From positions 62,001-126,000 of the forward strand of contig CAIRCN010000004.1 of NCBI GenBank assembly GCA_903877135.1: a DNA stretch of 64,000 nt, read 5' to 3'. The notes under the pieces were generated by a model that was given only the letters and a program-made list of their open reading frames with translations, was not told the DNA's origin and did no database searches. Position 1 is the stretch's first letter. The number at the start of each line of letters is the position of its first letter. The DNA is from an uncultured Opitutia bacterium. GTDB taxonomy: Bacteria > Verrucomicrobiota > Verrucomicrobiia > Opitutales > Opitutaceae. Below are positions 1-64,000 of the stretch, in pieces. Position numbers and translations under genes: made by a program.

Positions 1-1
1 A

Positions 2-403
2 TCGCGGATTTATGGCTGTGACGTGTGCCTCGAGGTGTGCCCGTGGAACCGGTTCGCTCACGCCGGACGTCGGCTGTTGCTGGTGGCGCGGCACGATCTC
101 GCTGAGCTGACGTTGCGGGACATTCTGGACCTGACGCGGGAAAGGTATGCCGAGGTGTTTCGCCGCACGTCGATCAAGCGTCTGAAGCTGACCGGTCTGC
201 TCCGCAACGCGTGCGTCGTCGCAGGAAATTCAGGTGACTTGACGCTGCTGCCCCGGCTCTTCCTGCTGGCGGCGCACGAATCGGTGTTGGTGCGGGCGCA
301 CGCGGTGTGGGCCGTGCGCCGGCTCGGGGGCGGGGCGGCGCTGACGGCGGCGCGCGCCGTCGAAACGGATGCGGCCGTGCTCGCGGAATATTCCGCCGAG
401 TGA
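2..403 (+). CDS. queG: Epoxyqueuosine reductase QueG, C-terminal part (truncated by window start)
   Basis: The open frame enters from the left edge and ends at a TGA. The first visible residues carry a CxxCxxxCPWN ferredoxin-type motif (YGCDVCLEVCPWN), the second 4Fe-4S cluster site of QueG. It is followed by the family's RRTSIKRLKLTGLLRNA-type segment and a HEAT-like tail. QueG is a cobalamin and iron-sulfur enzyme that reduces epoxyqueuosine to queuosine at tRNA position 34, in the cytoplasm. Only about 134 C-terminal residues are in view, so the catalytic cobalamin domain cannot be checked. It converges on the thioesterase gene, with only 8 bp between the two stops. Confidence 0.9.
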   Translation, partial: SRIYGCDVCLEVCPWNRFAHAGRRLLLVARHDLAELTLRDILDLTRERYAEVFRRTSIKRLKLTGLLRNACVVAGNSGDLTLLPRLFLLAAHESVLVRAHAVWAVRRLGGGAALTAARAVETDAAVLAEYSAE

Positions 404-411
404 CGGCGCGC

Positions 412-813
412 TCAGCGGAAGGCCACCCGCATGTGCTCGGCGAAAGCCACCGGCGGGCGGGTGGGGCGGCCCTGCAGGTCGCAAAACGCGTGCACGGTGT
501 GGCCGGTGACGAGCAACTCCTCCCCGCGCCGGATCTCATACTCGATCCGGATGCGCACGAGTGGTTTTTCCTTCATCATGGCGGTGACCGTGAGGTTGTC
601 GTCGTAGGTCGCGGGCCGGATGAATTTCGCCGCCACTTCGAGGACGGGGATGCGGTAGCCGTCGGCTTCGAGCTGGCGATAGGGAAAGCCTTGTTCGCGC
701 AGCAACTGCGTGCGGGCCACCTCGAACCACGGCAGGTAGTTCGCGTGATAGACGATGCCCATCATATCGGTCTCGGCGTAGCGAACGGTGACGTGCGCCT
801 TCGTCTGGATCAT
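412..813 (-). CDS. Acyl-CoA thioesterase, YbgC/4-hydroxybenzoyl-CoA thioesterase-like hotdog protein
   Basis: A 133-residue single hotdog domain. Near the N terminus it has the family signature YAETDMMGIVYHANYLPWFE, in which the Asp is the usual catalytic residue of the YbgC/4HBT group. The ATG at 813 is chosen because it overlaps the stop of the upstream glycosyltransferase as ATGA, which implies translational coupling; an upstream in-frame start would add a low-complexity leader. It probably hydrolyses a short-chain or aromatic acyl-CoA or acyl-ACP in the cytoplasm. Its pairing with a glycosyltransferase, opposite a fatty-acid-like synthesis locus, suggests a role in the same lipid pathway, but that is inference. 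The substrate is unknown. Confidence 0.85.
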   Translation of the reverse strand: MIQTKAHVTVRYAETDMMGIVYHANYLPWFEVARTQLLREQGFPYRQLEADGYRIPVLEVAAKFIRPATYDDNLTVTAMMKEKPLVRIRIEYEIRRGEELLVTGHTVHAFCDLQGRPTRPPVAFAEHMRVAFR

Positions 814-1970
814 GGGGCGGTGGCGGCTGGGTTGAACAGGGTGGTGGCGGAATTTTTCCAGCAATTGCGCGCAGCCCAGACGCGACCGCCGTCGCCGAGT
901 TGGCGGCGCAACTTGTCGTCGAAAATGAGCCGCTCGAATGCCGCGGCGAGCTGGGCAGGCCGGTCTGGGGGCACGAGCAGGCCCGTAACACCATCGATCA
1001 CTGTCTCGGGCACACCGCCGACATTGTGCGCAACGATGGGCAGCCCGTGGCTGGAAGCTTCGAGGTAGACTAGTCCGAAGCCCTCGAGGCTGCGGCCATG
1101 GTCAACACTCGTCATGGCGAAGATGTCGGCCCGCGCATAAATGTCGGCCAATTCATTGTCGGCCAAGTCACCGAAAAACCGCACCGTCAGGTCGGGCTGC
1201 GCGGTCGCCTCAGCGCGGAGGGTCTGCTCGTAGTTGGCTTTGCTCTGTCTGCCGACAATCCAGTATTCGAGACGCGAGCGCACCTCCGGGGCGAGGGTTT
1301 GCAGCGCCTTCAGGGTGTGTATCTGGCCTTTGCGCGGATGGAGGCGGCCGACCGTCAACACGATGATCTTATCTTTCAGCTTGGCGGGTCTGGGCGGGAC
1401 CACAGCAAAATCGGTGCGCAGCGCGCCAGGCGTCAGGAGTGTTTTTCCCGCGGCGCCGGGGAAATGCGTGAGTAGCAGTTTCTGCGTGTAGTGCGAGAGC
1501 GTGCTGATCCGGGTGGCGCGGCCGATCAGCCGCCGGGCCAGCCAGCGGTTGAGGAGGGTTTGGGCGAACTTGAGGATTTCCGAGCCATGGAAAGTCAGGA
1601 TCAGGCGCTGCGGGCGAAACGCAGGGATGAACTGTAGCAGCATCATCGTCATAATCGGCCCCGGCTCGGGTAGATAGACGGTGGCGTGACGAAGCTGCCG
1701 CCGATGCCGGATCAGCTGGCCGGCCAAACGGACCTGACACATGAAACCGTGCGAACCCTTGAGCGGCATCCGGCGCAGGCGGAAGGGCCAGTCGGTTTTC
1801 CTGGCGGTAAGCGGGGCGGATTGCGCCCAGACCTCAATATGGAAGCCCAGATTGGCCGTGGCGCGCGCGATCTCCTCGGTGAACGTGGCAATGCCACCTC
1901 GCACGGGATAAAATTCGTGCGTGATTAGGAAGATTGGCGGGCTGGAAGCGGCAAAAGAAGTGACACTCAT
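810..1970 (-). CDS. Glycosyltransferase family 4 (GT-B fold)
   Basis: About 386 residues. The N-terminal half carries the GT4 acceptor-side motif HEFYPVRGGIATFTEEIA. The C-terminal half has VGRLHPRKGQ and the nucleotide-sugar-binding E-x7-E segment (SLEGFGLVYLEASSHGLPIV), followed by NVGGVPETV and DGVTGLLVPP. These are the landmarks of retaining GT4 transferases. The ATG at 1970 is preferred because the frame upstream is Arg-rich and does not resemble the family. It probably transfers a sugar from a nucleotide-sugar donor to a lipid or envelope acceptor at the cytoplasmic membrane face. The thioesterase follows with a 4-bp overlap. It is divergent from the ACP-dehydratase gene, and both start in the same roughly 200-bp gap. 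Confidence 0.87.
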   Translation of the reverse strand: MSVTSFAASSPPIFLITHEFYPVRGGIATFTEEIARATANLGFHIEVWAQSAPLTARKTDWPFRLRRMPLKGSHGFMCQVRLAGQLIRHRRQLRHATVYLPEPGPIMTMMLLQFIPAFRPQRLILTFHGSEILKFAQTLLNRWLARRLIGRATRISTLSHYTQKLLLTHFPGAAGKTLLTPGALRTDFAVVPPRPAKLKDKIIVLTVGRLHPRKGQIHTLKALQTLAPEVRSRLEYWIVGRQSKANYEQTLRAEATAQPDLTVRFFGDLADNELADIYARADIFAMTSVDHGRSLEGFGLVYLEASSHGLPIVAHNVGGVPETVIDGVTGLLVPPDRPAQLAAAFERLIFDDKLRRQLGDGGRVWAARNCWKNSATTLFNPAATAP

Positions 1971-2175
1971 GCGCAGTGGTTGGAGAAGGCGGCGGACGTG
2001 TCGGCGAGTGGTGGAGGCACGAGCGTGAGAAAAAACAGCTGGCTGGCAAGCACGCTGATTAGATGCATTCACAACACGCAACCCGACTAATATACACTCC
2101 TGAGTGCCATTTCCGTTTGATCACCCTTTTGCGCTGAAAAAACAAATTGGATTGCTTTCATACTTTCACTGTAGC
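1971..2175. promoter_or_regulatory. Divergent promoter region between GT4 and ACP-dehydratase genes
   Basis: A 205-bp gap between two diverging genes, with an AT-rich core from about 2085 to 2175. An AATATA (2089-2094) could be a -10 element for the leftward transcript. A small palindrome CACTC-ct-GAGTG lies at 2095-2106. No convincing consensus -35/-10 pair was found in either direction, and the rightward gene lacks a clear Shine-Dalgarno sequence. Confidence 0.35.
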
Positions 2176-3168
2176 ATGTCAAAAACGATGCCAGATACAG
2201 TCCAGTCCGCCGCACCCGCGCCCCATTCTATCTCTGCGACACCCAAGACGTTTTCTCCTGAGGATGAGGCAGCTTTGCGTGAGACATTAAAACGTTGCTC
2301 GCCGTCCACTTTTGAAGCTGCATTGCAATTTCGTAAGACGGGCAATGCCGAGCATGTCCCCGCGGTGGTGATCGGCATCGTCGAGCGCTTCGTCGAACCG
2401 GACCTGCGCACGAAGCTGAAGGACGCCGATGACGATCTGCGCCTCATCGAGGATCTAGGCGTCGATTCGCTAACGATGATGGAAATCGTCATTCTCGTCG
2501 AAGACGTCCTCGCGATGTCGATCCACAACGACGAACTGCGCAATCTCCGCACCGTCGGCGACGTGAAGGTTTTCATTGATTGCAAGATTCGCGGCCTGCC
2601 ACTGCCGAAACCGACCAAGTTTCTGCCGATCGAGCACATTGGGGCGGTCATGCCCATGCAGCCGCCCTTCCTCTTCCTCAACGAGGCCTCGGTCAATTCG
2701 CACAGCGCCAACGGCAAATACAAGATCACCGGCCAGGAGTTTTTCCTGCAGGGCCACTTCAAGGACAATCCCGTGATGCCGGCGTCGATCATGCTGGAGG
2801 CGCTAGGGCAACTGGCGGTGCTTTATCTGCTCGAGGGCCACATCGCGGAGCCGGGCAAGGCCGTCGATGCCACGAAGATTTTCTTTACCGGTTGCGAAGG
2901 CGTGCGCGCCCATCGCGTCTGCAAACCCGGAGACATCCTGACGCTCGCGATTAAACCGAAGCGCAACAAAATGCCGCTGGCGACGTTTGAAGGCTCGATC
3001 CGCGTTGGCCAGGAAAAGGCGATCATCGCTGAGGAAATCTCGCTCGTCTTTGCCTACTCGGACGCCGTCACCACGCCCAGCCCGGTCAACGGCGCGGCGC
3101 GCGACAGCCAGACCAACGGCACACAGCCTGCGCCTGCGGCCGAGCTGGTGCGCACTGCGAACGGTTGA
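2176..3168 (+). CDS. Acyl carrier protein fused to FabZ-like 3-hydroxyacyl-ACP dehydratase
   Basis: A 330-residue two-domain protein. Residues about 60-140 form an acyl carrier domain with the phosphopantetheine motif LGVDSLTMMEI (Ser98). Residues about 150-295 form a hotdog dehydratase with QGHFKDNPVMPASIMLEALGQ, which keeps the catalytic His194 and Glu208 expected of FabZ. The usual LPHRYPF segment is changed to MPMQPPF. The last 30 residues are Pro/Ala-rich linker. The start at 2176 gives a natural N terminus; an upstream GTG at 2104 and an ATG at 2188 are alternatives. It probably dehydrates beta-hydroxyacyl chains tethered in cis on its own ACP, working with the ketosynthase and reductase genes that follow. 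ACP and FabZ are normally separate proteins, so the fusion is notable. Confidence 0.85.
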   Translation: MSKTMPDTVQSAAPAPHSISATPKTFSPEDEAALRETLKRCSPSTFEAALQFRKTGNAEHVPAVVIGIVERFVEPDLRTKLKDADDDLRLIEDLGVDSLTMMEIVILVEDVLAMSIHNDELRNLRTVGDVKVFIDCKIRGLPLPKPTKFLPIEHIGAVMPMQPPFLFLNEASVNSHSANGKYKITGQEFFLQGHFKDNPVMPASIMLEALGQLAVLYLLEGHIAEPGKAVDATKIFFTGCEGVRAHRVCKPGDILTLAIKPKRNKMPLATFEGSIRVGQEKAIIAEEISLVFAYSDAVTTPSPVNGAARDSQTNGTQPAPAAELVRTANG

Positions 3169-3338
3169 CCGCGCCCTCGCTCCCTTGGTTTTGACGACGG
3201 CCCGCCTCAGCCGGTCGTTTTTATTTTCGCCGATAGTCTCCCGCGTTGACCTGCGGGCCCCGACTGCTTCAGATGGCGCCAATTCTCCCGGCGAACCGCC
3301 GCCTTGCGATCGGATCTGCTGCCCCTCTCCTTCTACTC

Positions 3339-4598
3339 ATGCCAAGAGTTTTCATCACCGGTCTCGGCTTTATCACCAGCATCGGCAACGATGCCGCCAC
3401 GGTGACGGGAAATTTGCGCGAGCTGCGCCACGGCTTTGAGGTCTTCCCGCCGTTTCAAAAGCCCGATATCCCCTGCAAGGTCGCCGGCACCATCAAGGAT
3501 TTCTTCACCGACTCGGCCGACCCCGAAGACTGGACGTTTTCAACGCGCTACCGGATCAAGCGCGAACTCCTGCGCTCTATGGCGCCCAACGGCCTCTTCG
3601 CCCACTGCGCAATGCTCCAAGCCATCGAGAACTCGCGCCTCACCGAGACCGACATCTCCAACCCCGGCACCGGCCTCTATGCCGCGTCCGGCGGCTCGCC
3701 CTACCTTACGCATATTCACCACGAGCGGCTGCTCAAGGTCGGCGTGATGCGCTGCTCGCCGCTCGGCATCGTCGCCTCGATCGTCGGCACACTGAACTTC
3801 AACCTCGTCGCTGCGTTCAAGATCCAGGGTGCCTCGTGCGGCTTCTCGTCCGCCTGCGCCTCGTCCGCTCACGCCATCGGCTACGCCTACGACGACCTCG
3901 CGCTCGGCCGGCAGAAACGGATGTTTATCGTCGGGGCCGAGGATGGCAATTACGACGCCATTTTGCCGTTCGCAGGGATGCGCACGCTGTCGTTGCAGAC
4001 GGACCCAAACCTCGCCTCACGGCCCTTCGACGCGGCGCGCGACGGCTTTGTCGGCACCGGCGGCGCGACTGTGCTGGTGCTTGAGACGGAGGACGAGGTC
4101 GCTCGGCGGGGCGTCACGCCCTTCTGCGAAGTGCTCGGCTGGGGCCAGGCCTCCGACGGCTACAACGTCGCTATCTCGCATCCTGACGGGGCAGGCCTGC
4201 GGCTGGCGATGGGAAACGCGCTGCGGGCGTGCCGGGTCGCGCCGGAGCAGGTGGACTATGTCAACGCCCACGCCACCTCCACGCTCATCGGCGACGTCTC
4301 AGAAGCACGGGCGATCCGCTCGGTTTTCAAGGGCGACGCAGCGCACGTTGCTGTCAGCAGCACAAAGGCGCTGACCGGACACGGCCTCTCGCTGGCCGGA
4401 GCGATGGAGAGCGGCTTCTGTGCGCTGGCGCTGCGCGAGGGCTTTGTCCCAGGCTCTGCGCATATCACTGCCCTCGATCCCGCTTGCGAAGGGCTTAACA
4501 TCCCGCGGACCACCCAGAATGCCACTACCACCATTGTCATGAAAAACAGCAGCGGTTTCGGCGGCGCCAATGTGGCGTTGCTCTACAAACGTGTGTGA
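3339..4598 (+). CDS. Beta-ketoacyl-ACP synthase, FabF/KAS II-like
   Basis: A 419-residue thiolase-fold condensing enzyme. The catalytic triad is intact: Cys173 in SACASSAHAIG, His311 in VNAHATSTLIGD, and His348 in STKALTGHGLSLAGA. The C-terminal Gly-rich loop SSGFGGANVAL is present. The start MPRVFITGLGFITSIG matches the family N terminus; a TTG further upstream would add an unrelated leader. It condenses a malonyl-ACP unit with an acyl primer in the cytoplasm. Placed directly between an ACP-dehydratase fusion and a short-chain reductase, it supplies the elongation step of a dedicated acyl-chain system. Several motifs are divergent (NAHATST rather than NAHGTST), suggesting a specialised paralogue rather than the housekeeping FabF. 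Confidence 0.9.
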   Translation: MPRVFITGLGFITSIGNDAATVTGNLRELRHGFEVFPPFQKPDIPCKVAGTIKDFFTDSADPEDWTFSTRYRIKRELLRSMAPNGLFAHCAMLQAIENSRLTETDISNPGTGLYAASGGSPYLTHIHHERLLKVGVMRCSPLGIVASIVGTLNFNLVAAFKIQGASCGFSSACASSAHAIGYAYDDLALGRQKRMFIVGAEDGNYDAILPFAGMRTLSLQTDPNLASRPFDAARDGFVGTGGATVLVLETEDEVARRGVTPFCEVLGWGQASDGYNVAISHPDGAGLRLAMGNALRACRVAPEQVDYVNAHATSTLIGDVSEARAIRSVFKGDAAHVAVSSTKALTGHGLSLAGAMESGFCALALREGFVPGSAHITALDPACEGLNIPRTTQNATTTIVMKNSSGFGGANVALLYKRV

Positions 4599-4620
4599 GG
4601 CACGCCGCTCCTCTCTGCCG

Positions 4621-5463
4621 ATGCCGCGCCGTGTTTCTGACCAATATCGCACCGCCTTTGTGACTGGAGCGAGTAGCGGGCTCGGCGGGGCGTTTGCGGA
4701 GATGCTGCTGGCTGAAGGGGTCCGCGTCTGGGGCACCGCGCGCGATCCGGCGCGGGTCGCCGGTCTGGTTCCGCGGCACCCGGGGCAGTTTACGCCTGTC
4801 GGGCTCGACTTGGCGGACGCAGCCGCAGCCGAACGCGTTTTCCTCGCCGCCGAAAAGGTCGCGGGCGGCTTTGACCTCGTGATCAACAACGCGGGTTACG
4901 GTGTGTTCGGCGCGTTCGCTGAAACCGACTTTGCGGTGTGGCAAGCCCAGCTCGAGGCGATTTTGGCCGCGACGCTGCGCTTGGCGCACGCGGCGGTCCG
5001 CGGCATGCGCGCCCGCAACCGCGGCTGCCTCGTCAACGTCTCGTCGCTTGCCGTCGAGTTTCCCCTGCCGTTCATGAGCGGCTACAACGCCGCCAAGGCC
5101 GGGCTCTCGGCCTTCAGCGAAAGCTTGCTCATGGAGACCCGGGGCACGAATTTGACTGTGATCGATTTCCGTCCCGGCGATTATCGCACCGCCTTCAACC
5201 AAGCCATGCCATCCACCGTCTCCGCCCAACTTCCAGCCGACCCGCGCCGCACGCGGGTCTGGCGGATACTGGAGTCCAACCTCGCCGCCGCGCCCGCCCC
5301 GGCGCGGGCGGCGGCTGATCTGCGCCGGGCACTAATCCGCGGGCGCAGCGGCACGGTGCGCTCCGGCTCGTTTTTTCAGGCGCGCTTGGCGCCACTTTTC
5401 GCCCGAATGGCGCCCGACGCCGGGCGCCGGTTCGTGGCGGCGTGGTATTTCGGCCTACGCTGA
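4621..5463 (+). CDS. Short-chain dehydrogenase/reductase (SDR)
   Basis: A classical SDR of 280 residues. The cofactor motif is TGASSGLG near residue 15, NNAGYG follows in mid-protein, and the catalytic pair sits in SGYNAAKAGLSAFSES (Tyr and Lys) with the preceding VNVSSLA serine. It starts 22 bp after the ketosynthase and ends one base before the next ATG. It most likely reduces a ketoacyl intermediate with NAD(P)H, as FabG does. However, the C-terminal region is longer than FabG, and it resembles the general SDR family more than FabG, so another carbonyl substrate in the same pathway is possible. Confidence 0.85.
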   Translation: MPRRVSDQYRTAFVTGASSGLGGAFAEMLLAEGVRVWGTARDPARVAGLVPRHPGQFTPVGLDLADAAAAERVFLAAEKVAGGFDLVINNAGYGVFGAFAETDFAVWQAQLEAILAATLRLAHAAVRGMRARNRGCLVNVSSLAVEFPLPFMSGYNAAKAGLSAFSESLLMETRGTNLTVIDFRPGDYRTAFNQAMPSTVSAQLPADPRRTRVWRILESNLAAAPAPARAAADLRRALIRGRSGTVRSGSFFQARLAPLFARMAPDAGRRFVAAWYFGLR

Positions 5464-5464
5464 C

Positions 5465-6694
5465 ATGTCGAAGCTGCGTATTTTGGTTCTTACCTCCAGC
5501 ACGGGCGGCGGCCACGACTCGCGCGCGGCGGCGTTTGCAGACTGGTGTTTTCAGCTCTATCGGCACGACGTTGATGTTCGCATCGAGCAGATGCTGGAAA
5601 GATCCTCGCTGGTGAACCGCGCCGGAGTCGGATTCTACAATCACATACAGCGCAGCGCGCCATGGGTGCACAAGGCCTTCTACGCGATTGTGGAGCTCCT
5701 TAGCTTGCTGAACCGACGTACCGTCACCTTCGGCCGCGACTATTACGTGAGCGTGCTGCGCGACTACCGGCCGCACCTCGTCTTCAGCGTGCACGACTGC
5801 CTCAACCGCGGCTATTTCCAGCTCGCGCGCAAGGTCCTGGGCGCGGAGGCGGTCCGCTGCGTCACCTATTGTGGCGAGTTTTCTGGCGGCTGGGGCTATT
5901 CGCGCAACTGGATCGAGCCGACCGTTGATCGGTATTACTCGCGCACGGCGACAGCGAACGATTTTGCGGTGAAGTGCGGGATACCGGCAGATCGTGCCCG
6001 CTTGCGCGGAGCACTCAATCCGTTGCGCGCTGGGCTGGAGGTGCTCAGCCCGGTCGATGGTCGGGTCGTTCTCGCCAAACGGCTCGGGCTCAACCCGGAC
6101 CTGTTCACCGTGTTTCTCGCCACCGGCAGCAACGGCGCGAACAACCACGATAAACTTCTGCCAGCCCTGGTGCGGCATGCGGACCGCTGTCAGGCCATCA
6201 TCATTTGCGGTCGTAATCACGAAACCTACAACGAGCTGATTCACTGGAGAGCCAGCCACCCCGAGTTCAACTGCTACATAGAGGGCTACACGGAGATCGC
6301 GCACCTGTTCATGCAGGTGAGTCAGGTCATTGTCACTCGCGGTGGCACCACCACCTGTGCCAAGGCCCTGCATTTCCGGTGTCCGATCATCTTCAACGCC
6401 TTTGGCGGCATCATGCCTCAGGAACAGCTCACGTGGAAATTTTTCCGCAATGGCGCGGACAGCCCGAAAATCGAAAATGCCGCCGATTTCTCGGCGGTGC
6501 TCGATGCATGGATGGCCGAACCCGCCGCCTACGAGCGCGCCCGGGATAAGTTCATCGCCTTGCGCTACGAGGAGAATCCCACCGTGATCATCGACGAGAT
6601 TGTCGAATTGGCCAACGAGGTGGCCCAAGTTGAGTTGCGGCGTCGGCCGTTTCCTCAAACCAACGGCAACGGAGGTGCGCCACGTCGCGCCTAA
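5465..6694 (+). CDS. MGDG-synthase-like glycosyltransferase (GT28 family, GT-B fold)
   Basis: A 409-residue protein whose N terminus has the monogalactosyldiacylglycerol-synthase signature LTSSTGGGHDSRAAAF. Its C-terminal half carries the GT28 donor-binding region (ATGSNGANNH; later VIVTRGGTTTCAKALHFRCP and GGIMPQEQLTW). Relatives add galactose or glucose to diacylglycerol at the inner leaflet. It is the last gene of the rightward acyl-chain locus and lies one base after the SDR stop, so a glycolipid end product is plausible. It converges on tsaE with a 15-bp gap. The actual sugar and lipid acceptor cannot be read from sequence. Confidence 0.85.
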   Translation: MSKLRILVLTSSTGGGHDSRAAAFADWCFQLYRHDVDVRIEQMLERSSLVNRAGVGFYNHIQRSAPWVHKAFYAIVELLSLLNRRTVTFGRDYYVSVLRDYRPHLVFSVHDCLNRGYFQLARKVLGAEAVRCVTYCGEFSGGWGYSRNWIEPTVDRYYSRTATANDFAVKCGIPADRARLRGALNPLRAGLEVLSPVDGRVVLAKRLGLNPDLFTVFLATGSNGANNHDKLLPALVRHADRCQAIIICGRNHETYNELIHWRASHPEFNCYIEGYTEIAHLFMQVSQVIVTRGGTTTCAKALHFRCPIIFNAFGGIMPQEQLTWKFFRNGADSPKIENAADFSAVLDAWMAEPAAYERARDKFIALRYEENPTVIIDEIVELANEVAQVELRRRPFPQTNGNGGAPRRA

Positions 6695-6709
6695 ACTTCG
6701 CCGACCCTC

Positions 6710-7150
6710 TCAGCGTAGTCGGATTGTGTGCCGCTCGGCTGCGGTGATACTCAGATCCAAATGCCACGTTGCGGGCGGCAGCCAGTCGGCGATTTTCTCG
6801 GGCCACTCGATCGCGAGACACCAGGGCGACACGAGGAAATCTTCGAGCAGCAGATCCTCGACTTCGCGTGCGCTCTCAATCCGGTAGGCATCGAGATGCA
6901 CGAGCAGCCGGCTGGGGCTGCGGTGCAGCGTGCAGAGGTTGAAGGTGGGACTGGTCACCGGCCCGGTGACGCCAAAGCCGCGGGCGAGGCCCTGCACAAA
7001 CGTGGTCTTGCCCACGCCGAGGTTGCCGTGCAGCGCGAGCGCGGTGTCGGGCGGTAGCGCGGCGGCCACCGTCGCGGCGAGCGCCTGGGTCTGGGCGGCG
7101 GAGGCGGTGGTGACGCCGGCGCGGAGTTTATCGCAGATGCTCGAAGCCAC
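6710..7150 (-). CDS. tsaE: tRNA threonylcarbamoyladenosine biosynthesis ATPase TsaE
   Basis: 146 residues with the TsaE Walker A GNLGVGKTTFVQGLARG, the PTFNL segment, HLDAYRIES and AIEWPEKI, all in the family order. TsaE works with TsaB and TsaD to make the t6A37 modification of ANN-reading tRNAs. A GTG start at 7150 is chosen because it gives a normal-length protein. It overlaps the end of thiL by 23 bp, so the two are probably translationally coupled. It is the last gene of the pyr-thiL-tsaE leftward run. Upstream in-frame starts only add basic low-complexity sequence antisense to thiL. Confidence 0.92.
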   Translation of the reverse strand: MASSICDKLRAGVTTASAAQTQALAATVAAALPPDTALALHGNLGVGKTTFVQGLARGFGVTGPVTSPTFNLCTLHRSPSRLLVHLDAYRIESAREVEDLLLEDFLVSPWCLAIEWPEKIADWLPPATWHLDLSITAAERHTIRLR

Positions 7151-8057
7151 GGTAGTCGGCGAGGTTGACCGCGCTTGAGGGCCGTGCGCCGGCCCGCACG
7201 AAGCGGCCGATGCACGAGAGTCGGGTGCGCGGGAATTTTTTCCGCCACGCTTGGGCGAATTTTTTTCGGTCAGCGCGGTCGGCAAGCGCAAAGACAAGCT
7301 CGTAGTCCTCCCCTTCGCCGAGCGCCGCGGCGAGCGTGGCACCGGCGCGCCGCGGGATGGCGCCCGAGTCGAGCGCGGCCTCGGCACCGCGCGGCGCGAG
7401 CACGCGCAGGTCCTTCGCGAGACCGTCGCTGAGGTCGATCATGGCGTGGACATGGCGCCGGCGGGCGAGCCATTGGCCCTCGGCGAGTCGCGGAGCAAAT
7501 CTCCAATGATGGCCGCTCCGCAGGCTGTTGCCGAGCGCGCCGCTGACCCAGATCGAGTCGCCGACGCAGGCGCCGGTGCGCGTGACCACGCGCGCCGCCG
7601 CGGCTTCGCCAACGAGGGTGAGCGTTGCCACGATGCCGCCGCGATGGTGCGCAATGTCGCCGCCGACAAGGGGAACGTGATGGCGGCGGCTGATGGCGGC
7701 GAGGCCGCGGTAGAATTGCTCCAGCCACGTAAGCTTCACGCGACGGTCCAAGGCGAGCGCGACCACGGCGGCGCGCGGGCGGCCGCCCATCGCGGCGATA
7801 TCGCTGAGGTTGCGCTTGAAAAGCTTCCCTCCCGCGGCACGCGGCGAAACGGTGTCGTCGAAGTGCTCACCATAGATTACAGGATCGACGGTGATGAGTT
7901 GCCTGCCGCGCGATGGAGCCAGCACCGCGCAATCGTCGCCGATGCCGAACGGGGCCCTTGGCGACGCCGCGCCGAGCCAGCGACGGATGGCGGCGATGAG
8001 TTTCTCTTCGCCGAGGGCGGAAACCGAGTCGGCCGGGATGTCGGTGAACGGGTTCAT
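7128..8057 (-). CDS. thiL: Thiamine-monophosphate kinase ThiL
   Basis: 309 residues. The N terminus carries GEEKLIAAIRRWL and GIGDDCAVL, followed by the Mg/nucleotide-binding ITVDPVIYGEHFD, LVGGDI, MIDLSDGLAKDL and, near the end, GEGEDYELVFAL. This is the ThiL motif series. The enzyme phosphorylates thiamine monophosphate to the active diphosphate cofactor in the cytoplasm. The ATG at 8057 lies 4 bp after the stop of the CPBP gene, and the 3' end overlaps tsaE. The gene is complete. Confidence 0.93.
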   Translation of the reverse strand: MNPFTDIPADSVSALGEEKLIAAIRRWLGAASPRAPFGIGDDCAVLAPSRGRQLITVDPVIYGEHFDDTVSPRAAGGKLFKRNLSDIAAMGGRPRAAVVALALDRRVKLTWLEQFYRGLAAISRRHHVPLVGGDIAHHRGGIVATLTLVGEAAAARVVTRTGACVGDSIWVSGALGNSLRSGHHWRFAPRLAEGQWLARRRHVHAMIDLSDGLAKDLRVLAPRGAEAALDSGAIPRRAGATLAAALGEGEDYELVFALADRADRKKFAQAWRKKFPRTRLSCIGRFVRAGARPSSAVNLADYRGFEHLR

Positions 8058-8061
8058 CGGT

Positions 8062-8877
8062 TCAGGTGCCGAGGCCGGTGAAGATGAGGGCGACGGTGTG
8101 CAGGTTGAACAGTCCGTGCGCGACGATCGCGGTGCCAATCCGGCCGGTCCGCTCGTAGGAGAGCGAGAAGATGACTCCGAGCGTGACGAGCGGGGCGAAG
8201 CTGGCGAGATTGGCGTGGAGCGCGCCGAAGAGGACGGCGGGCGCGACCAGCGAAGCCCAGCGGGGGAGGCGCGTGCGGGTGTAGCGGAAAATTCCGGCCC
8301 GGAAAAACGACTCCTCCGTCATCGGCACCACTACCGCCGCGGCCAGAATCATCAGCCCCTGAAACGCGAGGGACCGGGAGTTTTGCAACACGTCCACCAA
8401 CCCTTGTTTTTCCAGCTCGAAACCGCAGAGTTGCAGCGCGCCCTGCCAGACAAATCCGACCCCGTAGACGACGGGCAGCGCCAGGAGGAAGGTGGCCGTG
8501 CCCGAGACCAGCGGGCTCGGGCCGGTGCGGGCCTTGGGCGCTCTGCCCTTGGCGAAAAACAGCCGGAATAAGAGGATGCCGCCCAGTGCCCCAGCATGCA
8601 CGGTCGTGCCCGCAAGACTGAGGCGCTCGTCGGTGGTGAACGGCAAATGCGGGATGACGTAGCCGGAGCCGAGTTGGGCGGCAAGCCCGCAGATGAGCAT
8701 CAGCCAGAGGAACCGGGAAAAATCGCCAAGAGAAACGTCCCAAGTGGCGAGCGAGGGCGGGGTGGGGCGGGCCCGCGCCGACGGACTCAGCCACAGGCGC
8801 CACAGCAGTCCCAGGCCGAGCGTGGCGAGCACAGCCTCGACAGCAATGGCGGTGGTGGTGACGGCGGATTCGGTCAT
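8062..8877 (-). CDS. CPBP family intramembrane metalloprotease (Abi/CAAX-like)
   Basis: 271 residues with about seven hydrophobic segments. The CPBP motifs are present: EESFFRAGIFRY (glutamate pair with Arg), FGALHANL and IVAHGLFN with their histidines. Family members are membrane-embedded glutamate proteases; some act on prenylated proteins or peptides, others have accessory roles. A GTG at 8883 in frame is an alternative start; the ATG at 8877 is preferred. It lies between pyrC (57-bp gap) and thiL (4-bp gap) in an otherwise biosynthetic operon. Its substrate cannot be inferred. Confidence 0.85.
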   Translation of the reverse strand: MTESAVTTTAIAVEAVLATLGLGLLWRLWLSPSARARPTPPSLATWDVSLGDFSRFLWLMLICGLAAQLGSGYVIPHLPFTTDERLSLAGTTVHAGALGGILLFRLFFAKGRAPKARTGPSPLVSGTATFLLALPVVYGVGFVWQGALQLCGFELEKQGLVDVLQNSRSLAFQGLMILAAAVVVPMTEESFFRAGIFRYTRTRLPRWASLVAPAVLFGALHANLASFAPLVTLGVIFSLSYERTGRIGTAIVAHGLFNLHTVALIFTGLGT

Positions 8878-8934
8878 GGGCACCGAGTGCGCACGAAAAC
8901 CGGCGCGTGCGCAACTCCGCGCATCGCCGCTGGC

Positions 8935-10230
8935 TCAACGCTCGGCGATGTGGCTGTTCGCGAACACCACGCGGCCGTCGACGATGGTGGTCTTAACGCG
9001 CCCGGTGAGGGTGCGGCCGTGCCAGGGCGAGTTGCTCGATTTGCTGAAACCGGCCTTGGCGTCGTAGGTCCAGGTTTCCGCGGAATCGAAGAGGCAGAGG
9101 TCGGCGGGCGCGCCGGGTGCGAGTGTGCCGGCGGGCAGGCCGAGGACGCGGGCGGGCTGGCGGGTCATCAGGTCGATCACGCGCGCGAGTTTGAACCGGC
9201 TCCGCCGCACGAGCGTCTCGAGGACGACGGCGAGAGCGGTTTCGAGGCCGAGGATGCCGTTGGGCGCGTAGTCGAACTCCTTGTCCTTCTCATAGTCGGT
9301 GTGTGGTGCGTGGTCGGTGCTGATGCAGTCGAGTGTGCCGTCGCGCAGGCCTGCGAGGAGCGCGCGGCGGTCGGCCTCGGTGCGCAGCGGCGGGTTCATC
9401 TTGAAGTTGGTGTCGTAGCCCGCGAGTAGGTTGTCGGTGAGCGCGAGGTGGTGCGGAGTGGCCTCGGCGGTGATGGGCACGCCGCGCGCCTTGGCCCGGC
9501 GGATGATGTCGACGGAGTGGCGCGAGGAAATGTGCTGCAGGTGGATGTGGGCGCCGGTGAGCTCCGCGAGGATGGTGTTGCGGGCGACGATCACGTCTTC
9601 CGCCGCGTGCGGCCAGCCGCGCAGGCCGAGACGCGTGGAGGTGACGCCCTCGTTCATGACCGAGCCCTGCGTCATGGAGGCGTCCTGACAGTGGTCCATG
9701 AGTGGGAGGCCGAACATTTTCGCGTATTCGCAGGCGCGGCGCATGAGCTCGTTACTCTGCACGCACTCGCCGTCGTCGGTGATGGCGACGACTCCGGCGC
9801 GCTTGAGCGAGCCGATGGGGGCGAGAGCCAGGCCCTTCAGCCCGACGGTGATGCAGCCGGTCGGGAGGACCTTCACGACGGCGTCGCGGCGGACGGCGTC
9901 GTGGATGAACTGGATCGTGCCGACGTTGTCGGCGGGCGGCGAGGTGTTGGGCATGGACACGACGGTGGTGAAACCGCCGGCGGCGGCGGCGCGCGAACCG
10001 GTGGCGATGGTTTCCTTGTGTGTCTGGCCGGGTTCGCGGAAATGGACATGGATGTCCACCAGCCCGGGGCAGGCGACGAGGCCGGCGGCGTCGATTTTCT
10101 TCGCGCGCTTCTTGGCGGCGGCGGAGAGCGACGTGACTAATTTACCGTCGGAAATGAAAAGGTCGCCCGGGCCGTCGCGCTTGATGGCGGGGTCGATGAC
10201 GCGGGCGTTTTTAATCCAGAGAGTGGGCAT
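8935..10230 (-). CDS. pyrC: Dihydroorotase
   Basis: 431 residues, the length of the large (type B) bacterial dihydroorotases. It has the metal-binding VDIHVHFREPGQTHKE early on and the late DHAPH motif (STDHAPHTDYEKD). It also shows MPNTSPPAD, MDHCQD for a further metal ligand, and HLQHISS. It catalyses the reversible cyclisation of carbamoyl-aspartate to dihydroorotate, step three of pyrimidine synthesis. Gene order pyrR-pyrB-pyrC, with a 20-bp gap after pyrB, indicates one transcript. Confidence 0.95.
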   Translation of the reverse strand: MPTLWIKNARVIDPAIKRDGPGDLFISDGKLVTSLSAAAKKRAKKIDAAGLVACPGLVDIHVHFREPGQTHKETIATGSRAAAAGGFTTVVSMPNTSPPADNVGTIQFIHDAVRRDAVVKVLPTGCITVGLKGLALAPIGSLKRAGVVAITDDGECVQSNELMRRACEYAKMFGLPLMDHCQDASMTQGSVMNEGVTSTRLGLRGWPHAAEDVIVARNTILAELTGAHIHLQHISSRHSVDIIRRAKARGVPITAEATPHHLALTDNLLAGYDTNFKMNPPLRTEADRRALLAGLRDGTLDCISTDHAPHTDYEKDKEFDYAPNGILGLETALAVVLETLVRRSRFKLARVIDLMTRQPARVLGLPAGTLAPGAPADLCLFDSAETWTYDAKAGFSKSSNSPWHGRTLTGRVKTTIVDGRVVFANSHIAER

Positions 10231-10250
10231 TGGGCAGTGCGGTAAAAAGT

Positions 10251-11195
10251 TTACTCGGTGGGCATCACGTTCTCAGGCTGGCCGCCGGCGCAGAGGTAGA
10301 GCGCGGCCATGCGGACCGCGATGCCGTTGGTCACCTGCTCGAGGATCACGCTGCGGTCGCCGTCGGCGAGTTCGCTGTCGATCTCGACGCCGCGGTTGAT
10401 CGGGCCGGGGTGCATGATGATGGCCTTGGGGTTGAGCCAGGAGGCGCGGGTCTTGTTGAGGCCGAACATGCTGGTGTATTCGCCCAGCGAGGGGAAGTGG
10501 CCGCTCGCCTGCCGTTCGTGCTGGATGCGGAGGAGCATCACGACTTCGGCGTCGGCGAGGGCGGATTTCAGGTCGTGCGACACGCTCACGCCGAGGGCGG
10601 TGAACCAGTGTGGCACGAGCGTGGAGGGGCCGACGAGCGTGACGGCGGCGCCCATTTTGGTGAGCGCATGTATGTTGGATCGGGCGACGCGGCTGAAGAG
10701 AATGTCGCCGAGAATGACGATCTTGCGGCCGCGGAGGTCGCCGAGGTGCTCCTTCATCGTGAAGGTGTCGAGCAGGCCCTGCGTCGGATGCTCGTGGGCG
10801 CCGTCGCCGGCGTTGATGACCGGGATGCGGAGGATGCGCGAGAGGTAGAGCGGCGAGCCGGCGGCAGCGTGGCGGATGACGAGCATGTCGGCCTGAAGCG
10901 CCTGGATGTTCTCGGCTGTGTCGCGGAGCGTCTCGCCCTTGGTGGTGCTCGAGGTGGCGGCGTCGAGCGAGATGACGTCGGCGCTGAGGCGCTTGGCGGC
11001 CATGTCGAACGCCATGCGGGTGCGGGTGCTGGGCTCTAAGAAGAGGTTGACGATGGTCTTGCCGCGGAGGACGGGAACTTTCTTCACGCTGCGGGTGAGC
11101 GTGCGCTTGAACGCGTCGGTGGTCGCGTGGATTTGGTTGATCTCGGCGAGGGTGAGTTCCTCGAGAGTCAGGAGGTGGCGGCGCGTCCAGGGCAT
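10251..11195 (-). CDS. pyrB: Aspartate carbamoyltransferase catalytic subunit
   Basis: 314 residues with the carbamoyl-phosphate-binding FLEPSTRTRMAFDMAAKRL, HPTQGLLDTFT and, near the C terminus, MHPGPINRGVEI. These are the defining motifs of PyrB. It condenses carbamoyl phosphate with aspartate. The ATG overlaps the pyrR stop by one base (TGATG), so the two are coupled. No pyrI regulatory-subunit gene is nearby, consistent with a PyrR-controlled enzyme set. Confidence 0.95.
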   Translation of the reverse strand: MPWTRRHLLTLEELTLAEINQIHATTDAFKRTLTRSVKKVPVLRGKTIVNLFLEPSTRTRMAFDMAAKRLSADVISLDAATSSTTKGETLRDTAENIQALQADMLVIRHAAAGSPLYLSRILRIPVINAGDGAHEHPTQGLLDTFTMKEHLGDLRGRKIVILGDILFSRVARSNIHALTKMGAAVTLVGPSTLVPHWFTALGVSVSHDLKSALADAEVVMLLRIQHERQASGHFPSLGEYTSMFGLNKTRASWLNPKAIIMHPGPINRGVEIDSELADGDRSVILEQVTNGIAVRMAALYLCAGGQPENVMPTE

Positions 11196-11860
11196 CAGGA
11201 AAATTTGGTTTTGGGACTGCGGATTTTCGATTTGGAGGGCGCTGGCGTGGGCGGCTCGACACGGACGGTGTCGCGCGGGGAGCTCTTATCGCTGAGGGTG
11301 ACGACGACCTTCTCCACGGGGGAGGCGTTGAGGGTGAGGCCGGTATAGTCGGCGGCGACGGGCAGCAAGCGACCGCCGCGGTCGACGAGGACGGCGAGTT
11401 CGACGCGGGCGGGCCGGCCGTGGTCGAAGAGCTCGTCGAGCGCGGCCTTGATAGTGCGACCGGTGAAAAGCACGTCGTCGACCAAAATCACGTTGGCGCC
11501 GTTTACGTCGGCGGGGATGTGTGTCGGGGCGAACTCCTTCGGGATCGGGTGGCGGCCGAGGTCGTCGCGGTGGAAGGAAATGTCGAGGGTGCCGGGCGTG
11601 GCGGCGAGGACGGGCGCGGAGGCAGCCAGGCTGGCAGCGAGCCGGCGGGCGAGCTCAACACCGCCGTTGGCGATGCCGAGGAGCAGGAGACGGGAGCCGG
11701 GGGCGTGGCGGGTGGCAATGGCTGCGGCCAGCCGCCCGATCGCGGTGTGAATCTCCCCGGCACCGATGGTTTGGGATGCGCCCACGAGGCTCGTTTGTGA
11801 CGGCTGGCGCGAGGCGAGGGAAGGTTTTTTTTCGAAAAGCCTTGCTGTTCTATCTGTCAT
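11195..11860 (-). CDS. pyrR: Bifunctional PyrR: pyr operon regulator / uracil phosphoribosyltransferase
   Basis: 221 residues from an ATG at 11860. The PRPP-binding loop VILVDDVLFTGRT is clear, preceded by LLLGIANGGVELARRL and SFHRDDL, all typical of PyrR. Homologues bind pyr mRNA to attenuate transcription in response to UMP. The first about 26 residues (basic and polar) are not family-like, and an in-frame GTG at 11782 gives a more conventional 195-residue protein. The last about 20 residues derive from an AT-richer low-complexity stretch on the DNA. First gene of the leftward pyr run; its start is only 17 bp from the divergent gntR start. Confidence 0.88.
   Translation of the reverse strand: MTDRTARLFEKKPSLASRQPSQTSLVGASQTIGAGEIHTAIGRLAAAIATRHAPGSRLLLLGIANGGVELARRLAASLAASAPVLAATPGTLDISFHRDDLGRHPIPKEFAPTHIPADVNGANVILVDDVLFTGRTIKAALDELFDHGRPARVELAVLVDRGGRLLPVAADYTGLTLNASPVEKVVVTLSDKSSPRDTVRVEPPTPAPSKSKIRSPKTKFS
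11199..11236. repeat. AT-richer filler sequence inside the 3' end of pyrR
   Basis: A 38-bp stretch of AAATTTGG / TTTTGGGA / GGATTTTCGATTTGG words. It stands out from the GC-rich surroundings and encodes the unconserved Ser/Lys-rich tail of PyrR. Very similar words occur in frame inside phoH at 29171-29204. Confidence 0.6.
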
Positions 11861-11876
11861 AGTGTGAGTAGAACAG
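11845..11876. promoter_or_regulatory. Perfect inverted repeat in the pyrR-gntR divergent region
   Basis: CTGTTCTA at 11845-11852 and TAGAACAG at 11869-11876 form a perfect 8-bp inverted repeat with a 16-bp spacer. It ends two bases before the GTG of the GntR gene and spans the ATG of pyrR. The two half-sites are about two helical turns apart (24-bp centre-to-centre), as expected for a dimeric winged-helix repressor. Autoregulation by the GntR protein is the simplest reading, which is inference. Confidence 0.5.
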
Positions 11877-11877
11877 T

Positions 11878-12261
11878 GTGCTACCTTTCTCCATCGAACT
11901 GAAACCCGGCCTACCCGTGGCGGAGCAAATCCTGTTTGCGGTGAAAAAGGCGGTCGTTGTCGGCCAGCTGCGGCCCGGCGACAAGTTCCCCTCGGTGCGC
12001 GTGCTGAGTCAGGAGCTGCGGGTGAACCCGAACACCGCGCACAAGGTGGTGGCCGCGCTCGTCGCCGAGGGCGTGCTGGTGACGACGCCGGCGGTCGGCA
12101 GCATCGTGGCCGTGCGCGAACTCGGCGGACGGAAGGAGCGCGCCGAGCTGCTGGGCACCGAGGTGGAGTGGCTCGTCGTAGAGGCGAAAAAACTCGGGCT
12201 CGAACTCGCGGACGTGCAGGCGGCGCTCACAGCGCACTGGAAGAAACTCGGAGGCAAGTGA
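11878..12261 (+). CDS. GntR-family transcriptional regulator, YtrA-like subfamily
   Basis: 127 residues. The N-terminal winged helix-turn-helix (residues about 10-75) contains EQILFAVKKAVVVGQLRPGDKFPSVRVLSQ and VNPNTAHKVVAAL. It is followed only by a short helical tail of about 50 residues, the architecture of the YtrA subfamily, which usually represses adjacent ABC transporter genes. Translation appears to start at a GTG with no room for a conventional leader if the inverted repeat just upstream is the promoter/operator, so a leaderless mRNA is possible. The ABC ATPase gene starts 16 bp after its stop. Confidence 0.88.
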   Translation: MLPFSIELKPGLPVAEQILFAVKKAVVVGQLRPGDKFPSVRVLSQELRVNPNTAHKVVAALVAEGVLVTTPAVGSIVAVRELGGRKERAELLGTEVEWLVVEAKKLGLELADVQAALTAHWKKLGGK

Positions 12262-12277
12262 CAGAGCCATTTTCCCC

Positions 12278-13192
12278 ATGAATATCATCGAAACCCACAA
12301 TCTCACGCGGCGGTTCGGCCGGACCGAGGCGGTGCATGCGCTCGATCTCGCCGTGCCGGCGGGCAGCGTGTTCTCCCTGCTCGGGCCCAACGGCGCGGGC
12401 AAGACCACCACGATCAAGCTGCTGATGAACCTGCTGCGGCCGACGGCGGGTGGGGCGCGGGTGCTCGGCGTGGATGCGCGGCACCTGGGTGAGAGCGAGT
12501 TTGCGCAGATCGGCTACGTTTCCGAAAACCAGCAACTGCCGCTGTGGATGACGGTGCGGCAATTGCTGGACTACTGCCGGCCGTTCTACCCGACGTGGGA
12601 TGTGGCGCTGGAAAAGAACCTGCTCGCGCGGTTCGCGCTGTCTGAGGAGCGGAAACTGAAACATCTCTCGCGCGGGATGCTGATGAAGGCCGCGCTGCTA
12701 TCCTCGCTGGCCTACCGGCCCAAACTGCTCGTGCTCGACGAGCCGTTCAGCGGGCTTGACGCGCTGGTGCGCGACGAGTTCATCCGCGGCGTGCTCGAAG
12801 TGTCGGCGCTCGGCGAATGGACGGTTTTTGTATCGTCGCACGACATCGACGAGGTGGAGCGGCTGTGCGACCATGTGGCATTGATCGATGGCGGGCGGCT
12901 GCAACTGAGCGAGCCGGCGGAGGCGCTGCAGGCCCGGTTCCGGCGGATCGAGGTGACGCTGCCGGACGGCGAGGCGCGGCTGGATGCACTGCCGGCGAGC
13001 TGGCTGGGCATGGAGCGGGCGGGCGGGTTGGTGCGGTTCGTCGAGAGCCGCTACGAGCGGGAGGCGACAGAGCGGGCGTGCCGCGAGCGGTTTCCGGAGG
13101 CGGCGGTGGTGGCGCAGGCGATGACGCTGCGGGAGATTTTCATGACGCTGGCGCGGGCAGGGCGTGACGAGGCGAAAGGCGCGGCAGCATGA
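12278..13192 (+). CDS. ABC transporter ATP-binding protein, YtrB-like
   Basis: 304 residues. Walker A is GPNGAGKTTTIKLLMNLL, Walker B is LLVLDEPFSGLD, and the signature motif is the atypical LSRGMLMKAAL rather than LSGGQ, as seen in YtrB-type ATPases. A switch histidine is present (VSSHDIDEVERL). About 90 residues of C-terminal extension follow the ATPase core. It should energise the two membrane proteins encoded immediately downstream; its stop overlaps the first permease start by 4 bp. The transported substrate is unknown; relatives respond to cell-wall stress. Confidence 0.9.
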   Translation: MNIIETHNLTRRFGRTEAVHALDLAVPAGSVFSLLGPNGAGKTTTIKLLMNLLRPTAGGARVLGVDARHLGESEFAQIGYVSENQQLPLWMTVRQLLDYCRPFYPTWDVALEKNLLARFALSEERKLKHLSRGMLMKAALLSSLAYRPKLLVLDEPFSGLDALVRDEFIRGVLEVSALGEWTVFVSSHDIDEVERLCDHVALIDGGRLQLSEPAEALQARFRRIEVTLPDGEARLDALPASWLGMERAGGLVRFVESRYEREATERACRERFPEAAVVAQAMTLREIFMTLARAGRDEAKGAAA

Positions 13193-14322
13193 ACCTGATC
13201 TGGCATCTCGCCAAAAAAGATCTGCGGCGCATGGTCCTGCCCGTCGCGCTGTGGCTCGCATTTCTTGGGCTGCCCGCGCTGTGGTTGGCCCGGGTGCATG
13301 TGCCCGAGGAGGTGGTGCTCGGAGATGCCGTCATGTCCTGGAGCAACGTGATCGGTGCGCTGCTGACGACTGTGTCCCTGATGCAAGTTGTCGCGGGCGC
13401 GATGCTCGCCGGTTTCCTCGTGCTGGAGGATCCGGCCGAATGCACGTCGGCACTCTGGATGACCCGACCGATTACGGGCTGGCGGTTGCTGGCGGCGAAG
13501 CTCCTCACAGCGGCGCTGCTGTTCGTGGCCGCGCCGGTGTCTGTGCTGCTGCCGGCCTGGCTGGCGGCGGGATTCACGATGCGCGACTGCGCGGCGGCCG
13601 CGACAGATTGGACGCTGGCGCAAGGCGGAATGGTGCTCGCGGCATTGGCGCTGGCGTCGCTGGCGCAGAACCTCACCCACTACGTGACGGTGCTGTTGGG
13701 TTTCGTGCTGGTAATGGGAATCAGCATGAGCCGGCTGCCCGCCCAGTGGCTTGGTGTGGAGGTGGCCTTCAACGGTTCGCTACAATTCCTCTTCGGTGCA
13801 CTCGTGCTTCCGCTGCTGGCGGTCGTGTTGGTGCTGCAATACCAGACCCGCGATGCAAGGCGCGGGTGGACGGTGGTCGGGCTGATCCTGGTGGTCGCCT
13901 TTGCGGCGCGCATTTACTGGCACGTGGAGCGTGGGCCCCAAGTGCCCGCCGTGACGGGAGTGGCGCTGGAACTTCCCCTTCGCGCCGGCGCAGAGGTCCG
14001 GGCGGGAGGAAGCTTGCTGCGCGTGGCCGGTTTCACCTTGAGCGGGCGGGGAATGGTTTCGGCGCTCATTTTGGAGGAGCGGGGGCGCGGGTCTGGTTTC
14101 CTACGGCCACGGCGCAGCGGAGGGCTCAGCCCCTGTCCCTTTTTCCTGCGGGAGAATCTGGAGGGAGTGAAGCGCCGGCTGAGAGCGAACCCGACGATCG
14201 AGGTGGCGCAGCTTACGATCATGCTACGCGTATGGCGACTGGTCCCCGAGGACGATCACGAATGGCCGGTGACGGCTGTCATCGTGACTAAAGATGGTCC
14301 TGAAGCAGACAAGATCCCATGA
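13189..14322 (+). CDS. ABC-2-like transporter permease with C-terminal soluble domain (first paralogue)
   Basis: 377 residues with about six hydrophobic segments in the first about 235 residues, then a predicted non-membrane C-terminal domain of about 130 residues. The segment WMTRPITGWRLLAAKLL is shared almost word for word with the next gene (WLTRPVSGARLLAAKLL), so the two are paralogues. It overlaps the ATPase gene and the second permease gene by 4 bp each (ATGA), giving tight coupling. It is presumed to form a heterodimeric channel with the next product. The function of the C-terminal domain is unknown. Confidence 0.8.
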   Translation: MNLIWHLAKKDLRRMVLPVALWLAFLGLPALWLARVHVPEEVVLGDAVMSWSNVIGALLTTVSLMQVVAGAMLAGFLVLEDPAECTSALWMTRPITGWRLLAAKLLTAALLFVAAPVSVLLPAWLAAGFTMRDCAAAATDWTLAQGGMVLAALALASLAQNLTHYVTVLLGFVLVMGISMSRLPAQWLGVEVAFNGSLQFLFGALVLPLLAVVLVLQYQTRDARRGWTVVGLILVVAFAARIYWHVERGPQVPAVTGVALELPLRAGAEVRAGGSLLRVAGFTLSGRGMVSALILEERGRGSGFLRPRRSGGLSPCPFFLRENLEGVKRRLRANPTIEVAQLTIMLRVWRLVPEDDHEWPVTAVIVTKDGPEADKIP

Positions 14323-16025
14323 AACTGACACTGCACATTCTCGGAAAAGATTTGCGCCGGCAGCGCGGACGGCTGGCGTGGTGGGTGGCTGTGTTGGTGG
14401 CGAAGACCGCGCTGGGCTTCGCGCTTCTCGCGGGCGACGCGCCGGGTTATCTGGCCCAGCACGCGGGGGAGGCGAGCATTCTACTTGTCGGGCTCGACAT
14501 CGGACTGTGCTTCCTGCTCGCGGCGTTGTTGGTGCAGGAGGATCTGCTCGTCGGCACGCGAGCGTTCTGGCTGACGCGGCCGGTGAGCGGAGCGCGGTTG
14601 CTCGCGGCGAAACTGCTGGGCGCCGGGCTGCTCTTTGGCGCTCTGCCGGTGCTGATCTGGATGCCTTGGTGGCTGCATTGCGGTTACGGCGTCCGCGAAC
14701 TCGCCTGGGCGGGGGCGGAGACGCTGTTCTGGCAGATGCTGGTGGTGGTGCCCGCGACACTGCTGGCAACCCTGACAGATTCGATTGGTCGCGTGCTGCT
14801 GTGGTTACTGGCGCTGCTGGCGGGCGTGCAAGCTGGGCTGGTGCTAACTGTGCAGTGGTTCAGCGGGGCACCGACGGGTGTGGGCGCGTCGCAGGTGACG
14901 GTGATGACGGCTGCGCTCATTGTGACGGCGCTGGCCACCGTAGTGCGGCAGTATTTATCGCGTCAGCGGTGGCGCTCACTCGGCTGGTTCGGCGCCGGAT
15001 GTGCGGCCTCGTTCGCCGTGGCGGCCCTCTGGCCGTGGAACATCTATGCGAGCCTGGAGCAGCGCGACATGCGCGAAGAAAATGCCGCCCAAGCGGCCGG
15101 GGCATTTCTAGAATTTGAGGACGCGATTGCGCTCCCCCAAGACCGTCATGAAGTCGAGGACGGCCGACAGCGCGTCGATGTCCATCTCAGGATGCGTGGG
15201 TTATCCGCGGACTTGGCCAGCGCGGGCGATACCGTGCGGCAGACCTGGCATTGGGCCGGCGGGCCCGATCTCTCGATCGAAGGCTGGGGGTGGGGGACGA
15301 CCGACATCATGAGTCGGGTGCTGGGGATCTCAAAGCGCGAGCCGGATGCAGAGACGCAGCGGTATTTGGACGACAAGAGGAAGGCGCGCGGCGGTCTGTT
15401 GCCACGACACGCGCCGCCAGCGGAAGACGGGCTTCTTTTCACTGTGAGCGGGCAGGGTCCACGCTCGATGGTGGCGCGGCTCGTTCGTGAGCCCGCGGCC
15501 TATCGTGCGACGGGGCGTTTCCTCCTGTTGCGTCCGGAAGTGTGGTTCGACAAGGCGCTGGTGCCGGGCAGTTGGCAGAGCCACTCCGCCACCGGCGTGC
15601 GAATTACCCGCGTGGAGCAGCGGGGCCCTGCGGCCCGGGTGTCGGTGGTACAGACCCTAAGGTCGCTCGGGAATCAGGCTCTCTATGCGCTGGGGACGCG
15701 GCGAGCGTGGCAACTTGCCATGGGCGAACCGATGATGCGCGTGATCAATCGCGCCCATGGTGATTCGCTTTTCTTCGCGTGGGATGCTGCCTGCCCGCCG
15801 ATGCGCGTGGGCTCTGTGGTGGTGCGTTGGATGACGGGCGAGGTGAAAGCGCCGAAAGTGATTCGCAGCGGGAAATGGGTGCCGCGTGACCGCGACTGGT
15901 TTGCCGGCGCGCGGTTCGCCGTGGTCGGCGCCAGCGAGGTGGGGAGCATCGTGCGCGAGGTGAAGGTTGAGGAGTTCACGCTCAGCCCCGTGGCGGAGAA
16001 AAAACTACCCGCGCCAAAACGCTGA
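14319..16025 (+). CDS. ABC-2-like transporter permease with large C-terminal domain (second paralogue)
   Basis: 568 residues. The N-terminal half has about six membrane segments and the paralogue signature WLTRPVSGARLLAAKLL. After the last clear membrane helix (about residue 240), roughly 320 residues of non-hydrophobic sequence follow, much longer than in standard ABC-2 permeases. The hydrophobicity pattern suggests the domain is outside the cytoplasm, but topology is not certain. It is the last gene of the gntR-ABC operon and converges, after 16 bp, on the CAP-domain gene. No catalytic motif was recognised in the C-terminal domain. Confidence 0.75.
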   Translation: MKLTLHILGKDLRRQRGRLAWWVAVLVAKTALGFALLAGDAPGYLAQHAGEASILLVGLDIGLCFLLAALLVQEDLLVGTRAFWLTRPVSGARLLAAKLLGAGLLFGALPVLIWMPWWLHCGYGVRELAWAGAETLFWQMLVVVPATLLATLTDSIGRVLLWLLALLAGVQAGLVLTVQWFSGAPTGVGASQVTVMTAALIVTALATVVRQYLSRQRWRSLGWFGAGCAASFAVAALWPWNIYASLEQRDMREENAAQAAGAFLEFEDAIALPQDRHEVEDGRQRVDVHLRMRGLSADLASAGDTVRQTWHWAGGPDLSIEGWGWGTTDIMSRVLGISKREPDAETQRYLDDKRKARGGLLPRHAPPAEDGLLFTVSGQGPRSMVARLVREPAAYRATGRFLLLRPEVWFDKALVPGSWQSHSATGVRITRVEQRGPAARVSVVQTLRSLGNQALYALGTRRAWQLAMGEPMMRVINRAHGDSLFFAWDAACPPMRVGSVVVRWMTGEVKAPKVIRSGKWVPRDRDWFAGARFAVVGASEVGSIVREVKVEEFTLSPVAEKKLPAPKR

Positions 16026-16041
16026 CCGATAGTTGCTCATA

Positions 16042-18948
16042 TTAAGGCAGTTCGTAAACTTCGACGAGGGCAACGCCGGTGGTGGCGTTTACGCCGTTGA
16101 CCGTAACGGTGTAGCTGCCGGCGGGCAGCGTGATAAGCAGGGCAGAGTCCTTGCTGCCTGCCGCGAGCGCGAAGGCGCCGGTCGTCTGGGCGGCGCTCGT
16201 GATCAGGGCCGCGTCGCCCGCGGTGCCCCAGTTGTCGTTTTGGTTGATGACCGTGCCATGGGAGTCGTTTAGATAGATGATCGGGTCGGCCAGCGTGCCG
16301 GTGACGCCGTAGTTCGCCAGGGTCGGGCCCACGCAGCGGATCAGCACGGTCTTGGCGGTGGCGCCGGTGATGACAAACCCGGGGATCATGACGCTGGCGC
16401 CAGTGCCGACGACGCCACGGGTGGAGATGTTCACCAGACGCGGCGAGGTGTTGTCGAGGGTGACGGTGGCGTCGTAGATTTCCACGATGCCCACGCCGGT
16501 GTTCGTGGCGCCGTTGCCGGAGAGGGTCGCCGTATAGGTGCCGGGGGCGAGGGTGGTGGAGATGACGGAGTCGAGCGAACCGGTGGGCAGGGCGAAGGCG
16601 CCGACCCGGGCCATGTCGGCAATGACGGTGGCGGGCGTGCCTGCGGTGGCCCAGTTGTCGTTTTGACTGACCACACTGCCGTTGCTCGTGAGCTGGAGCG
16701 TGAGCAGCGGGTCGGGCAGCGTGCCGGTGACCCCGTAGTTGGTCAGGGTCGGGCCGACACCGCGGATGATCACAGGCTTCGAGGCGGAGCCGGTGATGAC
16801 GAAGCCCGCGATCAGGACGTTGCCGCCGGTGCCGACCTGGCCGCGGGTCGAGAGGTTGACGAGGCGGCCGGGTGTGGTGGTCGCGAGCACAGTGAGCGTG
16901 GCGGCGGTGCTGGTCGTGAGGGCGGTGCCGTTGCTGATGGTGACGGTGTAGTTGCCGGCGTCGGTGGCCTGGGCGTTGGCGACGAGGAGGAAGGCGGCGG
17001 TGGCGCCGGGGAGGGCGACGCCGTCCTTGGCCCATTGGTAGGTCAGGCCATTGCCGGTAGCCGCGACGCTGAAGACCACGGTGGAGCCGGTGGCTATGGT
17101 TTGGGCCTGCGGTTGCGTGGTGATCGGCGGGCCGGCGTTGACGGTGATGGCAGCGACGGTGCCCCATTCCATCGGGTAGGTGCCGAAAAACAGTCCCCGC
17201 GCCTGCACGATGACGCTGCCGGTCGCGGCGGCGGTGTATGTCCCGCCGGTGCCGACCGGATTTATCGACGAACTTCCGGCGGTCGTGGTCTGCACGCCAG
17301 TTAGTGCGATGTTGTTGAGATACCAGCCAACGCCAGCGCTAGTCTGCGGGTAATACGATCCGGAGCCGGTGTTGGCGTAAGTGTAAGCGAAGCGGACGTG
17401 GAAGGTGCGCCCGGCATAAGCGGAGAGTGAAACCGTGCGGGTAGTGAAACTCGCCTCGCCCGCACCGTCGGTGCCGGTCTGCGCCATCACGTCGAACCAC
17501 GCCGTGCCATCGTCAAGCGCGAGTTGGACGTGGGCGGTCTGTTGGGCCGAGGCCCAGCCGAGCCGGCTTAGGAACGTCAGGCTCGCAGACGAGTTTGGCG
17601 CGTAAAAGGTTTCTGGGAGGGTGAGCGTTTGGATCGCAATGCTGGTGTCGGGCATCGCCAGATGGTAAGACGCCATGCCCGCGCCGACAGTGTCGGTGAC
17701 CACGGTGGGATAGTTTTCAGTGAGGGCGACGATACCGTTGAGGCCGCTCTCGGCGTTGTAGGATTTTGTGAAGGTGACAAACTGCAGGGAGCGAAATTCG
17801 TAGTAGCTCGCAAAGGCCGGGGCTGCCACTGTGTAGCTTGTCGCCTGACCCACAGAGAGCGTGGCGGGAATACTTACAGTGGTTTGCATATAGTCGCCAC
17901 CGGTCACGTCGGGATCGAAGACGGTGACATTGTAGGAAAAATTCTGCGTGGATGAGCCAATTTTCACGTTGTTCACGCTGACGGAGTAGATGGTGTCGGC
18001 AGTGGGCTTGGGATGCGGTGCGCCAGAAGAGGAGGGTAGACCGTCGTAAACCCACACGAAGGCGTTTTCGCCTGCGCCCGTGCTCACAACCTCGGGCGCT
18101 ACGGCGACACTCTGGCTGTTGCGCGTCATGGTCACCGAGGCGGCGGAAAAATCTGCGCCCGGATAGGAGAACGACCAGCGTGGCCACACGAGTTGATAAG
18201 GGACGTAGCCAGCGGGTGGGTAGGTGATCTGCGTGGTGCGGGTGGCGGGACGTGTGCCTCCGAACTGGTCGTCGACCACCCAAGTGACATTGGCAGGATA
18301 GAGAGTGGCAGTGCCAGGGACGTCGCCGGTGCCCATCTGCAGGGTCTGCGGATAATAGAGCCAGCGGCGGTGACCGACGGCGGCGTTGTTGGAGCCGCTG
18401 TCGGACATGTAGCCGGAAATGGCGTCGGGTCCCGCATAACCGATGGCGAGGTTGCTGTTGCCGGCGGCGGTGGCGCCGTCTGCGGTGTAGAATGTCCAGG
18501 TGTTTGGCGGAAAATGATTGAGAGCGTTGTTGGCGCTCATCATCAGCGCGGCTTGCTGGTCCTTCGTGCTGTAGGTCGAGTTCAACGTGATGGCGGCCGG
18601 CACGCCGACGAGCGCGCGGAAAAAATTAATACGGAGCCGCACAGCCTCCTTGAAGGCTGCGGAGGTGTCACCTGCCGCGACGATGGGATCGGTCGCGGTG
18701 TAGTTGCCGGTCCAGGCCATCGGGATGCCTTCGGAGGTATTGTAAATCGACCGGTAGAACTGCCGGACTTCTTCGCGAGCGGAAACGTTGACGCTGAGGG
18801 GTGGAGTGCTGACAGCGAGGGGATGGAGCGTGACCGCCAGTGCGTGCAAGCGGGCCACTTGCTCCGGCGTCGGCGCGACCGGCTGGGCGTGGAGGGAAAG
18901 CGTGGTGAGGGCGCAAAGCAGGGCCAGGACGCGTGGTGGGCGGCGCAT
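16042..18948 (-). CDS. Secreted CAP (SCP/PR1)-domain protein with Ig-like domain and two C-terminal tail modules
   Basis: 968 residues. An N-terminal signal peptide (RVLALLCALTTLSLHAQ) is followed by a CAP/SCP domain, with LRINFFRALVGVPAAITLN early, HFPPNTWTFYT in the middle and AAVGHRRWLYYPQ late. A central beta-rich region comes next, then an Ig-like domain (YQWAKDGVALPGA...DAGNYTVTISNG), and finally two copies of the tail module starting RLVNLSTRG and RLVNISTRG and ending VEIYD and VEVYELP. It is presumably secreted or held at the outer surface. There is no LPXTG or clear type IX signal. A GTG 21 bp upstream is an alternative start. The last about 1.1 kb is nearly identical to the neighbouring subtilase gene. 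Confidence 0.8.
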   Translation of the reverse strand: MRRPPRVLALLCALTTLSLHAQPVAPTPEQVARLHALAVTLHPLAVSTPPLSVNVSAREEVRQFYRSIYNTSEGIPMAWTGNYTATDPIVAAGDTSAAFKEAVRLRINFFRALVGVPAAITLNSTYSTKDQQAALMMSANNALNHFPPNTWTFYTADGATAAGNSNLAIGYAGPDAISGYMSDSGSNNAAVGHRRWLYYPQTLQMGTGDVPGTATLYPANVTWVVDDQFGGTRPATRTTQITYPPAGYVPYQLVWPRWSFSYPGADFSAASVTMTRNSQSVAVAPEVVSTGAGENAFVWVYDGLPSSSGAPHPKPTADTIYSVSVNNVKIGSSTQNFSYNVTVFDPDVTGGDYMQTTVSIPATLSVGQATSYTVAAPAFASYYEFRSLQFVTFTKSYNAESGLNGIVALTENYPTVVTDTVGAGMASYHLAMPDTSIAIQTLTLPETFYAPNSSASLTFLSRLGWASAQQTAHVQLALDDGTAWFDVMAQTGTDGAGEASFTTRTVSLSAYAGRTFHVRFAYTYANTGSGSYYPQTSAGVGWYLNNIALTGVQTTTAGSSSINPVGTGGTYTAAATGSVIVQARGLFFGTYPMEWGTVAAITVNAGPPITTQPQAQTIATGSTVVFSVAATGNGLTYQWAKDGVALPGATAAFLLVANAQATDAGNYTVTISNGTALTTSTAATLTVLATTTPGRLVNLSTRGQVGTGGNVLIAGFVITGSASKPVIIRGVGPTLTNYGVTGTLPDPLLTLQLTSNGSVVSQNDNWATAGTPATVIADMARVGAFALPTGSLDSVISTTLAPGTYTATLSGNGATNTGVGIVEIYDATVTLDNTSPRLVNISTRGVVGTGASVMIPGFVITGATAKTVLIRCVGPTLANYGVTGTLADPIIYLNDSHGTVINQNDNWGTAGDAALITSAAQTTGAFALAAGSKDSALLITLPAGSYTVTVNGVNATTGVALVEVYELP
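16045..17129 (-). repeat. Direct repeat, copy 1 (Ig-like domain plus two tail modules)
   Basis: About 1.1 kb that matches 19041-20129 closely, in the same orientation and about 3.0 kb away. The best-conserved part is roughly 16490-17060, where long runs are identical at the DNA level, including third-codon positions. Each copy encodes one Ig-like domain and two tail modules. Confidence 0.85.
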
Positions 18949-19037
18949 GGTAATCGCTGCACTGAACACCCTTTCATCCGGCCAGCAAGCGCGCCGGCAG
19001 TTTGCGATCTTGGTCGGCGGAGGTCGCGGACCTAGCC

Positions 19038-22000
19038 TCAGGGCAGCTCGTAAACTTCGACGAGGGCGACGCCGGTGGTGTTGTTGACGCCGCTGGCGGT
19101 GACGGTGTAGCGGCCGGGCTGGAGCGTGACGAGCAGAACGGAGTCTTTGCTGCCGGTCGTGAGTGCAAAGGCGCCCACTGCAGAGGAGGAGTTCACGATC
19201 TGGGTTGAATCGCCGGCCGAGCCCCAGTTGTCGTTTTGGTAGATGATATTTCCGTTGCCGTCGTTCAGGGTGATGGTCGGATCGGCCAGCGTGCCGGCGA
19301 CGCCATAGTTGGCCAACGTCGGGCCGACGCAGCGTATTAGCACGGTTTTGTCGGTGCTGCCGCTGATCACAAACCCGGGGATCATGACGTTGTTGCCGGT
19401 GCCGACGATGCCGCGGGTGGAGATGTTCACGAGGCGAGGCGAAGTGCTGTCGAGGGCGACGGTGTTGTCGTAGACTTCCACGAGACCGACGCCGGTGTTG
19501 GTGGCGCCGTTGCCAGAGAGGGTCGCCGTATAGACGCCGGGGGCGAGGGTGGTGGAGATGACGGAGTCGAGCGAACCGGTGGGCAACGCAAAGGCGCCGA
19601 CCCGGGCCATGTCGGCAATGACGGTGGCGGGCGTGCCCGCGGTGGCCCAGTTGTCGTTTTGCCCGACCACGCTGCCGTTGCTCGTGAGTTGGAGCGTGAG
19701 CAGCGGGTCGGGCAGGGTTCCGGTGACCCCGTAGTTGGCCAGGGTCGGGCCGACGCCGCGGATGATCACCGGCTTCGCCGCGGAGCCGGTGATGACGAAG
19801 CCCGCGATCAGGACGTTGCCGCCGGTGCCGACCTGGCCGCGAGTCGAGAGGTTGACGAGGCGGCCGGGCGTGGTGGTCACCAGCACGGTCAGCGCGGCGG
19901 CGCTGCTAGTGGTGAGAGCGGTGCCGTTGCTGACGGTGACGGTGTAGTTGCCGGCGTCGGCGGCTTGGGCATTGGAGAGCAGGAGGGAGGTGGCAGTGGC
20001 GCCGGCGAGGGCGACGCCGTCCTTGGCCCATTGGTAGGCGAGGCCGGTGCCGGTGGCCGCGACGCTGAACACGACGGTCGAGCCGGTGGCGATGGTCTGG
20101 GCCTGCGGCTGTGCGGTGATGGTCGGCGGGGTGGTGGAGACGGCGCGACCGAGCCGGCGGGGGTTGTGGCGATACATGGGCCAGGGCGTGGTGGCGGCGC
20201 CGACGCCGAGTTCGAAGGCGTAGAGTTTGTGGTCGTTGCTGCCGACGTAGAGTTTCGTGCCGGCGATGACGGGCGAGGAGCGGACCCAGTTGCCCATAGC
20301 GTAGGTGCGCTTGAGCGAGCCGTCGGGGTTGACGGCGTGGACCAGGTAGTCGTAGCCGCCGACGTAGATCACGCCGTTGGCGTCGATGGCGGGTGAACTG
20401 GCGCGTATTTCGTCGCCGAGAGGGTAGGTCCACTTCATGGTGCCGGTGGCGGTGTTGATGGCGTGGAGGTAGTGGTCGTAGGAGCCGATGTAGACGACGG
20501 AGCCGTCGACGTTGAGCGCGGGCGACGAGGAGATGCCGTTACCTGTGGCGTAGATCCAGCGTTGCGCGCCGCCGGGAGTGACGGAGAAGACGGTGTTGCT
20601 GAGCGTGCTAAAGTAGATGTTGCCGGCGGCGTCGATCGCGGGGGTGGAGTAGATCTGGTTGCCAGCGGGGAACATCCATTTCAGCGAGCCGGTGGACGTG
20701 ATGGCGTAGAGGTTGTTGTCGGTGGAGCCGATGTAGATCGTGCCATCGGGCGCGATCACAGGCGTGGAGTAGGAGGTGCTGCTGGTGTTGAAACGCCACT
20801 TCTGCGAACCGTCGGTGGAGTTGAGGGCGTAGAGGTTGTTGTCGGTGGACTGGATGTAGATCGTGCCATCGGGGGCGATGGCGGGGGAATTGGAGATGGA
20901 GGTGCTGAGGGCGGAGTTGGAGGGGGTGGGGACAGTGAAGGTCCATTTCAAGGTGCCGCTGGAGGTGAACGCGCGGACGATGCCGTCGTTCGAGCCGGTG
21001 TAGACGGTGCCGTCGTCGGCGATGGCGGGCGAGCAGGTGTCGATGAAGCCGCCGGTGGCGTAGCTCCATTTCTGGGTGCCGTTGGCGTTGAAGGCGTAGA
21101 ATGAGCTGTCGACGCTGCCGACGTAGATGCTGCCGTCGGGCGCGACGGCGGGTGCACCGGTGATGGCGTCGGTCGCGGTGGCCTGCCAGAGCGAATCGAC
21201 GAGCGAGAGGGTGAAGGTGCCCGGGACGCTGGTGTTGGTCGAATCGACGGTGATGGCGTAGGTGGTGCCGGCGTTGGCGTTGATGGTGCAGAGGGCGTTG
21301 CTCGAGCCTGTGCTGCCGTTGGCGCTGACGAGCGTGAGCGCGGTGAGGGAACTGCCGGTGTAAACGGCGAGCAGCGGGTTGATCTGGTCGCTGTAGGCCG
21401 CGATCTGGAACTGGCCGGTGCGCGGCGCCGTCCAGCTATACCAGAGCGAGAGACCGCCGGCGTTGCCGAGGATGCGGGGCTCGCCGGTTTCGCGGCTGCA
21501 ATGCGCGTTGGTTGCAGTTACGAGCGCGCTCTGGCCGGTGAGCGTGACGGGCGAGGCGAAGGCGTCATTGGCGGGCACGGTGCCGATGTTGAGAAGCGCG
21601 AGGCCGGTCGCGCCGGCCTTGCCGTCGACGGCGATTTCGTAATTCACGCCGGCCTGAGCGGTGAAGGTCACGCGACTGGTGGCGACACCAACGGTGTCGT
21701 CGTTGGAGGCGACAGAGGTGAGGTTATTGACGGCGGTGCCGGTGTAAACCGCGAGCAGAGTGTTGAAGGTGCTGCCGCTGGTGTCGATCGTCACCGAGCC
21801 GCTGGCCGGCGCGGTCCATTCCCACCAGAGCGAAGTGCCGCCGGCGATACCGGCGTGGAGGGGCTCGCCGACTTCGGGGGTGGCACCCATGTTGGAGGCG
21901 CGGGCGGCGATGTTGGCGCCGGAGATGCGGGCGCGGGTGGCGAAGTCGTCGTTGAAAGGGCGGTTGTCGGTCGAGGTGAGCGCCTTCGCGAGGTTGAGGC

Positions 22001-23330
22001 GGCCGCCAGTCTGGCACTTGCCGGCAAATTTGGCGCCGGGATCGACGCTGCGGAGGAGGCGGTTGATGAGCTGGTGGTAGTTGTCGGTGGGAAACTTCGC
22101 CTTGAGCAGAGCGAGCGCACCGGCGACGTGCGGGGCGGCCATCGAGGTGCCGCTTTTCAGCACATAGGTGATATCGGTGGTGTAGTCGAGCGAGAGGATG
22201 TTTTCACCGGGGGCGAAGAGCTCGACGGCGCCGGAGCCGTAGTTGGAAAAAGTAGAAATCTCGTCGCGGTTGGTGGAACTGCCGACGGCGATGATGTTGT
22301 CGAGAGGGAAACTCGCGGGATACTCTCGGATGACATCCATGTTAAGTGTGCTGTTGCCGGCGGCGGCGACGAAGATGATTCCGGCGTCGCGGGCGCGGGT
22401 GATGGCGGAGAGCTCAGACTGGGAAAAGGTGCTGCTGCCAGTGGTGTCGCCGAAGCTGCCGTTGATGATCTGGGCGCCGTTGGCGATGGCGTAGTCGAAG
22501 CACTCGACCTCGTTGGAGACGGAACCGTTGCCGGTGCTGTCGAGGAATTTGAGCGCCATGATTTGCACGCGCCAGGCGACGCCGCTTATGCCGCGGCCGT
22601 TGTTGCCGACGGCGCCGATGATGCCGGCGACGTGCGAGCCGTGGCCGAGGTCATCGTTGGGCAGGTAGTAGCTGGCACTGGAGGCATTGCTGATGATGGA
22701 GTTGATGCCGTGAGTGCCGGTGGAACTCGTCCAGAGATTGGCGACGATGTCCTCGTGAGTGGCGTGGATGCCGGAGTCGATGACGGCAACGATGACATTG
22801 GAGGCATCGTTCAGGCCACCTAGTTGCGTGTCCCAAGCAGTCTCGGCCTTGATGTCGGCGCCGGCGATGCCGGCGCCCGGGCCGTTGGAGCCGGTGTTGG
22901 CGAGCGGCCACTGGTCGGTGCTGAAGCGCGGGTCGTTGGGCACGACGGAGGCGGTGCGGACGTAGTCGGGCTCGACGAATTCGTAACGGCCGGTGGCCTT
23001 GAGGCGGGAGAGCGCGGTGGCGAGCGTGTCTGTGACGGCGAGATCGACGATGCGGAGGGCCCCGAAGCGGGCGAATTGGTGCCGCACGCGAACGCCTTCG
23101 CGGACCTCGGCAGCGTCGACCGTGGCAAGGGCGGCGGTCCGCGGTTTCGCGAGAATGACGCCGTCGCGGTAGCCTTGGGTGATCTCTTTCGCCGTGAGCG
23201 AGACCGCGCGGTTGACGAGGCTCACGGCGGCGGCGTGACCGAGCGAGGTCAGCAGCAGCCACACGGCGAGGAGGCGGAGGAGAGGCGTCTTCAAGCGGGA
23301 GAAAGTTAACCGGTCGGTGAGTGCAGACAA
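19038..23330 (-). CDS. Secreted subtilisin-like serine protease with PPC-like, PQQ-type beta-propeller, Ig-like and tail modules
   Basis: 1430 residues from a TTG. The signal peptide includes LLRLLAVWLLLTSLGHAAA. An inhibitor-like propeptide precedes an S8 catalytic domain with Asp185 (AVIDSGIHATHED), His230 (GHGSHVAG), Asn326 (AAGN) and Ser396 (GTSMAAPHVAG). All are intact, so it should be active. Two beta-sandwich repeats (each NDxFA...SLWxxWTAP...LAVYTG) follow, then a propeller of about seven blades (GSIYVGS...YAF...GTQKWSY type), one Ig-like domain, and two tail modules. It is probably an exported protease that binds polymers or the cell surface. A second TTG at 23291 is an alternative start. 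The start overlaps the end of the helicase gene by 25 bp. Confidence 0.88.
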   Translation of the reverse strand: MSALTDRLTFSRLKTPLLRLLAVWLLLTSLGHAAAVSLVNRAVSLTAKEITQGYRDGVILAKPRTAALATVDAAEVREGVRVRHQFARFGALRIVDLAVTDTLATALSRLKATGRYEFVEPDYVRTASVVPNDPRFSTDQWPLANTGSNGPGAGIAGADIKAETAWDTQLGGLNDASNVIVAVIDSGIHATHEDIVANLWTSSTGTHGINSIISNASSASYYLPNDDLGHGSHVAGIIGAVGNNGRGISGVAWRVQIMALKFLDSTGNGSVSNEVECFDYAIANGAQIINGSFGDTTGSSTFSQSELSAITRARDAGIIFVAAAGNSTLNMDVIREYPASFPLDNIIAVGSSTNRDEISTFSNYGSGAVELFAPGENILSLDYTTDITYVLKSGTSMAAPHVAGALALLKAKFPTDNYHQLINRLLRSVDPGAKFAGKCQTGGRLNLAKALTSTDNRPFNDDFATRARISGANIAARASNMGATPEVGEPLHAGIAGGTSLWWEWTAPASGSVTIDTSGSTFNTLLAVYTGTAVNNLTSVASNDDTVGVATSRVTFTAQAGVNYEIAVDGKAGATGLALLNIGTVPANDAFASPVTLTGQSALVTATNAHCSRETGEPRILGNAGGLSLWYSWTAPRTGQFQIAAYSDQINPLLAVYTGSSLTALTLVSANGSTGSSNALCTINANAGTTYAITVDSTNTSVPGTFTLSLVDSLWQATATDAITGAPAVAPDGSIYVGSVDSSFYAFNANGTQKWSYATGGFIDTCSPAIADDGTVYTGSNDGIVRAFTSSGTLKWTFTVPTPSNSALSTSISNSPAIAPDGTIYIQSTDNNLYALNSTDGSQKWRFNTSSTSYSTPVIAPDGTIYIGSTDNNLYAITSTGSLKWMFPAGNQIYSTPAIDAAGNIYFSTLSNTVFSVTPGGAQRWIYATGNGISSSPALNVDGSVVYIGSYDHYLHAINTATGTMKWTYPLGDEIRASSPAIDANGVIYVGGYDYLVHAVNPDGSLKRTYAMGNWVRSSPVIAGTKLYVGSNDHKLYAFELGVGAATTPWPMYRHNPRRLGRAVSTTPPTITAQPQAQTIATGSTVVFSVAATGTGLAYQWAKDGVALAGATATSLLLSNAQAADAGNYTVTVSNGTALTTSSAAALTVLVTTTPGRLVNLSTRGQVGTGGNVLIAGFVITGSAAKPVIIRGVGPTLANYGVTGTLPDPLLTLQLTSNGSVVGQNDNWATAGTPATVIADMARVGAFALPTGSLDSVISTTLAPGVYTATLSGNGATNTGVGLVEVYDNTVALDSTSPRLVNISTRGIVGTGNNVMIPGFVISGSTDKTVLIRCVGPTLANYGVAGTLADPTITLNDGNGNIIYQNDNWGSAGDSTQIVNSSSAVGAFALTTGSKDSVLLVTLQPGRYTVTASGVNNTTGVALVEVYELP
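19041..20129 (-). repeat. Direct repeat, copy 2 (Ig-like domain plus two tail modules)
   Basis: Partner of the block at 16045-17129, same orientation. The near-identity extends over silent positions, which points to recent duplication or ongoing gene conversion. Recombination between the copies would delete about 3 kb and leave a subtilase carrying the other gene's tail. Confidence 0.85.
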
Positions 23331-25906
23331 GCGCCGGGCGAAAAAGTGGCGGGATCTTGGGCGAGCCAGCGCGCGAGGTCGTCGTCGTCGAGTAGGTTGG
23401 TCCCGGTCTGGTAATCGGGCGCGAGGAGACTGGCGTAACTCGGCTCGAGGAAGCGACGACAGTGGAGGATGACCCGGGCGCGCTGGCCGGGGGCGCGGAC
23501 GAGGCGGCCGAGGGCCTGGTTCACCTTGGTCATGCCGGGGATTTGGTAGACCCGGCGGAACGCTTCCTCGCGGGTGAGTCCGGCGCGGGCGGCCTCGGCG
23601 AGGCGGGCGCGCTGGACGGCGTTGACCTCGGGGAGCGCGGGCCCGACGACCATCGCGTGAGTGACGCGGCCGCCGAGGGCGTCGATGCTCTCGGCAAAGC
23701 TGGAGCCGAGGACGAGGAAGAGCGCGTCGGCGGCGAGGAGTGAATCGCCGACCCAGGCGGATTGCGCGGCGAGGTCGCGGAGCTTGGGTTGGAGGGCGAC
23801 GCGGAGCGCGGGGGTGTTGGCGGCGAGTTCACCGCGGATGGCCTCGGCATAGGCGTAGCTGGGGAAGAACACCGCGACGCTGCGCGTCGCGGTGTTCAGT
23901 TGAGAGTTGAGGGTTGAGAGTTGAGAGACCGAAGAAGGTGCGGCGTGCAGGGAGGCGACGGTGGCGGCGGTGGCGGTGTAATGGTGCGAGCGGTGCTGGA
24001 ATGTCGTGTCGATGCGGGCGTCGAAGGCGATGTCGTAGGCGCTATCGCGCCACGGGGTGGCGGCGCGCAGAAGCGTGGGACTAGAGGCGGTGCGAGCCTC
24101 CTCGACGCGGAGCAGTTCGGCGGCATTGGTGAGCTGGCGGTAGAGTTTTTTGGTGGCACGCTTGGTGAGTGCGCCAAGGCGTTCGGGGGCTGGCGGTGGC
24201 GGAGTTGGTGGTGAATCGGGCGGCGCATCGAGCCCGCAGGCGACGGCGAAACCGTCCACGGGTGTGAGGGTGGCACTGGCGAGCACGACGCCGCCGAACT
24301 CGCGCAGCGTGGCACCGATGGCGGAGGCGGCGTCGAGGCAGGTGAGGTTGAGTTCGCTGTCGCGCGGACACCACCAGAGGCGCGGCAGCTCGGTGGCGGT
24401 GAGTTCGTCGGCGAGCGAGGGGAGTTGCCAGAGGAGGTCGGCGGCCTGCGGGCCGAGGGCGGCGAGGTCGAGCGGGGTCGTGGCGATGAGGTCGGCGAGG
24501 ATGGTGAGGAGGTGGCGGGCGTCGTCTTCGGCGGCGAGGGACAGCGCGGCGCAGGCGCGCAGGTGGTGGAGGAAGTGGCACCAGTGGTCCCAGGCGGAGA
24601 CGAGCGTGGCGAGCGCGCGGAGGCGGTGGAGTTCGTTGCGCACGGCGAAGGCGTCGGCGGCGGTGAGGGTGTGCGAGTAGGCGTCGGCGACGCGGGAGGG
24701 GAGGTTGTGGGCCTCGTCGAGGAGGAGGAGTGTGCGCTCGGGTGCGAAGCCAGGCTGCTCGAAGAACAGGCCGCGGTTGCGCGGGGCGAAGACGTAGTTA
24801 TAGTCGCCGATCCAGACATCGTTGAACGCGAGGGCGGCGCGGGTGATTTCGTAGGGGCAGATGCGCGCGGCGCGGCCGGCGGCGCGGAGGATGTCGAGGT
24901 CGCGTGCGTGTTTTTCGTCGAGATAAAAACGGGCGAGTCCGCTTTGCGGCCAGCGCTCAGCGGCGCCGTCGAGGTAGGCGCAGCTGTCGCGGACGCAGTG
25001 AAAAGTGGTGTTGACGCAGTGCTCGGATTTGTTGCGGACGTGCCAGGCGGCGACGGGAGTGCCGCCATCCGCGGCTATGGTCATCGACTGCAGGGTGCGG
25101 ACGACCTGGAGCTGGCCGGTGGACTTGCTGGTGAGGTAGAGCGCGAGGTCGAAGTTGCCGGAGCGCAGCTGGCCGAGAGCGAATTCGAGGAGCACGCCGG
25201 TTTTGCCGAAGCCGGTCGGTGCCTCGAAGAGCACGAGCGGGTGGCGTTCGAATAGCGCGGTGAGCGCAGTCTCCGTCGTCTCCTGACCGGCGCGGAGCGT
25301 GGCGAACGGTGGTCGGAAGGCGAGGTGGCGCAGCCGCTCGCGAGCGCGCAGCCGGAGGTTGAGAAACTGGGCCACGCGCTCGAGTTGCACGCGGAAAAAA
25401 GCGTCGTCCGACGGCGTGAGCGTGATGGTCTGCGCGAGGCCGCTGCCGGCTTCGACAAAGATGAGCTCGGAGCGCAACGGTTGCTCGGTGGGGTTCGGCG
25501 ACACCGCCCTACAGAGGCGCCGCTGCAACACGGTATAGGTGGAGAGCTGGCCGAAGTAGCCGGGATAGGCGGCGCGGAGTTCGGTTTCGTCGGCGGGAAG
25601 CGGGCGGGTGACAGTCTTGATCTCGCGCAACGTAATCATGCCATCCGTGCGGAGGAGCTGGTCGATGCGGCCGGCGAGTGCGATGGTCCAACCTTGATGG
25701 AAAATCTGGCCCGCGATCGGCACTTCGAACTGGGCGTCGGGGGTGTCGGTGGTGGCTTGGGCTCGGAGTTCGTTGTGCCAGTGCGTGCCGAGTTGGGCGC
25801 GCCAAAGGCCGCCGGCGCCGCTGCCGCCTTCTCGCGGCCCGGTCGAAAAATCCGCGAACTCGCCGACGCTCAGGCTGGCAGTGCGTTGATCGAGGGAGAA
25901 ATCCAT
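23306..25906 (-). CDS. Fused PD-(D/E)XK (Cas4/RecB-like) nuclease and XPD/DinG-like Fe-S helicase
   Basis: 866 residues. The N-terminal part has the nuclease triad: Asp82 in AGRIDQLL, Glu95-x-Lys97 in TLREIKTV, and the QxxxY motif in GQLSTYTVLQ (Gln120, Tyr124). From about residue 200 comes a superfamily 2 helicase: Walker A APTGFGKTG (Lys235), DEAH box LLLLDEAHNLPSR (397-400) and a C-terminal motif VI QALGRLVRAPGQRAR. Four cysteines (297, 304, 309, 350; the last in ICPYEITRAAL) lie where XPD/DinG enzymes bind a 4Fe-4S cluster. It probably unwinds and trims DNA during repair. ATG 25906 is chosen over an upstream start in low-complexity sequence. A repetitive insertion sits at residues about 660-672. 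Confidence 0.87.
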   Translation of the reverse strand: MDFSLDQRTASLSVGEFADFSTGPREGGSGAGGLWRAQLGTHWHNELRAQATTDTPDAQFEVPIAGQIFHQGWTIALAGRIDQLLRTDGMITLREIKTVTRPLPADETELRAAYPGYFGQLSTYTVLQRRLCRAVSPNPTEQPLRSELIFVEAGSGLAQTITLTPSDDAFFRVQLERVAQFLNLRLRARERLRHLAFRPPFATLRAGQETTETALTALFERHPLVLFEAPTGFGKTGVLLEFALGQLRSGNFDLALYLTSKSTGQLQVVRTLQSMTIAADGGTPVAAWHVRNKSEHCVNTTFHCVRDSCAYLDGAAERWPQSGLARFYLDEKHARDLDILRAAGRAARICPYEITRAALAFNDVWIGDYNYVFAPRNRGLFFEQPGFAPERTLLLLDEAHNLPSRVADAYSHTLTAADAFAVRNELHRLRALATLVSAWDHWCHFLHHLRACAALSLAAEDDARHLLTILADLIATTPLDLAALGPQAADLLWQLPSLADELTATELPRLWWCPRDSELNLTCLDAASAIGATLREFGGVVLASATLTPVDGFAVACGLDAPPDSPPTPPPPAPERLGALTKRATKKLYRQLTNAAELLRVEEARTASSPTLLRAATPWRDSAYDIAFDARIDTTFQHRSHHYTATAATVASLHAAPSSVSQLSTLNSQLNTATRSVAVFFPSYAYAEAIRGELAANTPALRVALQPKLRDLAAQSAWVGDSLLAADALFLVLGSSFAESIDALGGRVTHAMVVGPALPEVNAVQRARLAEAARAGLTREEAFRRVYQIPGMTKVNQALGRLVRAPGQRARVILHCRRFLEPSYASLLAPDYQTGTNLLDDDDLARWLAQDPATFSPGACLHSPTG
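23895..23928. repeat. TTGAGAG-type filler repeat inside the helicase gene
   Basis: A 34-bp run of GTTGAGAG/GTTGAGGG words, four units long, lying in frame. On the coding strand it gives SVSQLSTLNSQLNTA between helicase domains. It looks like intergenic spacer DNA rather than protein-coding sequence, yet keeps the frame. Confidence 0.75.
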
Positions 25907-25974
25907 GGGCGCGAAGAAGAGGGAAGTGTGAAGAGTGAGGGGGCGGAATCTTGTCACTCATCACTTGTTACTGG
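25907..25974. repeat. Short-word intergenic filler between recO and the helicase gene
   Basis: The gap holds repeated words of the type GAAGTGTGAAGAGTGAGG (25923-25940) and TCACTCATCACTTGTTACTGG (from 25954). The words are alternating TCACT/AGTGA units. It resembles 27887-27918 and is not protein-coding. No promoter is evident. Confidence 0.5.
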
Positions 25975-26598
25975 TCACTCCAACAAAATTTCTGTGTGGC
26001 CGCGGAGGTAGTCGGCGAGGAAGAGGCCGAGGCGGGCGACGATCTTAGCCGCGGCGGTTTGCTCGGCGAGCGGGCGGTTGAGGAGCGTGGCCACGTCCTC
26101 ACGTTCTGCGACGGAGAGTGTCGGGAACCACTGCTGTTTCACCGGGTAGCCTTCGTCGCGGGCGAAGCAGTAGAGGCTCTTAAACCACACGATGTCGGGG
26201 CGGGCGCCGGTTGCGAGGGAGGCGAGCGCCTGGCGCAGCAGGGCGGCGACGGCGGCGCGGCTTTCCTCGTGGACGGGGTTGCGCGCGATGAGCCGGGCGA
26301 GGTCGGAGGCGGCGGTGAGAGATTCGTAACTGCGACCGAGGCCGGGGTGACGGGTGAGGAGGCGGGTCTCCTTCACAAACCACGTCTGACCCAGATTCGA
26401 ACTTTCAAGCTGGAGGGAAACTTCATCGAAGAGGTCGAATGTGACGGCGGTGGTCGAGGAGGCGGCTTTTTTTGTGAGACGCTGGACGACGAGCAGGGAG
26501 CCGTGCTCGGCGGAGAAGAGCGTGAAGCTCTGAAACGAGTCTGATGGGGGCCGCCGCGCCAGCACGAATGCGTCGGTTTCAAGCGGGAGGCCGGGCAT
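25975..26598 (-). CDS. recO: DNA repair protein RecO-like
   Basis: 207 residues. The N terminus (LETDAFVLARRPPSDSFQSFTLFSAEHGSLLVVQRLTKK) follows the RecO OB-fold pattern. The remainder is a helical domain with LARLIARN, LRQALASLATG and LFLADYLRGH, as in RecO C-terminal domains. Overall similarity is modest, the protein is shorter than E. coli RecO (242 residues), and no zinc-binding cysteines are present. RecO loads RecA onto SSB-coated single-stranded DNA. It precedes the helicase-nuclease gene in the same direction. Confidence 0.65.
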   Translation of the reverse strand: MPGLPLETDAFVLARRPPSDSFQSFTLFSAEHGSLLVVQRLTKKAASSTTAVTFDLFDEVSLQLESSNLGQTWFVKETRLLTRHPGLGRSYESLTAASDLARLIARNPVHEESRAAVAALLRQALASLATGARPDIVWFKSLYCFARDEGYPVKQQWFPTLSVAEREDVATLLNRPLAEQTAAAKIVARLGLFLADYLRGHTEILLE

Positions 26599-26652
26599 GG
26601 GGCGGGCGGGCGTTCGCCGGGCGGGCGGTGCCGGTGGCGCGGTCGCGGAAGA

Positions 26653-27336
26653 TTACGGTTTGATGAGGGTGGCGGGAATTTTCGCGCCAGGCCAGTGCGG
26701 CACCACGCCGCCGCCGGAGATGATCATCTTCATCCCGTCGCCGACGGACATGTTGAGTTCGCGGATCTTGGATTTCGGGAGCATGATAAGGAAGCCGCTG
26801 GTGGGGTTGGGCGTCGTGGGCACGAAGACCGTCCAAATTTCCTCCGCGACGTGGGCCTGCGGTTCGCCAGAGAGTTTGTTGGTGAGGAAACCGAGCGTCC
26901 ACATACCTTCACGGGGGAACTCGACCAGCACGACCTTGCTGAAGAGGTTGCGGTTCTGTGTGCTGAAGGTGTCGACGATCTGCTTGACGGTGTTATAAAC
27001 GGGGCCGACGCCGGGGATGCCCTGCATGATGCGTTCGCCGACCTCGAGGAAGTATTTGCCGAAGACGTAGCGCGAGAGCCAGCCGATCAGCGTGACAAGC
27101 GCAAGGACCGCGAGGGTCGTGAGAAAATCCCAGAGAAATGGGACGCGCTGCAACGATTGTGGCAGGTAGTCTTCGAAGAGTGGCCGGAAGGTGCCGCCGA
27201 TGAGATCGATGATCTTGCTGAACGCCCAGATGGTGACAACGAGCGGCGCGAGCAGGAGCAAACCGGAAAAGAACGCGGTGCGCAGGGTGACGATGGAGGA
27301 GGAGGAATTGTCGCCGGACATGGCAGGCGAGGACAT
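26653..27336 (-). CDS. DUF502 family membrane protein
   Basis: 227 residues with two strong membrane helices near the N terminus (FFSGLLLLAPLVVTIWAFSKII and FLTTLAVLALVTLIGWLSRY, each about 20 residues). A conserved cytoplasmic-looking region follows: GIPGVGPVYNTVKQIVDTF, VLVEFPREGMWTLGFLT, VFVPTTPNPTSGFLIMLP. These are hallmark DUF502 motifs. The biochemical role of the family is unknown. An ATG at 27321 is an alternative start. It lies between ybeY and recO in a leftward run. Confidence 0.88.
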   Translation of the reverse strand: MSSPAMSGDNSSSSIVTLRTAFFSGLLLLAPLVVTIWAFSKIIDLIGGTFRPLFEDYLPQSLQRVPFLWDFLTTLAVLALVTLIGWLSRYVFGKYFLEVGERIMQGIPGVGPVYNTVKQIVDTFSTQNRNLFSKVVLVEFPREGMWTLGFLTNKLSGEPQAHVAEEIWTVFVPTTPNPTSGFLIMLPKSKIRELNMSVGDGMKMIISGGGVVPHWPGAKIPATLIKP

Positions 27337-27401
27337 AGCGCAGGCCCCGGGCAAAAGGCACGGAAAAACGGGGCGTCGGATGAGACAAGGGCCCGGTGCG
27401 G

Positions 27402-27875
27402 TCAGGTCAGCTTGAAACGGGGCAGGCTATCAGAGACGGCAAGCAGGCGCACTGCGCGGGCCTCGGCGCGGCGAATGGCGCGCTTTTTCGTGGGCTGCAG
27501 ATCGTCGTAGCCAGCGAGATGCAGCCAGCCGTGGACGACGTAGAGCAGAAGTTCGGAGGAGAAGTCGCGTCCGTTTTTTTTTGCGTAAGCGGCAGCAGTG
27601 TCGGCGGAGACGCAGATTTCACCGGCGGTGCCGAGAATGGGGTCACCCTCGAAGGTGATGACGTCGGTGGGTGTTGGTTCGTCGAGGAAGTCGGCGTGGA
27701 GTTGGGCCAAGGCGGTGTCGGTCAGGAAGACGAGCGAGATCTCACCGGGAGGAACCGGCGAGATTTTGGATTTTGCGAACTCGGAATCGAGGACGTGTAT
27801 CGCGCGGGTGAGGGCGCGGCGGTCGAGGCGCAGGCGCGGATGGCGGTTGGCAATGGCGACGGCGCGGGCGGGCAT
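27402..27875 (-). CDS. ybeY: Endoribonuclease YbeY (16S rRNA maturation / ribosome quality control)
   Basis: 157 residues ending with the zinc-site motif HGWLHLAGYDD. The central part has SLVFLTDTALAQLHADFLDEPTPTDVITF, typical of YbeY. The third metal ligand is Asp instead of the commoner His (YDD rather than YDH), a substitution allowed in the family pattern. YbeY processes 16S rRNA ends and removes defective 70S ribosomes. It lies close to phoH, as in many bacteria (ybeZ-ybeY), separated here by a VOC gene. Confidence 0.92.
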   Translation of the reverse strand: MPARAVAIANRHPRLRLDRRALTRAIHVLDSEFAKSKISPVPPGEISLVFLTDTALAQLHADFLDEPTPTDVITFEGDPILGTAGEICVSADTAAAYAKKNGRDFSSELLLYVVHGWLHLAGYDDLQPTKKRAIRRAEARAVRLLAVSDSLPRFKLT

Positions 27876-27886
27876 TGGGGCAAGAG

Positions 27887-27918
27887 TGAAGTGTGAAATG
27901 TGAGAGTGATGAGAGGAG
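27887..27918. repeat. AGTGA-word filler between the VOC gene and ybeY
   Basis: AAGAGTGAAGTGTGAAATGTGAGAGTGATGAG-like sequence built from GTGA/GAGTG words, located immediately before ybeY. It is similar in word content to the spacer at 25907-25974. Confidence 0.45.
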
Positions 27919-27919
27919 A

Positions 27920-28330
27920 CTAGGGGTGCTGGGAAACGGAGAGGACGTTGCCGTCGGGGTCCTTGAACCAGGCGACGCGCGCGCCACCGGGGGCGGTCCA
28001 GATACCATGCGCATCTTGGGCCATGCCGGGATAGCGCTCGAAGGCGACGCCGCGCGCGGCCAGGACGGAAACCGCCTGCGACGCGTCGGGCACCTGCCAG
28101 CCGAGGATCGTGTAGGGGGCGGACTGAAAGGCGCCGACTTTGACGACGCGGATCATCGTGCCGCCGCTTTCGAAGACCAAGGCGAAGTCATCCGTGGCCG
28201 TGAGGTGCAGGCTGAGCACGCCCTCGTAGAAAGCCCTCGCCTGAGCGAAGTCCTTCGTGGGAATGAAGCCGATGACTGAGTTTGTGCCGAGCACCGCCGG
28301 TATCAGCGAATTCTGCCGAGAGATACTCAC
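27920..28330 (-). CDS. VOC-superfamily (glyoxalase/bleomycin-resistance fold) protein
   Basis: 136 residues with one VOC domain: IGFIPTKDFAQARAFYEGVLSL at the N terminus and GGARVAWFKDPDGNVLSV at the C terminus, the two most conserved features of the fold. The GTG start overlaps the phoH stop as GTGA, so translation is probably coupled. The family includes glyoxalases, dioxygenases and drug-binding proteins. Metal ligands are not clearly complete, so no reaction can be assigned. Confidence 0.85.
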   Translation of the reverse strand: MSISRQNSLIPAVLGTNSVIGFIPTKDFAQARAFYEGVLSLHLTATDDFALVFESGGTMIRVVKVGAFQSAPYTILGWQVPDASQAVSVLAARGVAFERYPGMAQDAHGIWTAPGGARVAWFKDPDGNVLSVSQHP

Positions 28331-29391
28331 CGTTTTTCCTCTGTGCCGTTTTCGGCAGCGATGGGGTTGCGGTAGATGTCGTAGGCTTCGATGATTTTTT
28401 GGACGAGCGGGTGGCGGACGACATCGGCGGCGCTGAAGGTGTGGAAATCGATGCCGGGGATGTCGCTCAAGATGTGGCGGACTTCGAGGAGGCCGCTGTG
28501 CTTCGCGCGGCGGAGGTCGATCTGCGTGATGTCGCCGGTGACGACCATGCGCGAGTCTTCGCCGAGGCGGGTGAGGAACATCATCATCTGCTCGGAAGTG
28601 GAGTTTTGCGCCTCGTCGAGGATGATGTAGGCGCGGGAGAGAGTGCGGCCGCGCATGTAGGCGAGCGGTGCGATCTCGATGACGCCTTTCTCGGTGAGGC
28701 GGGCGATGTCCTCGGCGTCGAGCATGTCGTGGAGGGCGTCGTAGAGCGGGCGGAGGTAGGGGAGAATTTTCTCGCGGAGGTCGCCGGGGAGGAAGCCGAG
28801 GGTTTCGCCGGCCTCGACGGCGGGGCGCGTGAGGATGAGGCGCTCGACCTCGTTCTTGAGGAGGGCGGAGACGGCGGCGGCCATCGCGAGGTAGGTCTTG
28901 CCGGTGCCGGCGGGGCCGATGCCGAAGACGACCGGGTGCGCGAGCATCGACTGGAGGTAGAGTTTCTGGCCGAGGGTTTTCGGGACGATGGTCTTGCGGT
29001 TGGTGGCGATGACGAGGGGTTCGTCGATGAGGGCGCGAATCTGGTCGCCTTCGCCGCGGGCAAAGCCGTCGGTGATGCGATGGAAGTCGGGCGTGCGGAT
29101 CGTCATGCCCTGGTTGCGGGCGGCGTCGAGGAAGGTGAAGAGGGCTTCCGCCGCCGCGAGGGCGGTGGGGGATTTTGGAATTGGGATTTTGGAGTTTGGA
29201 TTGGCGGGATCGGGGACGGTGTCGGGGGTCTCAATCTTCAGCCAGTCGTCGCGGGAGGTGAGTTTGACGCCGAGCATGCGTTCGGCGTGGGCAAGGTTTT
29301 CCTCGTGGCCCGCGTAGAGCGCGTGGAGGTGGCGGGCGGAGGGGAAATGGAGGGTTTGGGAGGGCAAGGCGGGGCGCTTACCGTTTGGCAT
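28327..29391 (-). CDS. phoH: PhoH-like ATPase (YbeZ type)
   Basis: 354 residues. An N-terminal region (FPSARHLHALYAGHEENLAHAERMLGVKL) resembles the YbeZ N terminus. The ATPase follows: Walker A GPAGTGKTYLAM, then LTRPAVEAGETLGFLPGD, Walker B AYIILDEAQNSTSEQM, and MVVTGDITQIDLR. PhoH proteins are RNA-associated ATPases, often partnered with YbeY in rRNA processing. ATG 29391 overlaps the HIT gene by 14 bp. Between the two regions, residues about 63-73 (NSKIPIPKSPT) come from an AT-rich filler stretch on the DNA. Confidence 0.9.
   Translation of the reverse strand: MPNGKRPALPSQTLHFPSARHLHALYAGHEENLAHAERMLGVKLTSRDDWLKIETPDTVPDPANPNSKIPIPKSPTALAAAEALFTFLDAARNQGMTIRTPDFHRITDGFARGEGDQIRALIDEPLVIATNRKTIVPKTLGQKLYLQSMLAHPVVFGIGPAGTGKTYLAMAAAVSALLKNEVERLILTRPAVEAGETLGFLPGDLREKILPYLRPLYDALHDMLDAEDIARLTEKGVIEIAPLAYMRGRTLSRAYIILDEAQNSTSEQMMMFLTRLGEDSRMVVTGDITQIDLRRAKHSGLLEVRHILSDIPGIDFHTFSAADVVRHPLVQKIIEAYDIYRNPIAAENGTEEKR
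29171..29204. repeat. GGATTTTGG-type filler inside phoH
   Basis: 34 bp of GATTTTGGAATTGGGATTTT-like words, in frame between the N-terminal and ATPase parts of PhoH. The base composition is sharply different from the flanking GC-rich codons. Confidence 0.7.
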
Positions 29392-29878
29392 CCAGGTTCG
29401 GCACCACCGCAGCGAGACGCTCCCAGGTGTCGTCGAGGGATTGCGGGAGGATGCGGGTGTGGCCGAGAACGGGCATGAAGTTGTGGTCGCCGGTCCAGCG
29501 GGGGACGATGTGGCCGTGGAGGTGAGCGATACTGCCGCCGGCGGCGGTGCCAAGGTTGAAGCCGATGTTAAAGCCGTCGGGTTTGAGGGCGGCGGTGAGG
29601 AGGCGTTGGGCGAAGACGATTTCCTCCATGAGGTCGGCGCACTCGGCGGGGGTGAGTTCCTCGAACTGGACGACCTCGCGGAAGGGGACGGCGAGGAGGT
29701 GGCCGGGGTTGTAGGGAAAAATGTTGAGGATGAGGTAGGCGTGGACACCGCGGTGGACGATGCGCGCGGCGCGGTCGTTGCCAAGGAGGGGCAACTCGGT
29801 GAACGGGCGCTTCATCTCGGGCGGATGCCGGGGCGCCTCGATGTATTCCATGCGCCAGTAAGGGTGGAGCTGCTGCAT
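29378..29878 (-). CDS. HIT-family hydrolase/nucleotide-binding protein (FHIT/AP4A-phosphorylase-like)
   Basis: 166 residues with the histidine-triad motif IAHLHGHIVPRW, preceded by LNIFPYNPGHLLAVPFREV and LNLGTAAGGS, as in Fhit-like hydrolases. These enzymes cleave or transfer nucleoside phosphates such as Ap4A or ADP-linked compounds. ATG 29878 gives the N terminus MQQLHPYWRMEYIEAP, which matches the bacterial family; upstream sequence is antisense to the symporter leader. First gene of the phoH-VOC-ybeY-DUF502-recO run. Confidence 0.88.
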   Translation of the reverse strand: MQQLHPYWRMEYIEAPRHPPEMKRPFTELPLLGNDRAARIVHRGVHAYLILNIFPYNPGHLLAVPFREVVQFEELTPAECADLMEEIVFAQRLLTAALKPDGFNIGFNLGTAAGGSIAHLHGHIVPRWTGDHNFMPVLGHTRILPQSLDDTWERLAAVVPNLDAKR

Positions 29879-30028
29879 GTTCAAGAGATGTGGAGCCAAA
29901 CCTGCCTCGGCCGGAAAGTCAAAGACGCACCGACGCACGAGGTTTGCCTGCGATTTCTCTCGCGGCCCTTCCCGCTCACGCCAAATAAATCGCCGCGTTC
30001 ATCCTCCATCGGTCACCCCACTATCATC
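29879..30028. promoter_or_regulatory. Divergent promoter region between HIT and symporter genes
   Basis: A 150-bp gap between two diverging starts. No reliable -35/-10 pair, operator or Shine-Dalgarno sequence could be recognised, apart from somewhat higher AT content around 29930-29995. Confidence 0.3.
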
Positions 30029-31987
30029 ATGCACGCGCTCGCGACTGTCGATTACGTCATCATCCTCGGTTATCTGATCTTGAGCCTGATCGCCGGCGTG
30101 ATCATGACAAAACGGGCGGGATTGAGCCTGGAGCATTATTTTCTCGGCGGGCGCACGCTGCCGTGGTGGGTGCTGGGCGTGGCGGGCATGGCGAACTGGT
30201 TCGATCTCACAGGGACGATGATGATCACGTCGTTCCTGTATATGCTCGGGCCTCGCGGGCTCTATGTGGAGTTTCGTGGCGGCGCCGGCATCGTGCTGAT
30301 CTTCATGCTGGCCTACACCGGGAAATGGCACCGGCGCTCCGGTTGCATGACGGGGGCGGAATGGATGACCTATCGGTTCGGGGATGGAAAGGCCGCCGAG
30401 GGCGTGCGGGCGATGTCCGCGCTCGCTGGCATCTTGATCACGGTCATGATGCTCGCGTATCTCATCCGGGGCGCGAGTTTGTTTCTCGGCCTTTTCTTCC
30501 CGTTTCCGGCAATGTATACGACGCTCGTCGTCGTCACCGTCTCGACCCTGTTTACGATGAGCGCGGGATTCTACGGCGTGGTGCTGACCGACCTGGTGCA
30601 GGGCGTGATCATTTTGACAGCGAGCGTGATCATCGCCTTCATGGCCTGGCATCTGGTGCCAAGCATGAGCAGCCTTGCGGCCACGGCGCAGGCCGTCACG
30701 GGCAACGCCGACTGGACCAACTCGCAGCCCGCCTGGCACACGCAGATGCCCGCCGGCTACGAGCCCTATTCGATGCTGATCATGGTCGCGTCATTCTACC
30801 TGCTGCGAAACATCCTTGGAGGGGCCGGAACTGGCGCCGACTCGCGCTACTTCGGCGCAAAGAGCGATCGCGACTGCGGGCTGCAATCCTTCCAGCAGGG
30901 GGTGATGCTGATGTTCCGCTGGCCGCTGATGATCGGCTTTGCGGTGATGGGCATTTACCTCGTGCACAGCCTTTATCCCGACCCAGCCGTCATCAAGCAG
31001 GCGGCGGACCTGATCCACACCCAATATCCTGCCACCACCGCACCGTTTTGGCATGATCTCACCGGGAGCATTATGACCTCGCCAGGGAGTCATCCGGCGG
31101 CCTTCGTCGCCCAACTTCGGGCCCTGCTGGGCCCGGATTGGCAGGGCAAACTCGCGCTGGTCGGCTACCATGGCACGGTCAACCCGGAGCAGATTCTCCC
31201 CGCCGTGCTGCTAAACATGGTGCCCACCGGACTGAAAGGACTGATCGTCGTGGCGATGTTCGCCGCGATGATGTCGTGCAAAAACGGCCTGATGAACGGC
31301 GCGAGCGCCTTATTCGTGAAGGACATCTACCAGAATTTTTTCCGTCCGCGGGCGGCTAATCGCGAGCTCATCATCACCTCCTACGCCTCCACACTCGGGA
31401 TTGTCATTCTAGGTTTCTACTTTGGCGTGGTGGCGACGAGCATCAACACCCTCTGGGGTTGGATCGTCATGAGTCTCACGGCGGGGCAGATCGGGCCGCA
31501 AGTCCTGCGTCTCTATTGGTGGCGCTGCAATGCCTGGGGCATGATCGGCGGCACGGTGCTGGGGATTCTGGGCGCAGTCGGGCAGCGGCTCTATTTTCCC
31601 GAGATGACCGAGCCGACACAGTTGGTGGTGATGACGGCCATCTCGGTCTTCGGTACCATCGCGGGCTCGCTCCTCACGGCGCCGACCTCCCGCGAGATTT
31701 TGGTTAACTTTTACCGGACGACGCGACCATTCGGCTGGTGGGGTTCGCTGCGCGGCGAATTCCAAGGAGCCGAACGGGCGGCCATCGATCTGGAGAACCG
31801 CAATGACATCATCACGCTGCCCTTTGCCCTACTCTGGTTGATCACGATGCTTCTGCTGCCGATGCAGTTGGTGATTCAATCCTACGCGACCTTCTTCCGC
31901 ACCCTGCCGCTGTTCCTGGTCGCTCTAGTCGGCATGTATTTTTTCTGGTGGAAACCGCTGATGAAAAAAGGACCAGCGACGCCATAG
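30029..31987 (+). CDS. Sodium:solute symporter family protein
   Basis: 652 residues with about 13-15 hydrophobic helices. The N terminus shows VDYVIILGYLILSLIAGV, then the SSS-family GLSLEHYFLGGRTLPWW and AGMANWFDLTGTMM, with further helices such as MFAAMMSCKNGLMNGASALFVKDIYQ. This is the LeuT-fold sodium/solute symporter family (sugars, amino acids, sialic acid and others). The solute cannot be determined. It is a stand-alone gene that converges on ruvB with a 31-bp gap. The ATG at 30029 is the first start consistent with the helix pattern. Confidence 0.88.
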   Translation: MHALATVDYVIILGYLILSLIAGVIMTKRAGLSLEHYFLGGRTLPWWVLGVAGMANWFDLTGTMMITSFLYMLGPRGLYVEFRGGAGIVLIFMLAYTGKWHRRSGCMTGAEWMTYRFGDGKAAEGVRAMSALAGILITVMMLAYLIRGASLFLGLFFPFPAMYTTLVVVTVSTLFTMSAGFYGVVLTDLVQGVIILTASVIIAFMAWHLVPSMSSLAATAQAVTGNADWTNSQPAWHTQMPAGYEPYSMLIMVASFYLLRNILGGAGTGADSRYFGAKSDRDCGLQSFQQGVMLMFRWPLMIGFAVMGIYLVHSLYPDPAVIKQAADLIHTQYPATTAPFWHDLTGSIMTSPGSHPAAFVAQLRALLGPDWQGKLALVGYHGTVNPEQILPAVLLNMVPTGLKGLIVVAMFAAMMSCKNGLMNGASALFVKDIYQNFFRPRAANRELIITSYASTLGIVILGFYFGVVATSINTLWGWIVMSLTAGQIGPQVLRLYWWRCNAWGMIGGTVLGILGAVGQRLYFPEMTEPTQLVVMTAISVFGTIAGSLLTAPTSREILVNFYRTTRPFGWWGSLRGEFQGAERAAIDLENRNDIITLPFALLWLITMLLLPMQLVIQSYATFFRTLPLFLVALVGMYFFWWKPLMKKGPATP

Positions 31988-32018
31988 CCTGGCAAGTCAG
32001 TGCTGACAGTGCCCGCGG

Positions 32019-33074
32019 TCAGAACAGGCTGCTCTGTTGCGTGCCGCTGGCGGACTTCAGGCCGACGGCGCCGTAGCCCTTCGGCGTGAGCACGCGGCCC
32101 TGGGGCGTCCGCTGGAGGTAGCCTTCCTGAATGAGGAACGGCTCGTGCACTTCCTCGAGCGTCTCGGCTTCCTCGCCGACGGCGACGGCGATGGTGCTCA
32201 TGCCGACGGGTTTTCCACCATAGTTTTCCGCCATCACCCGGAGCATGCGCTTATCCATCTCGTCGAGCCCGGCGGCGTCGATCTCCAGAAGCTCAAGGGC
32301 GGCGGCGGCGACGGGCTGGGTGATTTTACCGGTGGCGCGTTCCTGGGCGAAGTCGCGGACGAAGTTGATGAGATTGTTGGCGACGCGCGGCGTGCCGCGG
32401 GCGCGGGTGGCGATTTCACGGGCGCCGCCGTCGTCGATCGTGACCTTGAGCAGCCCGCAACTGCGGCGGACGATGCCTTCGAGCGTCGGGTGGTCGTAGT
32501 AGTCGAGGCGCGTCTGCAGGGTGAAACGCGAGCGGAGCGGGGCGGTGAGCAGGCCGCTGCGGGTGGTGGCGCCGACGAGCGTGAAACGCGGGATCGAGAG
32601 GCGGACGCTGCGCGCGTTGGGCCCCTGGTCGATCATGATGTCGAGGCGAAAATCCTCCATCGCCGAGTAGAGATACTCCTCGACGGTTTTGGGGATGCGG
32701 TGAATTTCGTCGATGAAAAGGATGTCGCCCTCCTCGAGATTCGTCAGCAGGCCGGCGAGGTCACCGGCTTTCTCGATGACGGGGCCGGAGGTGACTCGGA
32801 CGGCTTTGCCGAGCTCGTTGCCGAGAATGAACGCGAGGGTGGTCTTGCCGAGGCCTGGCGGGCCGGAGAGCAAAATGTGGTTGAGTGCCTCGCTGCGTTT
32901 CTTGGCAGCGCCGACCATGATTTTCAGGCGCTCGACGGTTTTTGTCTGACCGGTGAAGTCGGAAAACGAGAGGGGGCGCAACGCGGCCTCCGCGGGCGTG
33001 ATGGGCGCGGTCAGTGCAGAGGAGATGTAACCGGTGCCTCTGGGAGTTTTGTCGTCGAGAGCCATGGAGGTCAT
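32019..33074 (-). CDS. ruvB: Holliday junction branch migration helicase RuvB
   Basis: 351 residues. It has [20 protein letters not shown], Walker [13 protein letters not shown], Walker [28 protein letters not shown] and a C-terminal winged helix with [17 protein letters not shown]. This is a complete RuvB, which drives branch migration with RuvA. The ATG at 33074 overlaps the murA stop as ATGA, so translation is coupled to murA; an ATG at 33065 is also possible. No ruvA or ruvC is adjacent. Confidence 0.95.
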
Positions 33075-34360
33075 TTCCACTCGGCGTCGGCGCCGAGGCT
33101 GCGGAGGTTTTCGACAAACTTCGGGTGGGCGCGTTGGATGATTTCGGCGTTCTTCACCACGGAGCGGCCGGGGATGCTCGCGGCCACCATGAAGAGAGCG
33201 ACGGCGGCGCGGATGATATAGGGCGCGTCGACCACCGCCGGGCGCAGCGGGCGGTCGCCAAACACGATAATGCGGTGCGGGTCGCTGACGACGACGTGGG
33301 CGCCGAATTTCGCGAGTTCGGGCATCCAAGTGAAGCCCCCCTCGTAAACCTTGTTCCAAAACTGAATGGCGCCCTGCGCGCGGACAGAGAGAGCGATCAT
33401 GCACGGCAGCAGGTCGACCGGAAAATACGGCCACGGCGCGGCCTCGATTTTTGGGAGTAGGTTGGTGGTGTAGGGCGTCTCGATGACGAGGCGCTGGTGG
33501 GCGCGCACGAGTGCGGTGTCGCCCTCGTGCTCAATGACGACGCCGAGTTTGGCGAAGGAGCGTGTGATGAGGTCGAAGTGGTGCGGGAGCGAGTGACGGA
33601 CGCGGACTTCGCCGCCAGTGATGGCGCCGAGGGCGAGAAAGGTGACGACCTCGTGGTAGTCGGTGTTGATCGTGAAAGTGCCGCCGCCGAGGCGCGGGAC
33701 GCCATCGACCGTGAGCTTGCTGGTGCCCAGGCCTGAGATCTTCGCGCCCATGGCGACGAGCACGGCGCAGAGGTCCTGCACATGGGGCTCGCTGGCGGCA
33801 TTGAGGAGGGTGGACTCGCCGGAGGCGAGCACTGCGGCCATGACGAAATTTTCGGTGGCGGTGACCGACATGTAGTCGGGCCAGTGACGCGCCCCGTGGA
33901 AACCGCCGTCGAGCGTGAGGGTGAGGGCGTGGTTGTGCGCGATGGTGGCGCCGAGTTTTTTTAGGATTTCGAGGTGCGGGTCGAGTTCGCGGATGCCGAG
34001 CGAGCAGCCCTTGGCGTTAGATGGAATGGCAATTTTACCCATGCGGTGCAGGAGCGGCGCGAAGAGCAACACGGAGGAGCGCATGCCCGAGGGCAACTCG
34101 CCCTTGAGGCGCGCGGGATCGAAGGTCGAGTGGTCTAGTGTCATCTCGCCGGCGGCCTTGTCCCAGGTGACGCGCGAACCCTGCGCGGCGAAAAATGTTA
34201 CCAGCTTCTCGACGTCAGTGATGGCGGGAACGTTGAGCAGCCGCACAGGCGCATCGGTGAGGAGCGTGGCGCACAGGATGGGCAGGGCGGAGTTTTTGTT
34301 GCCCGATGGCGTGATGGTGCCGGAGAGCGGGGTGCCACCTTTGACGATGAGATCGGACAT
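33071..34360 (-). CDS. murA: UDP-N-acetylglucosamine 1-carboxyvinyltransferase MurA
   Basis: 429 residues. The substrate motif [11 protein letters not shown] contains the essential Lys22. The PEP-binding loop has the conserved Cys119 ([15 protein letters not shown]), so it should be fosfomycin-sensitive by the usual rule. Later motifs such as [13 protein letters not shown] and [10 protein letters not shown] fit the family. It catalyses the first committed step of peptidoglycan synthesis in the cytoplasm. It is coupled to ruvB. Its promoter must lie just downstream of the terminator at 34402-34436. Confidence 0.95.
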
Positions 34361-34401
34361 CGGAGTCGGGAGTCGGGAGGGCGAGAGGCGAGGAGCCGAA
34401 A

Positions 34402-34436
34402 AGTAAAAAGGCGCCCGCGGATTGCGGACGCCTTTG
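34402..34436 (-). terminator. Rho-independent terminator after the disordered-protein gene
   Basis: On the minus strand the sequence reads AAAGGCG-t-CCGC-aatcc-GCGG-g-CGCCTTT followed by TTTACTTTT. The stem is GC-rich with matching A/T flanks. It sits 54 bp after the stop at 34490 and before the murA start at 34360, so it separates the two transcripts. Confidence 0.8.
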
Positions 34437-34489
34437 AAATGCGCGCACTGGGGCGCGGCTTGGCAAGGTTTTTAGCAGCGGCGGTGTGA

Positions 34490-35491
34490 TTAGATCGCGC
34501 CGCCACCCTGCTGACCCTCGGACCGCGGGCCGCCGCGATCATCGCGATGGCGGCCCCGGCCGCCGCGGCGGCGACGGCGACCGCCGCCGTCGAAGCGACG
34601 CTCGCCGAACTGCTGCTCGCCTTCCGGATAATCGCGGGGGTCGCGGGGCTGGTAGTCGCGCTGGCCGCGGTTTTCGCCCTGATGGCCGCCGCGCCGATCG
34701 TGGTGCCGGTGGTGGCGGTGCTCGCCGTCGCGGCCCGACTCACGGTCCGACGTTTGGGGCGCGGCAACGGTCGAGGATTTTCCGCCAAAGAGGCCCTTGA
34801 GCCAGCCGAAGAAGCCGCGGGATTTTTTCGCGACTGGAGCCGGCTGGGCGGCGCGCGGGAGCGGGCCGCGCTGTTCGATCGCGGGTTCGCGGCGCGGCTC
34901 ACGCGGCTGCGGCTCGTAGGGCTTGGTGTCGCGGCGTTCCGGGCGGAAAGTCCCGCGGTCGTCGCGGCGAGGGCGCGCGTCATCGCTTTGCTGCGGCTCG
35001 TGTTCACCCCAGCTCTGGGCCGGACGCTTCATTTCTTCCGGCGGGAGGATTTTGAGCTCGGGTTTTTCTGCTGGCAGCGCAGGCGCAGCGGCTGGCGCGA
35101 CCGGGACTGCGATCGGAGCGGGCGCGGGAATCGAGGCGGCTGGGGTTACGGGTGGCGCGGATTGGGCCGGTTCGGCGGCGGCCTGTGGGGCCGGAGGCTC
35201 GGGGGTAGGGTTCTCGGGCGTCCCGCTGGCGAACGGATTTTGATATTCGCGCGCCGGGGTGATGACCTCGAGGGCGGTGGGTTTGTAGTCGCTGACGGTG
35301 CTGGCGGTCGGAGCGGCGGGCTTGGTGGCGATGGCGGGGCGCTTGCCCCGGAGGAGGCCCGAACCGCGGTTGTTGCCGAAGGTGCCGAAGGACGCTGGGT
35401 TGGCTGACGGGACGGGGCTTGCGGCGGGTGCCGTGCTGGCGGTCTCGGCGGAAGCCGGAGTCGGCTCGCCGGACGTTGCTGGATCTGACAT
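34490..35491 (-). CDS. Disordered Pro/Ala-rich then Arg/Gly-rich protein, possibly RNA-binding (unknown function)
   Basis: 333 residues without a recognised fold. Residues 1-165 are Ala/Pro/Ser/Thr-rich, residues 165-230 have many Arg and Glu (RPERRDTKPYEPQPREPRRE), and one hydrophobic island GFFGWLKGLFGGK lies around residue 235. The last 90 residues are Arg/Gly/His-rich with RGG-like clusters (GGGRRRRRGGRGRHRDDRGG). Tails of this sort occur on RNA-binding proteins such as RNase E or DEAD-box helicases, which I name only by analogy. It has its own terminator. Long open frames on the opposite strand here are composition artefacts. Confidence 0.6.
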   Translation of the reverse strand: MSDPATSGEPTPASAETASTAPAASPVPSANPASFGTFGNNRGSGLLRGKRPAIATKPAAPTASTVSDYKPTALEVITPAREYQNPFASGTPENPTPEPPAPQAAAEPAQSAPPVTPAASIPAPAPIAVPVAPAAAPALPAEKPELKILPPEEMKRPAQSWGEHEPQQSDDARPRRDDRGTFRPERRDTKPYEPQPREPRREPAIEQRGPLPRAAQPAPVAKKSRGFFGWLKGLFGGKSSTVAAPQTSDRESGRDGEHRHHRHHDRRGGHQGENRGQRDYQPRDPRDYPEGEQQFGERRFDGGGRRRRRGGRGRHRDDRGGPRSEGQQGGGAI

Positions 35492-35698
35492 GTGGTTTGG
35501 TTTTTGTTGTTATGCGGCGCTCACCGATAAGGGAGCGGCCGATGGTTTGGGATGGCAGACGGAGCGCAGGGAATGCGGCTCGACGCCTGCATGAAGGCAG
35601 GAACTTCGCCCAGTCACGGGCTTTGGGCAACCCCAAACTCACCCCGCCCGGCAGGCCGGGCTTGCCAGCGCCGCGGCGGCCCAGCAGCGTCCCGACTC

Positions 35699-36070
35699 AT
35701 GGACAAACTCGAGGAGATTTTTCGCATGCAGGATGGGCTCAACCGCCGGATCGGCGTCAACCTGCCGCCCCCGACCGACGAAGAAAAGGCAAGATGGATC
35801 CTTAATTACACCCGCGCGTTGCAGCAGGAGACCGCCGAGCTGATCGACAGCGTGCCGTGGAAATGGTGGGCGAAATACCAGAAATTCGACGAGCAGAACG
35901 CCAAAGTCGAGGTCGTCGACCTGTTCCATTTTCTCGTGTCGCTCGCGCAGACGCTCGGCATGACGGCCGACGACGTTTATCAGGCCTATCTCAAGAAAAA
36001 CGCCGTCAACCACCAGCGGCAGGAAAGCGGTTACGTCAAAAAAAACGAGGCCGACTCGAAGCACATCTGA
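35699..36070 (+). CDS. Dimeric dUTPase / MazG-like NTP pyrophosphohydrolase
   Basis: 123 all-helical residues. The dimeric dUTPase metal-site motifs appear in order: LQQETAELIDSVPWKWWAKY, then KVEVVDLFHFLVSLAQTLGM, where Glu and Asp residues bind Mg. Family members hydrolyse dUTP or related nucleotides to keep uracil out of DNA. The start MDKLEEIFRMQDGL is chosen over upstream frames, which lie in a non-coding leader with several small hairpins. It converges on the YiiD-like thioesterase. Confidence 0.82.
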   Translation: MDKLEEIFRMQDGLNRRIGVNLPPPTDEEKARWILNYTRALQQETAELIDSVPWKWWAKYQKFDEQNAKVEVVDLFHFLVSLAQTLGMTADDVYQAYLKKNAVNHQRQESGYVKKNEADSKHI

Positions 36071-36100
36071 CCGGGGCGGCGGTTTGAGCTCGCGAGTTCT

Positions 36101-36141
36101 GTGGCTGAAAATCGCAGCCACTGTGCCGGCAGGATGCCGGC
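36101..36141. terminator. Tandem hairpins between convergent genes (bidirectional terminator or REP-like element)
   Basis: Two adjacent perfect stems: GTGGCTG-aaaatcg-CAGCCAC (36101-36121) and GCCGGC-aggat-GCCGGC (36125-36141). They lie between the convergent dUTPase-like and thioesterase genes. Neither has a strong T-run, so a REP-like repeat is as likely as a terminator. Confidence 0.5.
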
Positions 36142-36153
36142 GCTTTCTGCCGC

Positions 36154-36615
36154 TCAGCGTGAAACGACAAACGCCGCCGTCACGTCGACGGCGACATTGC
36201 CGTTCTCCACGACCGAGGCTTTGAGCTTGAGCTTGGCCTTGCCGTAGCGATCCAGCGCGGCCTTAAACTCTTCGACGGCGGCCTTGGCGGGCCGCTCGCA
36301 AATCGCCCGCAAGTCCCCGAGCACCGGGCGGCGGTAGGCGGCGCGACTCTCCTTCACCACGATCCGCCACTCGGCCTTTTCGCCGGCATCCGCATGCTTC
36401 ATCAACTCCCACACGACACCGTAGCCCGCCAGCGTGGCAATCGACACGAGGCTGCCGCCGAACGCGGTGTTGAGAGAGTTTTTGTTCTGCTCTTTCGGAG
36501 CGATCAGCACCAGTGCGCGGTCGTCGCTCACCTCCACGCCGACGCCCATCGCTTTCGCGAGCGGGATCATCTCGTGGAGGAAAAGTTCGAACGCTGGGAC
36601 CTTGACCGACTTCAT
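36154..36615 (-). CDS. YiiD C-terminal-type thioesterase (hotdog fold)
   Basis: 153 residues. The central NSLNTAFGGSLVSIATLAGYGVVWELM and the later VVKESRAAYRRPVLGDLRAIC match the YiiD_C/thioesterase hotdog pattern. It acts presumably on an acyl-CoA or acyl-ACP in the cytoplasm. It is a stand-alone gene between a converging dUTPase-like gene and a diverging small cysteine-rich gene. Substrate unknown. Confidence 0.78.
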   Translation of the reverse strand: MKSVKVPAFELFLHEMIPLAKAMGVGVEVSDDRALVLIAPKEQNKNSLNTAFGGSLVSIATLAGYGVVWELMKHADAGEKAEWRIVVKESRAAYRRPVLGDLRAICERPAKAAVEEFKAALDRYGKAKLKLKASVVENGNVAVDVTAAFVVSR

Positions 36616-36795
36616 CGCGGCGGACGTTGGAGGGAAAAACGACGCACGTCAAAGCCCGACCGCCCAAATCGGGCAACCCGCGGGTCAGCCGGGGTTTGAC
36701 GGCGCGAGTTTCTGATGGCCTCCTGCCACCATGATGGCTTTTGCTGGCTACATTCGGACGTTGGACTGCCGGGCGCTGATTACGCCTCTGAAGAG

Positions 36796-37089
36796 ATGAC
36801 CGCGAACTGCCAGCGCAGTCCCAGTGCCGGCATGGAGTGCCGACCACAGTGCGGTGCATGTTGCATCTCGCCCTCGATCTCGTCGTCGATTCCAGGGATG
36901 ACTGGCGGAAAACCCGGCGGAGTGCCGTGTGTCCAGCTTCTGCCCAATTTGCGCTGCGCGCTGTTTGGCAAACCTGAGCGTCCCGCCGTCTGTGCCAGCC
37001 TCCGCCCCACGCAGGAAATGTGCGGCGGCAATCGCGCGGAAGCGATGGCGGGGCTCGCCGCGATGGAATTGGCAACGCGGCCGAAATGA
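36796..37089 (+). CDS. YkgJ-family cysteine cluster protein
   Basis: About 97 residues with CRPQCGACC, CVQL, RCALFG, ERPAVCASLRPTQEMCG, the UPF0153/YkgJ pattern thought to bind zinc or iron. The start is uncertain: an ATG at 36796 (preceded by GAAGAG with almost no spacing) or at 36832 would both include the cluster. No function is established for the family. The gene stops 55 bp before ettA, in the same direction. Confidence 0.75.
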   Translation: MTANCQRSPSAGMECRPQCGACCISPSISSSIPGMTGGKPGGVPCVQLLPNLRCALFGKPERPAVCASLRPTQEMCGGNRAEAMAGLAAMELATRPK

Positions 37090-37144
37090 TAGGCGGTCAA
37101 GTCGCGGAGCTTGCGGGGCGTCGACGGCGCGTTTGAGTGAGCGG

Positions 37145-38833
37145 ATGGCCAAAGCTGAAACAGCCCCGACAATCATTTTCTCGATGCTCGGCGTCTCGAA
37201 GAAAATCGAGCGCAAGGAAATTCTCCGCGATATCTCGCTGTCGTTTTATTATGGCGCCAAGATTGGCGTGCTCGGTCTCAACGGCTCCGGCAAGTCCTCG
37301 CTCCTGCGCATCCTCGCAGGTCGCGACACGGAGATCGAAGGGCGCGTGCATTTCGAACCGGGCTACACGATTGGCCTGCTGGAGCAGGAGCCGCACCTGA
37401 CGGCGGGCTCGACGGTGCGCGCGTGTGTCGAGGAGGGCGTGAAGCATCTCACCGATCTCACGACCGCCTACGACGCCACTTGGGACGACCTCGGCACCGC
37501 GGAGACCGAGGAGGCGAAGGGCGCGATTTCAAAGAAACAGGGCGAGTTGCAGGAGAAGATCGACGCGCTCGGCGCGTGGGATGTCGCGCCGCAGGTCGAG
37601 ATGGCGATGGATGCGCTGCGCTGTCCGCCGTCGGACCAGCCGGTGGACAAACTGTCCGGCGGCGAACGGCGGCGCGTGGCGCTGGCACGGCTGCTGTTGC
37701 AGAAACCGTCGATTCTCCTGCTGGACGAGCCGACGAATCATCTTGATGCCGAGAGCGTGCAGTGGCTGGAGCAGCACCTCGCGCGCTACGAGGGCACGGT
37801 GATCGCGGTGACACATGACCGGTATTTCTTGGACAACGTTGCCGAGTGGATTCTCGAGCTTTCCTATGGGCACGGGATTCCGTGGAAGGGCAACTACTCG
37901 TCGTGGCTAGAGCAGAAGCAGGCGCGTGCGGCGGTTGAGCAGCGCACGGAGGACCGGCGGCAAAAGGCGATGGCGCGCGAGCTGACGTGGATCCGCCAGT
38001 CGGCCAAGGCGCGTGTCGCGAAATCGCAGGCGCGCATTAACGCCTACGAGACGATGCTTAAGCAGAACGTCGCCGAGAAGGAGCGCGAGTTCGAGATCAT
38101 GATTCCGCCCGGCCCTCGGCTAGGCGCGCTCGTCGTGGAGGCGAAAAACCTGACCAAGAGTTACGGCGAGAACTTCCTGTTCGAGGATGTGAATTTTTCG
38201 CTCCCGCCCGGCGGGATCGTCGGCGTCATCGGGCCGAACGGTGCGGGCAAGACCACGCTGTTCCGGCTGATCACGGCGGTGGAGACGGGAGACACGGGCG
38301 AGTTGCGTGTCGGCCCGACGGTGAAGATCGCGCATGTGGACCAGTCGCGCGACTCGTTGCCCGACGGCGAAACGATTTGGCAGGCGATCAGCGGCGGCGA
38401 GGAGATCATGAGGCTCGCGAACCGCGAGGTGAATAGCCGTGCATATTGCGCGCAGTTTGGTTTCACCGGCGCGGACCAGAGCAAAAAGGTGGGCGTGCTC
38501 TCCGGCGGCGAGCGCAACCGCGTGCACCTCGCGCGGCTGCTGAAGAGCGGGGCCAACTTGATTTTGCTCGACGAGCCGACGAACGACCTTGACGTGAACT
38601 CGATCCGCGCGCTGGAGGAAGGGTTGGAGAATTTCGCGGGCTGCGCGGTGGTGGTGTCACACGACCGTTGGTTCCTCGACCGCGTAGCGACGCACATCCT
38701 GGCGTTCGAGGGTGATAGTTACGTCCACTGGTTCAGCGGCAACTATTCGAGCTACATCGAGGATTTGCACCGGCGGAAGGGCAAGGACGCGGATCAGCCG
38801 CATCGGATCAAATACCGGAAGCTTTCGCGGTAG
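37145..38833 (+). CDS. ettA: Energy-dependent translational throttle protein EttA (ABC-F)
   Basis: 562 residues, the usual EttA length. Two ABC cassettes: the first has GLNGSGKSS, LSGGERRRVALARLLL and ILLLDEPTNHLD; the second has GPNGAGKTT, LSGGERNRVHLARLL and ILLDEPTNDLD. They are joined by a charged linker (QRTEDRRQKAMARELTWIRQ) corresponding to the ribosome-contacting P-site tRNA interaction motif. It lacks membrane domains. EttA binds the ribosomal E site and tunes initiation to the ATP/ADP ratio. Start MAKAETAPTIIFSMLGVSK fits the family. Confidence 0.94.
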   Translation: MAKAETAPTIIFSMLGVSKKIERKEILRDISLSFYYGAKIGVLGLNGSGKSSLLRILAGRDTEIEGRVHFEPGYTIGLLEQEPHLTAGSTVRACVEEGVKHLTDLTTAYDATWDDLGTAETEEAKGAISKKQGELQEKIDALGAWDVAPQVEMAMDALRCPPSDQPVDKLSGGERRRVALARLLLQKPSILLLDEPTNHLDAESVQWLEQHLARYEGTVIAVTHDRYFLDNVAEWILELSYGHGIPWKGNYSSWLEQKQARAAVEQRTEDRRQKAMARELTWIRQSAKARVAKSQARINAYETMLKQNVAEKEREFEIMIPPGPRLGALVVEAKNLTKSYGENFLFEDVNFSLPPGGIVGVIGPNGAGKTTLFRLITAVETGDTGELRVGPTVKIAHVDQSRDSLPDGETIWQAISGGEEIMRLANREVNSRAYCAQFGFTGADQSKKVGVLSGGERNRVHLARLLKSGANLILLDEPTNDLDVNSIRALEEGLENFAGCAVVVSHDRWFLDRVATHILAFEGDSYVHWFSGNYSSYIEDLHRRKGKDADQPHRIKYRKLSR

Positions 38834-38849
38834 CTTTCGGCACTATCGC

Positions 38850-40064
38850 ATGAGCGTACCTTCGCCCGATATCCTGTGGATTGTCACGACACAGTGGCGT
38901 GCGCAGGCCTGCGGTTATGCTGGCGACCCAAACGCACGCACGCCGCACCTCGACGCACTGGCGGCGGAGAGCGTGAACTACACGCAGGCGGTGACGCCGC
39001 ATCCGTTCGGGCCGTTCGCGCGGGCGGCGATTCTGACGGGTGCGGCTTCGCCGGAGAACGGGGTGCGGGACTACTTCGACCCGTTGCCGCCCGGTGCCCG
39101 GACGGTGGCGCATGAGCTGGGCGAGCGCGGCTATGCGACGGCGTTTTTCGGCAAGTGGCATCTCGCCGAACGCGATCAGGGCGCGGCGCCGGTGGGTGAG
39201 ACGCACGCGAAAATGGTGGTGTCACCTGAGGTGCGCGGCGGGTTCGCGTTTTGGGAGGGATTCGAGAGCGGATTTTTGCTCAACGATCCTTGGCTGCACG
39301 GAACGGTGCTGCCGGAGCCGGTCCGCCAGCGGGGTTATCAGAGCGATGTGCTGGGCGAACACGCGGCCGCGTATCTGGCACAAAGGAGCGGCCCGTGGTT
39401 CTGCGTCGTGAGTCTGGAGGCGCCGCACCCACCCTATGCGGCGCCGGCGGCCGGCGTAGCGCGGAGACAGAGCAGCGAGATCACGCTGGCGGCGAATGTG
39501 CCGCAGGGCGGAGAGGTGGAGAAGAAGGCCCGGGAAGAACTCGTCGGATACTACGCGCACATCGAAGCGACCGACCGCGCGATCGGCAGGTTGTTCGCCG
39601 CGGTTGGGCGCGAGACGGTGGTGGTTTTCACGAGTGTGCACGGCGACATGCACGGGGCGCATGGTCTGTTCCGCAAAGGCTGGCCACACGAGGAGAGCGT
39701 GCGGGTGCCGCTGCTCGTGCGGGTGCCGGGTGAGATGGCGCGGCGTGAAGAGACGGCGGTGTCGCTGGTGGATTTGCCGGCGATGACGATCGCGCTGGCG
39801 GAAGGCCGGGGGTTAATCGCGTCCAAGGCGGGCTTTGCACGAATTTCCATGCCCAGTGTTGTCGCGCTACCGCACCAGTGCGATCGCGTGTGGCGGGGCG
39901 TGCGGATGCCAGCACGCAAGCTGGTGCTGAATGACGAGGGGACGCCGTGGTTGTTTTTCGATTTGGAAAACGATCCGGGGGAACTGACCAATCTGGCCGG
40001 CGTGCCCGCGTGCGCAGCCGAGATGGCGTGTTTGATAGAGTTGATGAAGGCGGCGGCGCCGTGA
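38850..40064 (+). CDS. Sulfatase-fold protein with degenerate active site (probable pseudoenzyme)
   Basis: 404 residues with the sulfatase/alkaline-phosphatase superfamily scaffold: TPHLDALAAESVNYTQAV, ARAAILTG, GYATAFFGKWHLAE, APHPPY, HGLFRKGWPHEESVRVPLLVR and a C-terminal LFFDLENDPGELTNLA. The catalytic parts are altered. The formylglycine site CxPSR is replaced by GPFAR (residues 54-58). The two N-terminal metal aspartates become Thr13-Gln14 (IVTTQWR). The SDHG metal motif is SVHG (Val263). Normal sulfatase chemistry is therefore unlikely. No signal peptide was seen. It starts 17 bp after ettA and may be co-transcribed. Confidence 0.8.
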   Translation: MSVPSPDILWIVTTQWRAQACGYAGDPNARTPHLDALAAESVNYTQAVTPHPFGPFARAAILTGAASPENGVRDYFDPLPPGARTVAHELGERGYATAFFGKWHLAERDQGAAPVGETHAKMVVSPEVRGGFAFWEGFESGFLLNDPWLHGTVLPEPVRQRGYQSDVLGEHAAAYLAQRSGPWFCVVSLEAPHPPYAAPAAGVARRQSSEITLAANVPQGGEVEKKAREELVGYYAHIEATDRAIGRLFAAVGRETVVVFTSVHGDMHGAHGLFRKGWPHEESVRVPLLVRVPGEMARREETAVSLVDLPAMTIALAEGRGLIASKAGFARISMPSVVALPHQCDRVWRGVRMPARKLVLNDEGTPWLFFDLENDPGELTNLAGVPACAAEMACLIELMKAAAP

Positions 40065-40100
40065 CCAATGTCGGCGAGACAACACCAGCGGACATCGGGA

Positions 40101-44057
<3,957 letters not shown>

Positions 44058-44127
44058 TAAGGAGTTTACCCTATTAAGAATTGAACTTAGGTCGGTGCAA
44101 TGACGTTTTCCAGCATGATGCGTCTGT

Positions 44128-46902
44128 TTAACGTTTCAAGTAAGGGGGCGAGGTCGGATCAGGGTCCGGCTTCGGCTTGCTCGCCGGGGGCGAAGACTGG
44201 ATCAGGTTGCGGAGAAAATTGGTGGGCCCGATTACAAACGACCACGCCGGTTTGTCGAGACTGCCGGTTAGTTTTACCTCCAATACGGTCGAGAGTGGGG
44301 TGAGCACGGCGCCGACCACGCTTTGCAGGATGAATTTGCTCTCTTGAAATGGATAGACGCGCGCGTGAAAATCGAGCATGTGCCGGTCGAGCGCGTAGTC
44401 GCCGTGTGCCTGGATGGCAGAATTGGCCCCGGTGATGCTGACGTCCGGAAACACGAGCTTCGGCCCCTCAATTTTGAAATTCGCCCGGGTCGCCGTAAAA
44501 CGCAGCGCCGTGAAGTTGAGCAGCTCCGAGAGCAAGCCGAGCAGCCGCACCTCGCCCAAGCCCGGCCCGGCGAGCACGGCATTGCCGCCGCCTTGGAAGC
44601 TCAGCAAGTCATCGAAACGCCCTTCGGCGGAGGCGGCGAGGTCCAGCTTCACGTTGGCCTTGTCCCGGAGAAATTTTCCAGACGGCGGGGCGGGCAGGCC
44701 TTTGCGCAGGGCTGAATAGTGCTCGAGTATGGCGACCACCTGGGCTAAGCTGGCTTCGCGCAGCGAACCTTCAAAGCCGATCCGGCGCTCGGCACCGCGG
44801 CCCCAAATCCTGGCTTTGCCGGCGACGAGCCCTTCCGCGAAACTGGCCTCCACGCGGCTCAGCACCACCGCGTCGTCGCGCTGCACGGCGCTGAACGACA
44901 GGTTGCGCAGGGGAAAATCATGCAGGGCAAACGCGCCTGTGGACTGCGCCTCGATGGTCACCTGCTGGTGCTCGCCGCCCGGGGCCGCCGGGCTGTCGAG
45001 GTGGCCGGCGAGTTTCAGAAGCGGCGGAGTTTCGAAATGGAATGGGGCCAGACGCTCCGCCGCCGCGGGACCGAAAATCTGCACGCTGACCGCGGGGTCG
45101 ATGCTCGAAACCGCATCGAAATCGATCGAGCGCCACACGCCGGTTTCGTAGTCCACCGTGCGGGTGAACGTGCCTCGGATTTCGCCGGTGCCATGCGTGC
45201 CATACAGTTCGAGTCCGTCGAGAAAATTGGGCCGGATGAAGAGCAGCGTGCGCGCGTGGTCGAACTTCGCCCCGCGAATCGAAGCCGCGACGGCGTCGGC
45301 AAAGACGAAGACGGTGGTCTGGTAGCCTGCATTCCACCAGCCGGCCACGTCCACGCAGGCGTTGGGTGCGGCGACGGGGAAGTCGAAGTATTGGAAAAAA
45401 TTTGGCCACCAGTCGTGGAACCAGCCGCTGATGGCGAGCGGGCGCAACTGTCCCTCCAGCAGAAACCGGAACTGGCGGGTGCGCAGATCCTGCTCAAAAC
45501 TTCCCGTGGCGAAATTGGTGCCGATGGTCGCCTTGGCGTGGCGGGCGAGGAAGTGCCGGCCGTCGAACTCGATGTCGCCGCGCGCGGAATCGATCGGCAC
45601 ATGATAGGCGTCGATCTGGCGCGCATCCACCTGACCCGCGAGGCGATTGAATTTCCAGCCGTCGGCCAGCGTGATGTCGGCGTTCAGTGCGACTGGTGCA
45701 CCGAAACCGAGGAAGCGGGTAATGTCGCGCCCGATCGCCTGGCCGATGGGGACGAGCAGGGCGGGCGCTAAGGCGCCGTCGAAATGCAGCGCGGCGCTCC
45801 GAGCGGAAAGGTCGGCACGCCCGCGCAGCGCGACCTGTTCACCGAGGCAGGCGGCGGTGAGTTCACCCTCCAAATGCGGCAGACCGTCCGACACGAGCCG
45901 TGCGGCCAGCAGGTCGAGGCGGAAACCGTGGGAGAAAATTTCGCGAACGGTGACGTCGGCGCTGCGGAGCTTGAACGTAAAATCGGAAGGCAGGAGCGCG
46001 CCGCGGAGGCGCGCCTGCACGCCGCGGGCAGACACGCCGGCGACGGTCAGTTCCTCCAGCACCAGATCGAGCCGCGCCATCGTGGGCGCAGCGCCGAGCA
46101 GTGGAAGGCGTGTGGTGGCGGTGAGGCCCGCGGCGCGGAGGGGCCAGGGCGAGGCGAGGTTCACGGCCGAGGCGCGCACCGTGACGGTGGCGATCGCGCC
46201 GCGGGTTTCCGATGGGACGAGTTCGACGTGCAGACTCGGGTTTTCCAACGCCGCGAGCTGCCCGGTGACGCGGAGGATCTTTCGGCAAAGGTCCGGGTAA
46301 TTTTGCGCGAGAGATTCCAAGACGGGCAGGGGCGCGATGCCGGCACCCGGCGCCGCTTTGAGGTGCACAGCGCCGTGCGCCGTCAGGGCGATTCCGGCCA
46401 CATGGGCTGTGAGATGCTCGATGCTGAGCTCCTTCTCGCCGGGTACGCAGGTCAGCTCGAGGTCGCGCAGAATTTCCTCGCTGCGGCCGGAAGGCGAGAG
46501 CATCGCCGGCACGGAAAAGCTGATGCCGGTGGCGCTGATCCGGCGCGGCTCGAACCGGCCGGTGAGCAGCGCCCAGGGATCGAGCTCGATAAACGAGGCG
46601 CGCACCTTTGCAACCGGTTCGCCGAATCCGGGCAGGGTGACGCGAAGGTTCTCGATGATCACCGACCCGGCGGGATCGAAGGTGGCGCGGCCGAAAGTCG
46701 CCGTCACATGAGAGGCCGCGAGCCGTTCCTCGAAAGCGCGCAGGATAAAGCGCGGCACGGCTAGTTCATGCGAGACGGCGATGCCGATCTGCGCGGCAAG
46801 CAGCAGACCGAGCGCCAGCCAGAGTGTCCAGCAGGCGCACGACAGAACATACCCGGCACAATATCGCGCGCCCTGTGCGCAGAGATTTAGCCAAGGTTTC
46901 AC
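44128..46902 (-). CDS. AsmA/TamB-like membrane-anchored protein (DUF3971-type)
   Basis: 924 residues from a GTG. An N-terminal helix (TLWLALGLLLAAQIGIAVSH) is followed by a long beta-strand-rich periplasmic body: repeated amphipathic stretches such as GSVIIENLRVTLPGFGEPVAKVRASFIELDP at the start, and FKIEGPKLVFPDVSITG with HGDYALDRHMLDFHARVYP near the end. The end matches AsmA-like C-terminal regions. Family members bridge the envelope and move phospholipids or assist outer-membrane assembly. It is the last gene of the birA-ABC-Gld-DUF4340 run (24-bp gap after DUF4340). Confidence 0.75.
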   Translation of the reverse strand: MKPWLNLCAQGARYCAGYVLSCACWTLWLALGLLLAAQIGIAVSHELAVPRFILRAFEERLAASHVTATFGRATFDPAGSVIIENLRVTLPGFGEPVAKVRASFIELDPWALLTGRFEPRRISATGISFSVPAMLSPSGRSEEILRDLELTCVPGEKELSIEHLTAHVAGIALTAHGAVHLKAAPGAGIAPLPVLESLAQNYPDLCRKILRVTGQLAALENPSLHVELVPSETRGAIATVTVRASAVNLASPWPLRAAGLTATTRLPLLGAAPTMARLDLVLEELTVAGVSARGVQARLRGALLPSDFTFKLRSADVTVREIFSHGFRLDLLAARLVSDGLPHLEGELTAACLGEQVALRGRADLSARSAALHFDGALAPALLVPIGQAIGRDITRFLGFGAPVALNADITLADGWKFNRLAGQVDARQIDAYHVPIDSARGDIEFDGRHFLARHAKATIGTNFATGSFEQDLRTRQFRFLLEGQLRPLAISGWFHDWWPNFFQYFDFPVAAPNACVDVAGWWNAGYQTTVFVFADAVAASIRGAKFDHARTLLFIRPNFLDGLELYGTHGTGEIRGTFTRTVDYETGVWRSIDFDAVSSIDPAVSVQIFGPAAAERLAPFHFETPPLLKLAGHLDSPAAPGGEHQQVTIEAQSTGAFALHDFPLRNLSFSAVQRDDAVVLSRVEASFAEGLVAGKARIWGRGAERRIGFEGSLREASLAQVVAILEHYSALRKGLPAPPSGKFLRDKANVKLDLAASAEGRFDDLLSFQGGGNAVLAGPGLGEVRLLGLLSELLNFTALRFTATRANFKIEGPKLVFPDVSITGANSAIQAHGDYALDRHMLDFHARVYPFQESKFILQSVVGAVLTPLSTVLEVKLTGSLDKPAWSFVIGPTNFLRNLIQSSPPASKPKPDPDPTSPPYLKR

Positions 46903-46926
46903 GGCAAGAGTGCGGTGCGCGGGCGG

Positions 46927-48870
46927 CTATTTCCGTTCCTTTGCGGGTGTGGCCGGACCTGGATCGCGCGGGCCCTCGGTGAGCGTCCACAGCGCGTCGA
47001 GCAGAGGCTGCTCGATGGCGAAGACGGTGTTGAACTCAGCGGCCGGTGAACCCGCGAGCTGGCGATCGCCGCCGATGCGTGTCGTAAGGAAGAGCGTCTT
47101 CGTGCTAGTCTGCTCGCCGGTGCCCCCGGTCAGCGTGATGGCGGCGTCGAGTCGGTATTGCCACGGGCGCTCCTCGCCGGCGACGTTCACGCGGTCGGCA
47201 AACTGATCGAGCACGAATTCCTTTGCCCGTAGGTTGCCGAGCTGGGCCAGCACGGTTTCCAGCGCGGTGCGACGGGCAACGGGCTCGGCCGCGAGCACGA
47301 TGGCCCACTTTTCGCCAGTGGCGAGGCGGTGCGCGTAAAGCGGGGTAGTGCCCGCGACGGGACTGAGGGTCAACGCGGTGATGCGGGCGCCAGCCGGGAG
47401 GGCGCGGAGGAGACGGTCGCGCCACGCGCGCGGCGAGACGGGCGTTTCCTTCAGCAAATCGGGATCAATGGCGAAAACGGACGGCGAACCGGCGGGCAGG
47501 CGCGCATACGCGAAACCGTCGCGCTGCGTGGGCAACCCGACTTGCAGCGCGATGGGCTGGAGGCCGGTAAGCGTGAGCGTGATTTCGCGCTCGGGCCGGT
47601 TGAAGCCCCAGCTTTCGTTGTCGGCGTCGCGCGGGGCGTCGCTCTTGAACTGCTGCGCAGCCAGCAATGACAGTTGCTCGAGCAGGCGTTGCACAGCGGC
47701 GCGATCCGCTGGGATCGTCTGCGGGCCCTGGGTCGCGTCGCCGCGGCGGACGATCTGCCACGACTGGGTCTCGACGGATTGCGCGCCGGTTTCGGCGAGG
47801 CGCTGGAGTGTGAGCTCGGGCTGATTGGGGGCGGTCAGCGTGATGGCGGTGACGGCGCGGGCGTCAAAGTCGAGCAGGCGCGTCTCGCGCAGCTTCTCCT
47901 GCGCCTGGTCGAGTGTGGTCTTGAGCGCGGCCGGCAGCACGACGGTGAAGAGCGCGTCGCGGCCGTCGAGCTGGGCGTAGTATTCGCCGTCCGGAGCTGT
48001 CCCGGCGGCATCTACGAGCTCGCCGAGGACGAGGGTTTCGCGGCGGTTGTTGCCCTCGACGCTGATGCGGAGCCGCGGGCTGGCGCTGGGGAGCGTGGCG
48101 GGCGGATTCTGGGTGACGAAAGACTTCACGCGCAGGGTGCCTAGGGCGCTGAGCGTAAGTTCTGTGGCGACCTTGCTGGCGCGGGCGATGATGGGCGTCT
48201 CGAATGTCCAGCGGCTGCCGTCGCGGCGCAGCCGGATGCGCAGGCTCGCGGGCGCGGCGGTCTGCAGGTTGAATGAGCGGGCCTCGAACACGGGAATGGT
48301 GAACACCGTGTCGGCGTGCAGCTCGCCGAAGGTGAGGGCGAGGCTGCGGGCGAGGCTCTGGCTGACGACGTGGATGCGCTCGCCGTCGGGCGAGAGGAGG
48401 TAGAGCAGCAGGCCATCCTTCGTCGTGTCGCCGAGGCGCAGCACGGTCGTCGACACGGGGAGATTTCCGTCGGGAGAGGTGCCGGAGGAAAAAGTGACGG
48501 TGAGCTTGGGCCGGTCGACTCCGTAGTCGGCGAGCGACTGGCCGTTTTTGGCGAGGTCGGCCACGCTGAAACTCGTCTCGTGCTCGAGCAACTGGAGTTC
48601 GTTGAGGATGGGGTTGACGGCGTTGGGATTGGCGGGCCAGACGAGGGGCTTGGTGACGAACCAGGTTTCGCCGCGCTTCGCGAGGGCGAGCACGCGGGGG
48701 CCGGGGCCATTGATTTCCAGCGTGCGGATGTCGGCGGCCTCGGGGCCGAGGACGCGGCGGCGCGCCTCCTTCCAGCTGTCCTCGGTGCGCCACCGGCGCT
48801 CGAAGCGGAAGATGAAGAAGAACAATGCGACGTTGAGGAATAGGAGGACGAGCGTGACTTTGGTGCGCAT
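46927..48870 (-). CDS. DUF4340 domain-containing membrane-anchored protein
   Basis: 647 residues with one N-terminal helix (VTLVLLFLNVALFFFIFRFE), then an extracytoplasmic body with repeated modules of the type TLEINGPGPRVLALAKRGETWFVTKP...NAVNPILNELQLLE, the DUF4340 pattern, present about twice to three times. The function is unknown; the family co-occurs with GldF/GldG-like ABC transporters in Bacteroidota, Verrucomicrobiota and others, which is what is seen here. It starts 17 bp after the GldG-like gene. Confidence 0.82.
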   Translation of the reverse strand: MRTKVTLVLLFLNVALFFFIFRFERRWRTEDSWKEARRRVLGPEAADIRTLEINGPGPRVLALAKRGETWFVTKPLVWPANPNAVNPILNELQLLEHETSFSVADLAKNGQSLADYGVDRPKLTVTFSSGTSPDGNLPVSTTVLRLGDTTKDGLLLYLLSPDGERIHVVSQSLARSLALTFGELHADTVFTIPVFEARSFNLQTAAPASLRIRLRRDGSRWTFETPIIARASKVATELTLSALGTLRVKSFVTQNPPATLPSASPRLRISVEGNNRRETLVLGELVDAAGTAPDGEYYAQLDGRDALFTVVLPAALKTTLDQAQEKLRETRLLDFDARAVTAITLTAPNQPELTLQRLAETGAQSVETQSWQIVRRGDATQGPQTIPADRAAVQRLLEQLSLLAAQQFKSDAPRDADNESWGFNRPEREITLTLTGLQPIALQVGLPTQRDGFAYARLPAGSPSVFAIDPDLLKETPVSPRAWRDRLLRALPAGARITALTLSPVAGTTPLYAHRLATGEKWAIVLAAEPVARRTALETVLAQLGNLRAKEFVLDQFADRVNVAGEERPWQYRLDAAITLTGGTGEQTSTKTLFLTTRIGGDRQLAGSPAAEFNTVFAIEQPLLDALWTLTEGPRDPGPATPAKERK

Positions 48871-48887
48871 GGTGGGAGGGGCGGAGG

Positions 48888-50378
48888 CTAGGAGCGCCTG
48901 GTCCAGTAGACGATGAGGCCGAGCAGTGCGGCTGCGCCGGGCAGAGCGAGCAGCAGGCTGTAGCGGAGCTTGGTGAGTTCACCGGCGCTGAGGGAGAGCT
49001 GGAACCGCTCGATGGGCCGGGCGGGGGTGTTGAGCTGCGTGTCGCGGTCGACGGTCCAGTTCACCGCGCTGAGGAAGATGTTCTGGTTGGCGACGTCGGC
49101 GATGCGGTTGTTGGCGATGAGATCGCCGGTGCCGAAGACGATGAGCCGGCCGCCGCGCACGCTGAAGGGCAGGTTGTCCTTCACGGAAACGCGCTCGGAG
49201 GCGACGGCGACGCCGAGGCGATCGCGCGGCTCCATGCCGGGCACGGGGATGATGTCGACGCCGGGATTGCGCTCGGGGACGGTGTTCAGGCGGTAGCTGA
49301 CTTCGCCCCAGGCGGTGGTCGAGGTGGCGGCGAGCGTGGTGACAGTAAGGCTGTTGCCGAGGGAGCGGCTGGGATCGGGGCGCACGCTGCGCGCGGGACC
49401 GACGCGGGGCTGAAGCTTATAGTCGATGAGTGTCTGGGTGACGGGATGCGGCGTGAGGCGCAGGAGCAACTCACCCTCTTCGGTCATGTTCTGCGCACCG
49501 GTGTCGCAGATGAGGTCGTCGTCGACAAGCAGGCCCCAGTCGAGCAGCAGGTCCTCGAGGCCGTGCGGACGACCGGGAGCGAGCAGGAGAATGAGCCGGC
49601 CGGCAGCGTTGCTGAGGTATTGGCGGAGCAACTCCTGCTCGAAGGAGGAAAATTTCCCTTGTGGCGCGACGGCGACGATGAGCGCGGCGTCGGTGGGGAT
49701 TTTGCGCAGATAGGCGACGTTGAGTGAATCGACGCCGAAATTCCGTTGGCGGAGCATCTCGTGCAGCGTGGAGAGCCCGTGCACGGGATCGACGTCGTCG
49801 GGGCTCAGCTCGCCGTGACCGGCGAGAAAATAGACTTTTTTCTTCTCAGGATTCGACACGTCGAGGATGGCAGAGGTGAGGGCCTGCTCGCCCTGGAACG
49901 CCTTTTTGACACCTTTCTCAACGCGGTAAATCTCGCCGAGGGTGACGGTGCGGCGGCGGTCGCCGCAGAGAAGCACGATGCTGTCGGGCTGATCGATGCC
50001 GAGCTGGTCGGCCTCGCGGCGGCGCTGGTAGACGTCGAGATATTGAACAGTGATCTTGCGGTTGTTGTCGCCCTCGGTGGCGTAGGTGTATTCGCGCAGG
50101 AGGCCGTGGATGTCGCGGAAGGACTGGGCGACGTCGGCATTGTCGGAGTCCTCGGTGAGGGTGACGACGATGCGGACCGGGCGCGGGAGGTTGCGGAGGT
50201 AGGAGAGCGTTTCGGGCGAGAGCGAGTGGCGGCGCTGATTAGTGAGGTCGAAGCGGCCGGGGTGGTTGCGTGCGAGGTAATTGAGCCCGGCGAAGAGCGT
50301 GAGGAACAGAACGGCCTGCAGCACGAGGTTGAACGTGCGGACCCAGCGGGCGGTGCGGAAGTTGTCGAAGGCGAGCAT
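48888..50378 (-). CDS. GldG-like ABC-type auxiliary protein
   Basis: 496 residues: an N-terminal helix (LVLQAVLFLTLFAGLNYLA), a large soluble extracytoplasmic domain (RFDLTNQRRHSLSPETLSYLRNL; VYFLAGHGELSP; ANQNIFLSAVNWT) and a C-terminal helix (LLLALPGAAALLGLIVYWTRR). This is the GldG/ABC_transp_aux arrangement. GldG with GldF and GldA forms an ABC complex needed for gliding in Flavobacterium, but such genes also occur in non-gliding bacteria. ATG 50378 lies one base after the permease stop. Confidence 0.85.
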   Translation of the reverse strand: MLAFDNFRTARWVRTFNLVLQAVLFLTLFAGLNYLARNHPGRFDLTNQRRHSLSPETLSYLRNLPRPVRIVVTLTEDSDNADVAQSFRDIHGLLREYTYATEGDNNRKITVQYLDVYQRRREADQLGIDQPDSIVLLCGDRRRTVTLGEIYRVEKGVKKAFQGEQALTSAILDVSNPEKKKVYFLAGHGELSPDDVDPVHGLSTLHEMLRQRNFGVDSLNVAYLRKIPTDAALIVAVAPQGKFSSFEQELLRQYLSNAAGRLILLLAPGRPHGLEDLLLDWGLLVDDDLICDTGAQNMTEEGELLLRLTPHPVTQTLIDYKLQPRVGPARSVRPDPSRSLGNSLTVTTLAATSTTAWGEVSYRLNTVPERNPGVDIIPVPGMEPRDRLGVAVASERVSVKDNLPFSVRGGRLIVFGTGDLIANNRIADVANQNIFLSAVNWTVDRDTQLNTPARPIERFQLSLSAGELTKLRYSLLLALPGAAALLGLIVYWTRRS

Positions 50379-50379
50379 G

Positions 50380-51141
50380 TCAGCTATGGAGCAGTTTGGC
50401 CTCGACGCCGAGGATGCTGAAGATGAGCGCGAGCACGGTGCCGCTGAGATAGAAAAGCAGCTGGCGGGTGTCGATGACGCCGCGGGTGAAGTCGTCGCGG
50501 TGGGCGAGGATGCGGACATATTCCACCGTGTCCTTCATGGGGCGCAGCGCGTCGCGGTCGAGCCAGGCGCTGTTGGCGAGGTAGTTGGTGCCGCCGATCA
50601 CGGCGACGAGCAGGACGAAGCCGAGCACGGCGGCGACAGCTTGGTTGCGGGTGAGGGAGCTGGCGAGGACACCGAGGGCGATGAAGAACAGGCCGGAGAC
50701 GGCGACGAAGAGATAGCCGCCGACGAGCGGACCGGCGTCGATGAAGTGGGCGTCGCCGACAAATTTGTAGAGAATGTAGAAGAAACCGCCGGTGGCTGCC
50801 CACAGCGTGACGTAGAGCAGGTAGGCGGCGGCATATTTGCCGAGGACGACCTCGGTGGTCGTCACGGGTGTGGTGAGCAACGTCTCGATGGTGCCGAGGC
50901 GGCGTTCCTCGGCGAGGCACTTCATCGTGAGCAGCGGCACCATGAAGAGCACCGGGAACCAGAAGAACTGAAAGAAGACGTTGGCGGGCGAGACTTCTTG
51001 GGCGGTCTTGCTGTAGTTTTCGAGGATACCGGTGAAGATGAAGCCCATGAACAGCAGGAACAGCATCGTGGCGACATAGGTGCTGGGGCTGACCAGCAGC
51101 ATGCGGATCTCGTGGCTGAGGAGGGTGAAGAAATGTTTCAT
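50380..51141 (-). CDS. GldF-like ABC-2 permease
   Basis: 253 residues with six hydrophobic segments: MLFLLFMGFIFTGILEN near the N terminus, then PVLFMVPLLTMKCLAEERRLGTIETLLTTPV (a conserved loop of ABC-2 permeases), and further helices to LSGTVLALIFSILGVE. It forms the membrane channel for the ATPase gene just upstream, with a one-base gap, and precedes GldG. Substrate unknown. Confidence 0.88.
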   Translation of the reverse strand: MKHFFTLLSHEIRMLLVSPSTYVATMLFLLFMGFIFTGILENYSKTAQEVSPANVFFQFFWFPVLFMVPLLTMKCLAEERRLGTIETLLTTPVTTTEVVLGKYAAAYLLYVTLWAATGGFFYILYKFVGDAHFIDAGPLVGGYLFVAVSGLFFIALGVLASSLTRNQAVAAVLGFVLLVAVIGGTNYLANSAWLDRDALRPMKDTVEYVRILAHRDDFTRGVIDTRQLLFYLSGTVLALIFSILGVEAKLLHS

Positions 51142-51142
51142 G

Positions 51143-52129
51143 TCAGGACTTGCGGATATCCTCGGACTTGACGTCCCAACTGCGGCGGGTGGCGGCGAGG
51201 AAGACGTCCTCGAGCGTCGGATGCGCGCGGCTGAGCGAGCGGAGGCGGTAGCCGCCGGCCGTAAGCGTGCGCAGGAGCGGCTCGCCCAGTTCGTCAGCGC
51301 GCTCGGTGGTGAGCGTGAGCGAGTGAAAGCCCGCGGCGTCGGTCTCGCTTTGTGCGGTGAGGCGCAGCGTGGGCTCGACGGTGGCCAGCAGCGGGGGCAA
51401 CGCCGCAAGATCGCCCGCGAGTTCGAGCTGGTAGGTGGAGTGGCCGAGGATTTCGCGACGCAGGTCGGTGGGTGTGCCTTGGGCGACGACGCGGCCCTGG
51501 TTGATGATGAGCACGCGGTCGCAGGTCATCTCGATCTCTGGGAGGATATGCGACGAGATGATGACCGTCATTCGGCCGCGAAGGCTGGCGATGAGATCGC
51601 GCACGATAAGAATCTGGTGCGGGTCGAGACCGATGGTTGGCTCGTCCATGATGATGACGGGCGGCTCAGCGAGGATGGACTCGGCGATACCGACGCGTTG
51701 GCGGAAGCCTTTGGAGAGTTTGCCGATGATTTTGTGGCGGACGCGTTTCAGGTCACAGAGTTCGAGGACTTCGTCGATGCGGGGGCCGAGTTTGCGGCGC
51801 TGGATTTCCTTCAGCCGGCCGCGGAAGTAGAGGTATTCCGAGACGCGCATGTCCTCGGGGAGCGGGTTGTTCTCGGGCATGTAGCCGATGCGGCGCTTGA
51901 CCTCGTCGGGGTGCGAGGCCACGGAGATGCCGCAGATGTTCACGTTGCCCGAGGTCGCCGGCAGATAGCCGGTGAGGATGCGCATCGTGGTGGACTTGCC
52001 GGCGCCGTTGGGGCCGAGAAAGCCGAGAATCTCTCCTCGGGCCACGGTGAAGCTGATGTCGCTGACAGCCGCCACGCCGGCGTAGGACTTCACCAGATGG
52101 GTGACGGCGATAGCGGGAGTGTCAGGCAT
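51143..52129 (-). CDS. ABC transporter ATP-binding protein (GldA-like)
   Basis: 328 residues. Walker A GPNGAGKSTTMRILTG, signature LSKGFRQRVGIAESIL (LSKGF in place of LSGGQ), Walker B VIIMDEPTIGLDP and the His switch ISSHILPEIE. A C-terminal about 95-residue extension ends in HPTLEDVFLAATRR, as in drug- or gliding-type ABC ATPases. It drives the GldF/GldG-like membrane partners. ATG 52129 is chosen; the frame extends ten codons upstream without family-like sequence. Confidence 0.9.
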   Translation of the reverse strand: MPDTPAIAVTHLVKSYAGVAAVSDISFTVARGEILGFLGPNGAGKSTTMRILTGYLPATSGNVNICGISVASHPDEVKRRIGYMPENNPLPEDMRVSEYLYFRGRLKEIQRRKLGPRIDEVLELCDLKRVRHKIIGKLSKGFRQRVGIAESILAEPPVIIMDEPTIGLDPHQILIVRDLIASLRGRMTVIISSHILPEIEMTCDRVLIINQGRVVAQGTPTDLRREILGHSTYQLELAGDLAALPPLLATVEPTLRLTAQSETDAAGFHSLTLTTERADELGEPLLRTLTAGGYRLRSLSRAHPTLEDVFLAATRRSWDVKSEDIRKS

Positions 52130-52195
52130 GAAGCGAAACGCTGAACCACGGATGGACACGAATAAACAGGAATGTTTCGCCGGGGCGCACGGTTT

Positions 52196-53185
52196 TCACG
52201 GATTCTTTTCGAGGGTGACGTCGCCGGCGTGGAAACGTTGCAGGCGGCCGCCGGGCGGGCGGATGAGCAGCGAGCCATCGTCGTCGATGCCTGCGGCGAT
52301 GCCGGCGATGCGGCGGCCGCCCTGCAGGAGCGCGACGTGCTGGCCGCGCAGCACATCATAGCGCTGCCAGAGATCGGCGAAGGCATCGGCGTGATCACCG
52401 CGGACAAACTGCCCGTAGGCGAGAAACACACGACCGAGGAGGGCGGCAGTAAAATGGTTGAGATTGAGCGGCGCGGCGGTCCGCTCGGCGAGCGACACTG
52501 CGCGGGAGGCGAGATCGCCGGGCCAGGCCGTGGCAGGGCTGTTCACGTTAAGGCCGAGCCCAAAGATGAGGTCGCGAATCTCGTCGGCGTCGATGCGCGC
52601 CTCGGTGAGCATGCCGCCAGCCTTGCGGCCTTCGAAGAGGATGTCGTTGGGCCATTTCAGCGCCGGCGTGATCTGAGTGAAGTTGGCGATGAGTTCGCAA
52701 ACGCTGACGCCCATCCACAGCGTGAACGTCTGCATGCGACTGGGGGGGAGGTGCGGACGAAAGGCGAAACTGGCGTAGAGGTTGCCGTTGGCCTCGCTGT
52801 GCCAGACGCGCCCGAGGCGCCCGCGGCCTCGGGTTTGCCGGCGCGCGAGGATGACGAAGGGCGCGGCGCGGCCCGCGGCGAGTTGCCGGGCCGCCTCGTC
52901 GTTAGTGCTGTCAACCTCGTCAAGGAGGATGACGGGCAGATCGGCGGCGGCGTCGCGCAGGTAGGCGGAGATCAGCGTTTGGTGGAGAGTGGCCGGACGG
53001 CGGGTGAGGCGATACCCGTGGGCGCGGACCGCCTCGAAGGCAAACCCCTCGGCGCGCAGTTTCTCCATATGCTGCCAGACGGAGACGCGGCTAAAGCCGA
53101 GCTTTTCGGCCAGAGTCTCGCCTGAGACGAAGCCAGCCCCGGGGGCGAGCAGTTCGCGAAGGATGACGAGTTCGGTGCTGGGCAT
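52196..53185 (-). CDS. birA: Biotin-protein ligase BirA with N-terminal DNA-binding domain
   Basis: 329 residues. An N-terminal winged helix (SGETLAEKLGFSRVSVWQHM) precedes the ligase domain, which has STNDEAAR, RRQTRGRGRLGRVWHS (biotin/ATP loop), KWPNDI, GGMLTEA and a C-terminal SH3-like segment GRRIAGIAAGIDDDGSLLI. It attaches biotin to AccB and, in two-domain forms, usually represses biotin genes. accB and accC are encoded 4-6 kb away in this window. It precedes the GldA-like ATPase gene by 66 bp. Confidence 0.92.
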   Translation of the reverse strand: MPSTELVILRELLAPGAGFVSGETLAEKLGFSRVSVWQHMEKLRAEGFAFEAVRAHGYRLTRRPATLHQTLISAYLRDAAADLPVILLDEVDSTNDEAARQLAAGRAAPFVILARRQTRGRGRLGRVWHSEANGNLYASFAFRPHLPPSRMQTFTLWMGVSVCELIANFTQITPALKWPNDILFEGRKAGGMLTEARIDADEIRDLIFGLGLNVNSPATAWPGDLASRAVSLAERTAAPLNLNHFTAALLGRVFLAYGQFVRGDHADAFADLWQRYDVLRGQHVALLQGGRRIAGIAAGIDDDGSLLIRPPGGRLQRFHAGDVTLEKNP

Positions 53186-53304
53186 GGGGGACGGAGCGCG
53201 GGCGTGGAGGAAACTAGAAGCTGCAGCCCGGTGTGGCGCAAACGTCATTTCGGAAATCTCGGGCCGCGGGGACTCCTGCCGCAGCCCGCCCGGAGCGCAG
53301 CGGA

Positions 53305-53922
53305 TTACTTGGGGCCGATGCTACTCGTGCCAAAATCGCTCGAGCGCAGGTAGGTGTCCTGCGTGACTTTCCTGATGTAGTCGGCCTCGGTCGGATCGGC
53401 GATGCCGACGGTGCGGGCGGAGTCTTTCAAATCAGCCATGTTCTTCAGGCGCTCATCCTCGGCATACATGGCAAGGGCGCGGGCCTCGTTGGAGAGGCCA
53501 AAGAGCGGGAGGGTGGTGCTGTTGAGGGCGAGGTCAGTGCTGCTGAGGTAGCGCCGGATCGCGAGCGCGGCGAGGCCCTTGGCGGTGTAGAGTTCACGCT
53601 CGCGGAAGACCGGAGGTTTCTGCTCCTGCACGACGTATTTCGGGAGGCGGATGATTTGGTTTTTGGGTTTGTCCACGTCGCGCAAATCGACGTCGTCGTC
53701 GGGCTTTTTCTCCACCGGTTTTGGGGGATTATATTTAGGCATCGTAGCCGCGAGGGAAGCGGCAAGCTCAGGGGATACGGTGCGGTAATGCTTCGGCGCG
53801 GGCGTCGCCGCCGGGTTGGCCTGGGGGTCAGTGGTTTGGGCCAGAATCGGCGATATGAGAGTGAAGGAAAGCCCCAGCGTCGCCACCAGTGGAATCGCTC
53901 GAAGATAACGTGCCATAGCCAT
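53305..53922 (-). CDS. Secreted protein of unknown function (lineage-type RLPKYVV motif)
   Basis: 205 residues. A signal peptide (LVATLGLSFTLISPILAQT) is followed by a Pro/Ala-rich stretch, the motif DKPKNQIIRLPKYVVQEQKPP and a helical C-terminal half rich in Leu/Ala. I recognise the motif style from verrucomicrobial secreted proteins but cannot name a function. Possibly a periplasmic or outer-membrane-associated protein. It lies between birA and the S9 peptidase gene, all leftward. Confidence 0.7.
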   Translation of the reverse strand: MAMARYLRAIPLVATLGLSFTLISPILAQTTDPQANPAATPAPKHYRTVSPELAASLAATMPKYNPPKPVEKKPDDDVDLRDVDKPKNQIIRLPKYVVQEQKPPVFRERELYTAKGLAALAIRRYLSSTDLALNSTTLPLFGLSNEARALAMYAEDERLKNMADLKDSARTVGIADPTEADYIRKVTQDTYLRSSDFGTSSIGPK

Positions 53923-53994
53923 GTTGATCAGCTTGTGCGTCCCGGAGTTCCATGCAACCCAAGGAAAACAAAAGCCGGCGCACCATCCCCGGGC

Positions 53995-56052
53995 TCACTT
54001 CAGCCAGCGCGCGAGCCAAGTTTGGACCTCACCATACCAGAAAACGGAGTTCTGAGGGTGCAGCACCCAGTGGTTTTCGTCGGGAAAGTAGACAAGCCGG
54101 GCGGGGACGCCCTGCGCCTTCAGCGCGGCGTAAAACTCGATGCCCTGCGCCACTGGCACGCGGTAGTCGAGTTCGCCATGGATGACGAGAGTAGGTGTCC
54201 GGAATTTGGCGGCGTAGTTCATTGGATTCTGGCTGTCGTAGGCTTTGGTGCGGCGCCAGGGTGAGCCGCCCATCGCGCCGTCCTGCCAGTAGAGAGCAAC
54301 ATCGGAGGCGTATTGGGTGTCGAAGTCGGAGACGCCGGCGTGGCATACGATAGTCTTGAAACGATCGGTGTGGCCGCAGACCCACGCGGCCATGTAGCCG
54401 CCGTAGCTGGCGCCTAGTGCGGCGGTGCGGGTGGCATCGAGGAACGGGTGTTGCGCGAGGAGAAAATCCGTCGATTTAAGGATGTCCTCGTAAGGTTTTT
54501 CGCCCCAGGCGCCTTCGATGCTGGCGACGTATTTTTCGCCGAAGCCGGTCGAGCCGTGGCGGTTCACCCAGGTGGCGACATAGCCGGGCGCGACGAACAC
54601 CTGCGCGTTCCAGCGCGGCTGCCAGAGGTCGCCGATCATGGTGGCGGGGCCGCCGTGCATGAGCTGGAGCAGCGGATATTTCTTCGCGGGATCGAAATCG
54701 GGCGGATAGATCAACCAGCCATGCACTGTGTCGCCGGCGGCGCCGGTAAAGGCGTATTCCTCCACGCGGCCTAGCTTGAGCGAATCGAATAGCGCGTCGT
54801 TGAGGTGCGTGCGGACGGCGCTGGCGCCGGTGGCGAGGTCGAGCGACCAGACTTCGTCGGGGCGGAGGAAGCTCTGGCGCAGGAAGAAGATCGTGTGGGC
54901 GCCGACGGCGAGGGCGGAGTTGGTGCCGTCGCTGACGAGCGCGGTCAGGCCGGAGCCGTCGTGGTCGGCGCGGAAGATTTTCGTGCGGCCGCGGTCTTCG
55001 GCGCAGAAGAAGAGCGTTTTGCCGTCGGGTGAGAAATGCCAGTCATGCGGGGCAAGATCTGCGTCGGCGAGCAGGCGTGTGACGGTGCCGGTGGCGAGAT
55101 CGGCGCGCATGAATTTGGGGAACTCGGTCAGGCCGCGCGGGCGGACGGTGCGGCCGAAGAACACCGCGCGGCTGTCCGGGCTGAAACGCGGGTTGGTGTC
55201 GGTACCTGGGTTGATGGAGGTGAGATTTTTCCACTCCGTGGCGGGGTTTTCGACTGAGAGTAGATAGATGTCGGTGTTTTCCTCACCAAAGAAAGGGGGC
55301 GGCGTGGTGCCGGCGGAGAGCGCGATCCATTTGCCATCGGACGACACGTCAAACTGGGCCTCGTCGTCGAAATGGAACCGGCGGTCCCAGCGCGGCGTGA
55401 GATCGGTGGTCTTCTTTGTCGCGAGGTCGACGACCAACAGATGGGTCGCCTGACCGTCGGTCTGCCAGGTGTCGAAAAAGCGGAAAAAGGCGTTCTCGGT
55501 GATCTTGGCGGTTACTCTGCTTTCCTTCTGTTTCTTGAGCTCGCGCTTCATGGCTTCGAAATTGGACGCCAGTTTTGGGAGAACATTGGCCGCGAAAACG
55601 ATTCGGTGACCGTCGGGAAGCCAGCGCGGGGAGGAGATGGCGAGCGGGAGTTCGAGGATCTTCTCGGCTTCGCCGCCGTCGGCACGGATGACGTAGAGCG
55701 AGGGTTGTTCGTCAGTGCCGCGTTTGGCGGTGAACGCGATGCGTGTGCCGTCGGGGCTCCAGGCGGGAGAACTGTCGGCGCTCTCCGCTGTCGTCAGCGC
55801 ATGGGCGACGCCACTGGCGGTGTCGAGAATCCAAAGGTGAGCGACGGAGTTGTTCTTCTCGAGATTGAACTCCTTGACAGTGAAGACGAGGTGTGCGCCG
55901 TCGGGAGCGAGTTCAAGCTCGCTGGGGCGTTTGACGGACCAGAGGTCTTCGGCGGTGAGGGGACGTTTCTCGGGTGCGGTATCGGCGCCGCGAAGGAAGG
56001 AAACCGCCACCAGCAAAAGGAAAAAACAACGGAGTTTGTTGGGAAAACGCAT
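53995..56052 (-). CDS. Exported S9-family serine peptidase (acylaminoacyl-peptidase-like)
   Basis: 685 residues. A signal peptide ([18 protein letters not shown]) is followed by a beta-propeller of [14 protein letters not shown]-type repeats in the first 380 residues. A C-terminal alpha/beta hydrolase has catalytic Ser549 ([11 protein letters not shown]), Asp629 (HGELDYRVP) and His661 (DENHWV). It cleaves short peptides, probably in the periplasm. It is divergent from prmA with a 79-bp gap. Confidence 0.92.
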
Positions 56053-56131
56053 AAATCAAGCGTGTTGGTGCGCGGCGGGCAGGCGAGCGAGGATTCGCGT
56101 TGCGGTCGCCGCCGCCTCCAAGGACGTTGGC

Positions 56132-57010
56132 ATGATGGAGTTGTTCCAAATCAAGGCTGAGATACCCACCGGCGCAGCGGAAGCAACGGACAGTCTGCTG
56201 CTCGAACTGGGAGCGGGGGAGTGGAGTGTGCTGGAGGATGTCATCGTCAGGCGTGCCTGGGTCACCGGCATCTTCCAAAGCGCAAAAGAGGCCAATGAGC
56301 GCTGGGTGGAGCTGCGGGCGCTCCTGCCGGGCGCGCCGCTGGGAGAGACAGAGCGGCGGGCGCTGGCCGATGCGGACTGGCGCGATAGCTACAAGGCGCA
56401 CTTCAAGGCGTGGCAGTTTGGGCGGCTGCACTGGGTGCCGGTGTGGGAACGGGCGACGTTTGCGCTGCCGCCGGGCGAGGCGGTACTCTGGCTCGACCCG
56501 GGGCTGGCGTTCGGCACGGGCAACCACGAGACGACGCGGCTGTGCGTGGAGCGGCTGGTGGCGCTGGCGGCGGACCGGGGCACGGTGGGGCGGGTGATCG
56601 ACGCGGGATGCGGCTCGGGGATTCTAGCTTTGTCGGCGGCCAAGCTGGGCTATCGCGATGTGGCGGGTTTTGACAATGATCCCGAGGCGGTGCGCGTGAG
56701 CGAAGAAAACGCTGCGCTAAACGGACTGGGCGGACAGGTGAGCTTTTATGCCGGCGATCTCGTGTCGGGGCTCGCCGGCAGGTCCGCCGATATCCTCTTG
56801 GCGAACATTTTGGCCAATGTGCTGATCGAGTTCGCCCGGGACCTGACCGCGGCGGTTGCACCCGGCGGCACGCTAGTGCTGAGCGGCATCCTCGCGGTAG
56901 AGTGCGGGCAGGTGCGCGCGGCTTTCGCCGCAATGGTGCCAGACTGGCCGCAGGATTCGCGCACCATGGGTGAGTGGAATGATGTCGTGCTGACCCGGCC
57001 GAGGTCTTGA
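56132..57010 (+). CDS. prmA: Ribosomal protein L11 methyltransferase PrmA
   Basis: 292 residues with an N-terminal substrate-recognition part and a class I methyltransferase: [20 protein letters not shown], then motif [20 protein letters not shown], then [16 protein letters not shown]. These are PrmA signatures. It trimethylates ribosomal protein L11. The start at 56132 is supported by an AAGGA Shine-Dalgarno about 8 bases upstream; a second ATG follows directly. It converges on accC. Confidence 0.93.
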
Positions 57011-57065
57011 CCGAGAAAAACCCCGTTGCGGATGGAAACGGATGGGAGAGCGGCTGATAGGCGGC

Positions 57066-58430
<1,365 letters not shown>

Positions 58431-58526
58431 GAGATGGGCAATAAGCCTGCAATCCTACATTTGGCAGGAGATTGGCGACAAAGTTGTGCCGTCTCGGGCA
58501 CACGAGACATTAGGACCGCGAAAAGT

Positions 58527-59024
58527 TTAGCTCTGTTTGACCTTAAAAAGGCGCTGACCGTATTCGACGGGCTGACCGTTTTCAACGAGAACCTCGACGA
58601 TCGAGCCTTTGGTTTCGGCCTGAATCTCGTTCATGATTTTCATGGCCTCAATGATGCAAACGACCGTGTTTTCAACGGTTTTGGTGCCAACATCGGCGAA
58701 AGGTTTGCTCTCCGGCGAAGCGGCGCGATAGAAAGTGCCCACCATCGGAGACTTGATATAGGTGACATTGGTCTCTTCCGCGGTGGAACCTTGGGGCGCG
58801 GGAGAGGGGTTGGCAGGCGTTAGGGGTGCTGCACTGCCCCCAGGAAACACGGTGTCAGCAGCAGGGGCAAACGGGTGGTTGGAGGCACGTCCCGACGTCA
58901 CCATAGGAAGACCGTTGGTGCCGCGTCGAATCTTCAGCTTGAATCCTTCTTCCTCGACTGCGAAATCGGTCAGTTCTGAGCGCTTCATCAGCTCGATGAT
59001 TTGTTTGATCTGCTTTAAGTCCAA
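58527..59024 (-). CDS. accB: Biotin carboxyl carrier protein of acetyl-CoA carboxylase
   Basis: 165 residues. The C-terminal biotinyl domain has the IEAMKIMNEIQ motif with Lys129 as the biotin site. It is joined by a Pro/Ala linker to an N-terminal helical segment KQIIELMKRSELTDFAVEEEGFKLKIRR, the normal AccB layout. The start is a TTG preceded by an AAGGTG Shine-Dalgarno at a good distance. Substrate of the BirA encoded in this window. First gene of accB-accC. Confidence 0.95.
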   Translation of the reverse strand: MDLKQIKQIIELMKRSELTDFAVEEEGFKLKIRRGTNGLPMVTSGRASNHPFAPAADTVFPGGSAAPLTPANPSPAPQGSTAEETNVTYIKSPMVGTFYRAASPESKPFADVGTKTVENTVVCIIEAMKIMNEIQAETKGSIVEVLVENGQPVEYGQRLFKVKQS

Positions 59025-59179
59025 AATTACACCTTGGTTGAGTTGGCTGTGTCGTGGTTAGTTGATTTTCGGAGTGGGTCGTTCAAAAGAATACTGCCGA
59101 ATTTGGCAATCTTTCAGTTCGAGGCATTCGTGGTGCACAAATGTAAGGCAAAATTGATTAAAAGTGTGATTTTCTATGA

Positions 59180-59193
59180 AAAACGGCCGTTTT
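59180..59193. promoter_or_regulatory. 14-bp palindrome AAAACGGCCGTTTT upstream of accBC
   Basis: A perfect palindrome about 155 bp upstream of the accB start in the AT-rich gap. It could be a repressor operator, for example for a fatty-acid-responsive regulator. This is inference only; no regulator gene of that type is in the window. Confidence 0.4.
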
Positions 59194-59320
59194 ATGGTAA
59201 AAAACACAATTTTTGTAGGAGATTATGGTCAATTCTTGAAATCGATTTTGCAGGGAACAGGAAGCCATCGCCAACAATTCTATGTGTAGGAAGTGAATCC
59301 CGATAGCTCAGAAGCATAGA

Positions 59321-59352
59321 AACAAAAACGGCCCAAGTTATACTTGGGCCGT
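59321..59352 (-). terminator. Strong Rho-independent terminator ending the TonB operon
   Basis: A perfect 10-bp stem ACGGCCCAAG / CTTGGGCCGT with a 5-base loop (59328-59352), followed on the minus strand by TTTTGTTT. It lies 24 bp after the stop of the last coiled-coil gene and before the accB promoter region. Confidence 0.9.
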
Positions 59353-59376
59353 CTAATGGTGCGTGTCCAATTGGAC

Positions 59377-59913
59377 TCAGGAACTCTTGGGAAAGACCGG
59401 TGCCGGTGGGCGCGCCATCAAACTGTCTGCGGCCCGGCGGGCGATCATCTCGGTCATCCGCTGGATCTCCAGTTCTGCGTTTCGTTTGGCAATCTTAGCT
59501 AGTTCAACACGCTTGGCCAGTTCGAATGATTCCCGATTAGCCTTCTCCTTGTCGTTACGGAGCGTATCGAGTTGAATCTCTAGTCTGGCGGCTTGTTTGG
59601 AGAGGCGGTCGGCTTCAGTGTTATATTTATCGGTCTGGTCCTTAATTTTTTGACCGTCGGCCTCCCACTTGGCAACCTTATCGGCCTCCTTCTTGGCTTC
59701 GTCAGCGGCGCGCGCTGCGGCGCGCGCTGTGGCATCCTCGCGTGCCTTCGCCTCGATCAGGGCCTTGCGGTCGGCGTCATCCTTTTGTTGCTGGGCAATT
59801 TGTGCGGCACGCGCCTTGTCGCGAATCTCAGCCTCTTTCAGGTGGGTGAAGTAAAAGAAGAGAAAGATCGCCAGCATGCTGCCGACGGAAATGACATACA
59901 TCCATTTTTTCAT
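59377..59913 (-). CDS. Membrane-anchored coiled-coil protein (unknown), second of a pair
   Basis: 178 residues. One N-terminal helix (MYVISVGSMLAIFLFFYF) is followed by a long, highly charged Ala/Glu/Lys heptad region, predicted as coiled coil for most of the rest, ending in Pro-rich ARPPAPVFPKSS. It starts 10 bp after the previous similar gene. No catalytic motif. Likely an inner-membrane-anchored periplasmic rod working with the TonB/ExbBD components upstream in the operon; this is inference. Confidence 0.75.
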   Translation of the reverse strand: MKKWMYVISVGSMLAIFLFFYFTHLKEAEIRDKARAAQIAQQQKDDADRKALIEAKAREDATARAAARAADEAKKEADKVAKWEADGQKIKDQTDKYNTEADRLSKQAARLEIQLDTLRNDKEKANRESFELAKRVELAKIAKRNAELEIQRMTEMIARRAADSLMARPPAPVFPKSS

Positions 59914-59923
59914 GGGGGAAGAG

Positions 59924-60478
59924 TTAGGAATTCTTGGCAGCTTTGGCGGCGGCAGCGGCCGCTGCATCTGCGGCGGCACGGGCGGCGTCGGCCGCCACAA
60001 TCTTGTCGAGAACCTCGGAGAGTTTATTTACGTTGGACTCGGCTTGTTTGACGTAGATTCGTAGAAAAGCCTCCTCGTCGACAATTTTTTTCTTGTCGTC
60101 CTCAAGTTTGGCGATGGCAGTTTTCTCGGTGCTGACCTCCTTTTCAAGACGTTCAACCTGGCGGGCAAATTTATCCTGATCGTTACGGGCTTTGTGCGAG
60201 GCCTCAATAGCGGCTTCGCGGGCATCGTGGTCGGCGCGATCCTTGGCTTCCTTGAGCGCGCGCTCCTTTTTGCGCCGTTCCTGGCCGGCAATTGCGTCCT
60301 TAATGGCCTGTTCCCTATTCTTCGCCTCTTGGCGGAGTTTTTCGGCCTTTGCGTCCTTGGTTTTTTGAACTTTCTCGGCCTCTTTGGCCTCGTAGCCAGC
60401 ACTAAAGTTCCAGTAAACGGCTCCGAAAATGATCAGACCAATGAGCGGAACTAGGAAGTAAACGTAGGTTTTCTTCAT
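59924..60478 (-). CDS. Membrane-anchored coiled-coil protein (unknown), first of a pair
   Basis: 184 residues. N-terminal membrane helix (VYFLVPLIGLIIFGAVYW), then Lys/Glu/Ala-rich coiled coil with few prolines, ending in an Ala-rich tail (AADAAAAAAAKAAKNS). The layout is the same as the next gene, but sequence similarity is limited, so they may be distant paralogues. It lies 18 bp after the TPR gene and belongs to the TonB operon. Confidence 0.75.
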   Translation of the reverse strand: MKKTYVYFLVPLIGLIIFGAVYWNFSAGYEAKEAEKVQKTKDAKAEKLRQEAKNREQAIKDAIAGQERRKKERALKEAKDRADHDAREAAIEASHKARNDQDKFARQVERLEKEVSTEKTAIAKLEDDKKKIVDEEAFLRIYVKQAESNVNKLSEVLDKIVAADAARAAADAAAAAAAKAAKNS

Positions 60479-60496
60479 GATAGAGGTGCGTGTAAA

Positions 60497-61900
60497 TTAT
60501 TTGGCTTTAATACTGGCGGCGGTGGCTTCGCGTTCTTTGATGGCATCTTCGATCGCCTGCCTGAGGCGAGGAAGTTGAGTGTCGTTCTTGGATTCTGGAC
60601 TTAAGAGCGACCGGTTGACGCTGACGAGGGCTTCCTCGAATTTGCGCAACTCAAAGCAGACATAGGCGAGGAACGAATAAACGGCACCCGGTTTATCCAG
60701 ATTGCCTTTGGCCACGGCGGATTGCAGGTGCTGATAGGCTTCGGTCGACTTGTCGAGGGAGTAATAGATTTGGGCGATCTGGTAATCGAGTTGGCCGGAG
60801 CGGGGGAACTGTTGCGCGGCTTCCTTCAGGACTTCAATGGCCCGAAAGGACTGATTTACCTGTTGATAGGAATAGGCGAGCAGCTCCCAGTTTTTTTGCA
60901 CGGATTCAATGGAGCCATCCCTTAGTCCGCTATGCAGCAATTCCGTGGCTTTGCCAAACTGGCCGGCATTAAAATAGATACCCACAAGGTTAAAATTTTC
61001 CTTGGGAGTCTTCATGATTCCCCGAGCTTGGGCCCGCTCAATCGTCAGAATAGCGCGGATGTTATACTCGCGGGCCTTTTGCTCATCCTTATCTAGGGCA
61101 AGGTTCAGGTAAATCCCTGACAATTGCTGCCAGTAATCTTTCTTGGACGGGTAGTTTTTGACTAAAAATTCCAAAAGCTCAACCGCACGAACATAATCTC
61201 CTTCCTGTTGAATAGCTGCTAGCTGCAATACATAAAGAGTATCCTTCGGATGGACGATAGCGAGCAACCCTTCATGAATGACTTCTTCAGACTGCTTAAT
61301 CAGTTGGAGATTGATTTTTTCCGGGTTAGCCACGGCCTGATTGTAGAGAATCGAGGCATAGATCATGATCGATTCCTGGCGAGATTGATCCATGGGGGAC
61401 TTGTCCGTGTCTTTCAGCCAGCGTTGAATGTAAGCGGCCGCCTTGGAGAAATACTGCTGCTGGAGTGCTGGTGACTTGGAGGATGATGCCTCCTGATAAT
61501 AGATTTGGGAGAGGTAGAGGATCATCTCCTGCACTTGGTTCTGGTCAAAGTAACCGTAGGTGTCGGTCAAGCGCAGCACGAATTCAAGCGGGGCTATGGC
61601 CCGGTTGTAGTCGCCCTTTTGCAGATAGAGTTTATACTCGATATCGCATATGACGGCCATGTCGTAGCTGTTGGGAGTCGCGAGCGGCTTTAGGGAATCA
61701 ATCAGGACCAGCGCTCCATTCCAGTTTTTGGCGTCGGTGTAAGGCTTAACCTTCTGGAGTTCCTCCGAGACCTTTTCATTGAGCTGGTTGTTCTCGGCGG
61801 CAACAACCCGTGCGCACGGCAGGAGCAGAGCGCAGACAAGGGTGACGCCTGCGAGAAGGCGGAGACCGCGTGAGGAGACAGGGGGGAGGGAATCAGTCAC
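60497..61900 (-). CDS. Exported tetratricopeptide-repeat protein of the TonB operon
   Basis: 467 residues. A signal peptide (LRLLAGVTLVCALLLPCARVVAAE) is followed by about nine TPR-like helical repeats, for example YDMAVICDIEYKLYLQKGDY and AYQHLQSAVAKGNLDKPGAVY. It is presumably periplasmic or outer-membrane-associated, serving as a scaffold. It starts 7 bp after tonB. TPR proteins accompany TonB/ExbBD-like energised systems in several phyla. Confidence 0.82.
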   Translation of the reverse strand: MTDSLPPVSSRGLRLLAGVTLVCALLLPCARVVAAENNQLNEKVSEELQKVKPYTDAKNWNGALVLIDSLKPLATPNSYDMAVICDIEYKLYLQKGDYNRAIAPLEFVLRLTDTYGYFDQNQVQEMILYLSQIYYQEASSSKSPALQQQYFSKAAAYIQRWLKDTDKSPMDQSRQESIMIYASILYNQAVANPEKINLQLIKQSEEVIHEGLLAIVHPKDTLYVLQLAAIQQEGDYVRAVELLEFLVKNYPSKKDYWQQLSGIYLNLALDKDEQKAREYNIRAILTIERAQARGIMKTPKENFNLVGIYFNAGQFGKATELLHSGLRDGSIESVQKNWELLAYSYQQVNQSFRAIEVLKEAAQQFPRSGQLDYQIAQIYYSLDKSTEAYQHLQSAVAKGNLDKPGAVYSFLAYVCFELRKFEEALVSVNRSLLSPESKNDTQLPRLRQAIEDAIKEREATAASIKAK

Positions 61901-61907
61901 GGGTGGA

Positions 61908-62564
61908 TTACTCCTCGTTCAGAGTGAAGCTAATCGGCTGTTGCATGCGGGTGTTGACCGCCCGGCCGCCTTTTCTGCCGGGGCGAAATTTCCACTTGCT
62001 CACGGCTTGCACTGCGGCGGCCTCGAATTCGCGCTGCGAGGAGCGGACGGCAAAGGCGTTAAGGACGTCACCGTTGGTATCGCAGATGAACTCGACCACC
62101 ACCTCGCCGGAAATCCCTGCGCGGCGCATGTCAAAGGGATACACCGGTTTGGCGCGGAATTTCGCCTGTGGAATCTGGTCGAGCTTGCTGATGTCGAAGA
62201 CCTCGATGCCCTTGAGCATATTAGAGCGGCTGCCCTGCGGGATGCTGACCAGACCAGGAGCGGGCTTGAGCCCTTCCGGCGGGGGCGGCTGAATCTGCTG
62301 CACAAAGGAAGTGTCGGTGATAATCTGCGGCACGTCCGTCTGCATCGGCGGGGCAAAATCGAGAGGAGTGACTGGTTGGTCGTCAGCCTCGACTTTTTCC
62401 TCGGGCGGGTCGTCGTCCTTGGGCATTTCCATCAACTGAATGGTGAGAACCTCTTCTTTTGGCTGAGGCTTCTTTGTGGGGTGCCCGAATACCTCGCCAA
62501 GCCAAGCCACGCCGCTGTGGACACAGAGGGAGAAAATGATGCCGAAGATTAAATCGCGACGCAT
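61908..62564 (-). CDS. tonB: Energy transducer TonB
   Basis: 218 residues. The N-terminal helix has the SxxxH pairing motif (Ser12 and His16 in FSLCVHSGVAW) that contacts ExbB. A Pro-rich spacer follows, then the C-terminal TonB domain YPFDMRRAGISGEVVVEF...FEAAAVQAVSKWKFRPG. It spans the periplasm and passes proton-motive energy to outer-membrane receptors. The spacer is relatively short. It follows the second exbD gene by 21 bp. Confidence 0.88.
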   Translation of the reverse strand: MRRDLIFGIIFSLCVHSGVAWLGEVFGHPTKKPQPKEEVLTIQLMEMPKDDDPPEEKVEADDQPVTPLDFAPPMQTDVPQIITDTSFVQQIQPPPPEGLKPAPGLVSIPQGSRSNMLKGIEVFDISKLDQIPQAKFRAKPVYPFDMRRAGISGEVVVEFICDTNGDVLNAFAVRSSQREFEAAAVQAVSKWKFRPGRKGGRAVNTRMQQPISFTLNEE

Positions 62565-62585
62565 GGTAATGGGCGGCTTCGTAGT

Positions 62586-63020
62586 TTAACGACCCGTGCC
62601 GCGGACTCGCGTCTCGACTGAAACCTGCTCAATGCCCGCCTTGCGCACTTCATCGAGGGCTAGTATGGTCACGCCGAAACGGGCTTTGTCGTCGCCGGCT
62701 ATGAGCACGCGCGGTTTGGCGATTTGTGTTTTGAGGTTTTGGAGCCGTGGGCCGATTTCGCTCACGTTGATCAGTTCCTTGTTCCAATAGCAGGTGCCTT
62801 GGTCGGAAACCTGTAGAGTAACGAGGTCGTCGTTGTTTTGTTTCGTATCCGGCTGACCTGCCACCGGCAGATTGACCGGCAGGGACTGAATCTTAGCCAG
62901 CGACAGGGTGAAGAGCACGAAAGTCGCGAGCAGAAAGAAAATGACGTCGATCAGCGGGATGATCTCGATGCGCGCCTTCTTCTTTGACTCTTCGATTCGG
63001 GGAATGCTGCCGGCTGCCAT
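62586..63020 (-). CDS. exbD: ExbD/TolR-family biopolymer transport protein (second copy)
   Basis: 144 residues. A short cytoplasmic N terminus, then IEIIPLIDVIFFLLATFVLF, where the Asp in PLIDV is the proton-translocating residue. A periplasmic domain follows with LVTLQVSDQGTCYWNK and VLIAGDDKARFGVTILALDEVRKAGIEQV. Paralogue of the upstream exbD with almost identical membrane segment. Part of the exbB-exbD-exbD-tonB set. Confidence 0.9.
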   Translation of the reverse strand: MAAGSIPRIEESKKKARIEIIPLIDVIFFLLATFVLFTLSLAKIQSLPVNLPVAGQPDTKQNNDDLVTLQVSDQGTCYWNKELINVSEIGPRLQNLKTQIAKPRVLIAGDDKARFGVTILALDEVRKAGIEQVSVETRVRGTGR

Positions 63021-63065
63021 AATTGGTTAGGTTGGGCGGACTTGGGGGCGGAGTGGAATGGCGGC

Positions 63066-63503
63066 TCAGGTGCCGGCCGGCTTAACCTTTGTCTCGATGA
63101 GCACTTTCTGGATGCCGGCCTTGCGCACTTCGTCGAAAACGTAGATCGCCTGGCTAAACATGGCATTTTCATCACCGTTGATGAGCACTTTGGCATCTGG
63201 CTCCGGATGATCGAAGTGGAATTTCTTAATGCGCACGAGGAACTCATCGAGCGTCACGGGATCTTTGTCCCACGCGATCGTGCCTTCCATGGTGACCGAG
63301 ATAGTGACGCTGCCGGCGGGATCACGCGGCTCGCCGGTTTCCGATGCCGGCAGGGTCACGGGGATGCCCTGCGACTTGTTCAGCGAGAGCGTGAACAAAA
63401 CAAAGGTGGCCAGCAGGAAGAAGATGACATCGATCAGGGGAATGATTTCGATGCGCGCCCTCTTCTTGCCGCTGCTGTCTCTGCCTCCTGATGATCCGGC
63501 CAT
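63066..63503 (-). CDS. exbD: ExbD/TolR-family biopolymer transport protein (first copy)
   Basis: 145 residues. KKRARIEIIPLIDVIFFLLA near the N terminus keeps the essential Asp; the periplasmic part has VTISVTMEGTIAWDKDPV and VLINGDENAMFSQAIYVFDEVRKAGI. Two ExbD paralogues with one ExbB suggest a heteromeric stator, as in some TonB or gliding systems. It starts 48 bp after exbB. Confidence 0.9.
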   Translation of the reverse strand: MAGSSGGRDSSGKKRARIEIIPLIDVIFFLLATFVLFTLSLNKSQGIPVTLPASETGEPRDPAGSVTISVTMEGTIAWDKDPVTLDEFLVRIKKFHFDHPEPDAKVLINGDENAMFSQAIYVFDEVRKAGIQKVLIETKVKPAGT

Positions 63504-63551
63504 GATGGTTGTGGGCTGAAAGTATGACGAGCCAAACTCGTTATTCTTAGG

Positions 63552-64000
63552 TCAGCGGGCGAAGGGCGCGTTGGTCTCGGACTTCTTGATCAGGATTTCC
63601 AAGGCGTTGGAGGCGTCGGCAACCTCGTGCTTCGCCTCTTCGGTGCGGGCATTAAGGTAGTTGTAGGGGAGCAGCGCGGTCACGGCGATGGCAAGACCGC
63701 AGGCGGTGGCAATCAGGGCTTCGGCCACACCACCGGTGATACTGGCGGCGGCGGTGCTGATGTCGCCCGTCATGCTACCGAAGGTGCGCATCATGCCGGT
63801 GACGGTGCCGAGGAGGCCGAGGAGCGGGGCGGCAGTAATGACAGTGTCAAGCGTGGCCATGCCCTGCTGGAAACGAGCCAGCTCCTGACTGGAGGCGCGG
63901 ATGAAGGCGTTGGAGAGGGAGTATTCCTTATTCGTCAGGGAATAGACGAGAATCTTGGCGACAAAGTCTTTGCTCGGCTTGCCGATCGCGAGCGCGCCCT
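63552..64000 (-). CDS. exbB: ExbB/MotA/TolQ-family proton channel protein, C-terminal part (truncated by window end)
   Basis: About 149 C-terminal residues are visible; the frame runs off the right edge. It shows the family core TVITAAPLLGLLGTVTGMMRTF and GGVAEALIATACGLAIAVTALLPYNYL, with the preceding ELARFQQGMATLD. With ExbD it forms the inner-membrane proton channel that powers TonB. The N-terminal membrane segment lies outside the window. Confidence 0.9.
   Translation of the reverse strand, partial: GALAIGKPSKDFVAKILVYSLTNKEYSLSNAFIRASSQELARFQQGMATLDTVITAAPLLGLLGTVTGMMRTFGSMTGDISTAAASITGGVAEALIATACGLAIAVTALLPYNYLNARTEEAKHEVADASNALEILIKKSETNAPFAR

Follow-up and report, generated by a model that had tools for sequence, protein, structure and literature searches.

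The window analyzed here, a stretch of 64,000 nucleotides from an uncultured Opitutia bacterium of the family Opitutaceae (assembly GCA_903877135.1, contig CAIRCN010000004.1, positions 62,001 to 126,000), carries on its minus strand, at 23306-25906, a single open frame of 866 codons that begins with ATG; an in-frame GTG at 25957 is a possible alternative start, and the starts of relatives were picked to match that of the window protein. The N-terminal part of the product is a nuclease domain (residues ~1-193; 25328-25906, minus strand), which is supported by Pfam PDDEXK_1 (residues 43-190; 23.5 bits, barely above the cut-off of 22), by a model of the domain, and by structure matches. Its PD-(D/E)XK active site comprises H44, E61, D82, E95, K97, Q120, and Y124, a stretch that lies at 25535-25777 on the minus strand and is marked by residue conservation. 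The remainder is an XPD/DinG-type helicase with Pfam DEAD_2 at residues 290-416 (47.7 bits, cut-off 21) and Helicase_C_2 at residues 672-828 (66.4 bits, cut-off 25.3). Sequence and alignment place on the same strand motif I (Walker A; residues 229-236, 25199-25222), an Fe-S domain with C297, C304, C309, and C350 (residues ~290-355; 24842-25039), the DEAH box of motif II (residues 397-400; 24707-24718), and motif VI (QALGRLVR; residues 797-804, 23495-23518). An in-frame insert of heptamer repeats of the CTCAACT type (residues 658-675; 23882-23935, minus strand) varies among relatives. No UvrD domain was found by Pfam at E values up to 0.1, and all NCBIfam matches of the protein fell under curated cut-offs.

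An AlphaFold model of the whole protein reached a mean pLDDT of 89.8 and a pTM of 0.90, and the nuclease domain alone a pLDDT of 95.0. Since Pfam, AlphaFold, and structure searches agree, we assign the protein with near certainty to EndoDinG, a single-chain fusion of nuclease and helicase, and, judged from sequence and model, it probably both unwinds and cuts DNA. The initial annotation had anticipated much of this: a RecB-like PD-(D/E)XK nuclease and an XPD/DinG-type helicase in one chain, with D82, E95, K97, and a QxxxY motif (exactly Q120 and Y124, a site that H44 and E61 complete) and a full helicase core with four cysteines, in which Walker A, DEAH, and motif VI are indeed present.

EndoDinG is the last gene in a same-strand run that reads phoH, a VOC-like open reading frame (a putative label), ybeY, a DUF502 gene, recO, and EndoDinG. 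The recO gene (25975-26598, minus strand) lies 68 bp upstream of EndoDinG and is assigned from synteny and a weak profile match (RecO_N 23.3 bits, under the cut-off of 27; TIGR00613 E 0.087). The genes for the DUF502 protein (26653-27354, minus strand; Pfam PF04367), ybeY (27402-27875, minus strand; Pfam PF02130 and TIGR00043), and phoH (28327-29784, minus strand, start uncertain; Pfam PF02562 at residues 266-469) are likewise backed by synteny. The run from phoH to EndoDinG is a putative operon. Scans for promoters and terminators between 23200 and 30100 gave one sigma-70 site, at 30023-30051 (0.4 expected), and no more terminator-like sites than chance would give.

The nuclease-helicase fusion is already in print as EndoDinG, and the window gene adds another member. 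EndoDinG is a named subgroup of bacterial DinG-like proteins in section 3.7 of a 2025 review (PMC11981726), which takes its type member from Bdellovibrio bacteriovorus HD100 and describes the nuclease with an H/E/D/E/K site. The accessible text of that review also treats the CCCC motif as conserved in EndoDinG, lists cluster-free domains for other subgroups only, and expects the Fe-S cluster to be critical and to modulate the nuclease. The subgroup and the window protein share the N-terminal PD-(D/E)XK domain, in which H, E, D, E, and K follow one another, the MD1/MD2 motor (DEAD_2 and Helicase_C_2 above cut-off, with structure in agreement), and the CCCC Fe-S motif, all in a single chain; a truncated Arch domain is a further trait of the family. 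The entire required profile range is also covered by L127 and L149, two loci with Bdellovibrionales in their titles. Compared with the subgroup, the window protein, at 866 aa, is longer and has both a stretch at residues ~562-612 that is common to many Opitutaceae relatives and the extra repeat insert at residues 658-675, while the EndoDinGs of Opitutales mostly lie behind recO and some relatives are without the Fe-S cysteines.

The search for other members of the fusion that the initial annotation had proposed thus led to a named family and also to a solved member, PDB 9kqh, entitled 'Crystal structure of Finegoldia magna DinG in complex with ssDNA and ADPNP' and released 2025-12-03. It was the first-ranked structure for the whole EndoDinG model in both Foldseek and VIA-align (Z 26.4 over 711 residues, rmsd 5.6, 22% identity), and a 41-sequence profile matched it with an E value of 4.6e-93 (profile 7-762, chain 2-746), such that the Finegoldia protein (748 aa) and the window protein (866 aa) correspond over their entire lengths in profile and structure comparisons alike. 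The deposited chain has alanine at the position of D82, which is perhaps an engineered change.

When searched alone, the nuclease domain again had 9kqh as its best structure match (Z 15.5), followed by SSO0001, which we take to be a Cas4 (Z 13.0), a Cas4/Cas1/Cas2 complex (Z 12.7), human MGME1 (Z 12.4), E. coli RecE (Z 11.4), EXO5 (Z 10.5), AddAB chain A (Z 10.3), and, lower down, DNA2 (Z 8.1). Scores of Z ~8 also went to some viral cap-snatching nucleases, to herpesvirus exonucleases, and to eIF3d, a likeness that we take to be one of fold only. The nuclease domains of Cas4, MGME1, RecE, EXO5, and AddA have the same RecB-kind PD-(D/E)XK fold as the window protein, and to our knowledge none of them is fused to an XPD-type motor. 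XPD/Rad3, canonical DinG, and YoaA, conversely, share the motor and the Fe-S domain but are without the nuclease domain. DNA2 resembles the window protein in having nuclease and helicase in one chain; its helicase is of superfamily SF1, unlike the XPD/DinG-type SF2 motor found here, and its Fe-S cluster is located in its nuclease. The initial annotation had drawn this very comparison, of a likeness to DNA2 in principle with a different helicase class, and had further called the nuclease Cas4-like, a description that holds for the fold and fails for the cluster: residues 1-205 contain only one cysteine (C132), and the nuclease is therefore without an Fe-S cluster of the Cas4/DNA2 type. The Cas4 nuclease domain, according to the accessible text of PMC11981726, carries Fe-S cysteines. 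AddAB combines a UvrD-like helicase with a nuclease as well, though in two subunits rather than one chain. ExoDinG, represented by Staphylococcus aureus DinG, has like EndoDinG a nuclease N-terminal to a DinG motor, in its case a nuclease of the DEDD kind. It is described as a 3'-5' exonuclease in the accessible part of PMC12345164.

Relatives were drawn from 57 related genomes and from 80 named contigs (the best 80 of 408 confirmed relatives). A match was present at 120 loci, and 114 of these satisfied a coverage filter. After removal of the 6 partial rows and of 4 duplicates, and with the window protein included, the alignment has 111 rows, among them some near-copies (e.g. L104-L106). The initial annotation had staked the nuclease on a PD-(D/E)XK profile match and on conservation of its residues in homologues, and both are found, the former at the 23.5 bits given above and the latter in the identity of all seven active-site residues in 111/111 rows. 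These loci were found without use of the nuclease residues. Fifteen helicase positions were tested and are likewise identical throughout (111/111), where the conservation of Walker A and DEAH is partly by construction, as the named-contig search relied on two helicase motifs. Nine extra records from a plasmid collection, located by tblastn, all keep the seven nuclease residues (9/9), with more latitude in the helicase: the Legionella plasmid copies read GKS and DEVH, the Listeria copy reads DEVH, in one Enterococcus copy a Thr is replaced by Ser, and a Cupriavidus copy (L161) stops early in a broken frame. The idea that one half of the fusion is a silent relic and the other works alone could appeal to the 13 of 111 rows without Fe-S cysteines, where the helicase has evidently been able to give up a part; the uniform retention of catalytic residues in both halves, extending for the nuclease to the plasmid records, makes it hardly credible.

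EndoDinG is near-universal in the family of the window's genome, with a match in 36 of 37 genomes (its own counted), the one without a match (G012) being 67% complete, and in 47 of the 57 related genomes overall. The EndoDinG family occurs across many bacterial groups. Among 143 sampled genomes of Gammaproteobacteria, 103 match the EndoDinG protein of Microbulbifer, and by eye only five of them match from near the N-terminus (G057, G058, G074, G119, and G166); the remaining matches look like ordinary DinG/YoaA helicases.

The Fe-S motif is less constant than the two catalytic centers. Four cysteines are present in 89 of the 111 rows (some with shifted spacing), three in 9, and none in 13, so that the CCCC pattern departs in 22 rows. 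All 22 departures fall within the 74 rows that belong to the window's order or have Verrucomicrobial contig titles (counting Opitutae, Opitutia, Opitutales, Puniceicoccaceae, and Verrucomicrobia or Verrucomicrobiota). The three-cysteine rows, listed by eye, have lost the first cysteine, and in 9/9 a histidine stands two residues ahead of the next one; from its position in the sequence, this histidine might substitute as a cluster ligand. Two rows (L061, L099) have an extra cysteine elsewhere in the Fe-S stretch, and another (L107) a stray one. The 13 rows without any of the cysteines are all from Verrucomicrobiota and retain the nuclease and ATPase motifs; seven of them form one tight clade, near-copies included. 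In a quick tree of 53 hand-picked rows of the 111, built with the Fe-S columns removed, the zero-cysteine state needs 4 changes, of which well-supported branches force 1, and on this pattern the cysteines were likely lost repeatedly.

A general loss of Fe-S proteins in these organisms was considered and rejected for three of the four genomes examined. In four genomes with a zero-cysteine EndoDinG we searched for a YoaA/DinG paralog; three have one with its four cysteines intact, and no match was found in the fourth (G054). In those three genomes, therefore, the loss is specific to EndoDinG and not a property of the organism. The alignment suggests that the cluster is unnecessary for whatever keeps the EndoDinG nuclease under selection. 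We found no mention of zero-cysteine members in the accessible parts of PMC11981726. Such natural members offer a direct test of the need for a cluster in an XPD-family helicase fused to a nuclease.

The gene order seen in the window recurs among its relatives. A same-strand upstream recO lies within 1.1 kb of EndoDinG in 27 of 40 related loci, and within 350 bp in 23; it lies at 1.7 kb in one further locus and is inverted in another, and no recO was found in the examined stretch of the other 11 by tblastn, which may miss some copies of this fast-changing protein. The initial annotation had read the single recO neighbor as favoring repair over defence, and synteny across most of the Opitutales loci examined strengthens that reading, to which other lineages add some independent repair contexts. 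A complete nuclease site and motor are kept in most of the Opitutales genomes searched, usually behind recO, and we consider a role in DNA repair, and not in defence, very likely.

Defence would here mean the degradation of phage or plasmid DNA, in the manner of type IV CRISPR DinG, DdmD, or Hna. The PADLOC model PDLC01439 (typeIV_DinG) does match the window protein (E 4.4e-56, residues 197-828), and structures of CasDinG, DdmD, and Hna appear lower down in its fold lists. The label is nevertheless non-specific, because the YoaA/DinG-like protein of the same genome (385 bits) and an EndoDinG of Listeria (501 bits) both score above the window protein (189 bits). Moreover, a PADLOC search with 8 neighboring proteins of the window, at E values up to 1e-5, gave no match for 7, a generic subtilase for one, and no cas gene; no CRISPR-like direct repeats were found between 10000 and 40000 of the window; and throughout much the greater part of the order the gene is retained next to housekeeping genes. 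We regard a defence function as highly improbable.

A second alternative sees EndoDinG as a processive end-resection machine akin to DNA2 or AddAB. It draws on the pairing of a helicase with a RecB-type nuclease, in principle shared with those enzymes, on the match of the nuclease fold to AddAB, RecB, AdnA, and Dna2 chains, and on the adjoining recO. The genome of the window, however, already has an AddA-like gene (1065 aa, UvrD and PDDEXK_1) and an AddB-like gene (partial, as it runs off the end of the examined stretch). More broadly, a further PDDEXK_1 match, in a frame that stays open for at least 900 aa, occurs in 43 of the 47 genomes with EndoDinG, counted by eye on size only, which gives no sign of replacement; the exceptions are G039, G043, G044, and G054. 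The Bdellovibrio EndoDinG, furthermore, is an endonuclease and not an exonuclease according to unpublished data cited in the accessible text of PMC11981726, which also speaks against resection, and we consider this alternative unlikely. A YoaA/DinG-like protein (711 aa) is likewise encoded by a gene of its own in the window's genome; these AddA-, AddB-, and YoaA-like names rest on best matches and domains, with NCBIfam scores below curated cut-offs. A replacement of AddAB or DinG by EndoDinG was accordingly rejected: the presence of the separate genes makes it an additional activity and no substitute. No FAN1 match (VRR_NUC) was found in this genome.

Outside Opitutae, the neighbors of EndoDinG include other nucleases in a minority of copies. 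We scanned 37 genome loci from outside the Opitutae set, together with the 9 plasmid-collection records, for such partners. FAN1 adjoins EndoDinG in 4 of the 37 loci (L131, L138, L143, and L144), recognized by VRR_NUC and FAN1_HTH in the three scanned with Pfam and by tblastn in the fourth. A DnaQ-GIY-YIG protein adjoins it in five (L126, L127, L130, L148, and L150), and GIY-YIG exceeds its cut-off in all five, with RNase_T falling short of its own in L130 and L150. Neither was found in the examined stretch of the other 28. Among the plasmid-collection records, DnaQ-GIY-YIG occurs in 3, all Legionella plasmids in which the GIY-YIG gene overlaps EndoDinG by 8 bp; FAN1 stands beside EndoDinG in 1 (Burkholderia), and neither was found in the examined stretch of the remaining 5. 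All three Legionella plasmids carry umuD and a gene for a Y-family polymerase close by; dinB (2), Ku (2), LigD (1), UdgX (1), and an SOS-response peptidase (2) also occur near their EndoDinG. The Listeria and Enterococcus copies, for their part, lie among transport and other unrelated genes.

Pseudomonas aeruginosa PA1866 is presumably the EndoDinG of that species. It responds to UV-C, as does PA1865 (FAN1, a crosslink-unhooking nuclease), and the accessible text of PMC12796719 places both outside known damage regulons and PA1866 outside the LexA regulon; the name DinG is given there to the LexA-controlled PA1045, not to PA1866. For the neighbor associations of EndoDinG we found no earlier report in the open-access literature searched, and the main text of PMC11981726, so far as accessible, has no mention of FAN1 or Opitutales. 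A published cellular function for the family was likewise not found in the open-access literature searched, and the neighbor patterns supply concrete, testable partners.

Taken as a whole, the evidence makes it likely that EndoDinG is a single-chain DNA-repair nuclease-helicase, and we infer its pathway and substrate from this context. By analogy with the XPD/DinG family, the motor would move 5'-3' along single-stranded DNA, driven by ATP, and at a fork, flap, or gap its Fe-S/Arch side would separate the strands. The N-terminal nuclease, acting as an endonuclease, would then cut the displaced or threaded strand near the obstacle and could leave a gap or tail usable by RecFOR/RecA or by a polymerase. 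Blocked forks, flaps, and crosslinks are the suggested targets because the recurring partners are FAN1, DnaQ-GIY-YIG, translesion polymerases, and RecO; to judge from these neighbors, its usual jobs may be strand-blocking damage (e.g. crosslinks, bulky adducts, and stalled forks), shared in some lineages with FAN1 or the DnaQ-GIY-YIG nuclease. For this specific job, endonucleolytic clearing at blocking lesions, we put the chances at about even.

A more elaborate version, which we offer tentatively and think somewhat less probable, is that EndoDinG is the motor of a bacterial pathway that clears crosslinks or bulky adducts with interchangeable partner nucleases, and that can do without the Fe-S cluster as an optional extra. 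The partners would be FAN1 in some Proteobacteria and DnaQ-GIY-YIG in several other lineages, with a RecO-linked form in Opitutales, and several Opitutae lineages would run EndoDinG without any cluster. The 13 zero-cysteine rows fit poorly with a cluster that is essential for unwinding.

A phage origin of the gene was also considered and dropped, as no relative was confirmed among viral contigs in a pattern scan with the window protein, a kind of scan that picks up close relatives alone. In a phage collection, 16 records match the window protein at less than 60% identity; the matches listed are unannotated, carry names such as Listeria phage, Enterococcus phage, and 'Bacteriophage sp.', and may be host DNA.

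On the Legionella plasmids L151, L164, and L165, the gene encoding EndoDinG, which joins an N-terminal PD-(D/E)XK nuclease to an XPD/DinG-type helicase, lies in a repair island. All three plasmids have a DnaQ-GIY-YIG nuclease gene there, together with umuD and the gene for a Y-family polymerase; dinB and Ku are each present on two of them, and LigD and UdgX on one each. Full-length EndoDinG genes were also found on two contigs titled Lokiarchaeia, L115 and L118, among the best 80 of 408 relatives; since both are metagenome bins, contamination is a possible source of these genes.

The PADLOC model PDLC01439, labelled typeIV_DinG, scored 189 bits on the window EndoDinG, 385 bits on the separate YoaA/DinG-like protein of the same genome, and 501 bits on a Listeria EndoDinG, so that defence scans may mislabel such helicases. 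The active-site Asp, D82 in the window's protein, is otherwise invariant, but the profile alignment shows Ala at this position in the deposited chain A of PDB 9kqh, the Finegoldia magna DinG; this chain is perhaps a catalytic mutant into which the Ala was introduced.

The helicase part of EndoDinG carries an in-frame insert of CTCAACT-type heptamer repeats (23882-23935, minus strand; residues 658-675). Similar STLNSQ-type inserts occupy the same site in the relatives L035 and L072, while L031 has one elsewhere, near residue 280, and other relatives have none. Within the window's genome, the 19-base repeat pattern, allowing at most one mismatch, occurs at just one place besides EndoDinG.

Between ybeY and phoH (27875-28327), the window holds a small VOC-like ORF alone, whereas the corresponding matches in L035, L040, and L046 are spaced by ~2.5-3 kb, enough for a large gene, presumably PgpH-like. 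Also on the minus strand are genes for a CAP-domain protein (16042-18969) and for a subtilase that carries a PQQ-type propeller (19038-23330). By eye, the C-terminal regions of these two proteins, ~360 residues that start with an Ig-like domain, seem very similar.
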